NCBI GenBank assembly: GCA_037043015.1
Contig: CM073326.1
Location: forward strand, 16,624,345 to 16,688,344
Direction of reading: 5' to 3'
DNA length: 64,000 bases
Source: Bryum argenteum
Taxonomy: Eukaryota; Streptophyta; Bryopsida; Bryales; Bryaceae
The position numbers were made by a program, and so were the translations under genes. Positions 1 through 64,000 of the stretch are shown one piece after another (positions within the stretch are counted from its first letter, which is position 1; each line of letters begins with the position of its first letter). A model generated the notes under the pieces. It searched no databases and was not told the DNA's origin. It worked only from the letters and a program-made list of their open reading frames with translations.

Positions 1-600
1 ATAAGAGTATGTGTTTGGGTTTCTTGAATTGTTGTATGCACAAAGTGAGACACTATCAATCGTTTGATTTTTATAATGATGATGATATTGGCTTTCGGTA
101 TTTCATCATGACTGTAGTAAGGGTAGTTTTAGTTGAGTTTGGCAAGTCTTATGGAGTTGTATATTTGAAGATTGTGAAGTGAGACAATGTTTGAATAAAA
201 TCACTTGGATGATTTCTGGTGACATCTTTGTGTGTCCTCAATTATAGTTTCACTTTGGTGAAGATATATTGGTATTCACTTGTGCAATTTGATGGCGTGC
301 AACTAGGTTTGAATGCGTGTATGTGTTTGGGTTTCAGGGAATGTTGCATGCTACTTTGATCTTGAAGTGAGATGATGTGAGTTTGTTTCACTTTTTACGG
401 TGATGATTTGGCTTTTGGTTCTTCATCATGACCTTCAGTTATGTGCCATTGAGTTTGGCAAGTCCTCGGAGTTGTATACTTGAGAATTGTGAACTTGAGA
501 ATTGTGATTCGGTCAGACAATGATTGATTGAAATCATTTGCAAGATAGGAGCAATGAGTGTGCCCCGTGAATGCACCTATTTGTATGCAAACCTTCATCT
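1..600. repeat. Two-copy degenerate tandem repeat, unit about 320 bp
   Basis: Positions 1-260 and about 310-575 carry the same blocks in the same order: a GTATGTGTTTGGGTTTC block (8 and 318), a TTCATCATGAC block (102 and 421), a GAGTTTGGCAAGTC block (133 and 449) and a GACAATG-TTGA block (183 and 516). The copies differ by many substitutions and small indels. No convincing reading frame runs through them, so I treat this as a diverged tandem duplication of non-coding DNA. Confidence 0.6.
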
Positions 601-3262
601 ATAAGTTTGTAGTTATGAATCTTATTTCAAAATAAACTCAACACAAGAGAATCATTGGCTCACGTTACAAAAAGTTGAATCAAAATAGTGCACAACTTTA
701 GAAGGAGGCTACGAATAATAATAATAGTTGGGTTTCGGCTTGTTAGACTTTGAAAAATGCATTATGTATTACTATGTATTCTTTTATATATAGAAATGGT
801 AGGTCATGTGGATCAATGAGTGAGCGTGAAGGCCTCATAGATCCCAAGATCATAACATATAAATGTTAAAAATAGACTACAAAAATATTGTAAGATGACA
901 AGATTTATCAATTTCACTTTAAATGGGAAATTAATGCTACCAACACACTAAATGCAATTCAAAACTCACCAACTAGAAAGTTGTTCACCTTTGTTTCAAG
1001 AATACCCTTGTACCCTATAAAATCAATAAAAATTTCGTAGCTCAAATAATAGCCTTGCAATGGTGAAAACCCCTCAGAGTTTTCAAGGGGACTATAGTCC
1101 AAAGCTAGACCTCTCACACTTGAATACATACCATGTCTTTAAAACATATTGGATTGTACTAAGCTTTTTACGAGAAAAGATAAACCTAAATAGGAATAAC
1201 ATCCAACAAGTAAAAGTGAATTTCAACGGTGGTGGATGAAGGAGATACAATTCCTCAAGGACCATGCAATTTCTCAACATTTTCTCAATATGAAAAACAT
1301 CATTGGAATCTAATACCAAAATGATACTATAAAAAACTTTGAGCTAGAGAATTGTTAAATATTATGAGGCTAAGATCACACCAATGTAAAAAAACATTCA
1401 TGAGAATGAAATCCTTGGCTCGAAATGAAGGCTCCGAATAGTAAAACATGCCCATGTGTTATATGCAAAAACTTTTGGAAATGGCACAAGAATTCATGCC
1501 ATAATGTATATCATTCTACATTGGGATTGAAACTTTACCAAAGAAGATTTCATTTGGAATCCAACCCAACAAGTTTGTGTAGAACAAAGTTCAATAAAAA
1601 AATATGATTCTTTAAAATTTTAATTTGTCTTCTAAAATACTCAAATTCAATGAGCATCACAAGGCTAACATGCCTCAATGTCCTTCAGAAAGTTCTTCAA
1701 ATGTATACTCAATCGCACCTCTATACTTTTTTAGAGAAGTGAATAAAAAGAAAAGTGAAAACATATATTTATCAAAAAAAGAGGTAATGTTTCAAAATGC
1801 AATGTTTAGTGCTCATAAGAATACCTACGTATCAATTAAGGAACTTGACTTACCACTGCCAATTGGTCATAAAAACATTTGTAAAGTATTTTCCTTAAAA
1901 ATATTTAAAAATTCTCTGTGATTGTGCAAGATCTTTATTCTGCCTTTTGAAAACTCATAGAGATCTTCAAAACCTAAAATGGGTTTTTGTAATTTTAGGT
2001 AGCCTAGAAGGGGTTATAAGTAATGTTTTTGCCTATAGCTTTTTATTGGGTACTCCCTGTACTTCAAAGTGTATGTGGTAAAATTTGCGAAGTCAGATTT
2101 CAATTTTAAAACCCTCATGTGAAAATTTTAAGTCTCAAGTTGAAAAGGGGTAGCTTAAACTTATTCTTCTTTTAATTTTAATTTATCAAAATACGTTTAT
2201 AACCCAATTAATACTCAAGCTCAAAGTGACCCAAGTCTAAAAGTTTACCAATGTGACAAGGGCACCTTCCAAAAATTACAAAAACAACCTTGAAAGTTTT
2301 TAGTAATTTCTGAATTGTTTCTTTCAACATTTGTCGAAGTTTGAGATATTGGAATTTTTCCAAAATTATTTTGCTCAAAATTCACAAACTCATTATGATA
2401 CCTACTCATCCTTTATTTTTTCCACAAACCAAATATATTTTATCTGATACATGTTTTACTATATTGTAGTATTCAAAATTTTATTTAATAAATAATCTGC
2501 ATAAAGGTCAAAAAAGTCGAACGAGTCTTTAAAGTTTTGCTATGAGCATACCCAACATGATTATCTACATGGAAAAAAATATTTGGAATAATAATCTTAA
2601 AGTCACCATTTGCACCATGGAGACAATGTCTTTTGAGCAATGCTCAAAATAATTCCGCACAAATTTTCCATGTTAAAATCTTCCAAATGGGTAACACTAG
2701 ACGGTCAGTTTTTGAAATCAGTAACTAAAAATGTGCTTAGGTACAAGAACTTATGGTTGGAAATATAAAGAAAGCAAAAACTTTTACTTCACACTCCCAA
2801 GACTGCATAGAAGTAGATTAATACACTTTTGAGATTTCAAACTCCCAATAACAGAAGAATCTCTAAGGGTTAAACATACATTAAATCACATGCTTATTAC
2901 TAATATTTTAGTATCAAACTATGACTAGAATAATTTTCAAATACTTTAACTCATTACTTTCAGTTGGTAAATAATCATACTTTTACATTTTATCATTCTT
3001 TTCACCAAAAATGAAAGTTATTTGTAATTCTGAATTTTTACTTTGCACTAATTTTATACTTTTCTTATACTCATCACTGACTCTTTTTTTTCCTTTTTTC
3101 TTTTTTTTAACTGCCAAAAGTAAAACCATAGAAGAGAGCATATAAATTAGCAAAACCATCAATAAAAAAAATCACTTTTTTGACTGCAATTGATGCATCT
3201 ACTTCTATAATTTTATTTCCTTGATTTTATTTTCTTTAATTGTAATACGGTAATTGCCGGTG
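601..3262. other. AT-rich gene-free stretch upstream of the RBR gene
   Basis: Only short AT-rich open frames without recognisable motifs occur here. Positions about 1960-2130 and 2480-2650 resemble the left (22560-22660) and right (27800-27960) subterminal parts of the piggyBac element in this window, for example the shared block CTACATGGAAAAAAATATT followed by a TTGCACCATG-like or TTACACCATG-like stretch. That suggests a decayed piggyBac-family remnant, but I cannot define its ends. A T-rich run lies at about 3080-3115. Confidence 0.5.
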
Positions 3263-5106
3263 ATGGAGTGCATTATCTGCACGAATGTTCAACCGCAAAC
3301 GGCATTTATTAGCCCAAGTGGCGGGTGCAAGCACCTCTCCTGCATCACTTGCGTCCAACATCACGCGAAGGCATACCTTCACCGTGGAGGGTTGGATATC
3401 AAATGCATATATTCGGATTGCTGCGATGACAATTACGGAACAAATCAGCTGAATATGATTTTGTCGCCATCGGACTTGGAGATTCTCACGACCAGGCAGA
3501 CGGAAGCGGCCATACCCCCGTCGCTGAGGGTGTACTGCCCCTTCAAGGAATGCTCGGTCCTCATGGAAAAATCTTGTGCTGATATGGAGTCGGTGGAATG
3601 CATGGCTTGCCACCGCGGCTTTTGTGCAAAGTGCAATAACCCATGGCATGACAATATGACTTGCGACGAGAATGCAAATCAAAGTGATGATAAAGAATTT
3701 CACGACTTGGCTAAGACGAGGTTATGGAAAGCTTGCCATGAGTGTCGTCAAATGGTGGAGCTTGTGGAAGGTTGCTACCACATAGTGTGCAGGTAAGCAT
3801 ACCAATTTCTCCCTCTTTTCTTCATCGTCCTTTTACCTCATCTTAACCCTTAAACGTCAGGCTATACGGATTTGGGCAGCCCAGTATTGGATCACAACAT
3901 CTTTTGGACTCGGGCATCATGAATAGTGCACTTTTTGAACGTGGGCATCATGAATGATCCAATCAATGATGAGCTTGCAACCTCCTACAAGTATTGTACA
4001 ACCCCAACCTACCTACCACAATCCTTTCAAAACCACAAAATCACTCATACAAATTGTGATTTGAATTCTAAAATCTCACTTTTTGAATGCATCAAAAGAA
4101 GGGGACCAGTTTGACATCAAAATATAAGTGAAAAGTTGAGTACATTGAGAGCTACAAAGAAGATTCTGTTGGAAAAGAACCCCTCGGGTCACCTTAGACG
4201 TTTAAAGGGTTAATTGTGTTGCTTTGATTATCTAAGAGGTTTCTATGTTTTTTAACGGTGTGGGTTGTTCTTTGATGATAATCTAATGATCGGTGTTTCG
4301 ATATGGCTTGCAGATGCGGCAATCAATTCTGCTACAATTGTGGAAGCAAGTGGTTCTCGGAAGGGCCTGAAGGGTATCTAGTAGAGCATGAGGAATGCGA
4401 TGAGGATGCAGCAGTGATGGCGTTCCATCAAGTAGTTGATCCACATGGTTTGGAAGGTGAGTGGGATTTTTGTTGTGTGCTGAAAGGCAAAAGTTTTATG
4501 CTAGATAGAGATGTAAGGGGGCATGCATGAATAGAACAAGAAAAGTGCAAAACATGATATTAAGGGTGTTTTGGTGGGATTGCAGCTTATTATCAAGGAT
4601 TGCATCTACATGATATGTTGCAAATGGAACAAGTAGTGCATAACATGCCACACGTATTGCCAAACATGAGGAGGAGGGTATTCCCCATGATGGCAGCTAA
4701 CCACCATATAGTAGTGGGTGGAGATGTGCAAAACGTGCAACGATATGGACAATACATGCAACATGGAGTGGGAATTATTCAAAACGAAGTGCCAAACATT
4801 CCACAAGAAGTGCAATTCATGCCACAAGAATTCCGAAACATGACGCCAGAAATGTTTAATGTGATGAATTTATATCCAATGATGGCACCTCACCACCATC
4901 AAGTCCCTCAACATGTGCAAAACGTGCTACAAAATGTGCAAAATATGCAACATGGTGTGCCAAATATGCCACAAGGAGTGCCAAATATGCCACAAGGAGT
5001 GCCAAATATGCCCCAAGGAGTGCCAAATATGCCACAAGGAGTGGCAAACATGATGAGGATGTTTCCTAGGATGGCACCTCACTTCAACCCTTTTCCCCGG
5101 AGGTGA
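3263..5106 (+). CDS. RBR-type (RING1-IBR-RING2) E3 ubiquitin ligase, 3 exons, about 397 aa
   Basis: Exons are 3263-3792, 4314-4456 and 4586-5106. The splice sites are GTAAGC/GCAG and GTGAGT/GCAG, and the phases join without a stop. The protein opens directly with RING1 (CIIC, then CKHLSCITC, then KCIYSDCC). An IBR follows (YCPFKEC, CMACHRGFCAKC, H and C after it). RING2 spans the first splice junction: CHEC, then GCYHIVC joined to RCGNQFCYNCG. In this family RING1 binds the E2 and the RING2 cysteine after the CRCG turn carries a ubiquitin thioester, so a thioester-type ligase is expected. Exon 3 is unlike typical family members: it is rich in Met, Asn, Pro, Gln and His and ends in a run of NMPQGVP heptads. 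The usual N-terminal acidic or UBA-like region is missing, so the start at 3263 may be internal to a longer gene. It converges with the carrier gene that ends at 5595. Confidence 0.85.
3847..4209. mobile_element. piggyBac-type MITE in intron 1 of the RBR gene
   Basis: A 363-bp insert is bounded by TTAA at 3843-3846 and 4210-4213. Its ends are CCCTTAAACGTC on the left and, read inward from the right, CCCTTTAAACGTCT: inverted repeats with one indel. TTAA duplication is the hallmark of piggyBac-superfamily transposition. It lies wholly inside the intron (3793-4313), so splicing still gives an intact RING2. It has no coding capacity. Confidence 0.75.
4957..5046 (+). repeat. 21-bp coding minisatellite in the RBR gene
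   Basis: Four nearly identical 21-bp units (GGAGTGCCAAATATGCCACAA) encode the heptad GVPNMPQ. Differences are single-base, one of them silent (CCC for CCA) and one giving Ala for Pro. A looser Met/Asn/Gln repeat covers the whole of exon 3, so the array looks like a recent expansion of an older low-complexity tail. Confidence 0.8.
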
Positions 5107-5594
5107 ACCCTCAATAAGGTATATATATTTTTTAGAATTTCTCATGTGTGCAAACATAAGGTTCTTGTTGAATGCAAAAAGTTTCGTGATTTTATTTGCA
5201 ATATTCAAATAGTTATAATTGTTTGAAGAGAAAAGTTGCTTGGAACTTAAAGCCGACACCATGCTCAAATATACAAATGAGCTTTCGAAAGGAAAAAAAA
5301 ATGCTCGCCCACAATGCACGCAGAATGCAATACATGAAAGAACAACAGCAAATGAAGAGATATGTAAATTCCCCACTGAACTAAGACAGGACCGAACGTT
5401 TCTCTGTGAAAAAACACCATCCTACATCACCTAAAAAGGGTGTGAATACAACACACCACGAGAGCTATCCTTCGCCCTGTCCTGTCCCCACTTCCTAAAT
5501 AGCAAAACCGACGAGGCATCTCCGAGACTCTAAATCCAACATCTCATTGACGCAGTGTTATTACCGTGCTTCATCATTATCGACCCCCCCGACC
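5107..5594. other. Convergent intergenic region with both 3'UTRs
   Basis: This region lies between the RBR stop codon and the stop of the first ADP/ATP carrier gene on the opposite strand. The part from about 5450 to 5594 matches the sequence after the stop codon of the second carrier gene (12656-12760), including GGGGTCGATAATGATGAAG, so it is the carrier 3'UTR. No further gene is seen. Confidence 0.6.
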
Positions 5595-6875
5595 TTAACC
5601 GCTGCCGCCCGAGTAGGCCTTGCCCAACAACAAGATCTGCAACTGATCGTATCCGGACAACACTCCCGCTCCTGCCACCGCACGCAAGATGTTGGCACCA
5701 GCACCCTTGAACAGCGACTTCGTTCCCTCCTTCGCCACGATCTGCCTGAACGCATCCATCGACCCGTTGTACTTCACTGCCTCTCCCGACGTCATCATCA
5801 TCCTACGCCGAACTGTGTCGATGGGGTACGACGCCAATCCTGCTCCGATCGTGATTCCCCATCCCAACATGAAACTCGCCAAAAAGTTGCCCTGCCATCC
5901 CCCAACAAACACCCACCACGTTAATCATCCACATTCACACCAACCATTCAACACCGGCACACTTCAGATGCGTTCACGAGACAGCATTCGATTGCGGACA
6001 CGTACCTCAAGATTGCCCACCAGCACCACTGGCTTCAGCGAGTCGTAGATACCGAAGTACAGACCCCTGTACACGATGATTCCCGCGCACGAGATCGTGA
6101 ACCCTCTGTACAGCCCTGCGATACCGTCTGTCGCCAGAGTCTTCTTGTACACATCCGCAAGTCCGTTGAACTGCCTTTCGCCTCCTCCCTTCTTCGACGA
6201 CTTTGCGTCGTTCGCCAACCGGGTTCGGGCATAGTCCAAACTGTACACGAACAGCAGAGACGATGCTCCGGCCGCACCTCCAGAGGCCAAGTTGCCCGCG
6301 AACCACTTCCAGTAACCGTCCCTGTCCTTCTTGTACCCGAACAACGCCTTGAAGTAATCCTTGAACGCGAAGTTCAGCGCCTGCGTCGGGAAGTATCTGA
6401 TCACGTTCGCCATGTTGCCTCTCCACAATGACATGAATCCCTCGTCCTTGATCGTCCGTCCGAAGCACTCGCCGATGCCCTTGTATGGGTGCGACAGACG
6501 CCCAGACTTCAACATCTCGTCCTGGTTCTGGATCAACAGCTTCACACGCTCGATGGGAGCGGCTGCCGTCTTCGACACCGCAGCGGACACACCTCCCATC
6601 AGAAAGTCAGTCATGAACGATGCGAACGTCTTCTCGCTGGCGGCGGGAACGAACACCTGCGACGACATGTTCCTTCCGCCCGTCAAGTCGATCGGGCACA
6701 GGGCTCCGAACGCGCTCTGCCTGGGGAGCGCACCGAGCTTGGCGGCAGCGGCGAAGGGAGTGCTGTACTCAGCGGGGGCAGAGTACATGGGACGGCTGGG
6801 AGCCAGACGAGATCCCAAGTACGAGTACCCGGCCATCTTAGACACCACACTCGGGCACCTTGGTGATTCAGCCAT
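5595..6875 (-). CDS. Mitochondrial ADP/ATP carrier, copy 1
   Basis: Exon 1 is 6875-6006 and exon 2 is 5891-5595, with a 114-bp GT-AG intron at 5892-6005. The product is 388 aa. It is a mitochondrial carrier family protein that exchanges matrix ATP for cytosolic ADP across the inner membrane. The three carrier repeats are visible ([35 protein letters not shown]), and RRRMMM is the diagnostic ADP/ATP carrier signature. About 80 residues precede the first repeat, the N-terminal extension typical of plant carriers. I start at the ATG of MAESPRCPS; three upstream codons in frame begin with GTG and are probably leader. It differs from copy 2 at only four residues: Arg/Lys in KKD-DGYWK, Glu/Asp in GGG-RQ, Lys/Arg in DVY-KT and Thr/Ala in RGF-ISCAG. 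Exon 2 proteins are identical. The 5' leader is spliced. Confidence 0.97.
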
Positions 6876-7890
6876 CGCTAACACTCCTGCTCACACACCA
6901 ACATCTCCCTCAGTACCCCCATTGAAACCATAACACGAGACCAACATTGACATGCCCTAATTTGTCATTACACCAGCTTCGAACAGACCACTTTCGTACA
7001 ATCTAAAACCGCGAGTAATAAAGAGTGCGCACGACTCGAAACTTCACAACCGCTAAACATCAAATGTAATCCATGCATACATCCTGTAACCTAGAAACGC
7101 CACTCAATCGGAGCAGATATCGACACCAGCACCGATGTCGACATACCAAATTAGTGCAGATGTCGCTGCATTTACGCGAGTAGTGTCACAATAATGTACA
7201 GTTTCAATACCCAACACTTAGATACAAGCTAGATTATCTTCAATCATGCATTCAACCTACGGAAAGATGCGATGACGAGAAAAAATCTTGCACTATGGAA
7301 TGAGTACTTTGCTTCTAACTAGATCCAGAGTCTTCACATGCACCACCACGCTTACTAGGGCTTCAGAATGCTTTTCTGAAGACTAAGCAACAGGCGTTTC
7401 CGATCACAGGAAGCGGCACATTGCCTGCCGTTGCGGGACTCAGGAACGTGAACGGAAGAAACTCTAATTCTAGACGAAAACAAGATGCGACCTTGTGATG
7501 CAGCTCTTTCATTCTAGAAAAAAAAGGGCTTCGATCGAAAACGGAAATCGTGAGTATGGAGTAAGCTTACCAGCAGACCTGCGAAGAGAGCAGGAATGAG
7601 CGGCGGCGATGGAGAAACCAGGAGCACGAAAGAGGATGCTTGAAGCGTGAGGGTTTGGCCCTTAGGGTCAACAATGCTCCTTTGCTTCTTCGCGGGCCTG
7701 GCCTGGCCGGGGTGGTGGACGGGCTGCACCCGGTTGTCGCCCGCTTTTTGGGTTGAGTGGACTGGTGACTGGCGGTTGCTTGTACGCGTGGCAAGCTTAT
7801 TTTCCCTCACGTTCTCCTCGAGACTCGGTCCTTTCCCGGTTGCCTGTACTTTCTGCCACTCCCACGTTTCCGAAGTTCTCAAATTTTTGC
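6876..7890 (-). promoter_or_regulatory. Spliced 5' leader of ADP/ATP carrier copy 1
   Basis: A GC-rich leader exon runs from about 7890 to 7571 and ends at a GTAAGC donor (7570-7565). The likely acceptor is GAGCAG about 11 nt before the start ATG. The leader exon is homologous to 10000-10302 upstream of copy 2 (shared GCAGG-TCTGCTG at the donor, CCTTAGGGTCAAC and TTCGCGGGCC blocks), which is the main support. No clear TATA box is seen. The transcription start is not determined. Confidence 0.6.
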
Positions 7891-7899
7891 ACATGCCTT

Positions 7900-9584
7900 T
7901 GAAGGAATAAAAGTAACCAAGAGTTTTCTTGTAGTTGATGTGTATGATTACAACACTTGATTGAAACAGTCTAATATTCTTATATAAGTTCTAGCCAAGG
8001 TTAGCGGAGTGGAAAACTATTCTTGTACATGCAAGTTTTATATCTGTACAAATGTGTACAATTATACGCATTTAAGATGCCAAGATTTTAAGCTTCCTCA
8101 TTGACGTGGATTATGCATCTTTTGTGCTAATGAGTTCAATCATTCTGAAATTTGATTTAAGTTACAAATTCTAGGCTTGTTTCTTCAACTTCTTCTGTAA
8201 TTAACGTAGTTAATTCTTCTTCATTTAGATCTTAATGCCAAATGGCATTTTCTTCAATTAACGTAGTTGTTGTCGATGACATAACAGCATTGATGCTTTA
8301 ACCACTAAGTTTTGGGAATTGTGTCAGGTTGGTTAGGAGGACATGCATGTACACATGACAAGCACAACGATTTTCATCAATACTATAGCTAATGGTGTTT
8401 TTACAAGTACACCTCGCAACGTAATTTTGTCATACTTGTAATATGTGACATGTCTTTCAGGTGGTGATATGTCATCTTAATGTGTTTAATGTTTTGAACA
8501 CGGGTCGAACTACAATTTTATGTCTCACCAACAGGAGTGCAAGTGGAATACAACAAGAGTGCAAGTGGAACACAATAGGAGTGCAAGTGGAACACAGTCA
8601 ATAGGACATAGTTCTTAGATTTGAGTTCCTAATATCAACATACGCTCGATCAGTGAAATCTCAAACTATATTCCATAGAATTTTTGCCTTGCTACTATGC
8701 TAAACCACTTCGACTCAGAGTACATATAGATCTCAAATGTCAAAAGTGTCGTCTTACAACAACTTTGGAGAAATCTCATGTTGATTATATTCTTAAAAGA
8801 TTCCCATTCCTGACAAATGACCGCTAGATAGCAACCGAATATAGTGAGTGATTTGATGAATTAACGATTGTTGAGTCATAGGATTATTGCAACAAGTTGC
8901 TTGACAAGTGACCATCCTTCCAAGCACACCGATCTAATTTTATCATCAATAATACGCATGATAAAAATATTGCAAATATTTCAAGGGTTTGGAAAAAACA
9001 TGTGGAATATTCCTAACACAAGTATCAAATATCAATTGTGTTTTGGTACCCATGGTCCTAGTATAATAAGAGCATTCTCCAATAGTTAATTTTTTATCAT
9101 TAAACCCTTAAGGTTGATGTAGGGGTATAAATTTCTTTAATTCAAAAATTTAGTTTTCCCAATTCTTTATTGCTGAATTTGCAAACAAAAAGTGTGTAAA
9201 AATCACAATACGGTATATGATAAAGAGTGTTACATTCATTATTGAATCATGTATAGATGAGTAACAAAAAACTTGGCCTAACAAGAGTCATATCAATGCT
9301 CAAGGGAGTACCCAAGAGTCCCCATCCCTTTTAAAAGATTGATTCTATTAATTCTTAACAAGTCAACATACAGTATCAAGTTATCATTTGCATTACACAA
9401 TTAAACTCAAATCACAGACATTGCATATGGTAAAATACTCAAAAACCTAGACCTACACATATAAAATGGCCGAAGGAAATTTAAAATGCACATAGTCCAA
9501 AAAATGAACGTCTCTTGAAAGAATGATATGAACCGAATGAAATAGAGAAATAAAAAGGGAGGCGTTGGAAAAATCAAGTGAACA
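7900..9584. other. Gene-free spacer between the divergent carrier genes
   Basis: AT-rich DNA without a convincing gene. It holds a short GAGTGCAAGTGGAACACAA-type triplication at about 8537-8600. A TTAA-ACCCTTAAGG motif at 9102 resembles a piggyBac-type terminus, but no partner end was found. Confidence 0.5.
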
Positions 9585-9594
9585 TAGCTTGAGT

Positions 9595-9964
9595 AGGCAC
9601 CACAAGCCTTGGCTTGGTGGTTGGGGCTCATGGCCCCCATTGAGGAGGTTGTGGGTTCCATTCCCCATGCCGGCGTGGTGCTCACCACTATAGTCCACCC
9701 AACTATTGTGGGGGGTCCTTGGACCTTGTTGTATGGGTACCTCAAAGTCCTTTGGGGGGATACTATGTCAAGTATCCTCAAGGCACTAGTAACTAGGCTA
9801 GAAACTAGCGTAGTTATAGTGTCCACCCTCGAGAGGGGGAAGTAGTATTGTTCCAATTTCCCCTTGTCCGGTGGCCATCGGGATATTAGCATTACGAACG
9901 GACACTTCATTCACGCCGGCCCCTTAGAAAGGGACCGGAGTTTCTATCTATCTATCTATCTATC
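9595..9964 (+). mobile_element. tRNA-derived SINE, full length with target duplication
   Basis: The head has an A-box-like GGCTTGGTGGTTGG (9611-9624) and a B-box-like GGTTCCATTCC (9654-9664), the internal pol III promoter of a tRNA-derived SINE. The tail is a (TCTA)n run ending at 9964. A perfect 10-bp direct repeat TAGCTTGAGT flanks it (9585-9594 and 9965-9974), so insertion was recent. A second copy lies in reverse orientation near 46.0 kb and a fragment near 46.8 kb. Confidence 0.88.
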
Positions 9965-9989
9965 TAGCTTGAGTTTCTGGGAACTTTGG

Positions 9990-11375
9990 GAACAGCATCA
10001 ATCATAGAAACACAAGTGGAGTGACAGAGGACAGAATCGTGGGATGACCGGTAGTACCGATCCTGAGGACAACCCTGCCTTGCCACCCTGAAAGATGACC
10101 CGTAACCACCAGTTTCGTCACCAGATTTCCAACGGGTCGACAGGGTATAGCAGGTGACCCAACCCGGCCCGCGAAGGCCGAAGGCGGAACGGTTGACCCT
10201 AAGGCCGGAACCCTGAAGCTGCACATGCTCTCTTTCGTGTTTGTTGCTTGCTTGCTCGTGGTTCGCCGCCGCTCGTTCCTGCCCTCTTCGCAGGGTCTGC
10301 TGGTATGTCTCTAGCCTCGAGCTCCTTCTAATGTAGTTTTTTTCCGTGTTTTTCAAGCTGGTACAAGAAATGGTCTCGATGCACTTTGTTTTCGTCTAGA
10401 TTGCGCTACATTCTCTTTGGTCCTGGTTGGGGTTTCGTGCCGGTTGCGATCGTTGAAAGGTGCGTAACGTAATGGTCGATAGGTACTCATGTCTCGTTTA
10501 GATCGACGTTCGGGAGCCACCGAGGTTTTTCCGCTTCATTGTGTGTAGACGAAAAACCTAGAAGATTTCTTGATCAGGCTCTGATGTTGCTTCAAGCTCC
10601 TTTCCATGTGTTTGTTTCTTCGTTTTTCAATCTATTTCAAGATATGATCACACTGCACTTAGTTTTCGTCTAGACTGCGCTACATTCTCTTCGTTTGTGG
10701 TTGGCGTTTCGTGGCCGTTGCGATCGTCGAAAGGCGTGAGGTGTAATGCCATCATGTTTCATCTAGATCGATGTTCGGATATCACTTAGTTTCCTTCGCA
10801 TCGTCTTGCGTACACAATTAAACCTAGAAAGTATCTTGTTCAGTCATCGCGTTAACGATGACTGACGATGGCGCAATTTGTCACATGTCGTGTGCGCTCA
10901 GTTCTTGTATGGATTATGTGCTTATGGTAAGTGTAGCTGGATATTGTAATACGCTGGTAGCGATCCGATCGAGATCAGTCTGAATTTGTCAGGACAAAGA
11001 AGGAGCTTTACCCTTTGCTTCTAGTTCAGCTATTTATTGCGAGGTGCAGTCAAACATCTATTTGTGTGCGGTATATTTTGCAGTATCAGGTTCTGTTTGA
11101 TGTCGAAAGCGTTAGAAGGTGCAGACTAGCTTGAATTATTGCTCATCTGTAAACACTTTGATATGCCATTTTTATGGGCATTGTAGAGGATGTGTATGAC
11201 TGAGGTGTCAGAGGGTACAAGCAACGTGGTGTTGGCTTGAGATGGCAGTGATGTTTTTTTTTGTTATTTTTTTCCACGGTGGAGTTGTTACAGTCAGAAA
11301 TTAGGGCAGATGAGATGTGTTGGTTACAATGACGGTACTAAGGGTGTTGTTGATGTGTGAGCAGCAGTGTTTGCG
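9990..11375 (+). promoter_or_regulatory. Spliced 5' leader of ADP/ATP carrier copy 2
   Basis: A GC-rich leader exon ends at 10302 before a GTATGT donor. A 5'UTR intron of about 1.06 kb runs to the GAGCAG acceptor just before 11365, with the start ATG at 11376. The leader is homologous to that of copy 1 but more diverged than the coding exons. The intron holds an internal tandem duplication (10318-10820). Long first introns in 5' leaders often enhance expression of housekeeping plant genes; that role is inference here. Confidence 0.6.
10318..10820 (+). repeat. Tandem duplication inside the 5'UTR intron of carrier copy 2
   Basis: Units at about 10318-10585 and 10596-10820 share ordered blocks: GTTTTCGTCTAGA-TGCGCTACATTCTCTT (10390 and 10664), GTTGCGATCGT-GAAAGG (10443 and 10717), and a TCTAGATCGA or TTTAGATCGA block followed by GTTCGG. 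The corresponding intron of copy 1 shows only a single degenerate trace, so the duplication probably arose after the carrier genes duplicated. Confidence 0.65.
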
Positions 11376-12655
11376 ATGGCTGAATCACCAAGGTGCCCGA
11401 GCGTGGTGTCTAAGATGGCCGGGTACTCGTACCTGGGATCTCGTCTGGCCCCCAGCCGTCCCATGTACTCTGCCCCCGCTGAGTACAGCACTCCCTTCGC
11501 CGCTGCCGCCAAGCTCGGTGCGCTCCCCAGGCAGAGCGCGTTCGGAGCCCTGTGCCCGATCGACTTGACGGGCGGAAGGAACATGTCGTCGCAGGTGTTC
11601 GTTCCCGCCGCCAGCGAGAAGACGTTCGCATCGTTCATGACTGACTTTCTGATGGGAGGTGTGTCCGCTGCGGTGTCGAAGACGGCAGCCGCTCCCATCG
11701 AGCGTGTGAAGCTGTTGATCCAGAACCAGGACGAGATGTTGAAGTCTGGGCGTCTGTCGCACCCATACAAGGGCATCGGCGAGTGCTTCGGACGGACGAT
11801 CAAGGACGAGGGATTCATGTCATTGTGGAGAGGCAACATGGCGAACGTGATCAGATACTTCCCGACGCAGGCGCTGAACTTCGCGTTCAAGGATTACTTC
11901 AAGGCGTTGTTCGGGTACAAGAAGGACAAGGATGGGTACTGGAAGTGGTTCGCGGGCAACTTGGCCTCTGGAGGTGCGGCCGGAGCATCGTCTCTGCTGT
12001 TCGTGTACAGTTTGGACTACGCTCGAACCCGGTTGGCTAACGACGCAAAGTCGTCGAAGAAGGGAGGAGGCGACAGGCAATTCAACGGACTGGCGGACGT
12101 GTACAGGAAGACTCTGGCGACAGACGGTATCGCAGGGCTGTACAGAGGGTTCGCGATCTCGTGCGCGGGAATCATCGTGTACAGGGGTCTGTACTTCGGT
12201 ATCTACGACTCGCTGAAGCCAGTGGTGCTGGTGGGCAACCTTGAGGTACGTGTCCGCAATCGAATGCTGTCTCGTGCACGCATTGAAGTGTGCCGGTGTT
12301 GAATGGTTGGTGTGAATGTGGATGATTAACGTGGTGGGTGTTTGTTGGGGGATGGCAGGGCAACTTTTTGGCGAGTTTCATGTTGGGATGGGGAATCACG
12401 ATCGGAGCAGGATTGGCGTCGTACCCCATCGACACAGTTCGGCGTAGGATGATGATGACGTCGGGAGAGGCAGTGAAGTACAACGGGTCGATGGATGCGT
12501 TCAGGCAGATCGTGGCGAAGGAGGGAACGAAGTCGCTGTTCAAGGGTGCTGGTGCCAACATCTTGCGTGCGGTGGCAGGAGCGGGAGTGTTGTCCGGATA
12601 CGATCAGTTGCAGATCTTGTTGTTGGGCAAGGCCTACTCGGGCGGCAGCGGTTAA
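11376..12655 (+). CDS. Mitochondrial ADP/ATP carrier, copy 2
   Basis: Exon 1 is 11376-12245 and exon 2 is 12359-12655, with a 113-bp intron (GTACGT donor, GGCAG acceptor). The product is 388 aa and has every family hallmark listed for copy 1, including the RRRMMM signature and all three carrier repeats. The intron sits at the same codon (after GNLE) and is nearly identical to that of copy 1. Similarity continues into the 3'UTR and, more weakly, into the spliced 5' leader, so the whole transcription unit was duplicated in inverted orientation. Both copies are intact. Near-identity of coding and intronic sequence beside diverged leaders suggests a recent duplication or continuing gene conversion. 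Confidence 0.97.
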
Positions 12656-14989
12656 GTCTGGAGGGGTCGATAATGATGAAGGGCGGTAATAATTCAACAC
12701 CAGTTGGGTGTTTGGATTTAGATTCTCGAAGATCCGTCTTCGGTTTTGCCATTTAGGTCTCTGTCGGATGGAGAAGTGGACTATGTCTAGTCTCTATTCG
12801 CACTGTGGTCGATGTCCTTTTCTTCGAACCAGGGAGACGCAATAGCTCTCTAATTTTTTCAACACGAATACTATCGTTTCTCTTGTTTTTGCAGCAATAG
12901 CCTTTCAGGTGGTCGATATGGTGATCATGCTTATGGCATTTTTTTCTGTAAACAAACGTGATTATGATGTGATTTTTTTTAACACACTGGATACAATCAT
13001 GCTGAATTGTTTGGTTTCCATTTTTGTTGTGCCGATGACATCTTTTTTTCTTTTATCTGAAGATAATTCATACAGACCCTGTCTGAGAAATTCCTTCATA
13101 ACAAATGAAAGCAAGTGACAAATACACGATGTCATAGAACTCATGGCTTTCACAAGTACTTGATTCTTTAACCCCTAGAACATCAAGCAACCATAAACTG
13201 CGATATCGTGACCACTTTGTACAAGTTGAGGTTCGATTAAATATTTCTAACCTTTTGGTATTTCCAATTGTAAGATTTTCAAAATTGATGTTCATGATGA
13301 ATTCAAATCCCTCATATTAAATTTCAATTGTTGAATTTTTACCATTGTGAGATCATAACGTTCGAAGTTAATGCGCAAGTATTTTTGCAACATTCTGAAG
13401 CTTGTTGTTGTAAACTTTGGAGACTGTAGAATTGGTAAACTTTTTGACTTGCGGAACTTTGAAACTCAAGTAGCGATATGGCTATCAACTTCTTTTCAAA
13501 TTCTTAACTTTTATCGTAATTTTTTATTTTTTATATCAATTTTTTAAAAAATTTCTTAGAAAAATGACTAAATTAAAACCTACTCGAACTAGCACGTTTT
13601 GGGCTTGGAAACTAAATTTCGCATTAAAAATTTCTTAATTTGAGTTTTGACTTTGTAGATTCTTGCACACACACCTTGTAGTATAGGGACCTATAAAAAT
13701 ATTAGGCAAGGTTATCAATTTAAACATCTTCATCTGAGTTGCCCGAAATTACAAAAACCACTTTTGACATCTTTGGTCCTTTACGGGTAAATCCACCATT
13801 CAATCAAATCTAAAAGTCTTAAAGTATCTTAGAAATCCAAGAGTAGGCTTCGCGATAGTTTCATTGAAAGCACACTGTTACATTGCCCCACCAAGCCCGA
13901 CATCATGGTGACCCCTCACATCAAGTCCAATGTCATCAAGAAGGGCGTCAAAAGTTCAAACATTTGTAAGGGGGAGTACTCTAAATTTTAGGTTGCCTAA
14001 TATGTAGGGAAGAAAACAATGTAAGCAATTTTAGTGTATGGAGAAAGTAATTTGAAGGATAGTCAAATTGAATTCATCATTTCAGAACTCTTCTACAATT
14101 TGCTGAGTTTTGGAAGGCGGTCTTGGAGGTGTTTTTGAAATGGTGCCCTACTTCTGCACCCTTTAATATTTGCCATGAGTACATGCTAGTGTTGAGTGAA
14201 GAAGTTATTGTGTACGTGTGGGTGAAGAAGCACAGGGCTTTATTATTGGTATCGCTCCAATTTGAGTACTCTCTCAAGAAGACAAATAGATCCAACTTTG
14301 TACACGTTTTGGTATTTCACTACATATATTTTGTTGAGGGTGATACATCTTACCAAGAAAGAAAGGAAAGAAAAAAGAAAGAACAAAGGCCTTAGAAGGC
14401 CAACCTAAACAGAGCGCCGATTTCACTCCTAATTCTATACACTATAACCAAAGGTTATAGTGTAGAATATAGGGGTTACTTCAATCCTGTCGAGGAGAAG
14501 GCCCTACATGTTAATGTGAATTCCAATTAGAAGCTTCCATGTATACAAGAAGCTAGTTTTCCACTAACCAATTTGTCCTCCAGAACTTTGGCCTCCTAGA
14601 AAAACACAATTCCGCTGCTTGGATCTGAGAGATTCAACATGTTCACAAGAATCTCCACTCCAAACGCGCACGATATCTTCCTTGCTACAAAGAAATCTAG
14701 TACGGTACCTGCAAAATGAAAGTGAATCACATATAAAAATAATAGTCTCTATGTTTTATATGGTTAGAATCAATAACAATACACCATGAGATTTTCACAT
14801 GAATCCTGATACAACTACACAATAACCCATTTTAAAATCTCCAACCAAACTTGTCGTTCCAAAACAACTAGCCTTGATTTAAACAAGTAAAATGTGACAT
14901 TGAGATTTGAGTATGTCAACTAACAAGAAGACCAAATGAAAAACGCTCTTCAACTAAATGAGGATAGAACTTACTGAATGAAAATCGCT
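12656..14989. other. Gene-free stretch with a possible piggyBac-family remnant
   Basis: The first 110 bp are the 3'UTR of carrier copy 2. At 13168 a TTAA-CCCCTAGAACATC motif looks like a piggyBac-type end. Downstream sequence to about 13370 matches, in reverse, the right subterminal part of the elements at 19472-20994 and 22477-28179 (for example GATCATAACGTTCGAAGTTAA). No far end was found. A 12-bp perfect inverted repeat with a 3-nt loop lies at 14439-14465 (TACACTATAACC, AAA, GGTTATAGTGTA). No gene is supported. Confidence 0.5.
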
Positions 14990-17900
14990 TCACAAAGTTG
15001 AGGGCGTCTGGTCATGGGATTGCACCTCAATCAATTGGCTCAATCTTGTACAAATTTCTCGAAACTCTGGACGTGATTTTGGATTTGAGTGCCAACAATC
15101 TTCAATCAAGGCAATCAACTCCTTTGGAAAATCACGTGAAGACAAGGTAGGTCTAAGACCTGCTCGAAGTTCTACACCATGAACAATTCTTGGCTCGTTG
15201 GTAAATGAGAATGGAATTTGCTTAGTAAGTAGTTCAGAGCAAATTATTGCAAACCCATAAATGTCAAGAGGTTTTGGCAAGATTTCACAAGCCATGCCAA
15301 AAACCTTGGTTAGAAAACCTCCCCTTGGAGGGAATAGTTCAGGTGCCCTCCATGAACGTGTTCCAACGTTCTCCTTGGGACGAAGAAAGAATCCTTGTGG
15401 GTGCCTTGGATCAAAACTTCTTGCACTTCCAAAGTCCGCTATCTTGGCAATGATGCGAAATTTGGAGCTGTGAGGTTCTCCTTGCCACTTCAAGAAAATG
15501 TTCAAAGACTTCAAGTCTTGATGAGCAATGCCTTCTTCGTGTAGGTATGACATACCTTTTGCAATTTGTAACATAACATCCAGAGCAAGCTCCAAAGATA
15601 GTTCATAGTCACTAGTTTTTTCTCGTATTTTCTTTATATAAGAGTAGAGATCTTCATCCATAAGTTCCATAATGATGAAGGATTTTCTAAAACAACAAAA
15701 GAACTTTATGATGTTTGGATGATCAAGGTTGGCTACAATAAGTGACTCTCGTCTAAAATCCATCCTTGCATGTGAAAAGAAAACCTTCATTGCACATTCA
15801 AGGTTAAGGAACTTTATCCTTTAGACTTCTCCTGAAGAACCACTTGAGATGAATATGGCTTCTTTCAAGAGCATTTCATATAGAGTGTGATCTATAAGAC
15901 ATGATTCATCTAGAGTTGATTTGTTCATAACAAATGTGTTCAATCCATGATCTAATCCCAATCATGTTGCTATTTTAATGTGCTTCCATGAAAGTAAAAA
16001 TATAAAAAAAACTAAAGTTGTACTTCCAAAAGTTATAAAGACGACTTTCATTGTGTATTTGAGATCATTGTTGGATGATTTATCTACACACCCTAGAGCA
16101 GAGGGAGAAAAACTGTTATTTGATACATTAAGTTCACTAAGATTAAGTATTCTTTTAAATCCATGATTTAAGAGGGCATAATAAACTAATCTGGAACTCT
16201 GCATCATTCAATACACCATAAAAAAATGTCAGATTTTAGAAGTATGTATATGTATGATATCAAAGAATTATTGAGAAACTTGAGATCTTTACTTTTTAAG
16301 AAGTTTATATCGTATTGACTTATTTTGAGTTGGTAATAAGAAAAAATGTCTAATGGTTATCGATCATTTAAATTTAGAGCATAAGTAATGTTTTGGAGGT
16401 TTTTTGATTCCATATTTTTTTTTTGCTAGAACATTATATTTTGCTAAAAGTGGACAATTGAAATTTTCTGAGAAAACTTAGACTACGCAATGTGTTCTTG
16501 TGTTTTACAACATTGATGGTTGTATGTGATACTTTTGAAAATATAGGTATTTGATCAGATATGAAATCAAGACTCAATAACATTTCAACATATAACTCAA
16601 TGACATGAACTTTTGCAAACATTACCTCTAGAAAGTAAGCCTCAAACTCTCGAAGCTCTTCATCCTCTTCAATTTTCTCTTGGAAGCTAGTGGTGTTTAA
16701 AGCTTCCTCCAAGATGTCTTGTTTCAAAGTTGCACCCATGTACCTATCAAACAATGGACTATAGTAATCAATTCTTTGCTCATGGTTGTAATACAAATAA
16801 ATATACTCAAATCTCAATGTTTAGATGTTCCTTATTCATTACACCAAAGAACATTGGAAAAACTTGTTCAATGTTATAAACATGTCGCTGATCATGTTGT
16901 AATAGTAGTAAATATGGTCTAAATATGCCAAACCTACTGAAGCTTTAAAACCTAGATTTTCCAAAGTTGACTCAAATTATTCAATCCAATTTAAATATAA
17001 CCAATCTGCAAAAAAGAAACAAAGATTTACCAACACTGTTTATCACGATCAAAAATGTGGCGAACATCTTTCTCTACCGTCTGCACAATAGTAATAAAAC
17101 AAGAATTAACATCGAGAAAAGAAGATATTTCACATTACTAAGCTTATCAACTAAGGCTTTTGCAAAAAAATCTCATACACTTGTAAAAAAGTCACCAACT
17201 TACTTTGCAAACATTCAATATTTATTAGAATAAAGAAATAGTGATCAAACAATGAACTTTAAGTGCAATACTATCACATAAATAACTCACATTATCTATA
17301 AATTTTACATCGCGTTTATAGACACAGATATTGCATGATAGCCACAATGAAGAAGAATGAGGGTCCTATCTAGACCAATCCATATAAAGAGCCACATTTA
17401 TTCCTATCTTTACTTGCCAAGGTGATGTATTTGATCAAAATTACCGAAAGAACACCTAATATTGTTCCCTACGAAAATATCCCCTTCATAAGCAAATAAC
17501 CCAATAATTATGAAGTACTTTCAACCACAAGATACCAAGAGCATATGGCCTCCCCTTACATCCTTCCGATGAGCATATTGTTCCCTTAAATATAAAGAAA
17601 CATTTGTACCCACAAGTGACATGGACAAGGATCTCTCCCCTTTTACAAAATATCCCAAATTGTTGTTTAACACGTTCACTGAATTCAGTCACTTAGTTGC
17701 ATCATCCTACCAACCACACTCATGTAGAAACCTACTCAATGCACCAAACTTGGCCAATTAGTAACCAAAGTCTTAAAAAACACTATTACTTACCACATCG
17801 ATGCCTACTACTCCCAATCCATCATGCAATGGACCCCGAACGGGCTTGGCAATAGTGAAAGTGCTATGATTTAGCGGCGTCGGAAGTGAACTGCAAAATT

Positions 17901-18777
17901 CAGCCTTAAAAAGTTGCTTAGTACAACTAATATACATTCAAATTATCATAAATAAAATACCATTGTCTTTAAAAGTCAAGTGAAAGACCGTGTGAACTTT
18001 GATGTTTATGGAATATGATTGCATAATTGAGCATTTCAGAGGTAAAGACAAAGCTGTGTACACTTACATGCAAGATTGCCTGTAGTCAAGATTCAAACTT
18101 TTGGTGATATTGTCATTGATTTTCCTACTTCCAGTCCAAAGATTCTCATTGCCAGTAGCAACCATGTTCAATGGTTCAGTAGGACCTGCACAATCAAAAG
18201 ATTCACGTAGAAACTCAGATGAACAACCACAATTTTGGTACATGAATAACAACTACAAGACTATTAGAAAAGCATGAATCAAATTGTAAAGAAGAACAGC
18301 TCATACTTGAAACAAAGAAAAGAACATCATGCAGAGATTTCCAGTATTGCAAGATGAAGTTGAATACTCCACCACTGATAATGCGTTTCGGTCTCACTAT
18401 GAGGAATCATCTCTCATCTCACAACCTAAAGTACTTGACAACCAGAAACAAGGCTGATTGATTACCAGTCTTATTCTGAACCTTTTCGTGCAAGTTAAGG
18501 ATATTGATGATGGGTTGTCTTCATGTTTTGAACAATACCATCACATGACAAGCTAAAGATATGATTTGAGTAAGGGCATACTGGAATCGTTGGCGATGGC
18601 GAAGATCATCCTGGGCTGCAATAAAGATGCTTCACTGTCCGCACATCGAAACACGTCGATATAATTCGCAGGCCGGAGCGGAACCCGGAGAAGCACAAAC
18701 ATGAAACATCCCAGGTACAAGAGCTCCAGATCCGCCACCACCGCCAATGCAGAGGATCGCGCTTTCGGAGACCCCAT
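14990..18777 (-). pseudogene. Decayed receptor-like kinase: signal peptide, Cache-like segment, TM, kinase
   Basis: Three 5' exons join cleanly in phase: 18777-18582, 18185-18068 and 17890-17794. They encode a hydrophobic signal-peptide-like start (LLYLGCFMFVLLRVPLRPA) and end in FTIAKPVRGPLHDGLGVVGIDV, which resembles the strand-turn-strand core of Cache ligand-binding domains. Middle exons are uncertain (candidates near 17700, 17080 and 16600). A segment at 16207-15965 ends in a transmembrane helix (VVFITFGSTTLVFFIFLLSW). The kinase follows: glycine loop SSGSSGEV, AMK lysine, HQDLKSLN catalytic loop (Gln for the usual Arg), DFGSAR and APE. Breaks are a TGA after the TM helix (15964-15962), a TAA inside the glycine loop where Tyr is usual (15823-15821), and a probable TGA at 17691-17689. 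The kinase core from 15790 to 14990 is open. The Cache assignment is tentative; an LRR-type or other ectodomain is possible. Confidence 0.6.
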
Positions 18778-18899
18778 CTGCACAATACTCTCAGTATTTA
18801 GGGCTTGGCCACACAAAGAACTCTGAACACTAGTCATCAAGCATAAATGGCGGACACTCAAAAACCTATAGAGGTTGAAAACAGACGAGCTGACGCATC

Positions 18900-19471
18900 T
18901 AGGTCGGTACGCTCATGTCATAAGTGATAGAGTTCTGTCGGTACGAGTTGAATAACAAAGCAAGCAGCGGTTTACCGTCTAAGTTTCATGAATCTCCAAA
19001 AGTAAGATCTGAACAGTTATGACAACAGATTCCTGATATAACTTAATGGAGAGGCGTTTTACTGATTCAGTGAAATGGCAGATGATGACGAAGCTGTTCA
19101 GGTACGTCTAACAGTGAAACATTTTACATCGAACAAGCTAAAGCACGTCGGTATTCTATGGTCTAAACATGTGTCGGTAGGAATTGCATCGTTCAGAACA
19201 GAAGCAAGCAGGCGCCGCGATTTGGTTTGTTTAGATGATGCACAAAGAGATCGACATTGTTAGCTTCAGTTCAAGCAAGCTGAAGTGTGTCGGTAAGCTA
19301 TCTCTGGAAGAAATAAAACAGTGTCGGTAGGGATTGCATCGCTCTAAACAGAAGCAGGTGGAGATTGTGATTTAGATTCGACTGATACTTACTGGAAATC
19401 GCAGGCGAAGTTGAAGGATCCACCGCAGAGAAGCAAGCTGGGGTTTGATGCAATGCCACCAGATACTTTAA
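18900..19471. repeat. GTGTCGGTA-type tandem repeats upstream of the kinase pseudogene
   Basis: Blocks at about 19130-19215 and 19268-19355 share the order GTCGGTA, then about 30 bp, then GTGTCGGTAGG-ATTGCATCG, then AACAGAAGCA. Further isolated TCGGTA motifs occur at 18903 and 18938. The unit is about 130 bp. The region covers the presumed promoter of the kinase pseudogene. No gene is supported. Confidence 0.55.
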
Positions 19472-20994
19472 CCCCTGAAGTCGACTGAGAGCATGCCCAG
19501 CCCGCACCAGCCCGCACTGTGGGCCGGAGAGTGGGGATCACCGTATTACGAGCGTTTTTCGGCAGCCAGCGAGGGGATGGGTAAAGAGCCTCTAATTTTT
19601 GAATTTTTTGATGTATAGGCTTTAAATTCCAAGGAGATGGCTTCCGAGGGTAATTTGGGGTCGCAGACCTTAAATTTGAATTCAGAATTATCAAAAACGG
19701 CCGGGGGTCTAAATGGAAAATTCCAGGGATTCTGAAGAAAAAATCCCATTGGCTGATGGGGCTCCTAAAAACGCTTGTAGCACTGAAATACGGGGTCCGG
19801 AGAGTGGAGCCATATATATTTATATATATTTAGTGTGTGAGGAGCCCCAGCCCACACACTACCCATATAACCCGGTCAAGAGGGTTGACGTCTCCTAAAT
19901 TCTAGTACACCATAACTGTAAGTTATCATGTGCCTTCATTCACATTTTAACTTCCCTATCAACCAATGGAAGGGTGACACATGTATGGCAAAGATTTTAT
20001 TGGTACAAATAATTTTTATTATAATATGCTTGTCAATGGTGAGATGCCTTTTTCTTTGGCCCGTGTCTTGGCCTGGGGTGGGGCTGCTACGCCGAGCTGA
20101 GCGGCGCCTATAAGGTTTTCCTGTAGCCGAGGAGCTCGGCCTCGCACACAGGCCTGGGCATGCTCTGAGGCCATATTTTGGTCGATTAGGGTTTGGTCAC
20201 CCTCTGGGTTTATATATTTGGTTCGCATGAACTTGAAACCCCTTGCAAATTGGAAAGTTTCTACATACCTTTCTGAAAAGTCCTTTTGAGCTTCAAATTC
20301 CTCATGCTTTAGGAGATACTCGCGGTCAAAGTTTGAAAACACTATTCAAAATCTGCCCAAAACTACCCAAACTGCCGTATACGCTTGTTTATTCTCAAAA
20401 CTTGCCCAAAATCATTTGAATCTTAGACACTTCAAAAATTCACTAAAAATTTGAGATTTCACTTTTCTTTAAGTTTGCTTTTGTATATGTAAATAAGATT
20501 TTAAGGCATGACTTCACCGTTTGGATTTTCAATCTAGTTATTCTTCACATTTCATTTTTATTGTCGAAGATTGGCCTTTGTATTTGGATTTCAACATACC
20601 TCCATGTGAATAATCAAGCATACTTTCAGGTATTATAGGTTGCACGAGGGTAAAATTGTATGGTTCCTAACTTACCTAGGAACAAGAATTTGAAGAGCCA
20701 CACATCAAATCATCTACCAAAAAAGGTTCTTTTGGCCCTCAAAAAACAAGTTACCCTTTCTACAACGAGGGATAAAAACTTTTTTCTCCAACTTTGAATA
20801 TTACGATCTTACAATTGGTAAAGAATTTGAATATGAGATTTGATAAACATATACACATACAAGTTAGGTACTAGATCCTAGGGTTTCATACTTGAAAGTA
20901 CTTCAAAATTTGATAATTTTCACCTTGCATTAGCGGACGATAGTTTCTGGCAGTTTTGAGACTTTTTGGTAACTTTGGGGCTAGACTTTAGGGG
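19472..20994. mobile_element. Non-autonomous piggyBac-like element, 1.5 kb
   Basis: TTAA flanks both sides (19468-19471 and 20995-20998). The ends are CCCCTGAAGTC on the left and, read inward from the right, CCCCTAAAGTC: 10 of 11 identical and closely matching the CCCCTAAAGCTCC ends of the piggyBac element at 22477. Its right subterminal part (about 20780-20870) resembles 27960-28060 of that element. It has no transposase, so it is probably a deletion derivative or relative mobilised in trans. A GC-rich patch lies at 20045-20170. Confidence 0.75.
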
Positions 20995-21069
20995 TTAATG
21001 TCAAAGCTCGGAGGGGCAAATGCTCAAGACTTTTTAAGCATATTGTGAAGAAGAAGAACGCCAGACCCT

Positions 21070-21510
21070 ATAAGTTGGCATGAATATAGTATCTGACATA
21101 CTCTTGATAATATGCCCATATGCTGTTGCGCCTACTCTTGATGGTATGCCCACATGACATAATGATAGTGGTATAGGACAACTAACCCTTCTCAGGGTGG
21201 ACATTCTACCAATAGAAAAGTGGCTTGAGAGGAGCAGGAATTATGCATCCTTGTAGAGGCGCAGTGCTGAATATACAAGAGTGTACACAGTATACGGTGG
21301 TGTAAATTGCCTTGAGGCCCATTTAATGCATGTACCTCTAATGCAATACTCTGCCAATTGAGTTGAGACATGTATTGGATTGCCGGTTGATGTTTTTTCT
21401 ACCGTAAACAACTAAGATAGTATTCATAGTTGGTCCTGAGGTTCAAACTAGGGACTTTCCTGAGTCAACATAAATATGAGATATGGAACACGAGCCATCT
21501 CGCCTACTTA
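21070..21510 (-). mobile_element. Degenerate tRNA-SINE-like sequence
   Basis: On the minus strand a tRNA-like head is visible: an A-box-like GATGGCTCGTG (about 21500-21490) and a B-box-like AGTTTGAACCTC (about 21443). The segment AACTAACCCTTCTCAGGGTG resembles the corresponding part of the SINE copy near 45950. The copy is old, and I cannot see its ends or a target duplication. The rest of the gap from 20999 to 22476 shows nothing else. Confidence 0.35.
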
Positions 21511-22921
21511 ACTGCATGGACTATACTCCCACTATAGGGCAAGTATATCCCACTAACAATTTGGTGTATGGGTGGGATATACAAGTTGGCCTTGCTTTGT
21601 ACCAGTGCTATATAGAAAGAAACAAATAAGTAATATACTGTAAAGTGGTTGTTTGGGTGTATTCTGTTGTATAAAAGTAGAAGTTCGGTTTTGTTGGTCG
21701 TCACATTGTTGACATACCAGGTTGTTTGAGAAGACATGGAACTCGGTACGTGCTATTAACCCCTTAATGTTGGTAGACATATTATTTATAAATTGTTTTT
21801 TCCTTGCCCTCATATTATTGTTTAACATTCATCAATAATCATTGCAAGGATGCATTTTAAGTTCATTTATAAGGGAAACAACTTACATTGAAATAGGAGA
21901 CACATACAAAATTTTAAAATATGTAAACTACCTATGAGATAACCTTTTTGGATTTTGCAAGACGCATAGTTTTGTAGCTTAGAATACACTCAAGAACAAC
22001 TCAAACAAACATTTTGTTCACCCTTGCCTTTGGAAATTTTCTTCACCCTTGCCTTCGTAAAATTTTCTTCTGGTCAACTCCCTAGAATATTAGGTCATAA
22101 TTATGATCTTTCAAGATATGTATGCTTTCTTTGAAACAACATCTCAATTTACTAAGATTTTGGTTGAATGATTGATATCATACTATGGACTTCTTCTAAT
22201 ATGATTGATTTCAAGAAAGTAAACATTATAGTGCTCCGATGGGTTAATAAGGTACCATGAATTTTTGAAAGTACAAAGAGCCCCTAAGTGAGTGACAACT
22301 ATGGTACTTTTATAGACTTGACACATGTATACAGATATACATATTAAGGACCAATTATAATTATACGAAATAAGAGTTATTAGGATTTGTCTCTAGTACA
22401 TTGACGAAAGTTTGATAGGAAAACTAACCATGCATCAAAATTTAAATATTTTTATTTCTAGTACTTGATGAGTGAACCCCTAAAGCTCCAAGAAAGCCGA
22501 AATGGCTTTTTGCGTTTCTGGTCAGCCTAGATGAAGGGGTAAATTTAAGTATTTGGGGCTGTAATTTGAGGTGGACATGTGCTATACTACAAGGTATGTG
22601 TGGTAAAAATTACAAAGTCATAGGACCATTTTAGAATTTTATTTTACAAATTTTTGTTTTCAACCCCAAATGGGTCAGTGCGGGCTGGGTTTAGCACCAA
22701 TAATGTTGCAGCTTGAAAACGGGGCAGCGACCTCGGTCTGCCTCAGAAACTTTGGGGGGGCAGAGGGTCGAGAGGGGCTCTTGGGCCGCCGGTGCTTGCT
22801 AAATTCAGAATTCTGACAATAAGCCTGATTGTGCCTTGAAGATTAGGAGCCGCCACTAGTAAATGTGAGCAAGGAGGCGGCATCTACCATGTAAGAATTT
22901 GAATTTCAAACTTTGGATTTG

Positions 22922-24076
22922 ATGAGCAAGCGGCGGTTACATTTACAGTGTTCTTCAAGCTTTCACAACTTGAACCTCATCAGCTACCCGATACTACAAA
23001 TTTCGCAAATTATCCCAATGGAGGGTTCTGTGAATACACCTCACCTGCCTCAGCTCCCATGTCTGTCACAACTCGACATTCTCATAGAACTACATCGCAA
23101 GAAGAGAACTACAGCACATGAGTGCAGAGCTGCAAAGCCGATAGTGAGTCCTGCAAAACTGCAGGGAAGTACCAGCGAAGAGGCCGACGGTGGCGACAAG
23201 GCTGCTACAGCGGCGCTGGAAGCGCAAGGAGATAGTCGCGAGAAGGCTGCTACAGCAGCCGTTTCACTGCAGGTCTTCCGACCAGTAGAGAAGGCCGACG
23301 CGGAGAGCAGCTTACTGGACGTTCTTGAACTGGAGCCTCTTGAACGAGGCGAGTGCTCCAACGACGCCGGCTGGGGCGGAGAGCCAGTAAACGTGGTTGG
23401 CTGGGATGACTGCGAGGTAGCCAAATCGCATCAGTGGAGGCATGATTGTCATGAGCTGCGGTCTTTGACCAGAGGAGAGCTGATCACCGGGTCTTCTAGG
23501 GAGGCGCAGCGTCGTTCACGTCGGCATCGCCTGCTGTCGCAGGAGCTGATCATCGGGTCTGCCAGGGGGGCGCAGCATCGCTCAAGTCGGCGTCGCCTGC
23601 TGTCGCCGGAACCGATCACCGGGTCTGCCAGGGAGCCGCATGGTCTCGCAAGTCGGCTTGGTCTGCTGTCGCCGGAGCTGCCTATAGAGGCCAAAGCTGC
23701 AGCTACTGTTGTACCTGCATTAGATACTGAGTTGTCTAGGATTCGTTTGCACGCTTGGGCACTGCGAAAACAATTGCATACTGAACAAGTTCGTGATCTA
23801 TTATTGTTGTTAGATCCAAAGCATTTACGTAATCTAGGCTTGCGCAAGAAATGTAGAGCGTGGCCTCACTCACCACAACCTTGTAATTTCCGCCATCACT
23901 TCTACAGGCAGGCTGCACATGTTTTGGGGTGGGTAGATCAACAAATCTTTGACGAAGAATTTGTGGACATTGTTAGAAGCACTTGGCCGGATTCTCCAAA
24001 TGGCACCAAAACGCAGATCTCACAAGAAGACAAAACAGGTAAACAAGCACTTGATCTCATAATGCTTGACTTCTAA
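22922..24076 (+). CDS. Unknown ORF carried by the piggyBac element
   Basis: An open frame of 384 codons from the ATG at 22922; I recognise no family. The N-terminal half is Ala/Glu-rich. The centre has three 22-residue repeats of the form ELITGSSREAQRRS...LLS. The C-terminal third (LDTELSRIRLHAWALRKQL onward) has ordinary globular-protein composition with many charged and aromatic residues. A possible GT donor after QEDKTG (about 24038) and an acceptor before 24117 could join it to the next frame, but the phase does not fit. It may be a domesticated or captured host exon or a second element protein. Confidence 0.4.
   Translation: MSKRRLHLQCSSSFHNLNLISYPILQISQIIPMEGSVNTPHLPQLPCLSQLDILIELHRKKRTTAHECRAAKPIVSPAKLQGSTSEEADGGDKAATAALEAQGDSREKAATAAVSLQVFRPVEKADAESSLLDVLELEPLERGECSNDAGWGGEPVNVVGWDDCEVAKSHQWRHDCHELRSLTRGELITGSSREAQRRSRRHRLLSQELIIGSARGAQHRSSRRRLLSPEPITGSAREPHGLASRLGLLSPELPIEAKAAATVVPALDTELSRIRLHAWALRKQLHTEQVRDLLLLLDPKHLRNLGLRKKCRAWPHSPQPCNFRHHFYRQAAHVLGWVDQQIFDEEFVDIVRSTWPDSPNGTKTQISQEDKTGKQALDLIMLDF
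23477..23674 (+). repeat. Three tandem 66-bp coding repeats
   Basis: Units at 23477-23542, 23543-23608 and 23609-23674 each begin GAGCTGATCA-CGGGTC or a close variant and encode 22 residues. The third unit is the most diverged. A similar GGGTCTGCTAGGGAGG block recurs once in the N-terminal part of the transposase frame near 24688, suggesting shared origin. Confidence 0.75.
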
Positions 24077-24116
24077 GTCTCATGAAACACACTAAATCTT
24101 CAATATTTTGATGCAG

Positions 24117-24434
24117 ATGGAGTGGGACGGAATACCAATACGTCGCAGTGCGAGATTGTGTGTGGAGCCCGGGCCAAGCACAGCCTCTTCCACCCCTCCA
24201 TCTAGTGAAGACGACGCTCCTAATCCTCCACGTTATCCTCAACATGAGTTGTCTGATCTCGGTGATGGTGTTCAAACATTTGCTCTTCCAGACACTGAAG
24301 TAGATTTCAATATTGACTACATTACTTCTCAAGAAATTGCTAGATACTACTCAAGCTCTGAAGATCCCATTCAGACAGCGAAAACGATAGGGGTGGAGGT
24401 CTCGAAGATCTACTGTGGCCGCCGGAGGTACTAA
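24117..24434 (+). CDS. Short acidic frame upstream of the transposase
   Basis: Opens MEWDGIPIRRSARLC at 24117, directly after a good acceptor-like TTTTGATGCAG, and runs 105 codons with a Pro/Ser/Glu/Asp-rich composition. It ends one base into the next ATG. It may be the first coding exon or the N-terminus of the transposase, displaced by a frameshift or separated by an unrecognised intron; its acidic disordered character fits the N-terminus of piggyBac transposases. I cannot choose between these. Confidence 0.35.
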   Translation: MEWDGIPIRRSARLCVEPGPSTASSTPPSSEDDAPNPPRYPQHELSDLGDGVQTFALPDTEVDFNIDYITSQEIARYYSSSEDPIQTAKTIGVEVSKIYCGRRRY

Positions 24435-26856
24435 TGCAGGCTCGAAATTACGGAGCGACCTCACGCAAGCGACGCAGCAGTTATCGGAGGAGTTCTCCTG
24501 CAGCCGAACCAGCATCACCGTCGGAGCACGCTGCTGGAGGCGCTCGGACCTCGGGGCACGCTGCCGAGAGCAGTCGCCGGGGCTCTTCGACGAGATCGGA
24601 GCAGGTGAGCGGTACTGGCCCCATGCCAGGCGGAGCTGCGGTCTTCAACGGCAGGCAAGAGGCCAACGGTGGCGCCTTATCGGCGGGGTCTGCTAGGGAG
24701 GTTTTGGGCCCGGATTGGCCTGCCAGCGATGCCCCCGACATGCGTGGGGTTGATGACCAGACGCTGCCAGTAGACGCCGAGATGCTCGCAAGAAATCTGC
24801 AGATTTGTTTTTCAAGCGACTCGCCAACTAGGCAACTCCAGTCAGTTTGGCCAAGGAGTCAACATGATCATCATATGGAGGGTGAGGGCAGAGGGTATAT
24901 TTTGCCACTGCATGGAGGAGGTGTGGGTAACTTGCATAATAACAAGAATCATAACTTCTATAACGAAGGTGACCATACTCACATGAATGGGAATGACGGA
25001 GGAATCTCACCGGTAACAAGGAGAAGAGGCAGACATGGTATTCGGGGTGACTTGAGTGATGACTTGAGTGAGGAAACTCCCTTGGTTGATAGTGATGTAG
25101 AGAGTGATGGTGATGGTCCAAATGTGGGCTCAACCCACAATCAAACGGGACTGAAGTGGGAGTATAGAGATGAGACTTGGGAAAGTCCCCGTATCATGTA
25201 TAATCCTCAACCTATCCCTTTTTGTGGTAATAGGAGAGGCCCTTCAAGAAACTATCGTGTACTTCCCACATTTATGGAGTTGTTTCATTTATTTTGGACT
25301 CCTCAAATCATGTCCAAAATTGTGTTTGAGACAAATAGGTATGCTAATACCCCATCCGGTGAGGGTGGAAGCACTAAGGGTGGACCACAATGGTATGATT
25401 TGACTATATCCGGTCTACAAGCATTTATGGCATTGGCTCTCTATATGGGGTTGAAGGTGCAACCCAACAACAAGACTTATTGGATGAGAGATGACTTGTT
25501 TCAATGTAAGGTGATATCTAGCATATACTCAAGAAATTGGTTTTGGGATTTGAGGAGATGTTTGCACCTTACTAATATGGAGGGGATGCATAGAGGTGAC
25601 CCGGGCTATGATAAGATTGGACAAACACGATGGTTGATAAATAGCATTAGGGAGCGATGCAAAATGGCTTGGTGTCTTGGGAAGCATATTACTATTGACG
25701 AAATGATGATCCGATACAAGGGAACTTATTCCCCTATTCGGCAATATATGCCCAACAAGCCCCAAAAATGGGGCTTGAAAGTATGGTGCTTGACATGTTC
25801 TGCTTCCAAGTTTGTGTACAATTTCAAAATTTATTGTGGCAAGGAGCAAGTTCCCGGTCCCCCTATTTTACCTATTGGGACCGATCCCATAACTTCTAAT
25901 GCAAATAATGGCTTAGGACCGGGTGCCATAGGCCAAAATGGAGGAATTCTACTTAGAGAAGAAGTGGTGGAAGTTTCTAATACAATTGGGGATGCAAGAT
26001 TAGCACACAACGTCGTGATGAGATTGCTTGAAGGTCTTTGGGATGTTGGGCATGTAGTGACCATAGACAATTTTTTCACAAGTGTAGGCCTTTTTACAAC
26101 ACTTTTAGAACGTGGTATGTATGCCACCGGTACTATAAGGGCAAACCGTATTGGTATTCCTACATGTTTGAAAAATGTCAAAGCCTTCAAAAATGTGCCA
26201 CAAGGGACAACAATTTGGAAGATGCATGAGTATGGGAGACTTTCTTGTGTTATGTGGAAAGACAAGAAGCCCGTGCTCCTTCTTTCCACACATGCTATGC
26301 CTATTCAAGCACCATGTGAGAAAGTGGTATGTGTTCCCGCCGGAATGGTGCAATTAGAGAGATGGTCCAAACTTCACCGGTTTTGCATGAATACACAACT
26401 CACATGCGCGGAGTTGATGATGCCGATCAACTCCGTGCATCTTATTCTTGCCAAGTGCGGAGCCACAAATGGTGGCACCGCATCTTCTTTTTCTTATTGG
26501 ATGTCACCGTGTGCAACATGTACATTTACTACTTGGAGTGTGTGACACATGTCAATTCCCACCGACGTGCGGTGACCCCTATGACCCACTTACAATTCAA
26601 GAAGGGGTTGTGTAAAGCCTTGCTAGCGGGGTGGAATTTGAGAAGTTCGGAACCGGAGGACTTTGCGCCATTACCGACCCAACCGGTGATTTGTGTTCCA
26701 AGGTATACCACATTACGGCGGAAATGTGTGGTGTGCAAAGTCCGCGAACCACATTACTTTTGCTCCAAGTGTGGCAATAAGTGGATGTGCCTAAAGCAAG
26801 GTTGTTTTGAGCAATGGCACACCGCCCTTGCTACACGGCGCCAATTCCCTAATTGA
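24434..26856 (+). pseudogene. piggyBac transposase with one frameshift
   Basis: The frame from the ATG at 24434 carries a low-complexity N-terminus, then the DDE_Tnp_1_7-type core. The first catalytic Asp lies in ITIDEMMIRYKG (about residue 422) and the second in VVTIDNFFTS (about residue 545). Near 26337-26341 the frame shifts; the next frame continues with HMRGVDDADQLR (third Asp), a WWHRIFFFLLD helix and a C-terminal cysteine-rich zinc domain (CVVC, CSKCGNKWMC, C, H) ending at 26856. One missing base in a CCC run would explain the shift. The family excises precisely at TTAA without a DNA footprint. Apart from this lesion the core is intact, so inactivation is recent, or the base is a sequencing error. 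Confidence 0.85.
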
Positions 26857-28179
26857 TTATATGTAAGATGCCAATTTCTAATTTTTATTCTCTTTGGCCC
26901 CAATATCTATTTTTATTTCCATTGCAAAGTATTTTTATGTTTGTCGTGATTACATTTATCCACAACCATCTCATTGATTGCAAAATCAAATTTCATGTTT
27001 ATAAATTTTTCACTTCCTTTTTGGGACTTCAGTACAGGGAGTCCAACAGCGTTTCTGAAGCCTTCTTATTTTTTCTCTAACTGTCCCCTTCCCTTGACAG
27101 CTGGAGCGGTGGTGGTGGAATCGAGCTGGCCCTCGGCCTTGTCCAGCTGGGATATTGGGCATGGGGTACGACCTGCATGTCCCCCTCCAGTGGGGAGACT
27201 CCCTTAGACCTGCCATCAGGGAGCTTCGGGGAACCTTGGGGAGCTCCGGTCCCCCTCCCTTTTGTCTAGCAGGCCGTCGTAGGAGGAGGCGATGTGTCGC
27301 CGGCAGCTGCACTCAGTCCCCACCGTAAAGCTTCAAGCTGATTTCTGACACAGCCCCGATTCGCTTTTCAAGAGCCTCCCATCAATCTGTCAGTAGCTAT
27401 GTTGAAGGGAACCCAAAGGGGAGCTTAGAGAACTATTATCTACTACATTCTATAGCTCACACATATAGTTGTTTTTAGCTTGCTTTTATTATAGGAGTAA
27501 TGGCACCAGGCCTCTGCCACCCTTTTGTAATGGGTCCATCGTAGTAAAAGGGGGTTCCAACATTGCATTGCTGCCCCTCTTCCTTTTATACCTATTTTAC
27601 ACGGTTTTACTTCTCAAATTCATAGACATTTGAGATTTTGGAATTTTTGGAAAAAAAAATCGTCTACATTTATCTTTCATACAACCACACAAAACCACCG
27701 TTCACTTTTGTAAGAAGAATTCAGCTCCATGTGGTATTTGAATATGTCCCCAAATTGTACGAGTACATGTCACATAGACCCTGTTCCACAAAAAAATTTA
27801 GATGAAGCTTCTAAAAAGTGATGCAATAGTCAAAATTTTGCACGAAGGTGCCCAACTTAGTTTCCTACATGGAAAAAAATATTAGCAAAATGTTTGGGGT
27901 AATAATTATCAAGTCCCCCTACGCACCATTTACACCATGTCATTCGGTCAAAGCCAAAAAAAACTTTTCAGTCAACTTTGAACGTTATGATCTCACAAAT
28001 GGTAAAGATCCAACGGTTGAAATTTTACATGAAAGTTCCGATTGTAGGTACCTACAAGATCTTACGGTTGGAGTTACAAAAAACTCAAAAAAACTCGACC
28101 ACATGTCAAAGTGGACAAGGTGGTCAAAAATCGCAGTTTTTGGACTTGGAGGTTCCAAAACATGCCGGAGCTTTAGGGG
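26857..28179 (+). other. 3' non-coding part of the piggyBac element
   Basis: Follows the transposase stop. A GC-rich patch at 27100-27350 has no supported frame. The terminal 400 bp (27780-28179) contain the repeat family also seen at 2480-2650 and 20780-20870, and end in the right inverted repeat. Confidence 0.5.
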
Positions 28180-28231
28180 GGATGCTGCTTAGATGTGAGC
28201 CACGAGCAGCGAGCAGCGAGCCACGAGCAGG
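28180..28231 (+). repeat. MULE left terminal inverted repeat
   Basis: 52 bp matching 41124-41175 in inverse orientation with mismatches at positions 3, 4 and 11. It contains an internal tandem GAGC(A/C)GC-type repeat (GAGCCACGAGCAGCGAGCAG), a degenerate version of which continues to about 28266 as GTGAGCAAGGAGCAGG. Confidence 0.9.
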
Positions 28232-28744
28232 AATATGTGAGCAAGGAGCAGGAACATGTGAGCAAGTCACTGTTCATAGTGTAATTTGGAGGAAAATTCA
28301 GTTGATTTAAGTGAAAACTAAACAACTTTTAAGGTATAGACATTAGAAATTCGGATGTAAGAAAGGGGGCCTATAAGCGTGGAATTTTGAAATCCCACGG
28401 CGATAGGATCCATATGTAGAAAAGATGACCATCTCAAAAAAAAAATCACTAGTGACACCATACGGATAAATTAGGAATAAATTCAGAAAACACATATAAG
28501 ACACCAAAGAATATGATATATATCAACCACCGGCAATGACCATAAACCATAGTTTGGAGCGATATACGAAGTTTTGAAGTATTATGGATATACTTGTATC
28601 CTAATACATAAGAGGAAGTACTTCCTACAGTCTGTAAACATGACTTCTATAAGCATAACAACAAATATATTAGTTGACAATGTAATCCTAGTTTAAGGTC
28701 TATGTATAATAACTTGCACAGGGCTAATGAACTTGTTCAACCAT

Positions 28745-31700
28745 TCACTCTTTCTCTACAACTCCAGCAAGCTCTAGAATCTGCATGACCTCGTTGTAGG
28801 AGTATGTAGGCTGGTGAATGAACTTGTCTGTCTCATAGTTCAACTTACATAAGTAACGGAAAACATAATATAGGTGCTTGCACGGCACCCACTTCCTACT
28901 CGCTGCCTTAGAACTCATACCAACAAAGTCTTCGCAGGTACATTGTGGAATAGTGCTCACTGACACAAGGTATGCCTTCTCTTTGTCATTGACAATGGTG
29001 ATGACCACACCACACCCCGGTTGCGGAACCATAGTCACTCCAGTTATGTAATATCCATTCATGTGGCCCGTACTCATCCATCTGTTCTTGTGGTCGGCGC
29101 TAGGGGCATCTGGACTCCGACGACACTTCCTTCCAAACCTCATGCTTGGATGAGCATCCGTGTTGTCAGGAACATGGAATCGAGAACGTAGTATAGGGAT
29201 ATTCACTTGAGTTTGGAACTTCTGCCGAGGTGATAAAGCTTCTTGTTGTTGCAGCTGGAACCCTGCATCTTCAAGCTTCAGAACCTCTTCGCGTGTCAAA
29301 TTCGTACCAAACTTGACAGGCCAAGTAATGGGGACGGGGGGCCAATGTAAAACAAATGGCCTCTTGGTACCCATTACGCAACGATGAATGTCGTCCGGGC
29401 AGAAGAAGAACTCGGCTTCTACATTCCGACCCATTCTAACGTCTTTTTTCATGCCTGCGTAAGTTGGTGCAGGAGTCCCATTTGCCCCTTGTGAAATCTT
29501 GGTTCTACAAGCCTCTCCTGAAATGGATTGAAGCGCTTGACATTGCCTCCCCGAAGACTTCGGAAGACGAGCAATGTGCCATTGCTTGGGATCACAATTG
29601 GACTCCATCACCCTTGTTGTGTGAGAGACGTGGTGTTGAGGGCTTTTCAGAGACTCCTCAATGCGTTGCCTGGTTGACCTAGTGTTTGGCTTGGGAATAG
29701 AATAGTTTACCTTATCCGGGCGATGCGAATCAAACTCAGAACCCGGTGGTAAATTCAGCTTCCTCTTAGTGGAACCAAAAATCTCAGCCCCTTCAAGAAC
29801 AATTGGATGATCAAGGAGATCTCCACCGCCAGGGAATGACTTCATGGCAGCGGCAATGAGCTTGGGATCACCGCTACTTGTTGCTGCCCTTAGCTTCAAA
29901 GCGGCTTTATCGGGGCCCTTCCCTTGCTGTCCACCTTTGAGCCATTCACGATAATTCGTGATCTGCATAAACGCTCGAATCATATCGTCTTGGGTTGCTT
30001 CATATAGGCACTCCATGGTATTGCCAGACTGCATCAGCCACTTGTGATGCACGGACTCTGCTAGATTGCACGAAGGCATGTCTGCCCGTTGCTCCAGTGT
30101 CAAATCCTACAAAAGCAATTGAAGTACGGATGTCAACTTGAGTAGACAATACGCTCTTATTGCCAGGAGAAAAAAAAAAAGGTATATGAGCCTCACCAAT
30201 ATCATTTGGCCACCCCATTGTCTGTATCGATGGTGCCAAAATCCCAACCATTCGGATAAAGAAGACAAGCATTCTTCTCTTGCTGCGCCGGATGTTGCCC
30301 ACCATGCACGAATAGCATGGTATTTCTCGTCAGCCTCCCTTTGGGTCGTTGCATCTCTGTAATTGCGACAAAGTTGCTTGTGCTGGAATTGCATCTCTGG
30401 TTTAATGTACTTCGTCGTATACTTATCAAGGTTTGCAGACCAATGATAAAAGCACGTACGTTCACGATCTTCCATAGGCTCATCCGGATTCCCAGATCCA
30501 TACACCTTTATGACCGCTATCCAATTGGCTTGGGCACTATCCGCCATGAAACCCTTAAAGTTGACATTTGGGACGCCATTTTCTGCCATAACCTTGTTGA
30601 GATTCTCCCAGAAGAGAGAGTCCGGGCAACAAAGATCATCTTGATTGCATATCACAGAAGGCAATTGTCATTACCTTGCAGTATTTGGTGTCGTAAACGT
30701 GGCAGGCCAATGTCGTCCACTCTTTCACTCGTTTAACGTTGTCAAACATAATCCATGCATCTTGTAGCTCACCTCCCACCTGCATACGCTTCACGAGGTC
30801 GACACCACTCCCTTCGAGGTCCACGGACATCTTGAAAATGAATACCTTGTCGTCACATTGTCCTGGGAATCGATTATCATGCACAAACTTGAAGTGGGGA
30901 TTCTTCTTGAGGTCGATAATCCCCTCCATAGGGGCACGCGAGGACTTCACAAGGCGTCTTGAAGCAGAGACGATGTTCCTACAATTAGGAGAGGCAAGAG
31001 GGGCAAAGCGATCCATGACTGATTCGAGACTAGGATGTTTCTCTCCTGGAGTTGGTGTCTTGAACAGAAAATCCGCTAGGAAGTTTTTACTTGCTGCCAT
31101 TTGAATAGCCGAGTTTGTCGCCTTTGGAGTTCGTGACACTTCAGATGCCAGGAACTCATACGTGAGATCTAATGAGTCCCTGCAGACGCCTTCCGCCACT
31201 GGATGACTGTGATGGCCCAGATGAATAAATGCACGCTGCATTGCGGGATTGGCACAAGTAACATGGTACAGTTGGGCATCACAGAGAGCTAAGCAAGAAG
31301 GTGGTGTTAGACAAACCTTACACATGAAGGTAGATTTCAGGGGAGGGGGGCCACCAACATGGAATTGAGAGTGCGTAATACCCGTCCATGCTGTATTGTT
31401 CCGGACACCACCATTTCGGAGAAGGTACTCGCAAGAGCCGTTTGCACATTCTAGATGTCCAGCGCACACGGAGCGTCGAAATACGAGGGAGAAGTCGTTC
31501 CTGATGTTAGAGGTCTTGGTAGTGCACCACGGTTTGCCGTCATAGACCTTGTCCATCCCGTCTAGGCTCTTGCCGTATGTTGTAGGAAATCCAATTGGTA
31601 AAGGCGGAAGCAAGAAAATAACATCTCCGTTGTAAGTGGTAGGGATGTACTTGACTTCTGTGACCCTGATGTTGTCGAAGTCGATGTCAGATAGCGCGGA

Positions 31701-32300
31701 TTGGGAACGGGGGCGAACTGCAGTTGCCTTCAAGGCATCTAACATGGATCTGTGTTTGACGGAGAATGTGGGACTACGGGGTGGTCTACCTACACTAGAT
31801 GATGGAGTCCTTTGGAGTTGCGAGTTGTTGTTGCTACGTACAGCACTTGACGACGGGGTCCGTTTGAAAGGAAACGGACAAGTGCTGGCCAGATCGACTG
31901 TCGGAACTATGTCATCATCAGAGTCACTCAAAAGCGTGATGGGCTCCGTGTCTGGCTCAATCTTCACTCACACAGTAGGGGTGAGGAGGACGGTGGAGGT
32001 GATAGAAGCTGGAGTGAGGCACATTGTAGATCCTTGCAATGCTGAGCTCGAGAAGCCAAATACTTTGTAAGACCCAGCTGACAGCATCCAACCTGCAGAA
32101 TCACCTTCCTTACTCTTCAATTGCAGAACAGTCTCCCCTACATCACCGTTATCAGAGATAAGCTCTTGCTCAACATACATTCTACCCATCTGAAGACCAA
32201 ACTTCGCCTCCAAGATCGATTCGTCCACAAAGACCATTCCACCTTCGCCAATAGGCAAAGTGAAGGGGATACCAACACCGTTTGCACGAATGGAGGCCAT
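28745..32300 (-). pseudogene. MULE transposase with SWIM zinc finger, two lesions
   Basis: Exon 1 runs 32300-30198 and exon 2 30106-28745, with a 90-bp intron (GTGAGG/GTAG). About 1,150 aa. Order: N-terminal region; an acidic SUMO-interaction-like ITLLSDSDDD; a Cys/His cluster (CAGHLECANGSCEYL onward) resembling WRKY-GCM/FLYWCH-type fingers of MULE transposases; the catalytic core with D in HVYDTKYCKVM, D in GFMADSAQANW and C-H in RTCFYHW; and a C-terminal SWIM finger (CTCEDF ... CKHL). The element's transposase should bind the terminal repeats and cut both ends. Lesions are an in-frame TGA at 31970-31968 (GTGAGT there could also be read as a splice donor) and a one-base shift near 30640 between CDMQS and DDLCCPDSLFW. 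The start ATG at 32300 is a choice; an upstream exon is possible. Confidence 0.85.
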
Positions 32301-33006
32301 GATCAAACAACGGGTGATAGCACAGTATGTCTGCCTTAGAAGGAACACTAATCGCAAAGACGCATTCAGTTATTCCATAAACCATATGTAGCAGAACAAT
32401 GTTAATACGAGAACCAGATGAAGTTGTGGTTCATTACTGTCAGAGAGAATGAAGAATTTAATTATCTTTTAATTCATTGTCCTACAGCTGTAGACAGATC
32501 TCGTTATAGTATGGATAAATAGGCATCCGCCGTCCACTAAAGTCACGATAGAATGTACAGCAATGTAGCCACATGGAATAGATTACGTCAGGATACATAT
32601 CGGAGTTGTATTTCTAAAACGCATGTAATTAATTATCGCACGGAAATAACTCGTTCAGCAAAAATAGAGAAGCCGCCGGGAACCGAAGTGGTCTACTTAA
32701 AATAAGTCCAGAGTATAAAGTGTTGATAGCTTATTAAAGCTCTTGAGTAAGGGTCACTTTCTGTGTTCGATAATAGTAGCGGAATCAGATCTAGGATGAT
32801 AATATTGTACTCTGCCGTTTATTGAAGATACGCTTACTAAAAGAGCAAATATAATTCAAAATAAAGTTATGTATTAGTGGGGTTCACTAAATTGTGTTTT
32901 TGAAAGGTTGTAGTAGTCGATACTATGTGTACATGTGAAGTGGTTAAAGAGGCATGGATTAGTGTGGTAAAGATGGTATAGAGAAAAGCAGAGTATTTTT
33001 AAGTGA
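32301..33006. promoter_or_regulatory. Central divergent region of the MULE
   Basis: About 0.7 kb between the transposase and the ParB-methyltransferase gene, AT-rich and without a coding frame. It must hold both promoters if the genes are transcribed outward. I see no convincing TATA box or repeated operator. Confidence 0.4.
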
Positions 33007-33069
33007 GTTAGGGTCCTTTCAAAACGTCTACACATAAAGGAGGGTGAAGCGTCTACTCCCACCAGTTAT

Positions 33070-36000
33070 GTGACACCTAAGCGAAGGAGGAAACCGGGGG
33101 CCTCAGACTGGACGGATAGGAGGGCGAGACAGAGGAGAGTAGCACGTAAAGAAGTTTATGAAGAGTGCCTCCTTTACAACGCACCCGTGAAGAGACAAGG
33201 AGATGGGCTGCCTATTGCGACCAAGTTCTGTAGCATTCGTAAACTCATCTTAGATTCTATAGTTGAGAGTGAAGGAGAGGATACTGTGGATCCCGACATC
33301 GGGCGTATACAGCACGAGTTAGTTTGCAGTGACGAAGGTCGTGAAGAGATGGCGAGAGGTATAGGATTAGAGTGTGATCGAACACCGGAGTCACCGCAGC
33401 CTTCCTTTGGGAAAAAGGATTCTCGTTCAAGGGAGATAAATTCTCAATCCGGTGGCGAATTTCACTCGGAAGAAGTAAGTCCACTATTTTCACCAAAAAT
33501 TGCCCTTAATTAATATGGATATCTGTCTTTTGAATTAGTTTATTTCTTAGTAATACTTGGGATATCGTAATAACGAGTCGTAAGGATTGACAGTATGGGA
33601 GCTCTTAATTGATTCTATGGGTGGAGGTGCATGGCCCTATTCTGGTTCGTGGAATGAGTCCTCTAGTCAATTTCGATAACGAACGAGGTCGTTGCGTGAT
33701 AACTAGTTTATGCAATTGATTCTCCACTTCGACAAAGTAGTGGGGTCTAGATGATAACAGATTTGTGATGCCCCCACGACATTGATGTATTTATTGAGTT
33801 TAATATATGAGTTGATCGGCCTCGGTCTTCCAACTAATTTTTTTCGGGATGACGATAAGTCAAATCTATTAACACTCTTCAAATTCTAATTCATACGAAG
33901 TGCCAGTCATCACTTCCCCTTAAGTACGCCGCTATCCTTTGTAGGCTCCTCTTATCGATTCTACTAATGAATGGACCGGTTAATATTTTGACCACCAATT
34001 TTAATGTAGCTTAGATATAGGGTTATCCACTGTGCCTATCCTCGCAGAACACCAAAGGTGGAGGGTTCTGTGTCGAGGGAGTAGACGGGGAGGAGTTGCG
34101 CAGCCTAGCGAGGAGGGCAAGAGCCGGCATTATGGAGGCGGGGCAAGCTGCTGGAGGCGAGGCGTCGGGAGGCGGAGCGATGCTGGGCCGGCTAGGACCT
34201 GTGGACGGAGATCACGTGGAAGAGGGGGTAGAGAGGGATCGAGAGGAGGATGACGGAAGCAAAGGGGAGGTCCCGGGAGTCGCCGGTCCAGGTGCTCGTG
34301 GTGCAGACGGCGATGGAGACGACGCCGAAGGGGGCGATTCCGAAGAAGATGAAGATGACGACCAGGTGAGCTTATCTTCATTTGGATACTTAGGTCGAGG
34401 GTTTGGGTGGGGTGGGGAGTTCTGCTGTTTGGTGTGCGTGACGTGTGGGATGGAATTCGCAATGTTGCCGGGAATGGTTCAGAGGTCCTGGAGTAGGGTA
34501 TTGGAGGCGGAGGTGCATTCTGCATCGCTAGTTCGGCATCACAAGTTTGTTTCGAAATTTGTTGAAGGAGTCTGGTAACCTTTCGGCACCGAAAGCTTGG
34601 GAGAGAGCCATGCCTTCCCCGGGAACAGTCCTTGCCTTCCCCTAGATCCACTCCGTTGCACACAGAGGTCCAGTCCTTTACTTCAGTGAGGTTCTTCAGC
34701 TTCGGCTGCAGCTCAGCGCCGAGAATGTTTCCAAGAGTTGGGTAATGGGGGCGGAGGTATTGGTTTTCAGAGTTGGGTATTGGTTTCGAGATTCCTCCAG
34801 GGAGGCCGGTAAGCTTTCGGCCCCGAAAGCTATGGCCGTGGCGTTCAAATCTTCTAATCCGGCTGTCCGTTCGCTGCATTTGTAGCCTAGTCCGTGTTCA
34901 TTAGTTCGGCGGCAAGATAGCTTTCGGCACCGAAAGCTGTAAATGGCACACAGCCATCCCGTGGAACCTGTGCTGGATCCGGTACTTTTTTCATCTCGAA
35001 ATCGCCAGAGTATGATCGAGTCAAGTTAATTTGTGATTGAGTTTCGAGATTTTAGTTCGGAGGCAAGATAGCTTTCGGCACCGAAAGCTGTAGTTGGCAC
35101 CCAACCATCCCGTGGAACCTGTGTTGGATCCGGTATTTCTTGCATAATCATAGGTTGCTTTCTCTTGAGATTCAAGATTGTGGACTTGAATGTGCTCAGA
35201 TGGTTTGGAGCCGGCTTGACTTGTGCACTTTTAACTTGTCGAAGTCGCCAGTTTGGAGGGTCTGCCGTCTTTTTAATTTAGTTCCCAAATTTCGTGGAGG
35301 TGGCGAGTAAGCTTTCGGCACCGAAAGCTGTAGTTGGCACCGAGCCTCCTCGAGGAACTTGTGCTGGATTCAGCAATTTTTGAATGATCTCAGGTTGCTT
35401 TCTTAGTTGTCATGCAGCCGGACTTAGAATTGATGTACTTTTGAAGTTGCCGTACCGTTGTAGGCCATTTGAAAGCACTTTAGTACTGTCATCTTGAACA
35501 GCACTTTCTGCTCTCTATGAGATTCTTTTTTTGTTTGATATGATTGACCAGTTGCTTGAATTCGTTGAGTTCATCAGTTTATGAATCGATCATAATGTTG
35601 TTTCATAAGTGGAGTTCACAGGACTTGCAGATCCTACAAGGAAATCAGGTAGTCACCAAATGAATGTGTGGTATGAAAGAACAATTAGGAACTCATCTGA
35701 ACAAATCTCTGTCCCCAGCCCATTCGAAAGGTTCGACTATTTCCATATCAAAATCTTGTATCGAAGTAACATAACATCATTTTTAATGTTCATGGTGCCT
35801 ACAAGATGCTCTTGATCCTGCTGTATTGATTCAATTTAGATGCAAACCGGAAGTCATAATATTGACTTATGTAAGTTGGCTTTTGATATGCACGCAATTT
35901 GTCTTTATGACTTTCCATATTTGATGCATTAAAAGATTATAAGTATAATTATGTATACTTTAATAATTATAGATATAATTTAGTTCTTAGTGCTCGTTGA

Positions 36001-39000
36001 ATGGCTTTTCAGTTCCGAGATTTAGGTGAGTGGAAGGGTAAGCTTTCTGCACCGAAAGCTAGGCTTAAAACCCAGCCTGTCCTCGGAACCATTCCGAGAT
36101 TTCTGATTTGGGAAATGATCTCGCGAAATGCGTAAAGGAGACAATGTGCTTTTGGTACCGAAAGCAATTGCAAGGACCCCCCTTGACTCCAGAACTTGTT
36201 GAATTGAGTTGAGTAGCTGCAGAGTTTAATTTGTAATTGCCATTAGTTTGCATGTTTTATCCACAGTCGTTTTAAATTTGTTTTCTTGCATTTATGATTG
36301 ACGTGAATCTTGTTATCCAGGTTAGTATTCTTATGTGTGATTTATAATCATTGCTTTTGATTTTGTAGTCCTCGGATCAAAACGTGGAGATGGCTGATCC
36401 AGACATTACTCAAGAAGAAACAGAGGTACTTTGATGTAATATTGTTTAACCTGGGGTCGACTACGATGTTTGAGTTGTTCTCATACACTTTTATTTATGA
36501 GATTGTTTCATGATGATTTCTATGTGATTTAATTATGTCGAATTTACTTTCTACAGTGTTGAATTCAAGTATTAAATTGCTTGACTTATAGCAGGAAATT
36601 CAAACACAAGACAAGTTGCCATCATCATCATGCCCTTCAACTTTGTCGAATGCTATTGATAGCGAATTGCAACATCAAACACTGCACAAGGTGGACTCCA
36701 TCAACGTTATCAACAGCGTTCGATTTCAACCCCTGAAGAAGTCTCGGTTGTTGGTCCCCTTGTGTAGGATGATATCAATGGCTAAGGTGAGACCAGTCGG
36801 TGAAATGGGGATACAACATCTAGAGCGGGAGTTCGTGAAAGGATATCGAGATGGGGATCGAGTCATGTACATTTCTATGTAGAACAACGAAGAGTTGTCA
36901 TCGGATGTTACGGAGGAGGTCAAGGCCAATTGGAGCCCATGTTGGGAAAGGGCGAATCAGGCTTTTGAAGACGAACTTCAAGCAGACCCTCATTTGAAGC
37001 AATTCTCTGGCAAGATGTTCTATGTCTGGGAAGGAAACCATCGCCTGGCCGCATGGTTAAGACATATTAACAATCACCATTCCGATGATCCCGAATGGCA
37101 CATCTCCGTGCATTGCATTATTTTAGACCCACGCGGCCAAGTGGGCAATCTTCTTAATGCCATGCACGATATCAACTGGTGAGTGAACTCCTAAATATAT
37201 TCTTTCAACCGTCTTGATATCTTGTTCTTTCCCATTCTCTAATTTTTTAATTTCATGTTTCAGGTCTACTGAGAATGACCACGTTAAGAGTAATCTTCCA
37301 GCGAAGCTTTACCGCATCCGCTCGTTTGGAGTGATGAGGTTGGAAGAATTCAAGGACCTCTTGAGTCCGGAAGAGTACGATGCATGCAAGAAAAACAAAC
37401 ACAGCAAAGACCGATGGTTTGCCATGACAACAAAAGTGTTCATTGCATTCCTATATAGGGTAAGAATATTTTGTGCGAGTTCATTTCAGTACTTTCTTTT
37501 TCTCAATACTTTATAGTTGAGTTCTTCTTATAATTAATGTATTCTTCCTTCAGCGGGAGATTGCAGTGGCTTCGGACGAAGCCGCTAGAGTCTACATGGA
37601 GAAAACCTCAAGGGAGGATCAAACTGCATCCGGCATTTGGGATGCAATGACAAAGGCATCGGATAATATGGTCCAAGCCATTGCGAAGAAAGACTTCACC
37701 AAGTACTTGGCTATTGCGAATCCCAAAAACGGTGACGATTTCCTTGCAGAAGTAAGAGTCTATCTTATTTTACTGCAAATACTTCTTTCTCATTCCATAC
37801 AAGTTTTATTTATGGACGTTAATCTAACTTGTTATTCTTGCAGATCAATCGACATTACAGTGAATTCTCTAAACCAGAGATGTCACTGGAAAAGCTTCAG
37901 AAGATAGTTCCAGCGGTTGTGGATGCCAAATACAAAGCTCGTTGGTTGAGGTGGTAGAACTCTTCTCCGAGTTCAAGGCTTTCTTATAGATTTCTACCTC
38001 CAGAATTCAAGGATGCCGACCTCGACCCTTGGTTGAACAAGGCAGCATTTTGGGCGGGGGTATAGTTTTCCATAACTCCTTCAAACTACTTAAAATATTC
38101 TCAATTCGGCTCAATTCATTCTCGTCACTCATGAATTACATTTGTTCTCCTAGTTGGAGGAGGCCGTTATTCACGAGTTCGAGGACATATGCAAGGCGGA
38201 GAAGCTCGTCATCAACTGGAAGGCATCTCCAGATGTCCTGCGACCAGGCGCCTATGTAGACAGTTGGCGTATTCTACTATGGGATAAGGCATTCCCCACA
38301 TTCTTAGGTCCCAGGACTGAGAAGGTTTTTGATAAGAAGTCAAATTTCAGCAAATTCCCGGGAACTTCAGAGGTCGTCAGGCGGGTTACGTACCGGTATG
38401 CTCATGAACTCAATCTCCCTTGTCATATTATTGATGTCCCTTATTCTACAATCCCATACTGACTAGAACAAATTGCATTTGTAATTGATCAGGTACTTCA
38501 AGAGGGAGCTACTTCCAAAAGGTGCCATCGATGTACAATCGCTCCCGAAGTACTTTGCTGCATGGATTCAGAAAGGTTCAGACCAATGTATCTATACTGC
38601 TCAACAGTTGAAAAGGTACAAACAACCACACTTGGATGCAGGATGTTGGTATCTCGACTGCGTTCGTGGATTTGTCTTTGATTCAGAGGCCGAGGTGATG
38701 ACCTTACATGATGGCGGACTGGAGGTGGAAGAAGATACCATGCAAGTTCGTGAAGAAGACGAAGGGCTCCAGGATCAGTCCTTTGTAGCACCACCTAAGC
38801 CAAAGAGAGGGCGACGTTTGCGTCGAGGGACGGACATCGTATCCTTCGGTTCGGAGTCCCAAGCATCAGAGCTAGGGCAGACGGAGTCATCCGCACAAGG
38901 GTCCGGGGCCGTCTTTGCAACTCAATCTAATGTCGTCGCTAAACTTTCACTTGCTCCTTCGACCGTGCCTTCCGCAGTGAGTGCATTGGACATCACAAAA

Positions 39001-40642
39001 GGTCTCATTGAGCAGAGGAAGGCGAAACAAATCCCCGCTAGCAGCTCTTCAAGTGGAATTCCACATTCGTCCGAAGTTTTCGTCTCCAACAATTCTGTGG
39101 AGACATTGATGTCTTCACACTCGAAAACGTACAAAGTTAGCGGTGGCGATCCAAGATGGATTCAGTTTCAGGACTTCATTCGCAAGGTACAATCCTTTAC
39201 ATGGTAAAGCCTTGTATGCATTATGGTCTACTTAGTACAAGAAAGACTAACTTTGCTTACTACTTCCTTCCAGGTTGGAGAAGGCCGCCAAACACAAGTT
39301 CCGGAACGATGCGAAGAAGAGAAGCACTTGGGGATCGATTTGATCATTGCCGACATCCCTGAGAATCTACCCGTACCAACAATATCCAATCCTTCTTCAA
39401 GCATTCCGCCGTGGAACGCTCGACACACCGGATATGTGGAGACCATCTTCGAATTTGCAAGCGATTTCTTGCAAAATGATGGTGCTCTCCTTCTCTTCCT
39501 CTGCGATGATCGACACCTCATATCAGACATTTTTGATCAGGCTCACACCTACGACTTCGTGTTGCACAAGGACTGGTGGGGCATCAATGACCTGGGCTTG
39601 GCTTCTCCAAAGGACTCGAACTCCACGGTAATTAAAACCATTCTGAATCCAATGATGACATTGTGCACTCCAATGATGAATTTAGTTGTTTTTGTCTCAC
39701 ATGTTTTGGTTGACTGTAGTCTATTCGATTCTGGATTTACGTCTTCATTCGAGGTGGCGACGTGACCTCTAAGTTCACATTCCAGACGAAGAAATCTGAG
39801 GTTATACATGAGGACGTTAATATAACCAAGAGTGATGCCCTGTTCAACCTCACCACTTCGGAGACTCAACTCATGAATGGGAACGTTCCTTGGAGAGGAC
39901 CGAGGGAGAAATCCCCTTTGTTTGTGCAGGCCCTCATTGAGCAGCTAACCAAGCCCGGCGACATAGTCCTCGATTGGAAGGCAGGAACAGGTAATCGATC
40001 ACACAATCGTTCTGTACTTCCATATTTCTCACTTTCTGAATTGAGTCTCACATCTTTTTATGCTTTAAATTTCAGGGGCTTCCATTAAGGCCTGCCAGGA
40101 GATTGGTCGCCATATTCTGGCGTTTGAGGATGACGAACCCATCTACAACGCCCTTTTAGCTCCATATGCCGCCCCTAAACCTCTCATGGCCCCACCTAAA
40201 CATCCAAGACCTTCGCCTGATGGCGAAGCCCGTAGCAAGAAACAAAAACGGAAACGCTGGGATTGTAAGTAAGTCTTACTTTTTATTTCCATGCTTGTAG
40301 TAGCATCATCTTACCTTTGCTTCTACATACATCTCTACTAATTCATTCTAACCACTATCCGATTTATATTGCAGAGTACTTGCAGCAACACCACGACCTC
40401 TGCTAAGTCCCGTGCCCATTCCATCGTGGCGTATGAGCTCCAGTCCCATTCAGCCTTATATTCTTCCAGAGTACGCTGAAGAGTTAGCACAGGCGTTTCA
40501 GTCCGGCACCATTAGATATGATCCTAGTCAAGCTACTACTTGTGATTCGAGAGCCCTTGTGTTTATGGATACCGAGGCTTTAGAAGGAGATTCTGAGTCC
40601 TCGAGATCAGTTAGTGGAAGTAGCGATGGTAGCATATCTTGA
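33070..40642 (+). pseudogene. ParB-like nuclease domain fused to beta-class N4/N6 DNA methyltransferase
   Basis: Thirteen exons join in phase at GT-AG sites: 33070-33474, 34048-34365, 36369-36425, 36595-37178, 37264-37459, 37554-37751, 37844-38059, 38154-38395, 38493-39186, 39274-39627, 39720-39990, 40076-40268 and 40375-40642 (about 1,330 codons). The N-terminus is basic then strongly acidic. Exon 4 holds a ParB/sulfiredoxin-fold region (MGIQHLEREFVKGYRDGD ... YVWEGNHRLAAWLRHI). Exons 10-12 hold the methyltransferase in beta-class order: motif IV IDLIIADIPENLP, a strand NDGALLLFLCDD, then motif X/I SPLFVQALIEQL and GDIVLDWKAGTGA. A Lys/Arg-rich tail resembles a nuclear signal. Motif IV is DIPE rather than DPPY, and motif I reads DWKAGTG rather than DPFAGTG, so activity is doubtful. 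Lesions are a TAG at 36880-36882 and disturbed frames in exon 7 (TAG near 37957). No ATG fits the first exon; its start is uncertain. Confidence 0.75.
34580..36165. repeat. Seven dispersed copies of a CTTTCGG-NN-CCGAAAG palindrome
   Basis: Centres are near 34588, 34822, 34929, 35080, 35320, 36051 and 36157. Four copies (the third to the fifth, plus the second with CC in the centre) have the full 20-bp form AGCTTTCGGCACCGAAAGCT or a near match; the first is shorter, and the sixth and seventh have one or two changes. Copies 3-6 sit in larger diverged repeats that continue with TGTAGTTGGCACC and GTGGAACCTGTG-TGGATCCGG-like blocks. All lie in the second intron of the ParB-methyltransferase gene or its donor-side flank. 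They could be protein-binding sites, hairpins or by-products of tandem duplication. Confidence 0.85.
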
Positions 40643-41123
40643 GTTTGAACAATGTTTCGGACTTCTGTTGTTTTTATTTCATTTTATTTGATTTGATTGG
40701 ACTTGATTGGATTTGATTACATATTGTTTCGAAATTTCATACACACACATCTAATATGTTTGTACTCGACCATCGTGGTTTTATTAGTCTTTACCATTTT
40801 AAAAGTTGTGGGACTTGTTTGCTAGTTATTCTTATGTTTGTACTCTGACATGGTATAAATCTTGCTTTCAGCAGTACCATTCTTGTACAAGAACTTTAAA
40901 ATCGACCATCGGGGTTTCTATATAGTTTTCCCGTTTTACATTCTTACATTTGTCCACGGTCATAGGTGCTATTCCCTTTACTTCTCTCCATTTCCATAAT
41001 TGGTCTTTCAAATTATAACCAGAATCTTCCATTAATAATGTTAAACCTTCCAAAAATCCACGGTCATAGGACCTCTTCGCCAAGACTGTTTTCGTCTTTT
41101 CACCAGAAAGTTAACTCCCTGAG
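40643..41123. other. 3' flank of the methyltransferase gene inside the MULE
   Basis: AT-rich, no gene seen. TTTGATTGGACTTGATTGGATTTGATT-like short repeats occur near 40690-40720, as expected of a 3'UTR. The right terminal inverted repeat starts at 41124. Confidence 0.5.
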
Positions 41124-41175
41124 CCTGCTCGTGGCTCGCTGCTCGCTGCTCGTGGCTCACATCTTAGCAGCTGCC
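41124..41175 (-). repeat. MULE right terminal inverted repeat
   Basis: Inverse of 28180-28231 at 49 of 52 positions. It is followed immediately by the second copy of the 9-bp target duplication CTTTAGGGG and then the TTAA (41185-41188) that belongs to the older piggyBac insertion. Confidence 0.9.
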
Positions 41176-41188
41176 CTTTAGGGGTTAA

Positions 41189-42188
41189 GCTCTTCAATAT
41201 AGGAAAAAAATTAAGAAGTTTTCAAACAATATTTACATATGATTGGATTCTTTCTTGATAATGATCTAAAAAAGTGCTGAAGCGATGTCCTGAAGGCAAT
41301 TTCTTCTTGAAAGTTCTAAAGCCTTGAAGTTGTTGGATGTAATACATAGACTATGAGTTGAATTACACATTTACATAATGTTTTCATACTTTTCATTATC
41401 ACAACCATGCGCTATAAGATTTTTCCAAATTTTAAGTGCTTCTTGAATAGGTTAAGAATAACATTATTAAGGGTCAAATCATTTCACTGTACATAAGAAT
41501 TCAATGACTACATTCTAACGGGTAATTAATCGAAGAGGAATTTTTATTTGAGTGATTTGGCTTACAAGTTCTACACCCAAAGATGGAGATATATCTTATT
41601 ACACAAAAGAACAACAAAATGATCGTCTAGAACACATCAAGATTGCGATTTCTTATAGTGTAGACAAAAATCTGATCTAAAACTATGTTGTAAACTTTTA
41701 GAATCCATCTTACACTACCTTGAGGTGGCATTTAGTCGTTTGAGAATGCCGATGTAGAGATCATTGTGTACAAACTTTCTTCTCGATATCTTAATATTTT
41801 TAAGAAAATCAATTTGCAGTTCTGTTTCCAAGGGTTTCAAGTACAATATATTCTTAGCTACATTCTTTGATGTCCTTGAAGTAAATACTAGTATGCCATT
41901 TCAACTACAATAATCGACAAAAAAATTTACATTAGTTGAATCAGAGAAAAGTACAAAGGTAAACAAAATGTAAGTAAAGTGCAACTTTGGTGAGTTTTTT
42001 GTGGGTTAATTTCCTACAGTGTCCTAAGTTCAATAAGTTTTATGTTTGATATGAAATATAATTGAGTATGTTCAATGAATAAACATTTGGTTTCTTATTT
42101 CTTACAACTAGACACTCTTTGTAATGAATCCACTGTCTTAAATTAAATATATAACTTGAACTTAATTCTCAAAATAATATAAAGGATA
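41189..42188. other. AT-rich gene-free stretch
   Basis: Host sequence to the right of the nested transposons. Only short unrelated frames; nothing recognisable. Confidence 0.5.
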
Positions 42189-42193
42189 TACTA

Positions 42194-42573
42194 GAGAAAT
42201 CCGCTAAGTACAACGGACTGGGGACGAGAACACCCAGTTTTGGTCGGACTGGGGACGAAATGTCGAACTGGGCACCAACTTTTTACACTACGATCGAACT
42301 GGGGGCTAAACTCAAGAATGCACCGATTGTGATGGTATTCCGAGTTTGGTCCCTAGTTCGACTTGGTGCCCAGTCCGCAGCACAGTGAGAAGCTAGAGTG
42401 AAGAGTTCGGAGGGGCAGCGCCGAGCGCCGAACATCTGGTCCCCAATTTCGTGCATTTGGTCCCCAGTTTGCTCTACTTAGCGGATAACCGAAAACTGGG
42501 CACGAAACGACGGACTGGGGACCAACTGGGGATCAACTAAGGTCCAAACTGGGGACTACTTAGCGGATTTCTC
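42194..42573. mobile_element. MITE, 380 bp, possibly PIF/Harbinger-like
   Basis: The ends are inverted repeats: GAGAAATCCGCTAAGTA (42194-42210) matches the inverse of the right end (TACTTAGCGGATTTCTC, 42557-42573) over 17 bp. Direct repeats TACTA flank it (42189-42193 and 42574-42578); a 3-bp CTA duplication as in PIF/Harbinger would also fit. The interior is full of GGACTGGGGAC and TGGTCCCCAGTT motifs in both orientations, so the element could fold on itself. No coding capacity. Confidence 0.75.
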
Positions 42574-42578
42574 TACTA

Positions 42579-45340
42579 TCATACGATGATGGTGGTGCTA
42601 CAGTTCAAAATCTATGTTCCAAAAAGCTTATCACTTTCCAGTCATGCCATGCCATGTTTATATTCCTTCATACTTCATGCCTTGTATGACACCTTGTCGT
42701 CTACATCACGAACAAAAGCACCTCAAAAGTACTAGGAAGAAGTTGCTAACAATAATCAACTTTAACGTATGAAACATGCTAATGTTGCATCATCGTACAT
42801 ATCTTGTCTTGATTAATGTGTACATATCAAGAAGTCTATTTTTAGTACTTCGTAACAACATTGTCAAGATATGAGTGGTCAAGCCAAAACAAGTGACTTG
42901 TGATCATGTTGATGGAATTACACTGGCGGAATAAAAACCGACCATATTTCTTGAAGTACTGACAGGGAATGTGCGTTTCAGTATGAATGATGCTTTCATC
43001 TTCAATCTTTCCATTTTGACACTTAAAATGATCATAGTTACGTAGCTTGCACTGAAATAACCAAAATGCCAATTCTCATATTCTTTGGAATAGAATAAAA
43101 AATTTAGAATATGACACTCCAGAACTTACAAGACATTCATTTTATGTTGAAAATTAGTCTGTCTACGGACCTTCCAATACTATCTCCGTATGAAGGCGGA
43201 GGTTCACGAACCGTCCTAATCTCTATTAGAACTGGTTTATAATGAATTCACCGACTTTCTAGCATGAAAAGGTATGTAACTGTCGGAGGAGCCTCAACCT
43301 TTTTGGTGCTCAAAGTGTCTCACTTCTACACAGGCCTCCAGTCGTATCAGTAAACGTCGTTAGAAATGAGCTAGAGTATGTGCATGTACAGAATCAGAAA
43401 GCAAGATCGATCATGCACGATAGTACATCATGTCAGGCGAAAAAGTGGGAATTTCAATTGCTCAAAAGAGTAAAAAACACATGATCTTTCATCGTACTGA
43501 TCGATTCCTTTGCGAGTCTAGATGCTAATGCAGAAGAGCTTCACACTACGTCAGTCATGCGAATGCATTGGTTATATATATCTAACTTCAGCAATCTCCT
43601 TCAGAGAAACAGCACTACCAGATTCTTGCTGTTTCTACAAAAGGAATAGTGATCACAATTAGAAAAGCTGATCGGCCTGATCCCTTTGCAAGCCTAGGAG
43701 CTGCTTTACGCTACTTACAACTCTTGCAATCTCCTGAGAAACAGCAGCCTCAGATTCTTGCTGTTCTACAAAAAGGATCAGAAATCAAAATAGAATGTGA
43801 ATATGAAAACGTAAACTTGTAATGTATGACAAGAGCGGCCAGTCACTTAGACCACGAATACCTCTCACAATCTTCACAAGAAAAGCCTAAGACTGATTCA
43901 ACCGAGATACAAATTTGAGATATCCAAGTCATACAGCACGTCAGTAAGGGATCTGGTGCAGAGAATCTGTGATCAAACTATGAAAACATAATTCTTTCTA
44001 GTGCATGACAGATCGAGCGGCCACTCACTTCGATCACGAATGCCTCTCTGTCACGATCTCCCCAGAAAGAAGACTGATCGATCGAGCATGAGATATTCAC
44101 GATCTGTCGAAAATTCTATAAAAAAGTGCGGACTTACCGTCGAGGAATGTGCTTCATGAATTGCACCGTCGCCACTTCTTGATCCTCGTAACCGGCTGGA
44201 TTCAATCACTGTAGTCACAAGCCAATCATGTCATGTGTATAGAAATCAATCAGATTGTTTCTACTTATGCAGCAATACACCATCACTGATTTGAGCGAAG
44301 TCCCAACTACCGCATAACGAAACACTTGCAAAAACTAGTCGATCTAGTTCGTAGGAACATCAACAATCCAAGATGAAAACGAAAGAGATAAATTATCATA
44401 AAAACTAAGAAAAGTACCGACAAGATACCGACACAAGCTGCATTGTGTCGTAGTGTGCTTGCATCCTGACAACAGTCACTATTAACAGATGTTAGTGATG
44501 ATATACATAATATCTGCAACTTTCTTTATCTTTAAGATTAAAAATCTTCATTCATGATAGATGTAAGTCATTGTAAACGTTAAAAATAAAGAATGCTGCA
44601 GATATTCTATATAACATCATCAACATCTGTTCATTGTAACTGTAGCACCTCACGTGCAGGTATCACAATCACAACATCAGTGTCTGCACTTTACTATTCA
44701 TGACAATATGAGTACAAAATAACCTAAAGAAAGAAAACAACATCAAAGATCGAGAAGAACCGTAGCTAGCTAGCTAGAATCGGAGCATGGTTACCTTCAT
44801 GAAATCAGGCTAGCAGTAGTGGTAAGAATGCGATTTCAGTTGTATAAGAAGTTGTTTTTGCGGCTACTTACCCTGCCATATGACAAGTTTTTCCACACGC
44901 ATGCTCACTCCCAAGAGCTCGATCGTTCAACTTAGACGGGAGCATGCGTGATGGAAAATCAGTCAAGAGCTCAGGATTAGTGTCCACCAAAAACCAACTC
45001 TGATACCACTGAAACGCATTTAGTCATCGACCGTTCTCCGGGCTAGCTGGATGCTCGATCCCAAGCTTACCTAATTGATCTAACTACGAACAGTTTCGAA
45101 GCTCGCCTCCGGACCGAAACAGAGGCTCCAGAACACCGACACAAGTCAAATCTGATCGAATTGAAGCTGGGGTTGTGTATATGAGGATTTGAGTGTACTG
45201 AAAGGCACGCAAACTAGGATTGAAGAGCAGGAATGAGAATAGAATGAGTGAGTCGTAACAAACTAGTGAGAGCTTTGGAATCGTGTTGGCTTTCATACTA
45301 GAACAGCATTGATGGGGCTGGATTTATAGCCCTCCAATTG
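42579..45340 (-). other. Unresolved exon-like fragments or retroelement remnant
   Basis: On the minus strand a TATAAATCC box (about 45330) precedes an ATG at 45296 opening a signal-peptide-like MKANTIPKLSLVCYDSLILF frame that stops at 45084. Next, 45008-44875 is an open segment between acceptor- and donor-like sites (WYQSWFLVDTNPELLTDFP ...), but it begins with TGGTATCAGAG (44998-45008), the usual initiator-tRNA primer-binding site of plant LTR elements. Further short exon-like pieces appear at about 44465-44420 and 44205-44135, and as duplicated units at 43495-43790 and 43805-44110. I cannot decide between a rearranged gene and an LTR element remnant. A CACGCATGCTC/GAGCATGCGTG inverted repeat brackets 44899-44949. 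Confidence 0.3.
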
Positions 45341-45841
45341 TGGGGGTCGAGGGGTGGGAGGGCGAATGGGAGTCCGCCGAGATGGCAGGGGAGGGGGGGG
45401 GGGGGACATCAAGGAGTGAATGGGATGGGCATTAGGACTTGTCTTGGGAGTGGCGAAGAGAACATGCGAATGGATATCCATTTGGGGGCTTTCAAAGTTT
45501 TTGGACAAGAACATCACGACGAAGGGATATCTGCAGGAATCAAAGGATCTTTCGCCTAGGAGCCACTCCGGGCAGCCTTGCCTTGCCCCTGGGTGGTGGG
45601 CTGCCCGACCTGACCTAAAACTCCTCCCCCAAGTCTTGGTGGGGAGACTTGGAGGCACTGACTTGCATCATGCCCTTCACATCACTGTAAAGCTTTTCGT
45701 GCAGTAGATCTGATGGTGGAGCCTTGCATCATGTTTCTCACTTTCATGTTTACCCCTTAGAACATATCCCTGGATTTTAGCAGTTATTTACTTGGCCTGT
45801 CAAATTGTATACCATTCAGGGAACGAGTTTTAGAGCAGTTG
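45341..45841. other. Gene-free interval with a G-rich run
   Basis: Contains a C/G-skewed segment with a run of about 14 G (45390-45404) on a GGGAGGGCGAATGGG background. No supported gene. Confidence 0.4.
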
Positions 45842-46192
45842 GTAGAAGAAGAGAAACTCCAACCTATTTAGAGGCCGGGGTGAATAGATTGTTCGTGCAA
45901 TCTATCCTTGGATGTATGCCTAGAGGCCATCACATCAATGGTGGGACTACTAACCCCTCCTAGGGTGAACACTATGCTAGTTCCTACTTAGGCTCTAGTG
46001 CCTTAGAGATACCCGACACGGTATCCTCCCAAAGGACTTTGAGGTATCCATACAACAAGGTCCAAGAACCCCTCACCATAGTTGCGTGGACTATGGTGGT
46101 GAGCACTACTCCGGCATGGAGAGTAGAGCCCACGACCTCCTCAGTGGGGGCCATGAGCCCTAACCACCAAGTCAAGGCTTGTGGTGCATGAG
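45842..46192 (-). mobile_element. Second tRNA-derived SINE copy, reverse orientation
   Basis: Read on the minus strand it matches the SINE at 9595-9964 from its CACCACAAGCCTTG start (46190) through the A-box (GACTTGGTGGTTAGGG), B-box region and CCTTGTTGTATGGATACCTC (about 46050) to a GGAGTTTCTCTTCTTCTA tail (about 45845). The tail lacks the clean (TCTA)n array and substitutions are frequent, so this is an older insertion. GAGCAGTTGG and GAGCAACTCGG at the two sides may be its decayed target duplication. Confidence 0.8.
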
Positions 46193-48361
46193 CAACTCGG
46201 ATAATACCGTTCAATCTCTTGAGACCCTTGAAAGCATGGATTTATACTCACACAAGGTCATTGCTATTGTGATTCTCCAAGATAATGCGACGTCTGCAGT
46301 TTATTGGGACAAACGTTGGAACGATACTCTTTGTTACATGAGAAGAAAAAGAAATAGAATTTGAAATCTACTTTGGTGTGAATAGAGTATTCATTCAACC
46401 TATCCTTGGATGTGTGGGATTACGTACCAACCTTAGCCTCTTATGATGAACAATTCCTATCTAAGGTAAGGTGCTCTAGATGGCGCATGCTCTAAATTGG
46501 AGCTCTATGCTTCTTCACCCATATGTACATAATAACTTTACAACCCAACAAATATCATTATACTCATAACGAACATTCTACAGTGCCATCTTAGAACATT
46601 TTAGAAACACCTACTCAAAGTCCGATTTCAGAAATTCATAACAAATTGTAATAGAGTTCAAAAATGTTGATTCCACTTGCTCCATCCTTCTACCTACTCT
46701 CCCCGTGCACAGAAATTGCTTGTATTGTTAGCATTTTCGCATGATAAATTTTGAGCCATTCCGAGGCACCTTAATTACCATAGTAGTGGCGTAAAGATAT
46801 TTGGCATGCCCCCAAAGAGCTTTGAGGTATCCATAGCCATAGTCCAATACCTTAAAGGAATTTTGTTATTTAATTTAAACTTAAAAAAGACCGAAACATA
46901 TAGGGGTTAAGTAGGTACAGGGAGATCCTTAGTACTGCCCTAAGTCCAATGTTGTTTTCCTCAAGACCCAGGTGGGGGCAGGGCAGGGGCAGCCATCAGG
47001 GGACAGAAGCCAACTGGAGCTGCTTTCAAGGGGGGGACCGAGAGCTTCCCCACCATAAGTTAACTGCCCCAGTTTCAATGCTCACAATTTGCGAGGTTTA
47101 GCAAGTGTTGCTTTTGGCTCCCCTAGTTGCATGCAACAAAATCCTCCTTTTTCCCACTTTTAAAATTTGTCAAACTTGCAATAGAAAACAATGATTTAAT
47201 CGTTTCAATATAGCAATGATATGTACAAACATGGAATGAGAAAAAAAAAATAAAATAATAACACCATATCCTTGTGGGGTTGGCGTGAATAAAATGCCTG
47301 TTCGACCTACCCTTGACAAAGGGGATAAGAATGTAACATAGAAGAAGAACATGAAGTTTGAAACATTCTCTTTTCAACTCTTAAAGTTACTTGAGATCCG
47401 ATTGAGCATAATAGATAAGATTCGAAGCTTTCTAGCAAAATCAAGCATACCCATTCATGATACTATGTGAATTAGGAATGATTCGATGTTTGAAATGGGT
47501 ATTTCTTTAAGTTTATTTTTACTTTGAGGCTTATTTATGTGACAAATGGTGCATAGAGGGGTTAGTTGGGGGCAAACTACAATTAGTTTGTATGATTTAT
47601 GAGAGTACTATTCTTTGTTTATTGTTTAAAGAATTGAACTTCATTCTTGTTACTATTTCATTTATCTTTCTATGTTGAAATCTTCAACTCCTATAGATCT
47701 AGAGAACCCAAAATGAGTTCTTGGGATTTTGGTCATCTTAAATGAAGTATAAAACTTTCTATCTACTTACTCTTTTTTTGGTGAGTATAGAGGAATCCAA
47801 AGAGCTTCGTGGGAAACTAATTACTATAAAAAGAGGAGTTATAGTATAGGAAATATGAAACATCTTTTTGAAGCCCAAGTCGGGCAAAAATAATGTTATT
47901 ATTTTTAGCATCCATTTGAGTTTTTTTTTGATGAGATGTTCATACCCAAAATTTCACTCAAATTGCAAAGTGACCAAATTGAAAACCTTGAAATATTTTG
48001 CTAAAGAATTGAAGCCTTCATTTTTTAGGGTTAAGAATTTTACAAAGGGAGGCTTTAAGTTTCACAAGAGCAAGTTTGAAAGTTCCTAGTATTGTTAATA
48101 TGTTTTTCTTTCAAACAATTTTAAATTTAAGATTTAAGAATTCTTCAAAAAAAATCGTCTAAAATTCACAAACTCATAAACGCACATAATCTCCGTTCAA
48201 TCTTTTTGTAAACCAAATGATTGAATGTGATTCATGTTTTATTATATCGTTGTTTTGTGATGTTGTTGCTAACATATCTTATTTTCTTTGTTGCTACACA
48301 AAATTAGATGATATCAAGGCAAGAAATAAATCATAAACCAGTAGTAAAAAGAACTTCGAAC
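46193..48361. other. AT-rich gene-free stretch with a SINE fragment
   Basis: About 46760-46850 resembles the central part of the SINE (CAAAGAGCTTTGAGGTATCCATA against CAAAGGACTTTGAGGTATCCATA), minus orientation. An earlier piece at 46380-46420 (ATTCAACCTATCCTTGGATGTG) also resembles the 3' part. A TAGGGG-TTAA motif at 46902-46910 looks like one piggyBac-type end without a partner. No gene is supported. Confidence 0.45.
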
Positions 48362-48479
48362 CAGGGTTGTCAGGACGACCGGACCAGGGGGCGACCGGTC
48401 GACCATGGTCCGGTCGTCCTCAGCCCCTAGGACCTGTCGGTGACATAACGGGTTTTTTATAATTTACAGGGTAAATTAC

Positions 48480-48940
48480 CGTCCGACAGTGGCCGACCGC
48501 ACTTCGTCCCAACCGACCGCACCCCGTCCGACCGTTTGACCACCGACCGCACACCCGTCCGACCGCCGTTTGACCACTGACCGCACCACACCGTCCGACC
48601 GTTTTGGCCCGACCGCACCCCGTCCGACTCTTCGACCGGCCCGACCGGTGCCGGGACCGGCGTTCCCTAAACCCGGCCGGTGTGCGGACCGGCGAGGTCG
48701 GGCGCCGACCGTCCCGAGACGAGAGAGGTCGGCCGCCGACCGGGGGACGACGACCGGCGAGGTCGGCCACCGGCCGGGGTGACGACCGGCGAGGTCGGCC
48801 ACCGACCGGGGTGACGACCGGCGAGGTCGGCCGCCGACCGGTTAGCGGACCGGCGAGGTCGGCCGCCGACCGCTGTGGCGACCGCCGAGGTCGGCCGCCG
48901 ACCGCTGTGGCGACCGGCGAGGTCGGCCGGCTACGAAGGC
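48480..48940. repeat. GC-rich CGACCGG tandem array, left
   Basis: From about 48744 to 48930 five to six units of about 33 bp repeat GACCGGCGAGGTCGGCC-CCGACCG with small changes; more degenerate GTCCGACCG units precede them from 48480. Each unit is itself partly palindromic (CGACCGG/CCGGTCG). Open frames here on both strands (Arg/Pro/Gly-rich) are compositional. The array ends about 60 bp before the TATA box of the hAT gene. Arrays of this kind next to transposon ends are often transposase-binding sites; that is inference. Confidence 0.8.
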
Positions 48941-49002
48941 CCGACCACTTGAATTTCAACGTTAAAAATTCAAATTTCAACGGTCAAATTCAGGGTTGAA
49001 GG

Positions 49003-49009
49003 TATATAA
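49003..49009 (+). promoter_or_regulatory. TATA box of the hAT transposase gene
   Basis: TATATAA lies about 200 bp before the start codon at 49210 and immediately after the GC-rich array. It is placed as a plant core promoter would be, with a leader of about 170 nt. Confidence 0.5.
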
Positions 49010-49209
49010 GAGAAGAGACACAAGGCCTCATTTCACTTCCGAATTGTGAATGCGACCCAACGTCTCTGAGCTGCATAACTTTATGTTATGTGTCCGTTGC
49101 TTGGTACGTATTGAGTTCGGAAGTGCAGAGTTCGTTTACGAACTCTTGACATTTTTTTCTACATATCTACTACCACGTTTGATCATTTTGAGGTGTCCTA
49201 CCTATCAAA

Positions 49210-52111
49210 ATGGCCAACAAATCATCCTCACCTTGGTTCACTGATGTTCATGAAGTACAAGGCCAACCTACCACGACCCCAACGGTCCAATGCAATCTCT
49301 GTCATAAGGTTATGAGCAAGAGGCTAGAACGGCAGCTCAGTCACCTTGGTTATGAAGGCAAGCGTGGGGTCCGCCTTAATACAGTTACGCTTTGTCCAAA
49401 ATTGAACACCCGAGTAATGGATTTATTTCGAAGATGTGACGGGCGGTTCCCTCCACATAATGGAGAAATGAGCGGTGCACATTCAATACCATCGTCATCA
49501 GAAGTTCCGAATGTTGGCACGCCAAGGTCCACTGGTGGAGACTCTTGCGTGGGATCTTCTCAAGCTACCCCTTCGATTCCATCAACACCTTTAGTTGGAT
49601 CAATCTCCGCCGTTCCTAACTTCGCGGGACAAGTGAGGGTTGGTGGGCATATCAATAGGGCGATGAAACAATCTGTGATTGAAGATGGTTTCTTTGAAGC
49701 GGATAGGCGGGAACTAGACATACTTTGGGCAAGTTTTTTTCTATGAAGCAAACGTACCGCGTTCTTTGTAGCACGGAATCCGATCTTCAAGGAAGCCGTA
49801 ATGAAAACTGCGTCTTTCCGAAAACCATATGTCCCTCCTTCTTACCATGACATTCGGACAAAGTTGTTGGGACAAGTAAAAAGTGATCTAGAAGGAAAAC
49901 TAGATAGTAGACTCAAGGAGAGCCTCCAGAAGTTCGGGGGAACTTTAGCCATGGATGGATGGTCATCTGTGAGTAGTCGCCCTCTTGTGAATGCAATGCT
50001 AGTGACTCCTGCTGGAGAGCTTTTTCTTGGCGCCGTCGATACTACTGGCAAAGAAAAGACAAAGAATGTATATGGCCTCTATCATGGTCAAGTTCATCAA
50101 ACAAGTTGGCCCTGAGAACGTTGTCCAAGTCTGCACGGACAACGCTTCTGTAATGATTAATGCCTCTCGATTAGTCGTTGAGGATTATCCCCATATATTC
50201 ATTCAGGGATGCGCCACGCATGCGATGGATTTGTTGTTGGAAGATTGGGGAAAGGCGTCATGGATGAAAGAAACTTTGGAGAAGGCCAAGGGCTTGGTCA
50301 AGTTCATTAAAAATTGTCAAATGCCTTTAGCCGTGTTTCGTAAACACGAGACAAGGTTTAGCCTATTGATGCCTGGGAAAACAAGATTTGCGTGCAATTT
50401 TATAATGATAGATCGCTTATTGCAGGTTCGCGATTCTTTGGAGCAAAATGTTGTAGATCCCCAGTGGTTGTCATATGCCTCGAAGAAGTCTCTATCAACT
50501 AGAGATAAATTACTAGAGTCCCGCAACGTAAGAAAAGTGGTTTTGGATGACGGTTTCTGGAAGCGTTGTACAAACTTCCGAGATATGGTGGCCCTAGTAG
50601 TGTATGCTCTTCGGGAATTCGATGGCAAGGAGCCTTGTACGGGCAAGGCTTTGCATATCGTTCGTCAGCTCGAGAAGCATGTACTGACGCTATCTACAGA
50701 ACCATTTTCTCTCCCGACGTATTTAGCGGACATTGCGAAGGAGAACTTTTACGCAAGGAAAAAGATGATGACAACAGATCTGCTTTGTGCTGGTGCACTT
50801 TTGAATCCTTATTTACTACATGACAAAGAGTTAGCAGATGATACTGAGGTCTGGCATGGGTGCAGGCGTGTTCTAAAAACTCTATGTGCTCCGGGCACTT
50901 ATCATGATGTGGCGAATGAATATATGGCATTTCGAATGAGGAGTGCACCATTTCATGAGATGTTGGATCCTACTGAGTCGAAATGTTCTCCCTTTGTTTG
51001 GTGGGAAATTGAAGGGTTTGTTGGAAAACTCCTTGCTCCGATTGCAAAGCGAATCCTAGCTCAAACGGTGTCATCGTCGGCGTGCGAACGCAATTGGAGC
51101 AGTTACTCTTTCGTTCACGATAGGAAGCGGAATCGGTTGCTACCGGAAAGGGCTAATGACTTGGTCTTTGTATACACCAACTCAAAGTTACTTGCAAACG
51201 CAAAGTTAACGGATGAGAAGAGGTGGTACTCGGAGAACTTGGATGTAGAGGATCGTGACGTACGTGACTCCGAGGATGAAGAAACCCCCCATAACTCAAT
51301 TGGTGAAGGCTTTTCGGATCACGTTTTAGAGGACCTAGAAGATGACCTCAATAGCATCCCCGCTATGAGCTTGCAAGATGCTTTGAACGTCCTGAACACC
51401 ACGTATGACTTTGTTGACGATGAAGCTGAGGCGGATGATCCAGATGAATTGTTGCCCCTAGCTCATTTACAACGGTTTTAAAAGGATACCGACAAAGTCA
51501 CTTGTGATAATACCCCTCGTACCGGACTAACTCCAAATACGGACGAGAATGTTCTGAATGTGAAAATCGTGGGGGATGATACTCATGGCCGTACAGTAAC
51601 GTTTGATCCAATAACGAGAAATATGACGTCCGCCACTACGGACGAACCTGCGTTGCCTGCTGTTGCCTTTCGGTCTCTATTTCAAAAATGTGATTTAGAG
51701 GTCCCTACAGTGATGGAGAAATCTTCCAAACGTTTGGTGTCACTTTCAAATCAAGTGCGACCCCGAACAGTACGTACCAATTCCGGCGGAATCTCTAGTG
51801 ACTCGGATGTACCGCTTCTTCAATTGGGATACAAGAACCTTCCAGGAGGTTCAGGGCTACGGAAGAAGGAGCCTCCAAGAGTTATGACGAAACGTAAAGC
51901 TCCAATGCTTCCGTTTCTTCATGATAAACCGAAGAATCCCCTTGATGCCATTGAGAATGCCGGAAAATTCAAGATCATTCATCCGGGAAGTCACAAACGA
52001 AGAATCAAACAAGAAGTTAGTAGTGATTTCGAAGATGACCCTACGGGATCTAGCGGAGCTGAAGTCAAAGGAGACAGCGATTATGCAATTCCCACCGATG
52101 TGGATGAATAG
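49210..52111 (+). pseudogene. hAT-family transposase, degenerate
   Basis: The ATG at 49210 (MANKSSSPWF) opens a BED-like finger (CNLCHKVMSKRLERQLSHLG, later LCPKLN). The DUF659-type region follows from about 49800 (SYHDIRTKLL ... GGTLAMDGWSSVSSRPLVN), then the RNase H-like core (VCTDNASVM, GCATHAMDLLLEDWG) and the C-terminal hAT dimerisation region (SSACERNWSSYSFVH ... LVFVYTN). Lesions are a TGA at 49744-49746 with frame disturbance just after a T run, a frameshift near 50066, and a TAA at 51479-51481 after which the same frame stays open to 52111 with a charged tail (KRKAPMLPFLHDKPKN). The tail is either a normal extension cut by the stop or read-out. The transposase is presumably inactive. 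Confidence 0.85.
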
Positions 52112-55060
52112 AAATTAATTACATGCTCAGACACGTAGTAGAGGTCTAGCATACTTCGTGTATGTTTCGGGTAGTATAGCTCGTGAAACTTTATTACCAA
52201 ACAGTTGATGTGTTTGTACTTTATTTTGTCTGAAAATGTCGGTGAATAGTCAACAAAAGACTATTACATCATAAGAAATAAAAAACTTCATTACAAAAAC
52301 CATGCATTACAAATCCAAAATGGTATGCGACTCTATTCCGGGAACTATAACCGTTCTAAACCGTCTACGCTTCTATTGATTTCTATTACATCGCAAATGA
52401 ATGCTCTTCTGTATCAATCGTATGTGCTATACTACGAGTCCGGGGTCTTTGGCTTGGTCTAGCAATTCTACCGCCCTCGTCGTATTCTTGATCCACTGCA
52501 GCAATTTCTCTGTTGTTGCCCGACATCCAACTCTCGTCGCTCTCATTGCCATCATCCCTTTTCCGTTTCTTGGGTGGGTTAACATTTTTGGAACGGAAGA
52601 TTTTCATGGCCTCCTCGATTCGTCCCACCACATCCTTCACAAAGGAGTCCTCTCACGTGATAGACACCAATAACTCCGGCTTCGGGTCTTTGATCATTGT
52701 CGTCCAATAAGTAATGATGTTCTTAATGCGCCACTCAAATTTCTCTACCGCCTCCCAGAAAGTACAGTCTGCGTCTTTGAAAGATTCCTCCTTCGTTGAA
52801 ATCCGTAAGTGTGCGGCCTCTTCCAATTTCGCTAGGACTAAAGCCCTTCCAATCGGCCTATCATCGTACTTCTTGTACTCCTCTCCAAACTCAATGTCAC
52901 TTGTTACCTCATGCCACAAACCATCTTCTCCCTTCTCCACTCTCTTTGGAGGGAATCGGAAGAAACGATTGTGTTCAGTACTCCAATGTCCTCCAAAGTT
53001 GCGGCAAAACATCTCTCCTTGCTCGTTGTCTTCAATATCTCGCGCCCTAATCTCCACCTCGTAGTCACGTGTCATCCAAAGCAATGGATCTGTCTCGCCT
53101 ACATCCTGCATGAGGAGCTAATGTTTTGATGTTGAACTATCCCATTCAAGTGCTTTCCCCCACTCACGAAAGTTGTGAAGTTTCTTTGGAAGTTGATCCA
53201 AAGGGAGATTCCATCGGTTGAACTCGTGCCCAGGTGGCATGACATCGCGCATCCCCATCACTTCGTAGAATCTCGTGCTAATTGGAGAACGACATATAGG
53301 ACATGATGATTTTCCCCGGGCAGCGCTTGCTATGCAAGTAACATGAAAGTTATGGCCACATTGGCCCAGTGTGTACGCTCCTTCTGGACCGAAATGATAT
53401 CGGCACATGCCACATTTTTCCTTCAGTATTGTCGGGGGGGGGTCGCATGTGTAAACTACATTTCGATTTGATTCCACAAAATGCGATGAGAATGAGTTGT
53501 ATGGCACCCATCCTTCTGCCACTTCCAAACTCCAATCAATATCATCATCTTTTCCCATCCGATTGAAATTTGTTCGCTCCATCATCTCCTCCACATCACC
53601 CCAAATAGTGACCTTAGTAGGTTCGTGTTCTCGTAATCTTTCGTATTTTTTAAATTCCTCCAATGATGTATTCACATGTTCACTCGAACCATATGATTTG
53701 GCGGCGATCTTCTTCAGATCATGTTGTGCCTTTGAAACCATAGCCTCCCTATCTTGAAGTCGGTGAACCCAAGCCAACCAAGGCAATATGTTCTCTTCGC
53801 GTGGTGTATAATCCACATTTCTCAATGCCATTCGTATGGATTCTAGTTTAGCTCGTGCCTCATCTCTCTACTTCATCATTGCCTCCAATTGCATTTCCAA
53901 TGTTTCTTTAGGACATTGATTATGTAGGCAAGCTTTTCCCTTCGAATGTGTATCATCCTCTATACGCACGCGTCTCCTTCGATTGTCCTCCGATTCCGTA
54001 TCATCTTCCAAATTGATGATTTGTTTTCCTTTCTCATGCGTATTGAACCGTGCTTCCTTCTCATGAATGTCCTCTGCTGCCTCAGTAGGCCCTGGCTCGC
54101 ATGATGGAGTACCTTTCATCTCCGGGCCATCACTCTTATTATTCCCATCATAATTAGATGGGATAAGATCACCTTCTCTTTCGATCCTTTCTTCAATTTT
54201 TGAAATTGGAGAAATATCTTTTGGATTTAGGGGAAGATCTTCCACATCACCTTCTTCGGGAGGATTCAAAATGTTCATCGCTTGCTCCATGAGATTGCAG
54301 TAGTACGGGGATTTTCTGCGCTCATATCCATTAAGTTTGAAATCATAAACCACCTTTTCAATCATGGTAATTGCTACGGAATACTTTGCCTCAAGACTAG
54401 CAAGATCCTCCACATCCTTTATCCTTGATTTCATATACGGGAGCCATTTCTCTGATATCTTCTCGTAGTCTATAGCTGCTTCTAGCATTCGAGGCATCAT
54501 TAGTGCAAGAGTTTGAGACATTTCTAAAAACCGTGGAGCCATAGCAGCAAGAACTTCAGTCCCGACTTTCATATCGGTCCCAGCTTCCAATATATTGATT
54601 TTTTTGGTATCTTCCCACTTCAACTTCGTCTCACCATCTGGAGCCGAACCCTCGTATATGATCTTTGCTATTTCGTCAATATAAGTGAGAAACTCTCTCC
54701 GTTTCTTGTTGCTTGGTACTCCTTCATATATCTCTTCGAAATTTGACATCCAATCCTTCTCCATCTGCGGAGTAATGGAATCTGGCATGGATGTTGTTTC
54801 CATTGGTTTACTTGGCCCTGCCTCATTCGATTCTGGATTCGAGAAGGTCAAATTTAGGCCATTGGGAATAATAGGGTTATCTGGAATGAGAGGGGAGAGT
54901 ACCTCTTCCACTACATTCTCTAAGTCCCCCACCTGATCTTGCACTGCATTCGCCTCTTCCAATGACTGGTCTCCAACTGCGTTTACATCCCGAAGCCTAT
55001 CAACTGAAGATTGTTCGTTTGATAGACCATCCGTGGCAAGAGGAATGTCTGTATCCTTTG

Positions 55061-55344
55061 TGTTACGACTTCCACGGTCCTAACAGTTACAGTAGTTACG
55101 TAGCCCATAATGCAGTTATAACAATTAGACTATATAATACCAGCATAAGGATGTTATTCCTTATCTGGTATTTTGTGTTCATGCTACGATGTTCTTCTTC
55201 ATGATATATGAGAATACTTAATCACAGTCATATCACAGTCTCCATTTGCATGCGTACTTTCTTGGAATGTGTTCATTGAGTTCAAATTGTCCAGAGGAGG
55301 TTGCAGTCGAAACATGAGCCCTTGTCAAATGTCGATCCCTGACA
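55061..55344 (+). repeat. 5' LTR
   Basis: 284 bp, TG...CA ends, nearly identical to 60745-61030. The following bases (TAATACCAGATCACAC) are not the usual initiator-Met primer site, so the primer tRNA is unclear. Confidence 0.93.
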
Positions 55345-55537
55345 TAATACCAGATCACACAATCGGTTCAAGTTTCGTTGCTGGCATGACGGCCCTAGAG
55401 TGAGGGTGTGCAGTGTTGACTTATAATTACAATTTTGTAACTTCAGATATGGAAGGAGGAAAATTCTGTTCCGGAGTAACGAACCGTGAAATAATTTTCT
55501 TGGCATTGACTTATGCTGTGAAACATTGTTGTTGACG

Positions 55538-56614
55538 ATGGATCAAGGAGATGTGATGGAATCAGGTAGTCTTCCGTTGCCTGAGGAGGTTGTGCCGGAT
55601 TGGGCAGCTGTCATCCAACAACAGGTGCAAAGTGTGCTTCAAGCGGCACTTCCTCACGTCATACAACAAGTTATTGATCAGGCAGGTGCAAGACATCATC
55701 CTGTATCTCCCCGGAGCTCAAGTCTTGGAGTTGACAGGGGTTCTCGAGAGATGGGAAGGTACAACATGCTCGAGGATGGAGTCAAGGAGTCCAAGGTAGA
55801 GGCACCATAGAGGTTTTCAGGAAAGAAGGGTAACGAGGTCTACCGTTGGTTTGCACAACTAAGGCTTGTATTTCATACGAAGCCACGCACGTACCAATCA
55901 GATGGAGATAAAATTGCGTACGCTCTTTCTTACATGACTGGGTCAGCTCAAAGCTGGGCCATGCCAATTTTGCAGGCACTCGATGAAGGAAGGAAACATA
56001 ACTTGCTCGAAGATTACGCTGCTTTCCGAGAAGCAGTAATCAATGTGTATGGTGATATCGATCGATGAGGCACGGCTGAAGATCGCATAGCAAAGCTTCG
56101 TCAGACGGGAGCGGTGACAACATACATCTCCACTTTTAACGAGTACGCGGCACAACTTGACTGGAATGAGTCCAGTCTTGTAGCAAAGTTTCGATCGGGA
56201 TTGAAGGACGAGATACTCGATTCAGTAGCAACTGCAGAGACTCAGCCACGCCGGTTGCACGAGTGGATAGCGATGGCGTCACGCATTGACGAACGTCTCT
56301 GGAGTCGAAAGCAGACTCGTCGTTTGCCAACGGAAATGTTTGCCCCAAGAAGTTCAAGCGTTAACATCCGTACACCAGACCCACTCAACTCTGGTCCGGT
56401 ACCTATGGAACTTGGAGCAGTTCGTGGGTCATCAGCTCTAGCGAAGACTGCAGCGGCAAGATTAGAATATCAACGTCAAGGTCGTTGTTGGGGATGTGGA
56501 GAGGTTGGCCACATACGTACAAAGTGCCCGACGAACCCATCTCGCCCATTATCCGTCGCAGTTACCATCGAATCAGACACTGGAGTCTCGGGAAAAGCTA
56601 TAGCCCGGGACTGA
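55538..56614 (+). pseudogene. Retrotransposon gag with two in-frame stops
   Basis: The ATG at 55538 opens a 359-codon frame with a retrotransposon gag domain (EVYRWFAQLRLVF ... SYMTGSAQSWA ... KFRSGLKDEI) and a CCHC zinc knuckle CWGCGEVGHIRTKC near 56487-56528. Stops are TAG at 55808-55810 and TGA at 56066-56068; the latter sits in a CGATGA context and could be a CGA-to-TGA change from a methylated CpG. The frame ends at 56614, overlapping the pol frame. Confidence 0.85.
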
Positions 56615-59600
56615 ATTCAGAATTTCAGTACCCGGGCGTGATGCAAACTGCCGCAGCTACGATTCCTCTACTCACATGCGGCTCGTCATGGAATGAAAGA
56701 CTGAATAAACTTCCAAGCTCTCGCGAGAGAAGCATGGAATTAATGCAACTAGAATCCACAGATACTAGTGCACACTTAACTTTGCAGGTCATGATTAACT
56801 CATGCAAAGCACAAACTTTGATTGATTCAGGAGCTACTGGAGTGTTCATGCACCCCAAGTTTGCGGAAAAATGCAATGCTGTTGTACGACTCAAGGCCAA
56901 TCCAAGGGAGGTTCGAGTGATCGACGGACGTGTGATTGACTCGGGCTTGATTACGCACCAGGCTGAGGTCCAACTCGTCATTGGAAGTCATTGCGAGACT
57001 CTGTTGGCAGAAATTACCAACACTGGCCAATATTCATGTATTCTAGGCATGTCGTGGCTGGTTTGCCATGACCCGTCAATCCAATGGTCTCAACGCCAGG
57101 TTCTGTTCCAATCATCTTATTGCGTTCAGAATTGTTTCGGTAGCTCAGACATGCGACTACATGATACCGAACATACAGATATAATGCTAAAAAAACAGCT
57201 ACATGGAACCCCGGATTTGTCCCAACAAGTAGCTGACAGTAGTAGTTCACCGCTCCATGGTAAATGCGGTGTCATGAACAAAGAAGAGCCACGGAGCACG
57301 CAGCTTGTGGACTCATCCGAACAGAAGGACGAAAGATCGGAATTCCAACAACTCAAGCTTCTCAAACCAAAATTGCTACACCTTCCATTTCACGGTGCAG
57401 ATCACCAAGAGCTGGCCGAAATTGGACAAGCTGAAGTTGGACAAGTTGATTCAGCATCATCGAAGCTGCAGTTAGCAGTTGTTTCTGTTGATCAAAGCTC
57501 ATCGAAAGGCGGGAGTGGTTCTCTGCTGATGGAACCTCATCAAAGTCATGAAATTGATCGAAGTTCACTGAAGTTGCAGTTGGAAGTTGCAGAAGCTGCA
57601 GAGACAAAGCGAGACCAGTCTTTGATCAAGGCTGCTGAACCAGAACCTTGTCGACTTGTCACTGATCTTGGCGACGCTCAACCGTCGTTACACATGTTCG
57701 TCTCTGCTACGACGTTCGAACTCTCCGCAACTGAAGCTGATACTTACATCCTCGAAATTTGTGAATATACTCATGAAAGTGAGTCTGCGAAAACCACAAT
57801 TCCAGTGGAGTACGCTGATTTGCAAGGGGCTTTTAGTGAAGACGCCTCGAATGAATTACCAAATCACGGCGTGTCCGACATGAAAATTGAATTTAAGGAT
57901 GGACAGGAACCACGTAACACCGGGTTACGACCCATGTCTCCGATAGAGTTGGAAACACTGCGTAAGTACTTGGACGAAAACTTGGGCAAAGGCTGGATTC
58001 GCAGATCCAAATCACCAGTTTCCGCACCCATCGTGTTTGCACGAAAGAAGAATGGCTCAATCAGGGTATGTGTCGACTATCGCAATTTAAATGCTGTAAC
58101 TGTACGCAACCGCTATCCTCTTCCATTGATTCCTGAGTTGACAGATCGCCTAGTGGGAGCCACAATATTCACAAAGCTTGATATCCGCCAAGCCTACCAT
58201 CGCGTTCGAATGTCACCAGGTCATGAATACAAAACAGCCTTTAAGACGCGATACGGGCTTTTCGAATATCTTGTTATGCCATTCGGCCTGACAAACGCTC
58301 CAGCCCAATTCCAGTCTCAAATGCAGCACATTTTTGGCGATCTCCTCGACTTATCTGTTGTTATTTATTTGGATGACATACTAATCTTCTCACCTACTCT
58401 GGAAGAACACCGTCAAGTAGTTCGCCAAGTATTACAACGCTTACAAGACCATGGACTTTATGCCAAGGAATCTAAATGCGAATTTCATCGACAATCTGTC
58501 GAATTTCTCGGCATGACTGTTTCTGCTACTGGCCTCGCCATGTGTCAAGACAAAGTTCGAACCATTCAGGAATGGCCAATTCCGACTTCAGTCAAGGAAG
58601 TACAAGCTTTTTTGGGTTTTGCCAACTTTTATCGACGCTTTATTAATAATTATTCTCAATTGGCTTTGCCGCTTATCGCTCTGACACAGAAAAACCGACC
58701 TTTTCTTTGGACAGCTATTGCAGAATCGGCCTTTCATGATCTCAAGTCCAAGTTTATACAGGCCCCTATTCTCATACATCCCAATTTTGAGCAGCCGTTT
58801 ATTGTTGAAACTGATGCTTCTGATATGGCCACTGCCGCGATTCTTTCCCAGTACGGGACTGACGGCCAGTTGCACCCATGTGCATACAGAAGTTCAAAAT
58901 TGACTGCTGCTGAACAAAATTATGACATATATGACAAAGAATTACTAAGTGTCATTCTCGCTTTTCAAGACTGGCGTGTATACTTGGAAGGATCGCCGCA
59001 TTCTATTGACGTCATTTCCGACCACAAAAACTTGGAATACTTTTTGAGCACCAAGCAACTAAACCGTCGGCAAGCTCGTTGGTCTGAGTTTCTGTCCACT
59101 TTTAACTTTCAGATTCACCATCGGCCGGGCTCGTTGAATGCAAAGGCGGACGCTCTGTCTCGTCGAGTCGATCTCATGGACGGAAAATCTCCAGAAGCAC
59201 GACCTCTCTTTCGACTCGCTGCTCTCGAAGCTTGTTCTCAAGTTTGGACAGACGATCGCCTCATTCACGAAATACAATCTGCAACTTCTGAAGCTACGTT
59301 GCTTCAACCTCTTATCAATTTGCTCAAGCAGGACCCGAATCAGCTCTCTGCAGACATTCGACATCGATTAGAGCCATATACTTACAATCATGGCATCCTT
59401 CGATTCCACGATCGTATCTACGTCCCTGATGATGCTGAACTTCAGAGGCAAGTTCTCAGATCTCGCCATGATGCTCCTGCAGCCGGACACCAAGGACGAG
59501 CAAAGACCCTGGAGTTGGTCACTCGCACGTTTTACTGGCCGACTCTTAGACGATATGTTAATCGCTATGTCGACGGTTGTGATACTTGCCAAAGATCGAA

Positions 59601-60503
59601 ACCCTCACATCATGCGCGCTACGGACTACTGCAGCCTATTCCAGCTGCTCAAGCGCCTTGGAAAAGAATCTCTGCTGATTTTATTGTCAAATTACCAGTA
59701 AGCAATGGATACGACTCTGTGTTGGTCGTCATTGACAAGAACACGAAGCTTGGGCACTTTATCCTACTCATGAAACTGTCACCTCACAGGAAACTGCTTC
59801 GTTGTATTTACATAATGTATGGAAACATCACGGCACACCGGAGGCAGTTATATCAGACAGAGGACCGGTGTTTGTCTCAAAGTTCATGCGGCGGCTGTTC
59901 GATCTTCTTCGCATCAAGCCATCTCCAACGACTGCCTTCCATCCACAAGCTGATGGCCAGACTGAACGGGTCAATCAGGTTCTTGAACAGTATCTCCGTA
60001 TGTTCACGACGAGAAGACAAGATGATTGGGCGGATCTCCTCCCTCTAGCTGAATTTGCCTATAATAATGCTGTTCATTCCGCCACGGGATTCTCACCATT
60101 CTACGCCACATACGGATACCATCCATCTTTCTCATTCATGACTCCATCTTCTTCTACAGTTCCAGCAGCTGAAGATCGAGTCCGACATCTCCAGGAAGTC
60201 CACGAAGAATTGAAGACAATGATCAATCTCGCAGGAGAGCAAGCTAAACGCAATTACGATAAGAAGGTCCACCTACAGCCCAATTTTCAACTTGGCGATA
60301 AAGTTCTTCTGCGCCACGACAACATTGCTACCAATGCACCATCTCGGAAGTTGTCTTCAAAATTTCTTGGTCCGTTTCCCATCATTTCAAAACTCTCTGA
60401 TGTCGTTTATCGTTTGAAACTTCCAAAAACATTGCGTATTCATGATGTTTTTCATGTCTCGCTTTTGGAACGTTATTCTCTCGATACCATTGCGGGACGA
60501 TGA
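56485..60503 (+). pseudogene. Retrotransposon pol: protease, RT, RNase H, integrase
   Basis: An open frame runs 56485-60048, but the last part is out of frame. Protease LIDSGATGVF at about 56818; reverse transcriptase with VCVDYRNLN, FTKLDIRQAYH and the YLDD centre at 58366-58377; RNase H with ETDAS and the connected GSLNAKADALSRR; an HHCC zinc region (GHQGRAKTLEL ... CDTCQRSK); integrase first Asp in SADFIVKL near 59680. A one-base shift near 59762-59766 moves the rest of the integrase (VISDRGPVF, HPQADGQTERVNQ) into the frame that ends at 60503. About 300 residues between protease and RT (57150-57830) are poorly conserved spacer rich in Ser, Gln and Leu. Confidence 0.92.
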
Positions 60504-60740
60504 CTAAGAAATCCACCACCTATTATTACTCCCGAAGGAGACTTAGAATATGAGGTAGATCATATCTTAGACTCGCTGTTTGTTTGGTCATTTGGAAAAA
60601 ACTTGATTACCTTGTTTCATGGAAAGAATATGGTCCCGAGGAAAATTCTGGGGAACCGATTCAAAACCGGAGAATGCTCCCGATATCGTTGCAACTTTTC
60701 ACAAATCCCATCCTCATGCGCCACGAGACGTAAAGAGGGG
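60504..60740 (+). pseudogene. Degenerate integrase C-terminal chromodomain
   Basis: After the stop at 60503 two frames together show a chromodomain pattern: LEYEVDHILDS in one frame, then SWKEYGPEEN and EPIQNR in another. Chromodomains at this place define chromoviruses and guide integration to marked chromatin. At least one stop and one frameshift separate it from the integrase. Confidence 0.7.
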
Positions 60741-60744
60741 GTAA

Positions 60745-61030
60745 TGTTACGACTTCCACGGTCCTAACGATTCTGATGAGTTACGTAGCCCATAATGCGA
60801 TTATAACAATTAGACTATATAATACCAAAGATAAGGATGTTATTCCTTATCTGGTATTTTGTGTTCATGCTACGATGTTCTTCTTCATGATATATGAGAA
60901 TACTTAATCACAGTCATATCACAGTCTCCATTTGCATGCGTACTTTCTTGGAATGTGTTCATTGAGTTCAAATTGTCCAGAGGAGGTTGCAGTCGAAACA
61001 TGAGCCCTTGTCAAATGTCGATCCCTGACA
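60745..61030 (+). repeat. 3' LTR
   Basis: 286 bp, nearly identical to 55061-55344. It is followed directly by the second CTTTG target copy. Confidence 0.93.
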
Positions 61031-61804
61031 CTTTGTAACGACATTCTCATCATCCGTTGTATCCTCCCCAGCCTTCGTTTTTTTTTTTTTTCCTCAAAAG
61101 CTCCAAAATATGCTTTGTCAAGGCAGATTGTGGATCAAAGCAATCTGGGATATGCTTCTGCTTCCTCTCAATTCGAAGCGGAAATTGAGTATTAGTTTGG
61201 TACGTGCTCCAATTTATCTTCCGCTGTAGTATCAACTCAGCATATACCATTGCCAACAATTGGTAACAAAAGTACCCTTTTGTTTTGGCACGATCCCCGA
61301 ACAAGGCCCGCCATACTTCCTCTGCACGGTGGATAAAGTGATCATCCTTGCATGTTGCCGGGTTGCAACAAAAGTTCTTGGTATGAACTGTATGACATTC
61401 TTTAGGCCAAAGTTTGCCAATGTGAAACATCTTCACATATTTCTTGCAAATTTGAGCGGTCCAATACTCCGTCACCTCCAGTTCCCAATCGCGTTCGCTT
61501 TAATGTCTTCATTCTCTAAAATCTTCCAATTCAGCCCATGAGTTGCACTTTTTGTTTATTCCTCTTCTTAGGCGCTCACGATATCATCGAATTCTCCACC
61601 TCCATACTCGTGTTCACGTTCTCGTCGACGTCATCGTGCAAGTATCACCGAAGGATCCACGGACGAAGCGGCCGCAACAAATGTGAAAAAAAAACCGACC
61701 CTTCTCTCTCTCCAACTAGAATGCGCAGCGCCTTAGCAATCGGAGAACATTCGAATTGGGTTACCATGAGGAGAGGAAGTGGTGGAAAATGAAGCCGGAC
61801 GGCC

Positions 61805-61811
61805 CTTTATA
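61805..61811 (-). promoter_or_regulatory. TATA box of the RING-finger gene
   Basis: TATAAAG on the minus strand, about 150-170 bp upstream of the likely start region of the minus-strand gene and directly beside the right GC-rich array. It mirrors the arrangement at 49003. Confidence 0.45.
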
Positions 61812-61814
61812 GTG

Positions 61815-62080
61815 CCCTCATGCCGACCGGCCGACCGACCGCCGACTGGCCCGGGCCTGGCCGTCGGAAGCCCGGACCGCCGACCGCTCATTGGACCGCC
61901 GACCGTTCTCCTGCACCGCCGACCGCCCCCCGGACTCGCCGACCGAGCCCCGGACGGCCGTCGGGCCATTCGGGATCCGGCCGATCGATCGCCGGACCGC
62001 CCGGCTCGGCCGACCGACCACCGACGGCCGAACCTTTCGACGCTGGCTCGGGCGGACCGCCGCCGCCGCCGCTCTAAACC
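61815..62080. repeat. GC-rich GACCGCCGACCG array, right
   Basis: Irregular repeats of GGACCGCCGACCG and CGACCGACCG, similar in composition and core (CCGACCG) to the array at 48480-48940 but less regular. Long Arg/Pro/Gly-rich open frames on both strands are compositional artefacts. It flanks the composite element on the right. Confidence 0.7.
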
Positions 62081-62117
62081 CTAACCAAAAATTTCTTGGG
62101 CCCGTTTACAAACCCTA

Positions 62118-64000
62118 GGCATCAACCAATGAAGATCTATCTATCCCTAAAATTTTAAATTTGGGCCCTCGAAGTGGGCATTAGGACTTTATATTGCAAG
62201 ATCCACTCTATGACCCACTTTGTAAAGTACAGCTAAAGTTAAGGCCCACTTTAAGTCCAAGTGGGCTCAACTCCAAATGGGCCCAACTTCAAATGGCCTC
62301 TAGTATAAAGGTGCCGTAAAAAGTGCCAAAACCCCTCAAAACCAACTTGTTATGAATTTCACTTCAATCTGAAAATGATGAAATTTCGTAAATTCTCTTG
62401 TGTACTAATACATTATCATCTCGCAATCTATGAGGCTCTATGAATCAAACTTTTATGCACATGACTTACAAGAGTATGTGTATTAGGGCATCCTCAATGG
62501 ACACTAAATAACCGCCCTTTGTACCAAATTCTATGTTTTGAGTGATTTTGAATTAGAAAATACAATTACCAACGTTAGAAGCGCATGCAAATAAACGTGA
62601 GATAGATCTCAAGAAAAAAGAAATGTGGATAAAACTTTCTTCCCAAATTGTGTAAACTTTCTCTACCAATTTAAAGTTGTTTTTTTTAGATTTGTTTTAG
62701 GTTTTTTTTAAAAATTAGACCTAGTTGCTTAAAAGTTCCTACTTAACCGTCTCCCTTGGAACGAATTTCTTATACTAATAGGATAATTATAAACTGGTAA
62801 TTATTGTTCTTCAACAAGATAGATAGATAAGAACTCCAATTTTCATATCGAATATAACAATTGTATATAAATATAACCAAAGAACTCACAACAAAAAATA
62901 GTCTCTACCTTCTTACCCACGAGTTTATATATCCACCTAAAAGTCTTTCTATAGTCTTTTACTTTCCTATTTCTAAAAACAAATCTTATTAATAGATCAA
63001 TTAGAGAAATCTAACTCTTCATGTATTTAAACTATTTATATTTAAAGTAGGATGTGTATATTTATGTATATACTATGTATTAATAAATTAGAATATGTAT
63101 ATTTATGTATGTACTTTCTGTTTCAAAGTATAATATGTATATGAAGGTATATATTATATATAATATATATTATAATTGTATTGTATTATTGTTGAATTTA
63201 TAATAAATATAATATTTACTATATACATCAATACATGTATAGTATGTATATTTATGTATGTACTTTTTGATTTATAGTTCTAGCACACAAAGTAGAATTG
63301 ATTTGCTTTACCTCTAAATATGTATTTAAAGAGAACCACTATTTATATAGAACTAGTTTACCTGTAAATAAATTTTTAGCCTTAAATCGCTATTTATGTA
63401 GAGTGACTTTACCTCTAAATATGTTTTTAGCAAAAACCGCTCTATCTTTACCGTATAGTGTATATATATTATTTATTTAATTCTTTTCATTTCAGAGGGG
63501 ACCCGAGTTCAGAACCAACATCCGGGATGAGACTATAACATGTCCAATATATAATATAGGAATTAGCCTACAAAGGTTTGTAAAATAATGTATTGGATAT
63601 GGAAAAATAAAAATATTAGCCAGGGGAAATTAATAAATCCTAGACCATAAACCTTATATCCTATGCACAAGTGATTTTATCCACAATATACTCTAAATGA
63701 AAAAGCGATGGCTATTCAAAACATTCTATTTCCTAATCAATCCATCGAAGTTTCTAATATAAGAATAATCAACTTCATTTAACATAAAATAGAAGTACTA
63801 TACGTGTACAAGATCAAATATGATTATAACTTTATAAGTTGATGCCATTATTGCCATATGTTAAAAACTTATAGGGTGCGATATTTTTATAAATTTATTT
63901 GTAACGCTTTTTACTTCTCTTAATTTATGATCACAAAATAGAAAACAATAGAACTGTATTTCTATTACCTTTACAAGAGGTAAATAAATAATTACTCAAA
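62118..64000. other. AT-rich gene-free end of the window
   Basis: No gene. About 63050-63260 has repeated ATGTATATTTATGTATGTACT blocks. A GAGGGGACCCGAGTTCAGAACC stretch near 63496 is the only less AT-rich part. Confidence 0.5.
63307..63458 (+). repeat. Three tandem copies of a 50-51 bp unit
   Basis: Units start at 63307, 63357 and 63408, each opening TTTACCTCTAAATATGT or a close variant and containing AACC(A/G)CT or AATCGCT about 30 bp on. AT-rich minisatellite; no coding meaning apparent. Confidence 0.75.

What the first reader, a model, noticed from the sequence alone, without database searches (positions are those of the whole stretch)
33070..40642. ParB-like nuclease domain fused to a DNA methyltransferase inside a plant DNA transposon
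Seen: thirteen exons join in phase and encode a GNHR-type ParB/sulfiredoxin-fold segment followed by a beta-class N4/N6 methyltransferase (motif IV, then GDIVLDWKAGTGAS). Established: ParB-methylase fusions are common in bacteriophages and bacterial mobile DNA. Inference: a bacterial or phage-derived modification gene was captured, acquired introns and is now transposon cargo. It could mark transposon DNA with 6mA or 4mC, or act as a DNA-binding reader. The maintained phase across twelve introns argues for past selection. I know of no described plant MULE with this cargo.
Basis: partly seen in the sequence, partly recalled or inferred. Interest (0 to 1): 0.95.

Follow-up and report, generated by a model that had tools for sequence, protein, structure and literature searches.

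The report
Transposon ParB-methyltransferase with matching palindrome arrays
A large family of plant jumping genes carries, next to its transposase, a gene for a bacterial-looking ParB plus DNA-methyltransferase-like protein, and several of its subfamilies also carry their own repeated palindrome just upstream of that gene, which looks like a way to recognise their own DNA.

The parts
28171..28179 (.). 9-bp target-site duplication CTTTAGGGG, left
   Evidence: identical to 41176-41184
28180..28231 (+). left terminal inverted repeat, 49 of 52 bases identical to the right one
28180..41175 (.). whole transposon, 12,996 bp, Mutator-like
   Evidence: nine of ten fetched copies share this unit, some with gaps
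28745..32369 (-). Mutator-like transposase (DDE-like region; CxC...CxH SWIM-like finger at the C end); this copy has a frameshift between ORFs 30636-31967 and 30107-30667
   Evidence: Pfam SWIM below cut-off, no MULE hit
32625..32947 (.). ~323-bp unit between the divergent genes; two or three copies in some relatives, one here
33007..33474 (+). exon A (5' end unresolved; possible acceptor before 33040), fast evolving
   Evidence: dN/dS 0.50-1.01
34048..34365 (+). exon B, acidic low-complexity, fast evolving
   Evidence: dN/dS 0.40-1.02
34578..36166 (.). array of seven 20-bp sites AGCTTTCGG-CA-CCGAAAGCT (three identical, three with 1 and one with 4 mismatches; starts 34578, 34812, 34919, 35070, 35310, 36041, 36147) in intron B-C
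36369..36425 (+). exon C
36595..37178 (+). exon D: ParB/Srx-fold domain with EGNHR; nonsense TAG at 36880-36882
37264..37459 (+). exon E (middle region)
37554..37751 (+). exon F (middle region)
37844..38059 (+). exon G (middle region); nonsense TAG at 37955-37957
38154..38395 (+). exon H (middle region)
38493..39186 (+). exon I (linker with charged low-complexity part)
39274..39627 (+). exon J: methyltransferase-like domain, altered motif IV ADIPENL
39720..39990 (+). exon K: PWRGxREK segment and motif I LDWKAGTG (joined with L)
40076..40268 (+). exon L: motifs after I (GRHILAFEDD)
40375..40642 (+). exon M, C-terminal tail and stop
41124..41175 (-). right terminal inverted repeat
41176..41184 (.). 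9-bp target-site duplication, right

Best explanation
The gene is the accessory (second) gene of a very abundant Mutator-like transposon family. Its product joins a ParB-type domain, a middle region of unknown fold and a methyltransferase-like domain with a conserved but non-canonical catalytic motif. I propose that the protein binds palindromes that the element carries in arrays upstream of the ParB exon (in the window, inside the gene's large intron), and through the ParB part loads or spreads on the element's own DNA, while the methyltransferase-like part binds SAM or DNA as a reader or scaffold, with little or no methylation. The purpose would be self-directed control of the element, most likely protection from silencing, as VANC does for VANDAL transposons. 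SHOWN: element, gene model, ParB fold (confident model), methyltransferase relationship, selection, palindromes and their position. INFERRED: that this protein binds these palindromes, clamp behaviour, loss of catalysis, anti-silencing. The window copy itself looks inactive (two nonsense codons, transposase frameshift).
For: Divergent transposase and ParB-methyltransferase gene in one unit: 9 of 10 copies; of 150 listed ParB hits 47 have a listed transposase within 20 kb, 43 of them divergent and upstream; 150 random points give a mean of 3.2 in any orientation. dN/dS window vs c5_4.73M: ParB exon 0.12, E-H 0.11, I 0.25, JKL 0.21. ParB N-domain fold; amino-methyltransferase relationship. Palindromes: window type at 14 places in 259 Mb, all 14 upstream of a ParB exon, backwards control 0; subfamily 2 CCCACTGTC-N6-GACAGTGGG 120 sites, control 0; subfamily 3 GCCTTTCGT-NN-ACGAAAGGC 20 sites, control 0; shared core CTTTCGN4CGAAAG 233 vs 17; 82 upstream: 0 downstream where a listed ParB exon lies within 8 kb, out of 134 sites tested. 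Motif identity between copies 762/820 vs 1865/2530 in flanks. No recurrent palindrome by the strict test in 51 kb of window flank, and in 0 of 200 simulations.
Against: No binding, expression or methylation data. Motif arrays and ParB exon are physically linked, so joint inheritance alone would give the association; the 82:0 count is not 82 independent events, and 52 of the 134 sites had no listed ParB exon within 8 kb. By the strict test (arm 8 or more, three or more copies) only the window, c9_3.42M and the five subfamily-2 copies show a recurrent palindrome; the other six subfamily-1 copies, c5_6.65M and c3_10.5M do not, and need mismatches or shorter arms. c3_10.5M has a minisatellite instead of a clear long palindrome. 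The middle region that would have to recognise DNA was not folded. Exons A and B evolve nearly freely. The motif could be bound by the transposase or a host factor, or act as an RNA hairpin.
Confidence: 0.55

Rival explanations
1. Active self-methylating enzyme: the ParB part or middle region targets the element and the methyltransferase domain writes 6mA or 4mC on it, protecting or marking it.
For: Pfam N6_N4_Mtase above cut-off; the 50 fold rows listed are amino-methyltransferases incl. CcrM, M.MboIIA, MTA1 and bdelloid N4CMT; purifying selection on exons J-L; same idea proposed for the Ectocarpus protein (PMC12477816).
Against: Motif IV is DxPE in 83 and DxPS/DxPD in 5 of the 88 sequences where a pattern could read it, and no [DNS]PP[YFW] occurs in any of 104 (these 104 were found with a profile of this family, so enzymes with a normal motif could be missed); motif I is DWKAGTG, DWSxSTG or DVNAGVG rather than DPFxGxG; the MTase model has pLDDT only 56.
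Confidence: 0.2
2. Palindromes are bound by the transposase or a host factor, or act as transcribed hairpins; the ParB-methyltransferase has a separate role (for example in transposition).
For: Palindromes lie between the two divergent genes' conserved coding parts and inside an intron in the window, so they could be promoter, enhancer or RNA elements.
Against: They sit next to the ParB exon rather than at the ends; mosaic copies pair subfamily-2 ParB exons with subfamily-2 palindromes although their exons I-M are of subfamily 1, though linkage explains that too.
Confidence: 0.2
3. Passive cargo: a captured gene carried along without a function for the element.
For: Many copies, including the window's, are broken.
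Against: dN/dS 0.11-0.25 between subfamilies, exon layout kept in divergent subfamilies, transposase and ParB gene kept together in 9 of 10 fetched copies and near each other for 43 of 150 listed ParB hits.
Confidence: 0.05

Closest known systems
ParB-methyltransferase accessory protein of Sola1-1_Ec32 (Ectocarpus) and algal relatives (PMC12477816, passages read)
   Same: One ~1.1-kaa protein with ParB-like and N4/N6 methyltransferase domains, on the strand opposite the transposase, in a large DNA transposon
   Different: There a Sola1 element in a brown alga (green and red algal cases are cited there; those sources were not read); here a Mutator-like element in a moss-type genome with 945-1,174 first-look ParB candidates, an altered motif IV, and palindrome arrays, which that passage does not mention. 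Sequence homology between the two was not tested
VANDAL transposons with VANC anti-silencing proteins (PMC5735166, PMC10398659, passages read)
   Same: Accessory gene of a Mutator-superfamily element; family-specific short motifs repeated in non-coding regions, including introns; motif type differs between related families
   Different: No ParB or methyltransferase part is described for VANC in the passages read; the VANC21 motif is nine bases, arrayed in one orientation, here the sites are long palindromes; no function shown here
Phage and bacterial ParB-N6_N4-methyltransferase fusions, and the Bacillus cereus ParB-methylase (PMC12704722 sections 5, 10 and passages; PMC5512222 passages)
   Same: Same two folds in one protein, often on mobile DNA
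   Different: Here ParB exon and methyltransferase exons are about 500 codons apart, the gene has 12 introns, motif IV is changed, no match to phage records at E<=1
ParB, Noc, KorB CTP-clamp proteins with palindromic sites
   Same: Closest structural matches; palindromic target sites (parS, NBS, OB: recalled)
   Different: Eukaryotic transposon gene; CTP binding and a DNA-binding middle domain not shown
Methyltransferases in retrotransposons: Dam-like in DIRS, DNMTs in dinoflagellate and charophyte elements (PMC5890265, passages read)
   Same: DNA methyltransferase as transposon gene
   Different: Different element class and enzyme families; no ParB part mentioned in the passages read

Membership tests
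ParB/Srx (ParB-CTPase) fold | alpha+beta ParB N-domain fold | tested here: met
ParB/Srx (ParB-CTPase) fold | conserved arginine in the phosphate-binding box (GxRR-like) | tested here: met
   (E/D)GNHR; G148, N149, H150, R151 at least 90% invariant in 121 rows. Equivalence to the P-motif arginine is by motif, not by residue-level superposition
ParB/Srx (ParB-CTPase) fold | NTP binding, clamp sliding | not testable with these tools
   needs protein
beta-class N4/N6 amino-methyltransferase (PF01555) | domain match and order motif IV before motif I | tested here: met
   35.8 bits vs 26.7 cut-off; 3 of 6 family members match at E<=1; fold rows
beta-class N4/N6 amino-methyltransferase (PF01555) | catalytic motif IV [DNS]PP[YFW] | tested here: not met
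   0 of 104 proteins; 88 show DxP(E/S/D), 16 without a readable motif were not examined one by one. So not filed as an active methyltransferase
beta-class N4/N6 amino-methyltransferase (PF01555) | SAM-binding motif I FxGxG | tested here: inconclusive
   DWKAGTGAS in the window, DWSxSTG or DVNAGVG elsewhere
Mutator superfamily (MULE) | 8-11-bp target duplication and terminal inverted repeats | tested here: met
   9 bp in window, 10 bp in 3 other copies read by eye; 52-bp repeats
Mutator superfamily (MULE) | MULE transposase domain PF10551 | tested here: inconclusive
   no hit for window pieces up to E 1 or for pieces of two other copies up to E 5; own-genome search with PF10551 unanswered
Mutator superfamily (MULE) | SWIM zinc finger | tested here: inconclusive
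   CxC...CxH visible; PF04434 10.4 bits vs cut-off 19.6
VANC anti-silencing system | family-specific motif arrays in non-coding DNA of the element | tested here: met
VANC anti-silencing system | VANC protein homology | not tested
   no VANC sequence was compared
VANC anti-silencing system | binding and loss of DNA methylation | not testable with these tools
   needs experiment
Transposon ParB-methyltransferase accessory proteins | both domains in one protein, opposite strand to the transposase, inside the element | tested here: met
   definition from PMC12477816

The most novel reading that the evidence does not exclude
A eukaryotic ParB-parS-like system: a transposon-encoded ParB clamp fused to a catalytically retired methyltransferase loads at subfamily-specific palindromes in the element's own DNA and spreads over it, so that each subfamily recognises and shields (or regulates) only its own copies; protein and palindrome co-evolve, giving several parallel self-recognition specificities in one genome.
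Probability: 0.38. Interest if true: 0.94.

Novelty: new variant of a known kind. Interest (0 to 1): 0.82.

Why it matters
ParB-methyltransferase transposon proteins have been noted in algae as possible self-modifiers, but the passage I read names no target sites and reports no activity. Here one genome holds at least 205 ParB-exon loci (capped lists) in several subfamilies with different candidate sites, so specificity, co-evolution and anti-silencing become testable with simple binding assays and long-read methylation data. The conserved DxPE motif argues that the methyltransferase fold is used without ordinary catalysis, which would redirect work from '6mA writing' to 'reading or binding'. 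It would also be a second, independent solution to the VANC problem and an unexpected eukaryotic use of the ParB fold; a 2025 survey names sulfiredoxin as its most common eukaryotic form (PMC12704722).

Tried and rejected
Full-length protein with X at the stops found no relative, probably because relatives in that database are mostly single exons; exon profiles then found 175 and 104. PDB sequence searches with both profiles gave nothing. The idea that 36787-36882 is an intron ending at the TAG was rejected: relatives read through with Y. The idea of paired frameshifts in exon G was rejected: relatives have W at the second TAG in the same frame. Phage tblastn negative. VIA-align rows are a second look at Foldseek's own list; absence of a family there excludes nothing; Foldseek searches proper were not accepted.

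Limits of counts: own-genome lists are capped (about 150 scored of 945-1,858 candidates). In one search, 119 of the listed methyltransferase places were typed in (most second-exon rows were left out). In one search the transposase rows on C16 and C18 were dropped. In one search the ParB list was the list without its C18 row, plus the C1 rows and one C7 row added after seeing a nearby palindrome (without it 13 instead of 14 of 20 subfamily-3 sites). Only the first 50 of 120 subfamily-2 sites and the first 50 of 233 core sites (all on C1) were listed and tested; 0, 15, 6 and 31 sites of sets 1, 2, 3 and core had no listed ParB exon within 8 kb; 12 of the 26 core clusters lie within 12 kb of any listed family hit, against 5.6% of random C1 points. 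In one search six of the seven window sites gave alignments (41 in all); they were anchored on the motif, which favours it, and copies are related. Close pairs of copies give dN/dS up to about 1 on few changes.

Literature: searches. Two sources cited for green and red algal cases (Iyer 2011, Petroll 2025) are not held and were not read. parS, NBS and OB sites, MULE motif details and classical motif names are recalled.
Full report
OBSERVATION. The window lies in a 259-Mb eukaryotic genome held as 25 contigs. The gene of the finding splices with GT-AG introns in constant phase. Exons D-M give 1,072 codons including the stop, with two in-frame TAGs, at 36880-36882 and 37955-37957. In relatives these are Y (YISMYNNEE) and W (RWLRWWNSS), so the window copy is disabled by two nonsense changes; its transposase also has a frameshift (compare the open 807-aa frame of another copy). 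A copy of another subfamily, c5_4.73M, has no stop over 1,073 codons with the same ten exons and AG/GT borders, although its own stop is not at the aligned end; this supports the gene model. Exons A and B align in frame in relatives but evolve fast, dN/dS 0.50-1.01 and 0.40-1.02.

ELEMENT. Ten loci around ParB-exon hits were compared with the window: nine share the stretch of about 28.18-41.18 kb, in segments of 72-95% identity and some with gaps, that includes both the minus-strand transposase and the plus-strand gene. The window's ends carry inverted repeats (49 of 52 bases) and a 9-bp duplication CTTTAGGGG; three further copies with both ends in view have 10-bp duplications, read by eye. 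This and the SWIM-like CxC...CxH tail fit Mutator, but Pfam gave no MULE domain hit and SWIM only below cut-off, so I write Mutator-like. A ~323-bp unit between the divergent genes is present one to three times.

ABUNDANCE. Own-genome searches gave 945 (ParB exon), 1,858 (methyltransferase) and 982 (transposase exon) first-look candidates; 150 per search were scored. Of the 150 listed ParB hits, 47 have a listed transposase hit within 20 kb, 43 of them divergent with the transposase upstream; 150 random points give 3.2 in any orientation. For 39 of 150 a listed methyltransferase hit lies within 20 kb, mostly about 2.4 kb downstream.

SELECTION. Window against c5_4.73M (Nei-Gojobori): ParB exon dN 0.108, dS 0.869, ratio 0.12 (193 codons); E-H 0.11 (282); I 0.25 (230); JKL 0.21 (271). 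Exon borders look the same in subfamilies with about 50% ParB identity, while some relatives lack the J/K intron. Copies are mosaic: c4_24.2M, c4_6.07M and c10_13.6M have subfamily-2-like D-F and subfamily-1-like later exons.

PALINDROMES. The intron between exons B and C holds seven copies of AGCTTTCGG-CA-CCGAAAGCT, three exact, three with one and one with four mismatches. Seven other subfamily-1 copies have four to six at up to four mismatches; none occur elsewhere in the window. The five subfamily-2 copies lack it and instead have three to nine CCACTGTC-N6-GACAGTGG palindromes each; c5_6.65M has AGAGCCTTTCGT-TG-ACGAAAGGCTCT; c3_10.5M has a minisatellite with only a short palindromic core. 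By a strict test (arm 8 or more, three or more copies) recurrent palindromes are absent from 51 kb of window flank and seen in 0 of 200 simulations, but the strict test also misses six subfamily-1 copies, c5_6.65M and c3_10.5M. Genome-wide exact counts against the backwards pattern: 14 vs 0, 120 vs 0, 20 vs 0; shared core CTTTCGN4CGAAAG 233 vs 17. All 14 window-type sites, 35 of 50 listed subfamily-2 sites, 14 of 20 subfamily-3 sites and 19 of 50 listed core sites lie within 8 kb upstream of a listed ParB exon; none of the 134 lies within 8 kb downstream; the other 52 have no listed ParB exon that near; random C1 points fall 318 upstream and 306 downstream of 20,000. Some of the rest lie near a listed transposase or methyltransferase hit. 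Identity inside the palindromes between copies is 762/820 against 1,865/2,530 in the adjoining intron (anchored on the motif, so biased upward).

MECHANISM. The closest working model is VANDAL/VANC: an accessory protein of a Mutator-superfamily element binds short family-specific motifs repeated in its non-coding DNA, including introns, and removes silencing (PMC5735166, PMC10398659, passages). [quoted passage not shown] Hence the proposal: bind own palindromes, load or spread by the ParB part, act as reader or scaffold with the methyltransferase-like part. Binding and effect are inferred, not shown.

PRIOR ART AND NOVELTY. [quoted passage not shown] In a survey of Mutator elements across eukaryotes (PMC6446971) and in a review of gene capture by plant transposons (PMC13317346) the words ParB and methyltransferase do not occur. 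The 2025 ParB-fold survey (PMC12704722, sections 5 and 10 and passages) describes phage fusions to PF01555 and sulfiredoxin as the most common eukaryotic form; the words transpos-, plant and moss do not occur in it. So this is a new variant of a known kind; the parts of which my searches showed no trace are the Mutator-like, moss-type setting, the family-wide DxPE motif, and the subfamily-specific palindrome arrays.

Noticed in passing
window 32625-32947: A ~323-bp unit between the divergent transposase and accessory gene is tandemly repeated two or three times in several relatives.
   Followed up: partly
loci L029-L032 (c4_6.07M, c10_13.6M) and L025-L026 (c4_24.2M): Mosaic elements: 5' part of the accessory gene from one subfamily, 3' part from another, suggesting recombination among copies.
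   Followed up: partly
L035-L036 joined (c3_10.5M) 6442-9811: Thirteen copies of a minisatellite around CGGCGGCACCGC in the place where other subfamilies have palindromes; its CGGCACCG core resembles the subfamily-1 palindrome centre.
   Followed up: partly
genome contig C1, single core sites such as 10112636 and 15198551: Several lone CTTTCGGTGACGAAAG sites far from any listed family hit; perhaps a different repeat.
   Followed up: no
window 5494-6930 and 11321-12757: Two inverted copies of an ADP/ATP-carrier-like gene (name from recall), 96.6% identical over 1,439 bp.
   Followed up: no
window 22895-26856 (+): PiggyBac-like transposase reading frames (name from recall).
   Followed up: no
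window 49192-52111 (+): hAT-like transposase reading frames (name from recall).
   Followed up: no
window 55145-61030: Gypsy-like retroelement (name from recall) with two identical 200-bp direct repeats 5.7 kb apart.
   Followed up: no
window 48720-48966: GC-rich 32-bp tandem repeat just upstream of the hAT-like frames.
   Followed up: no
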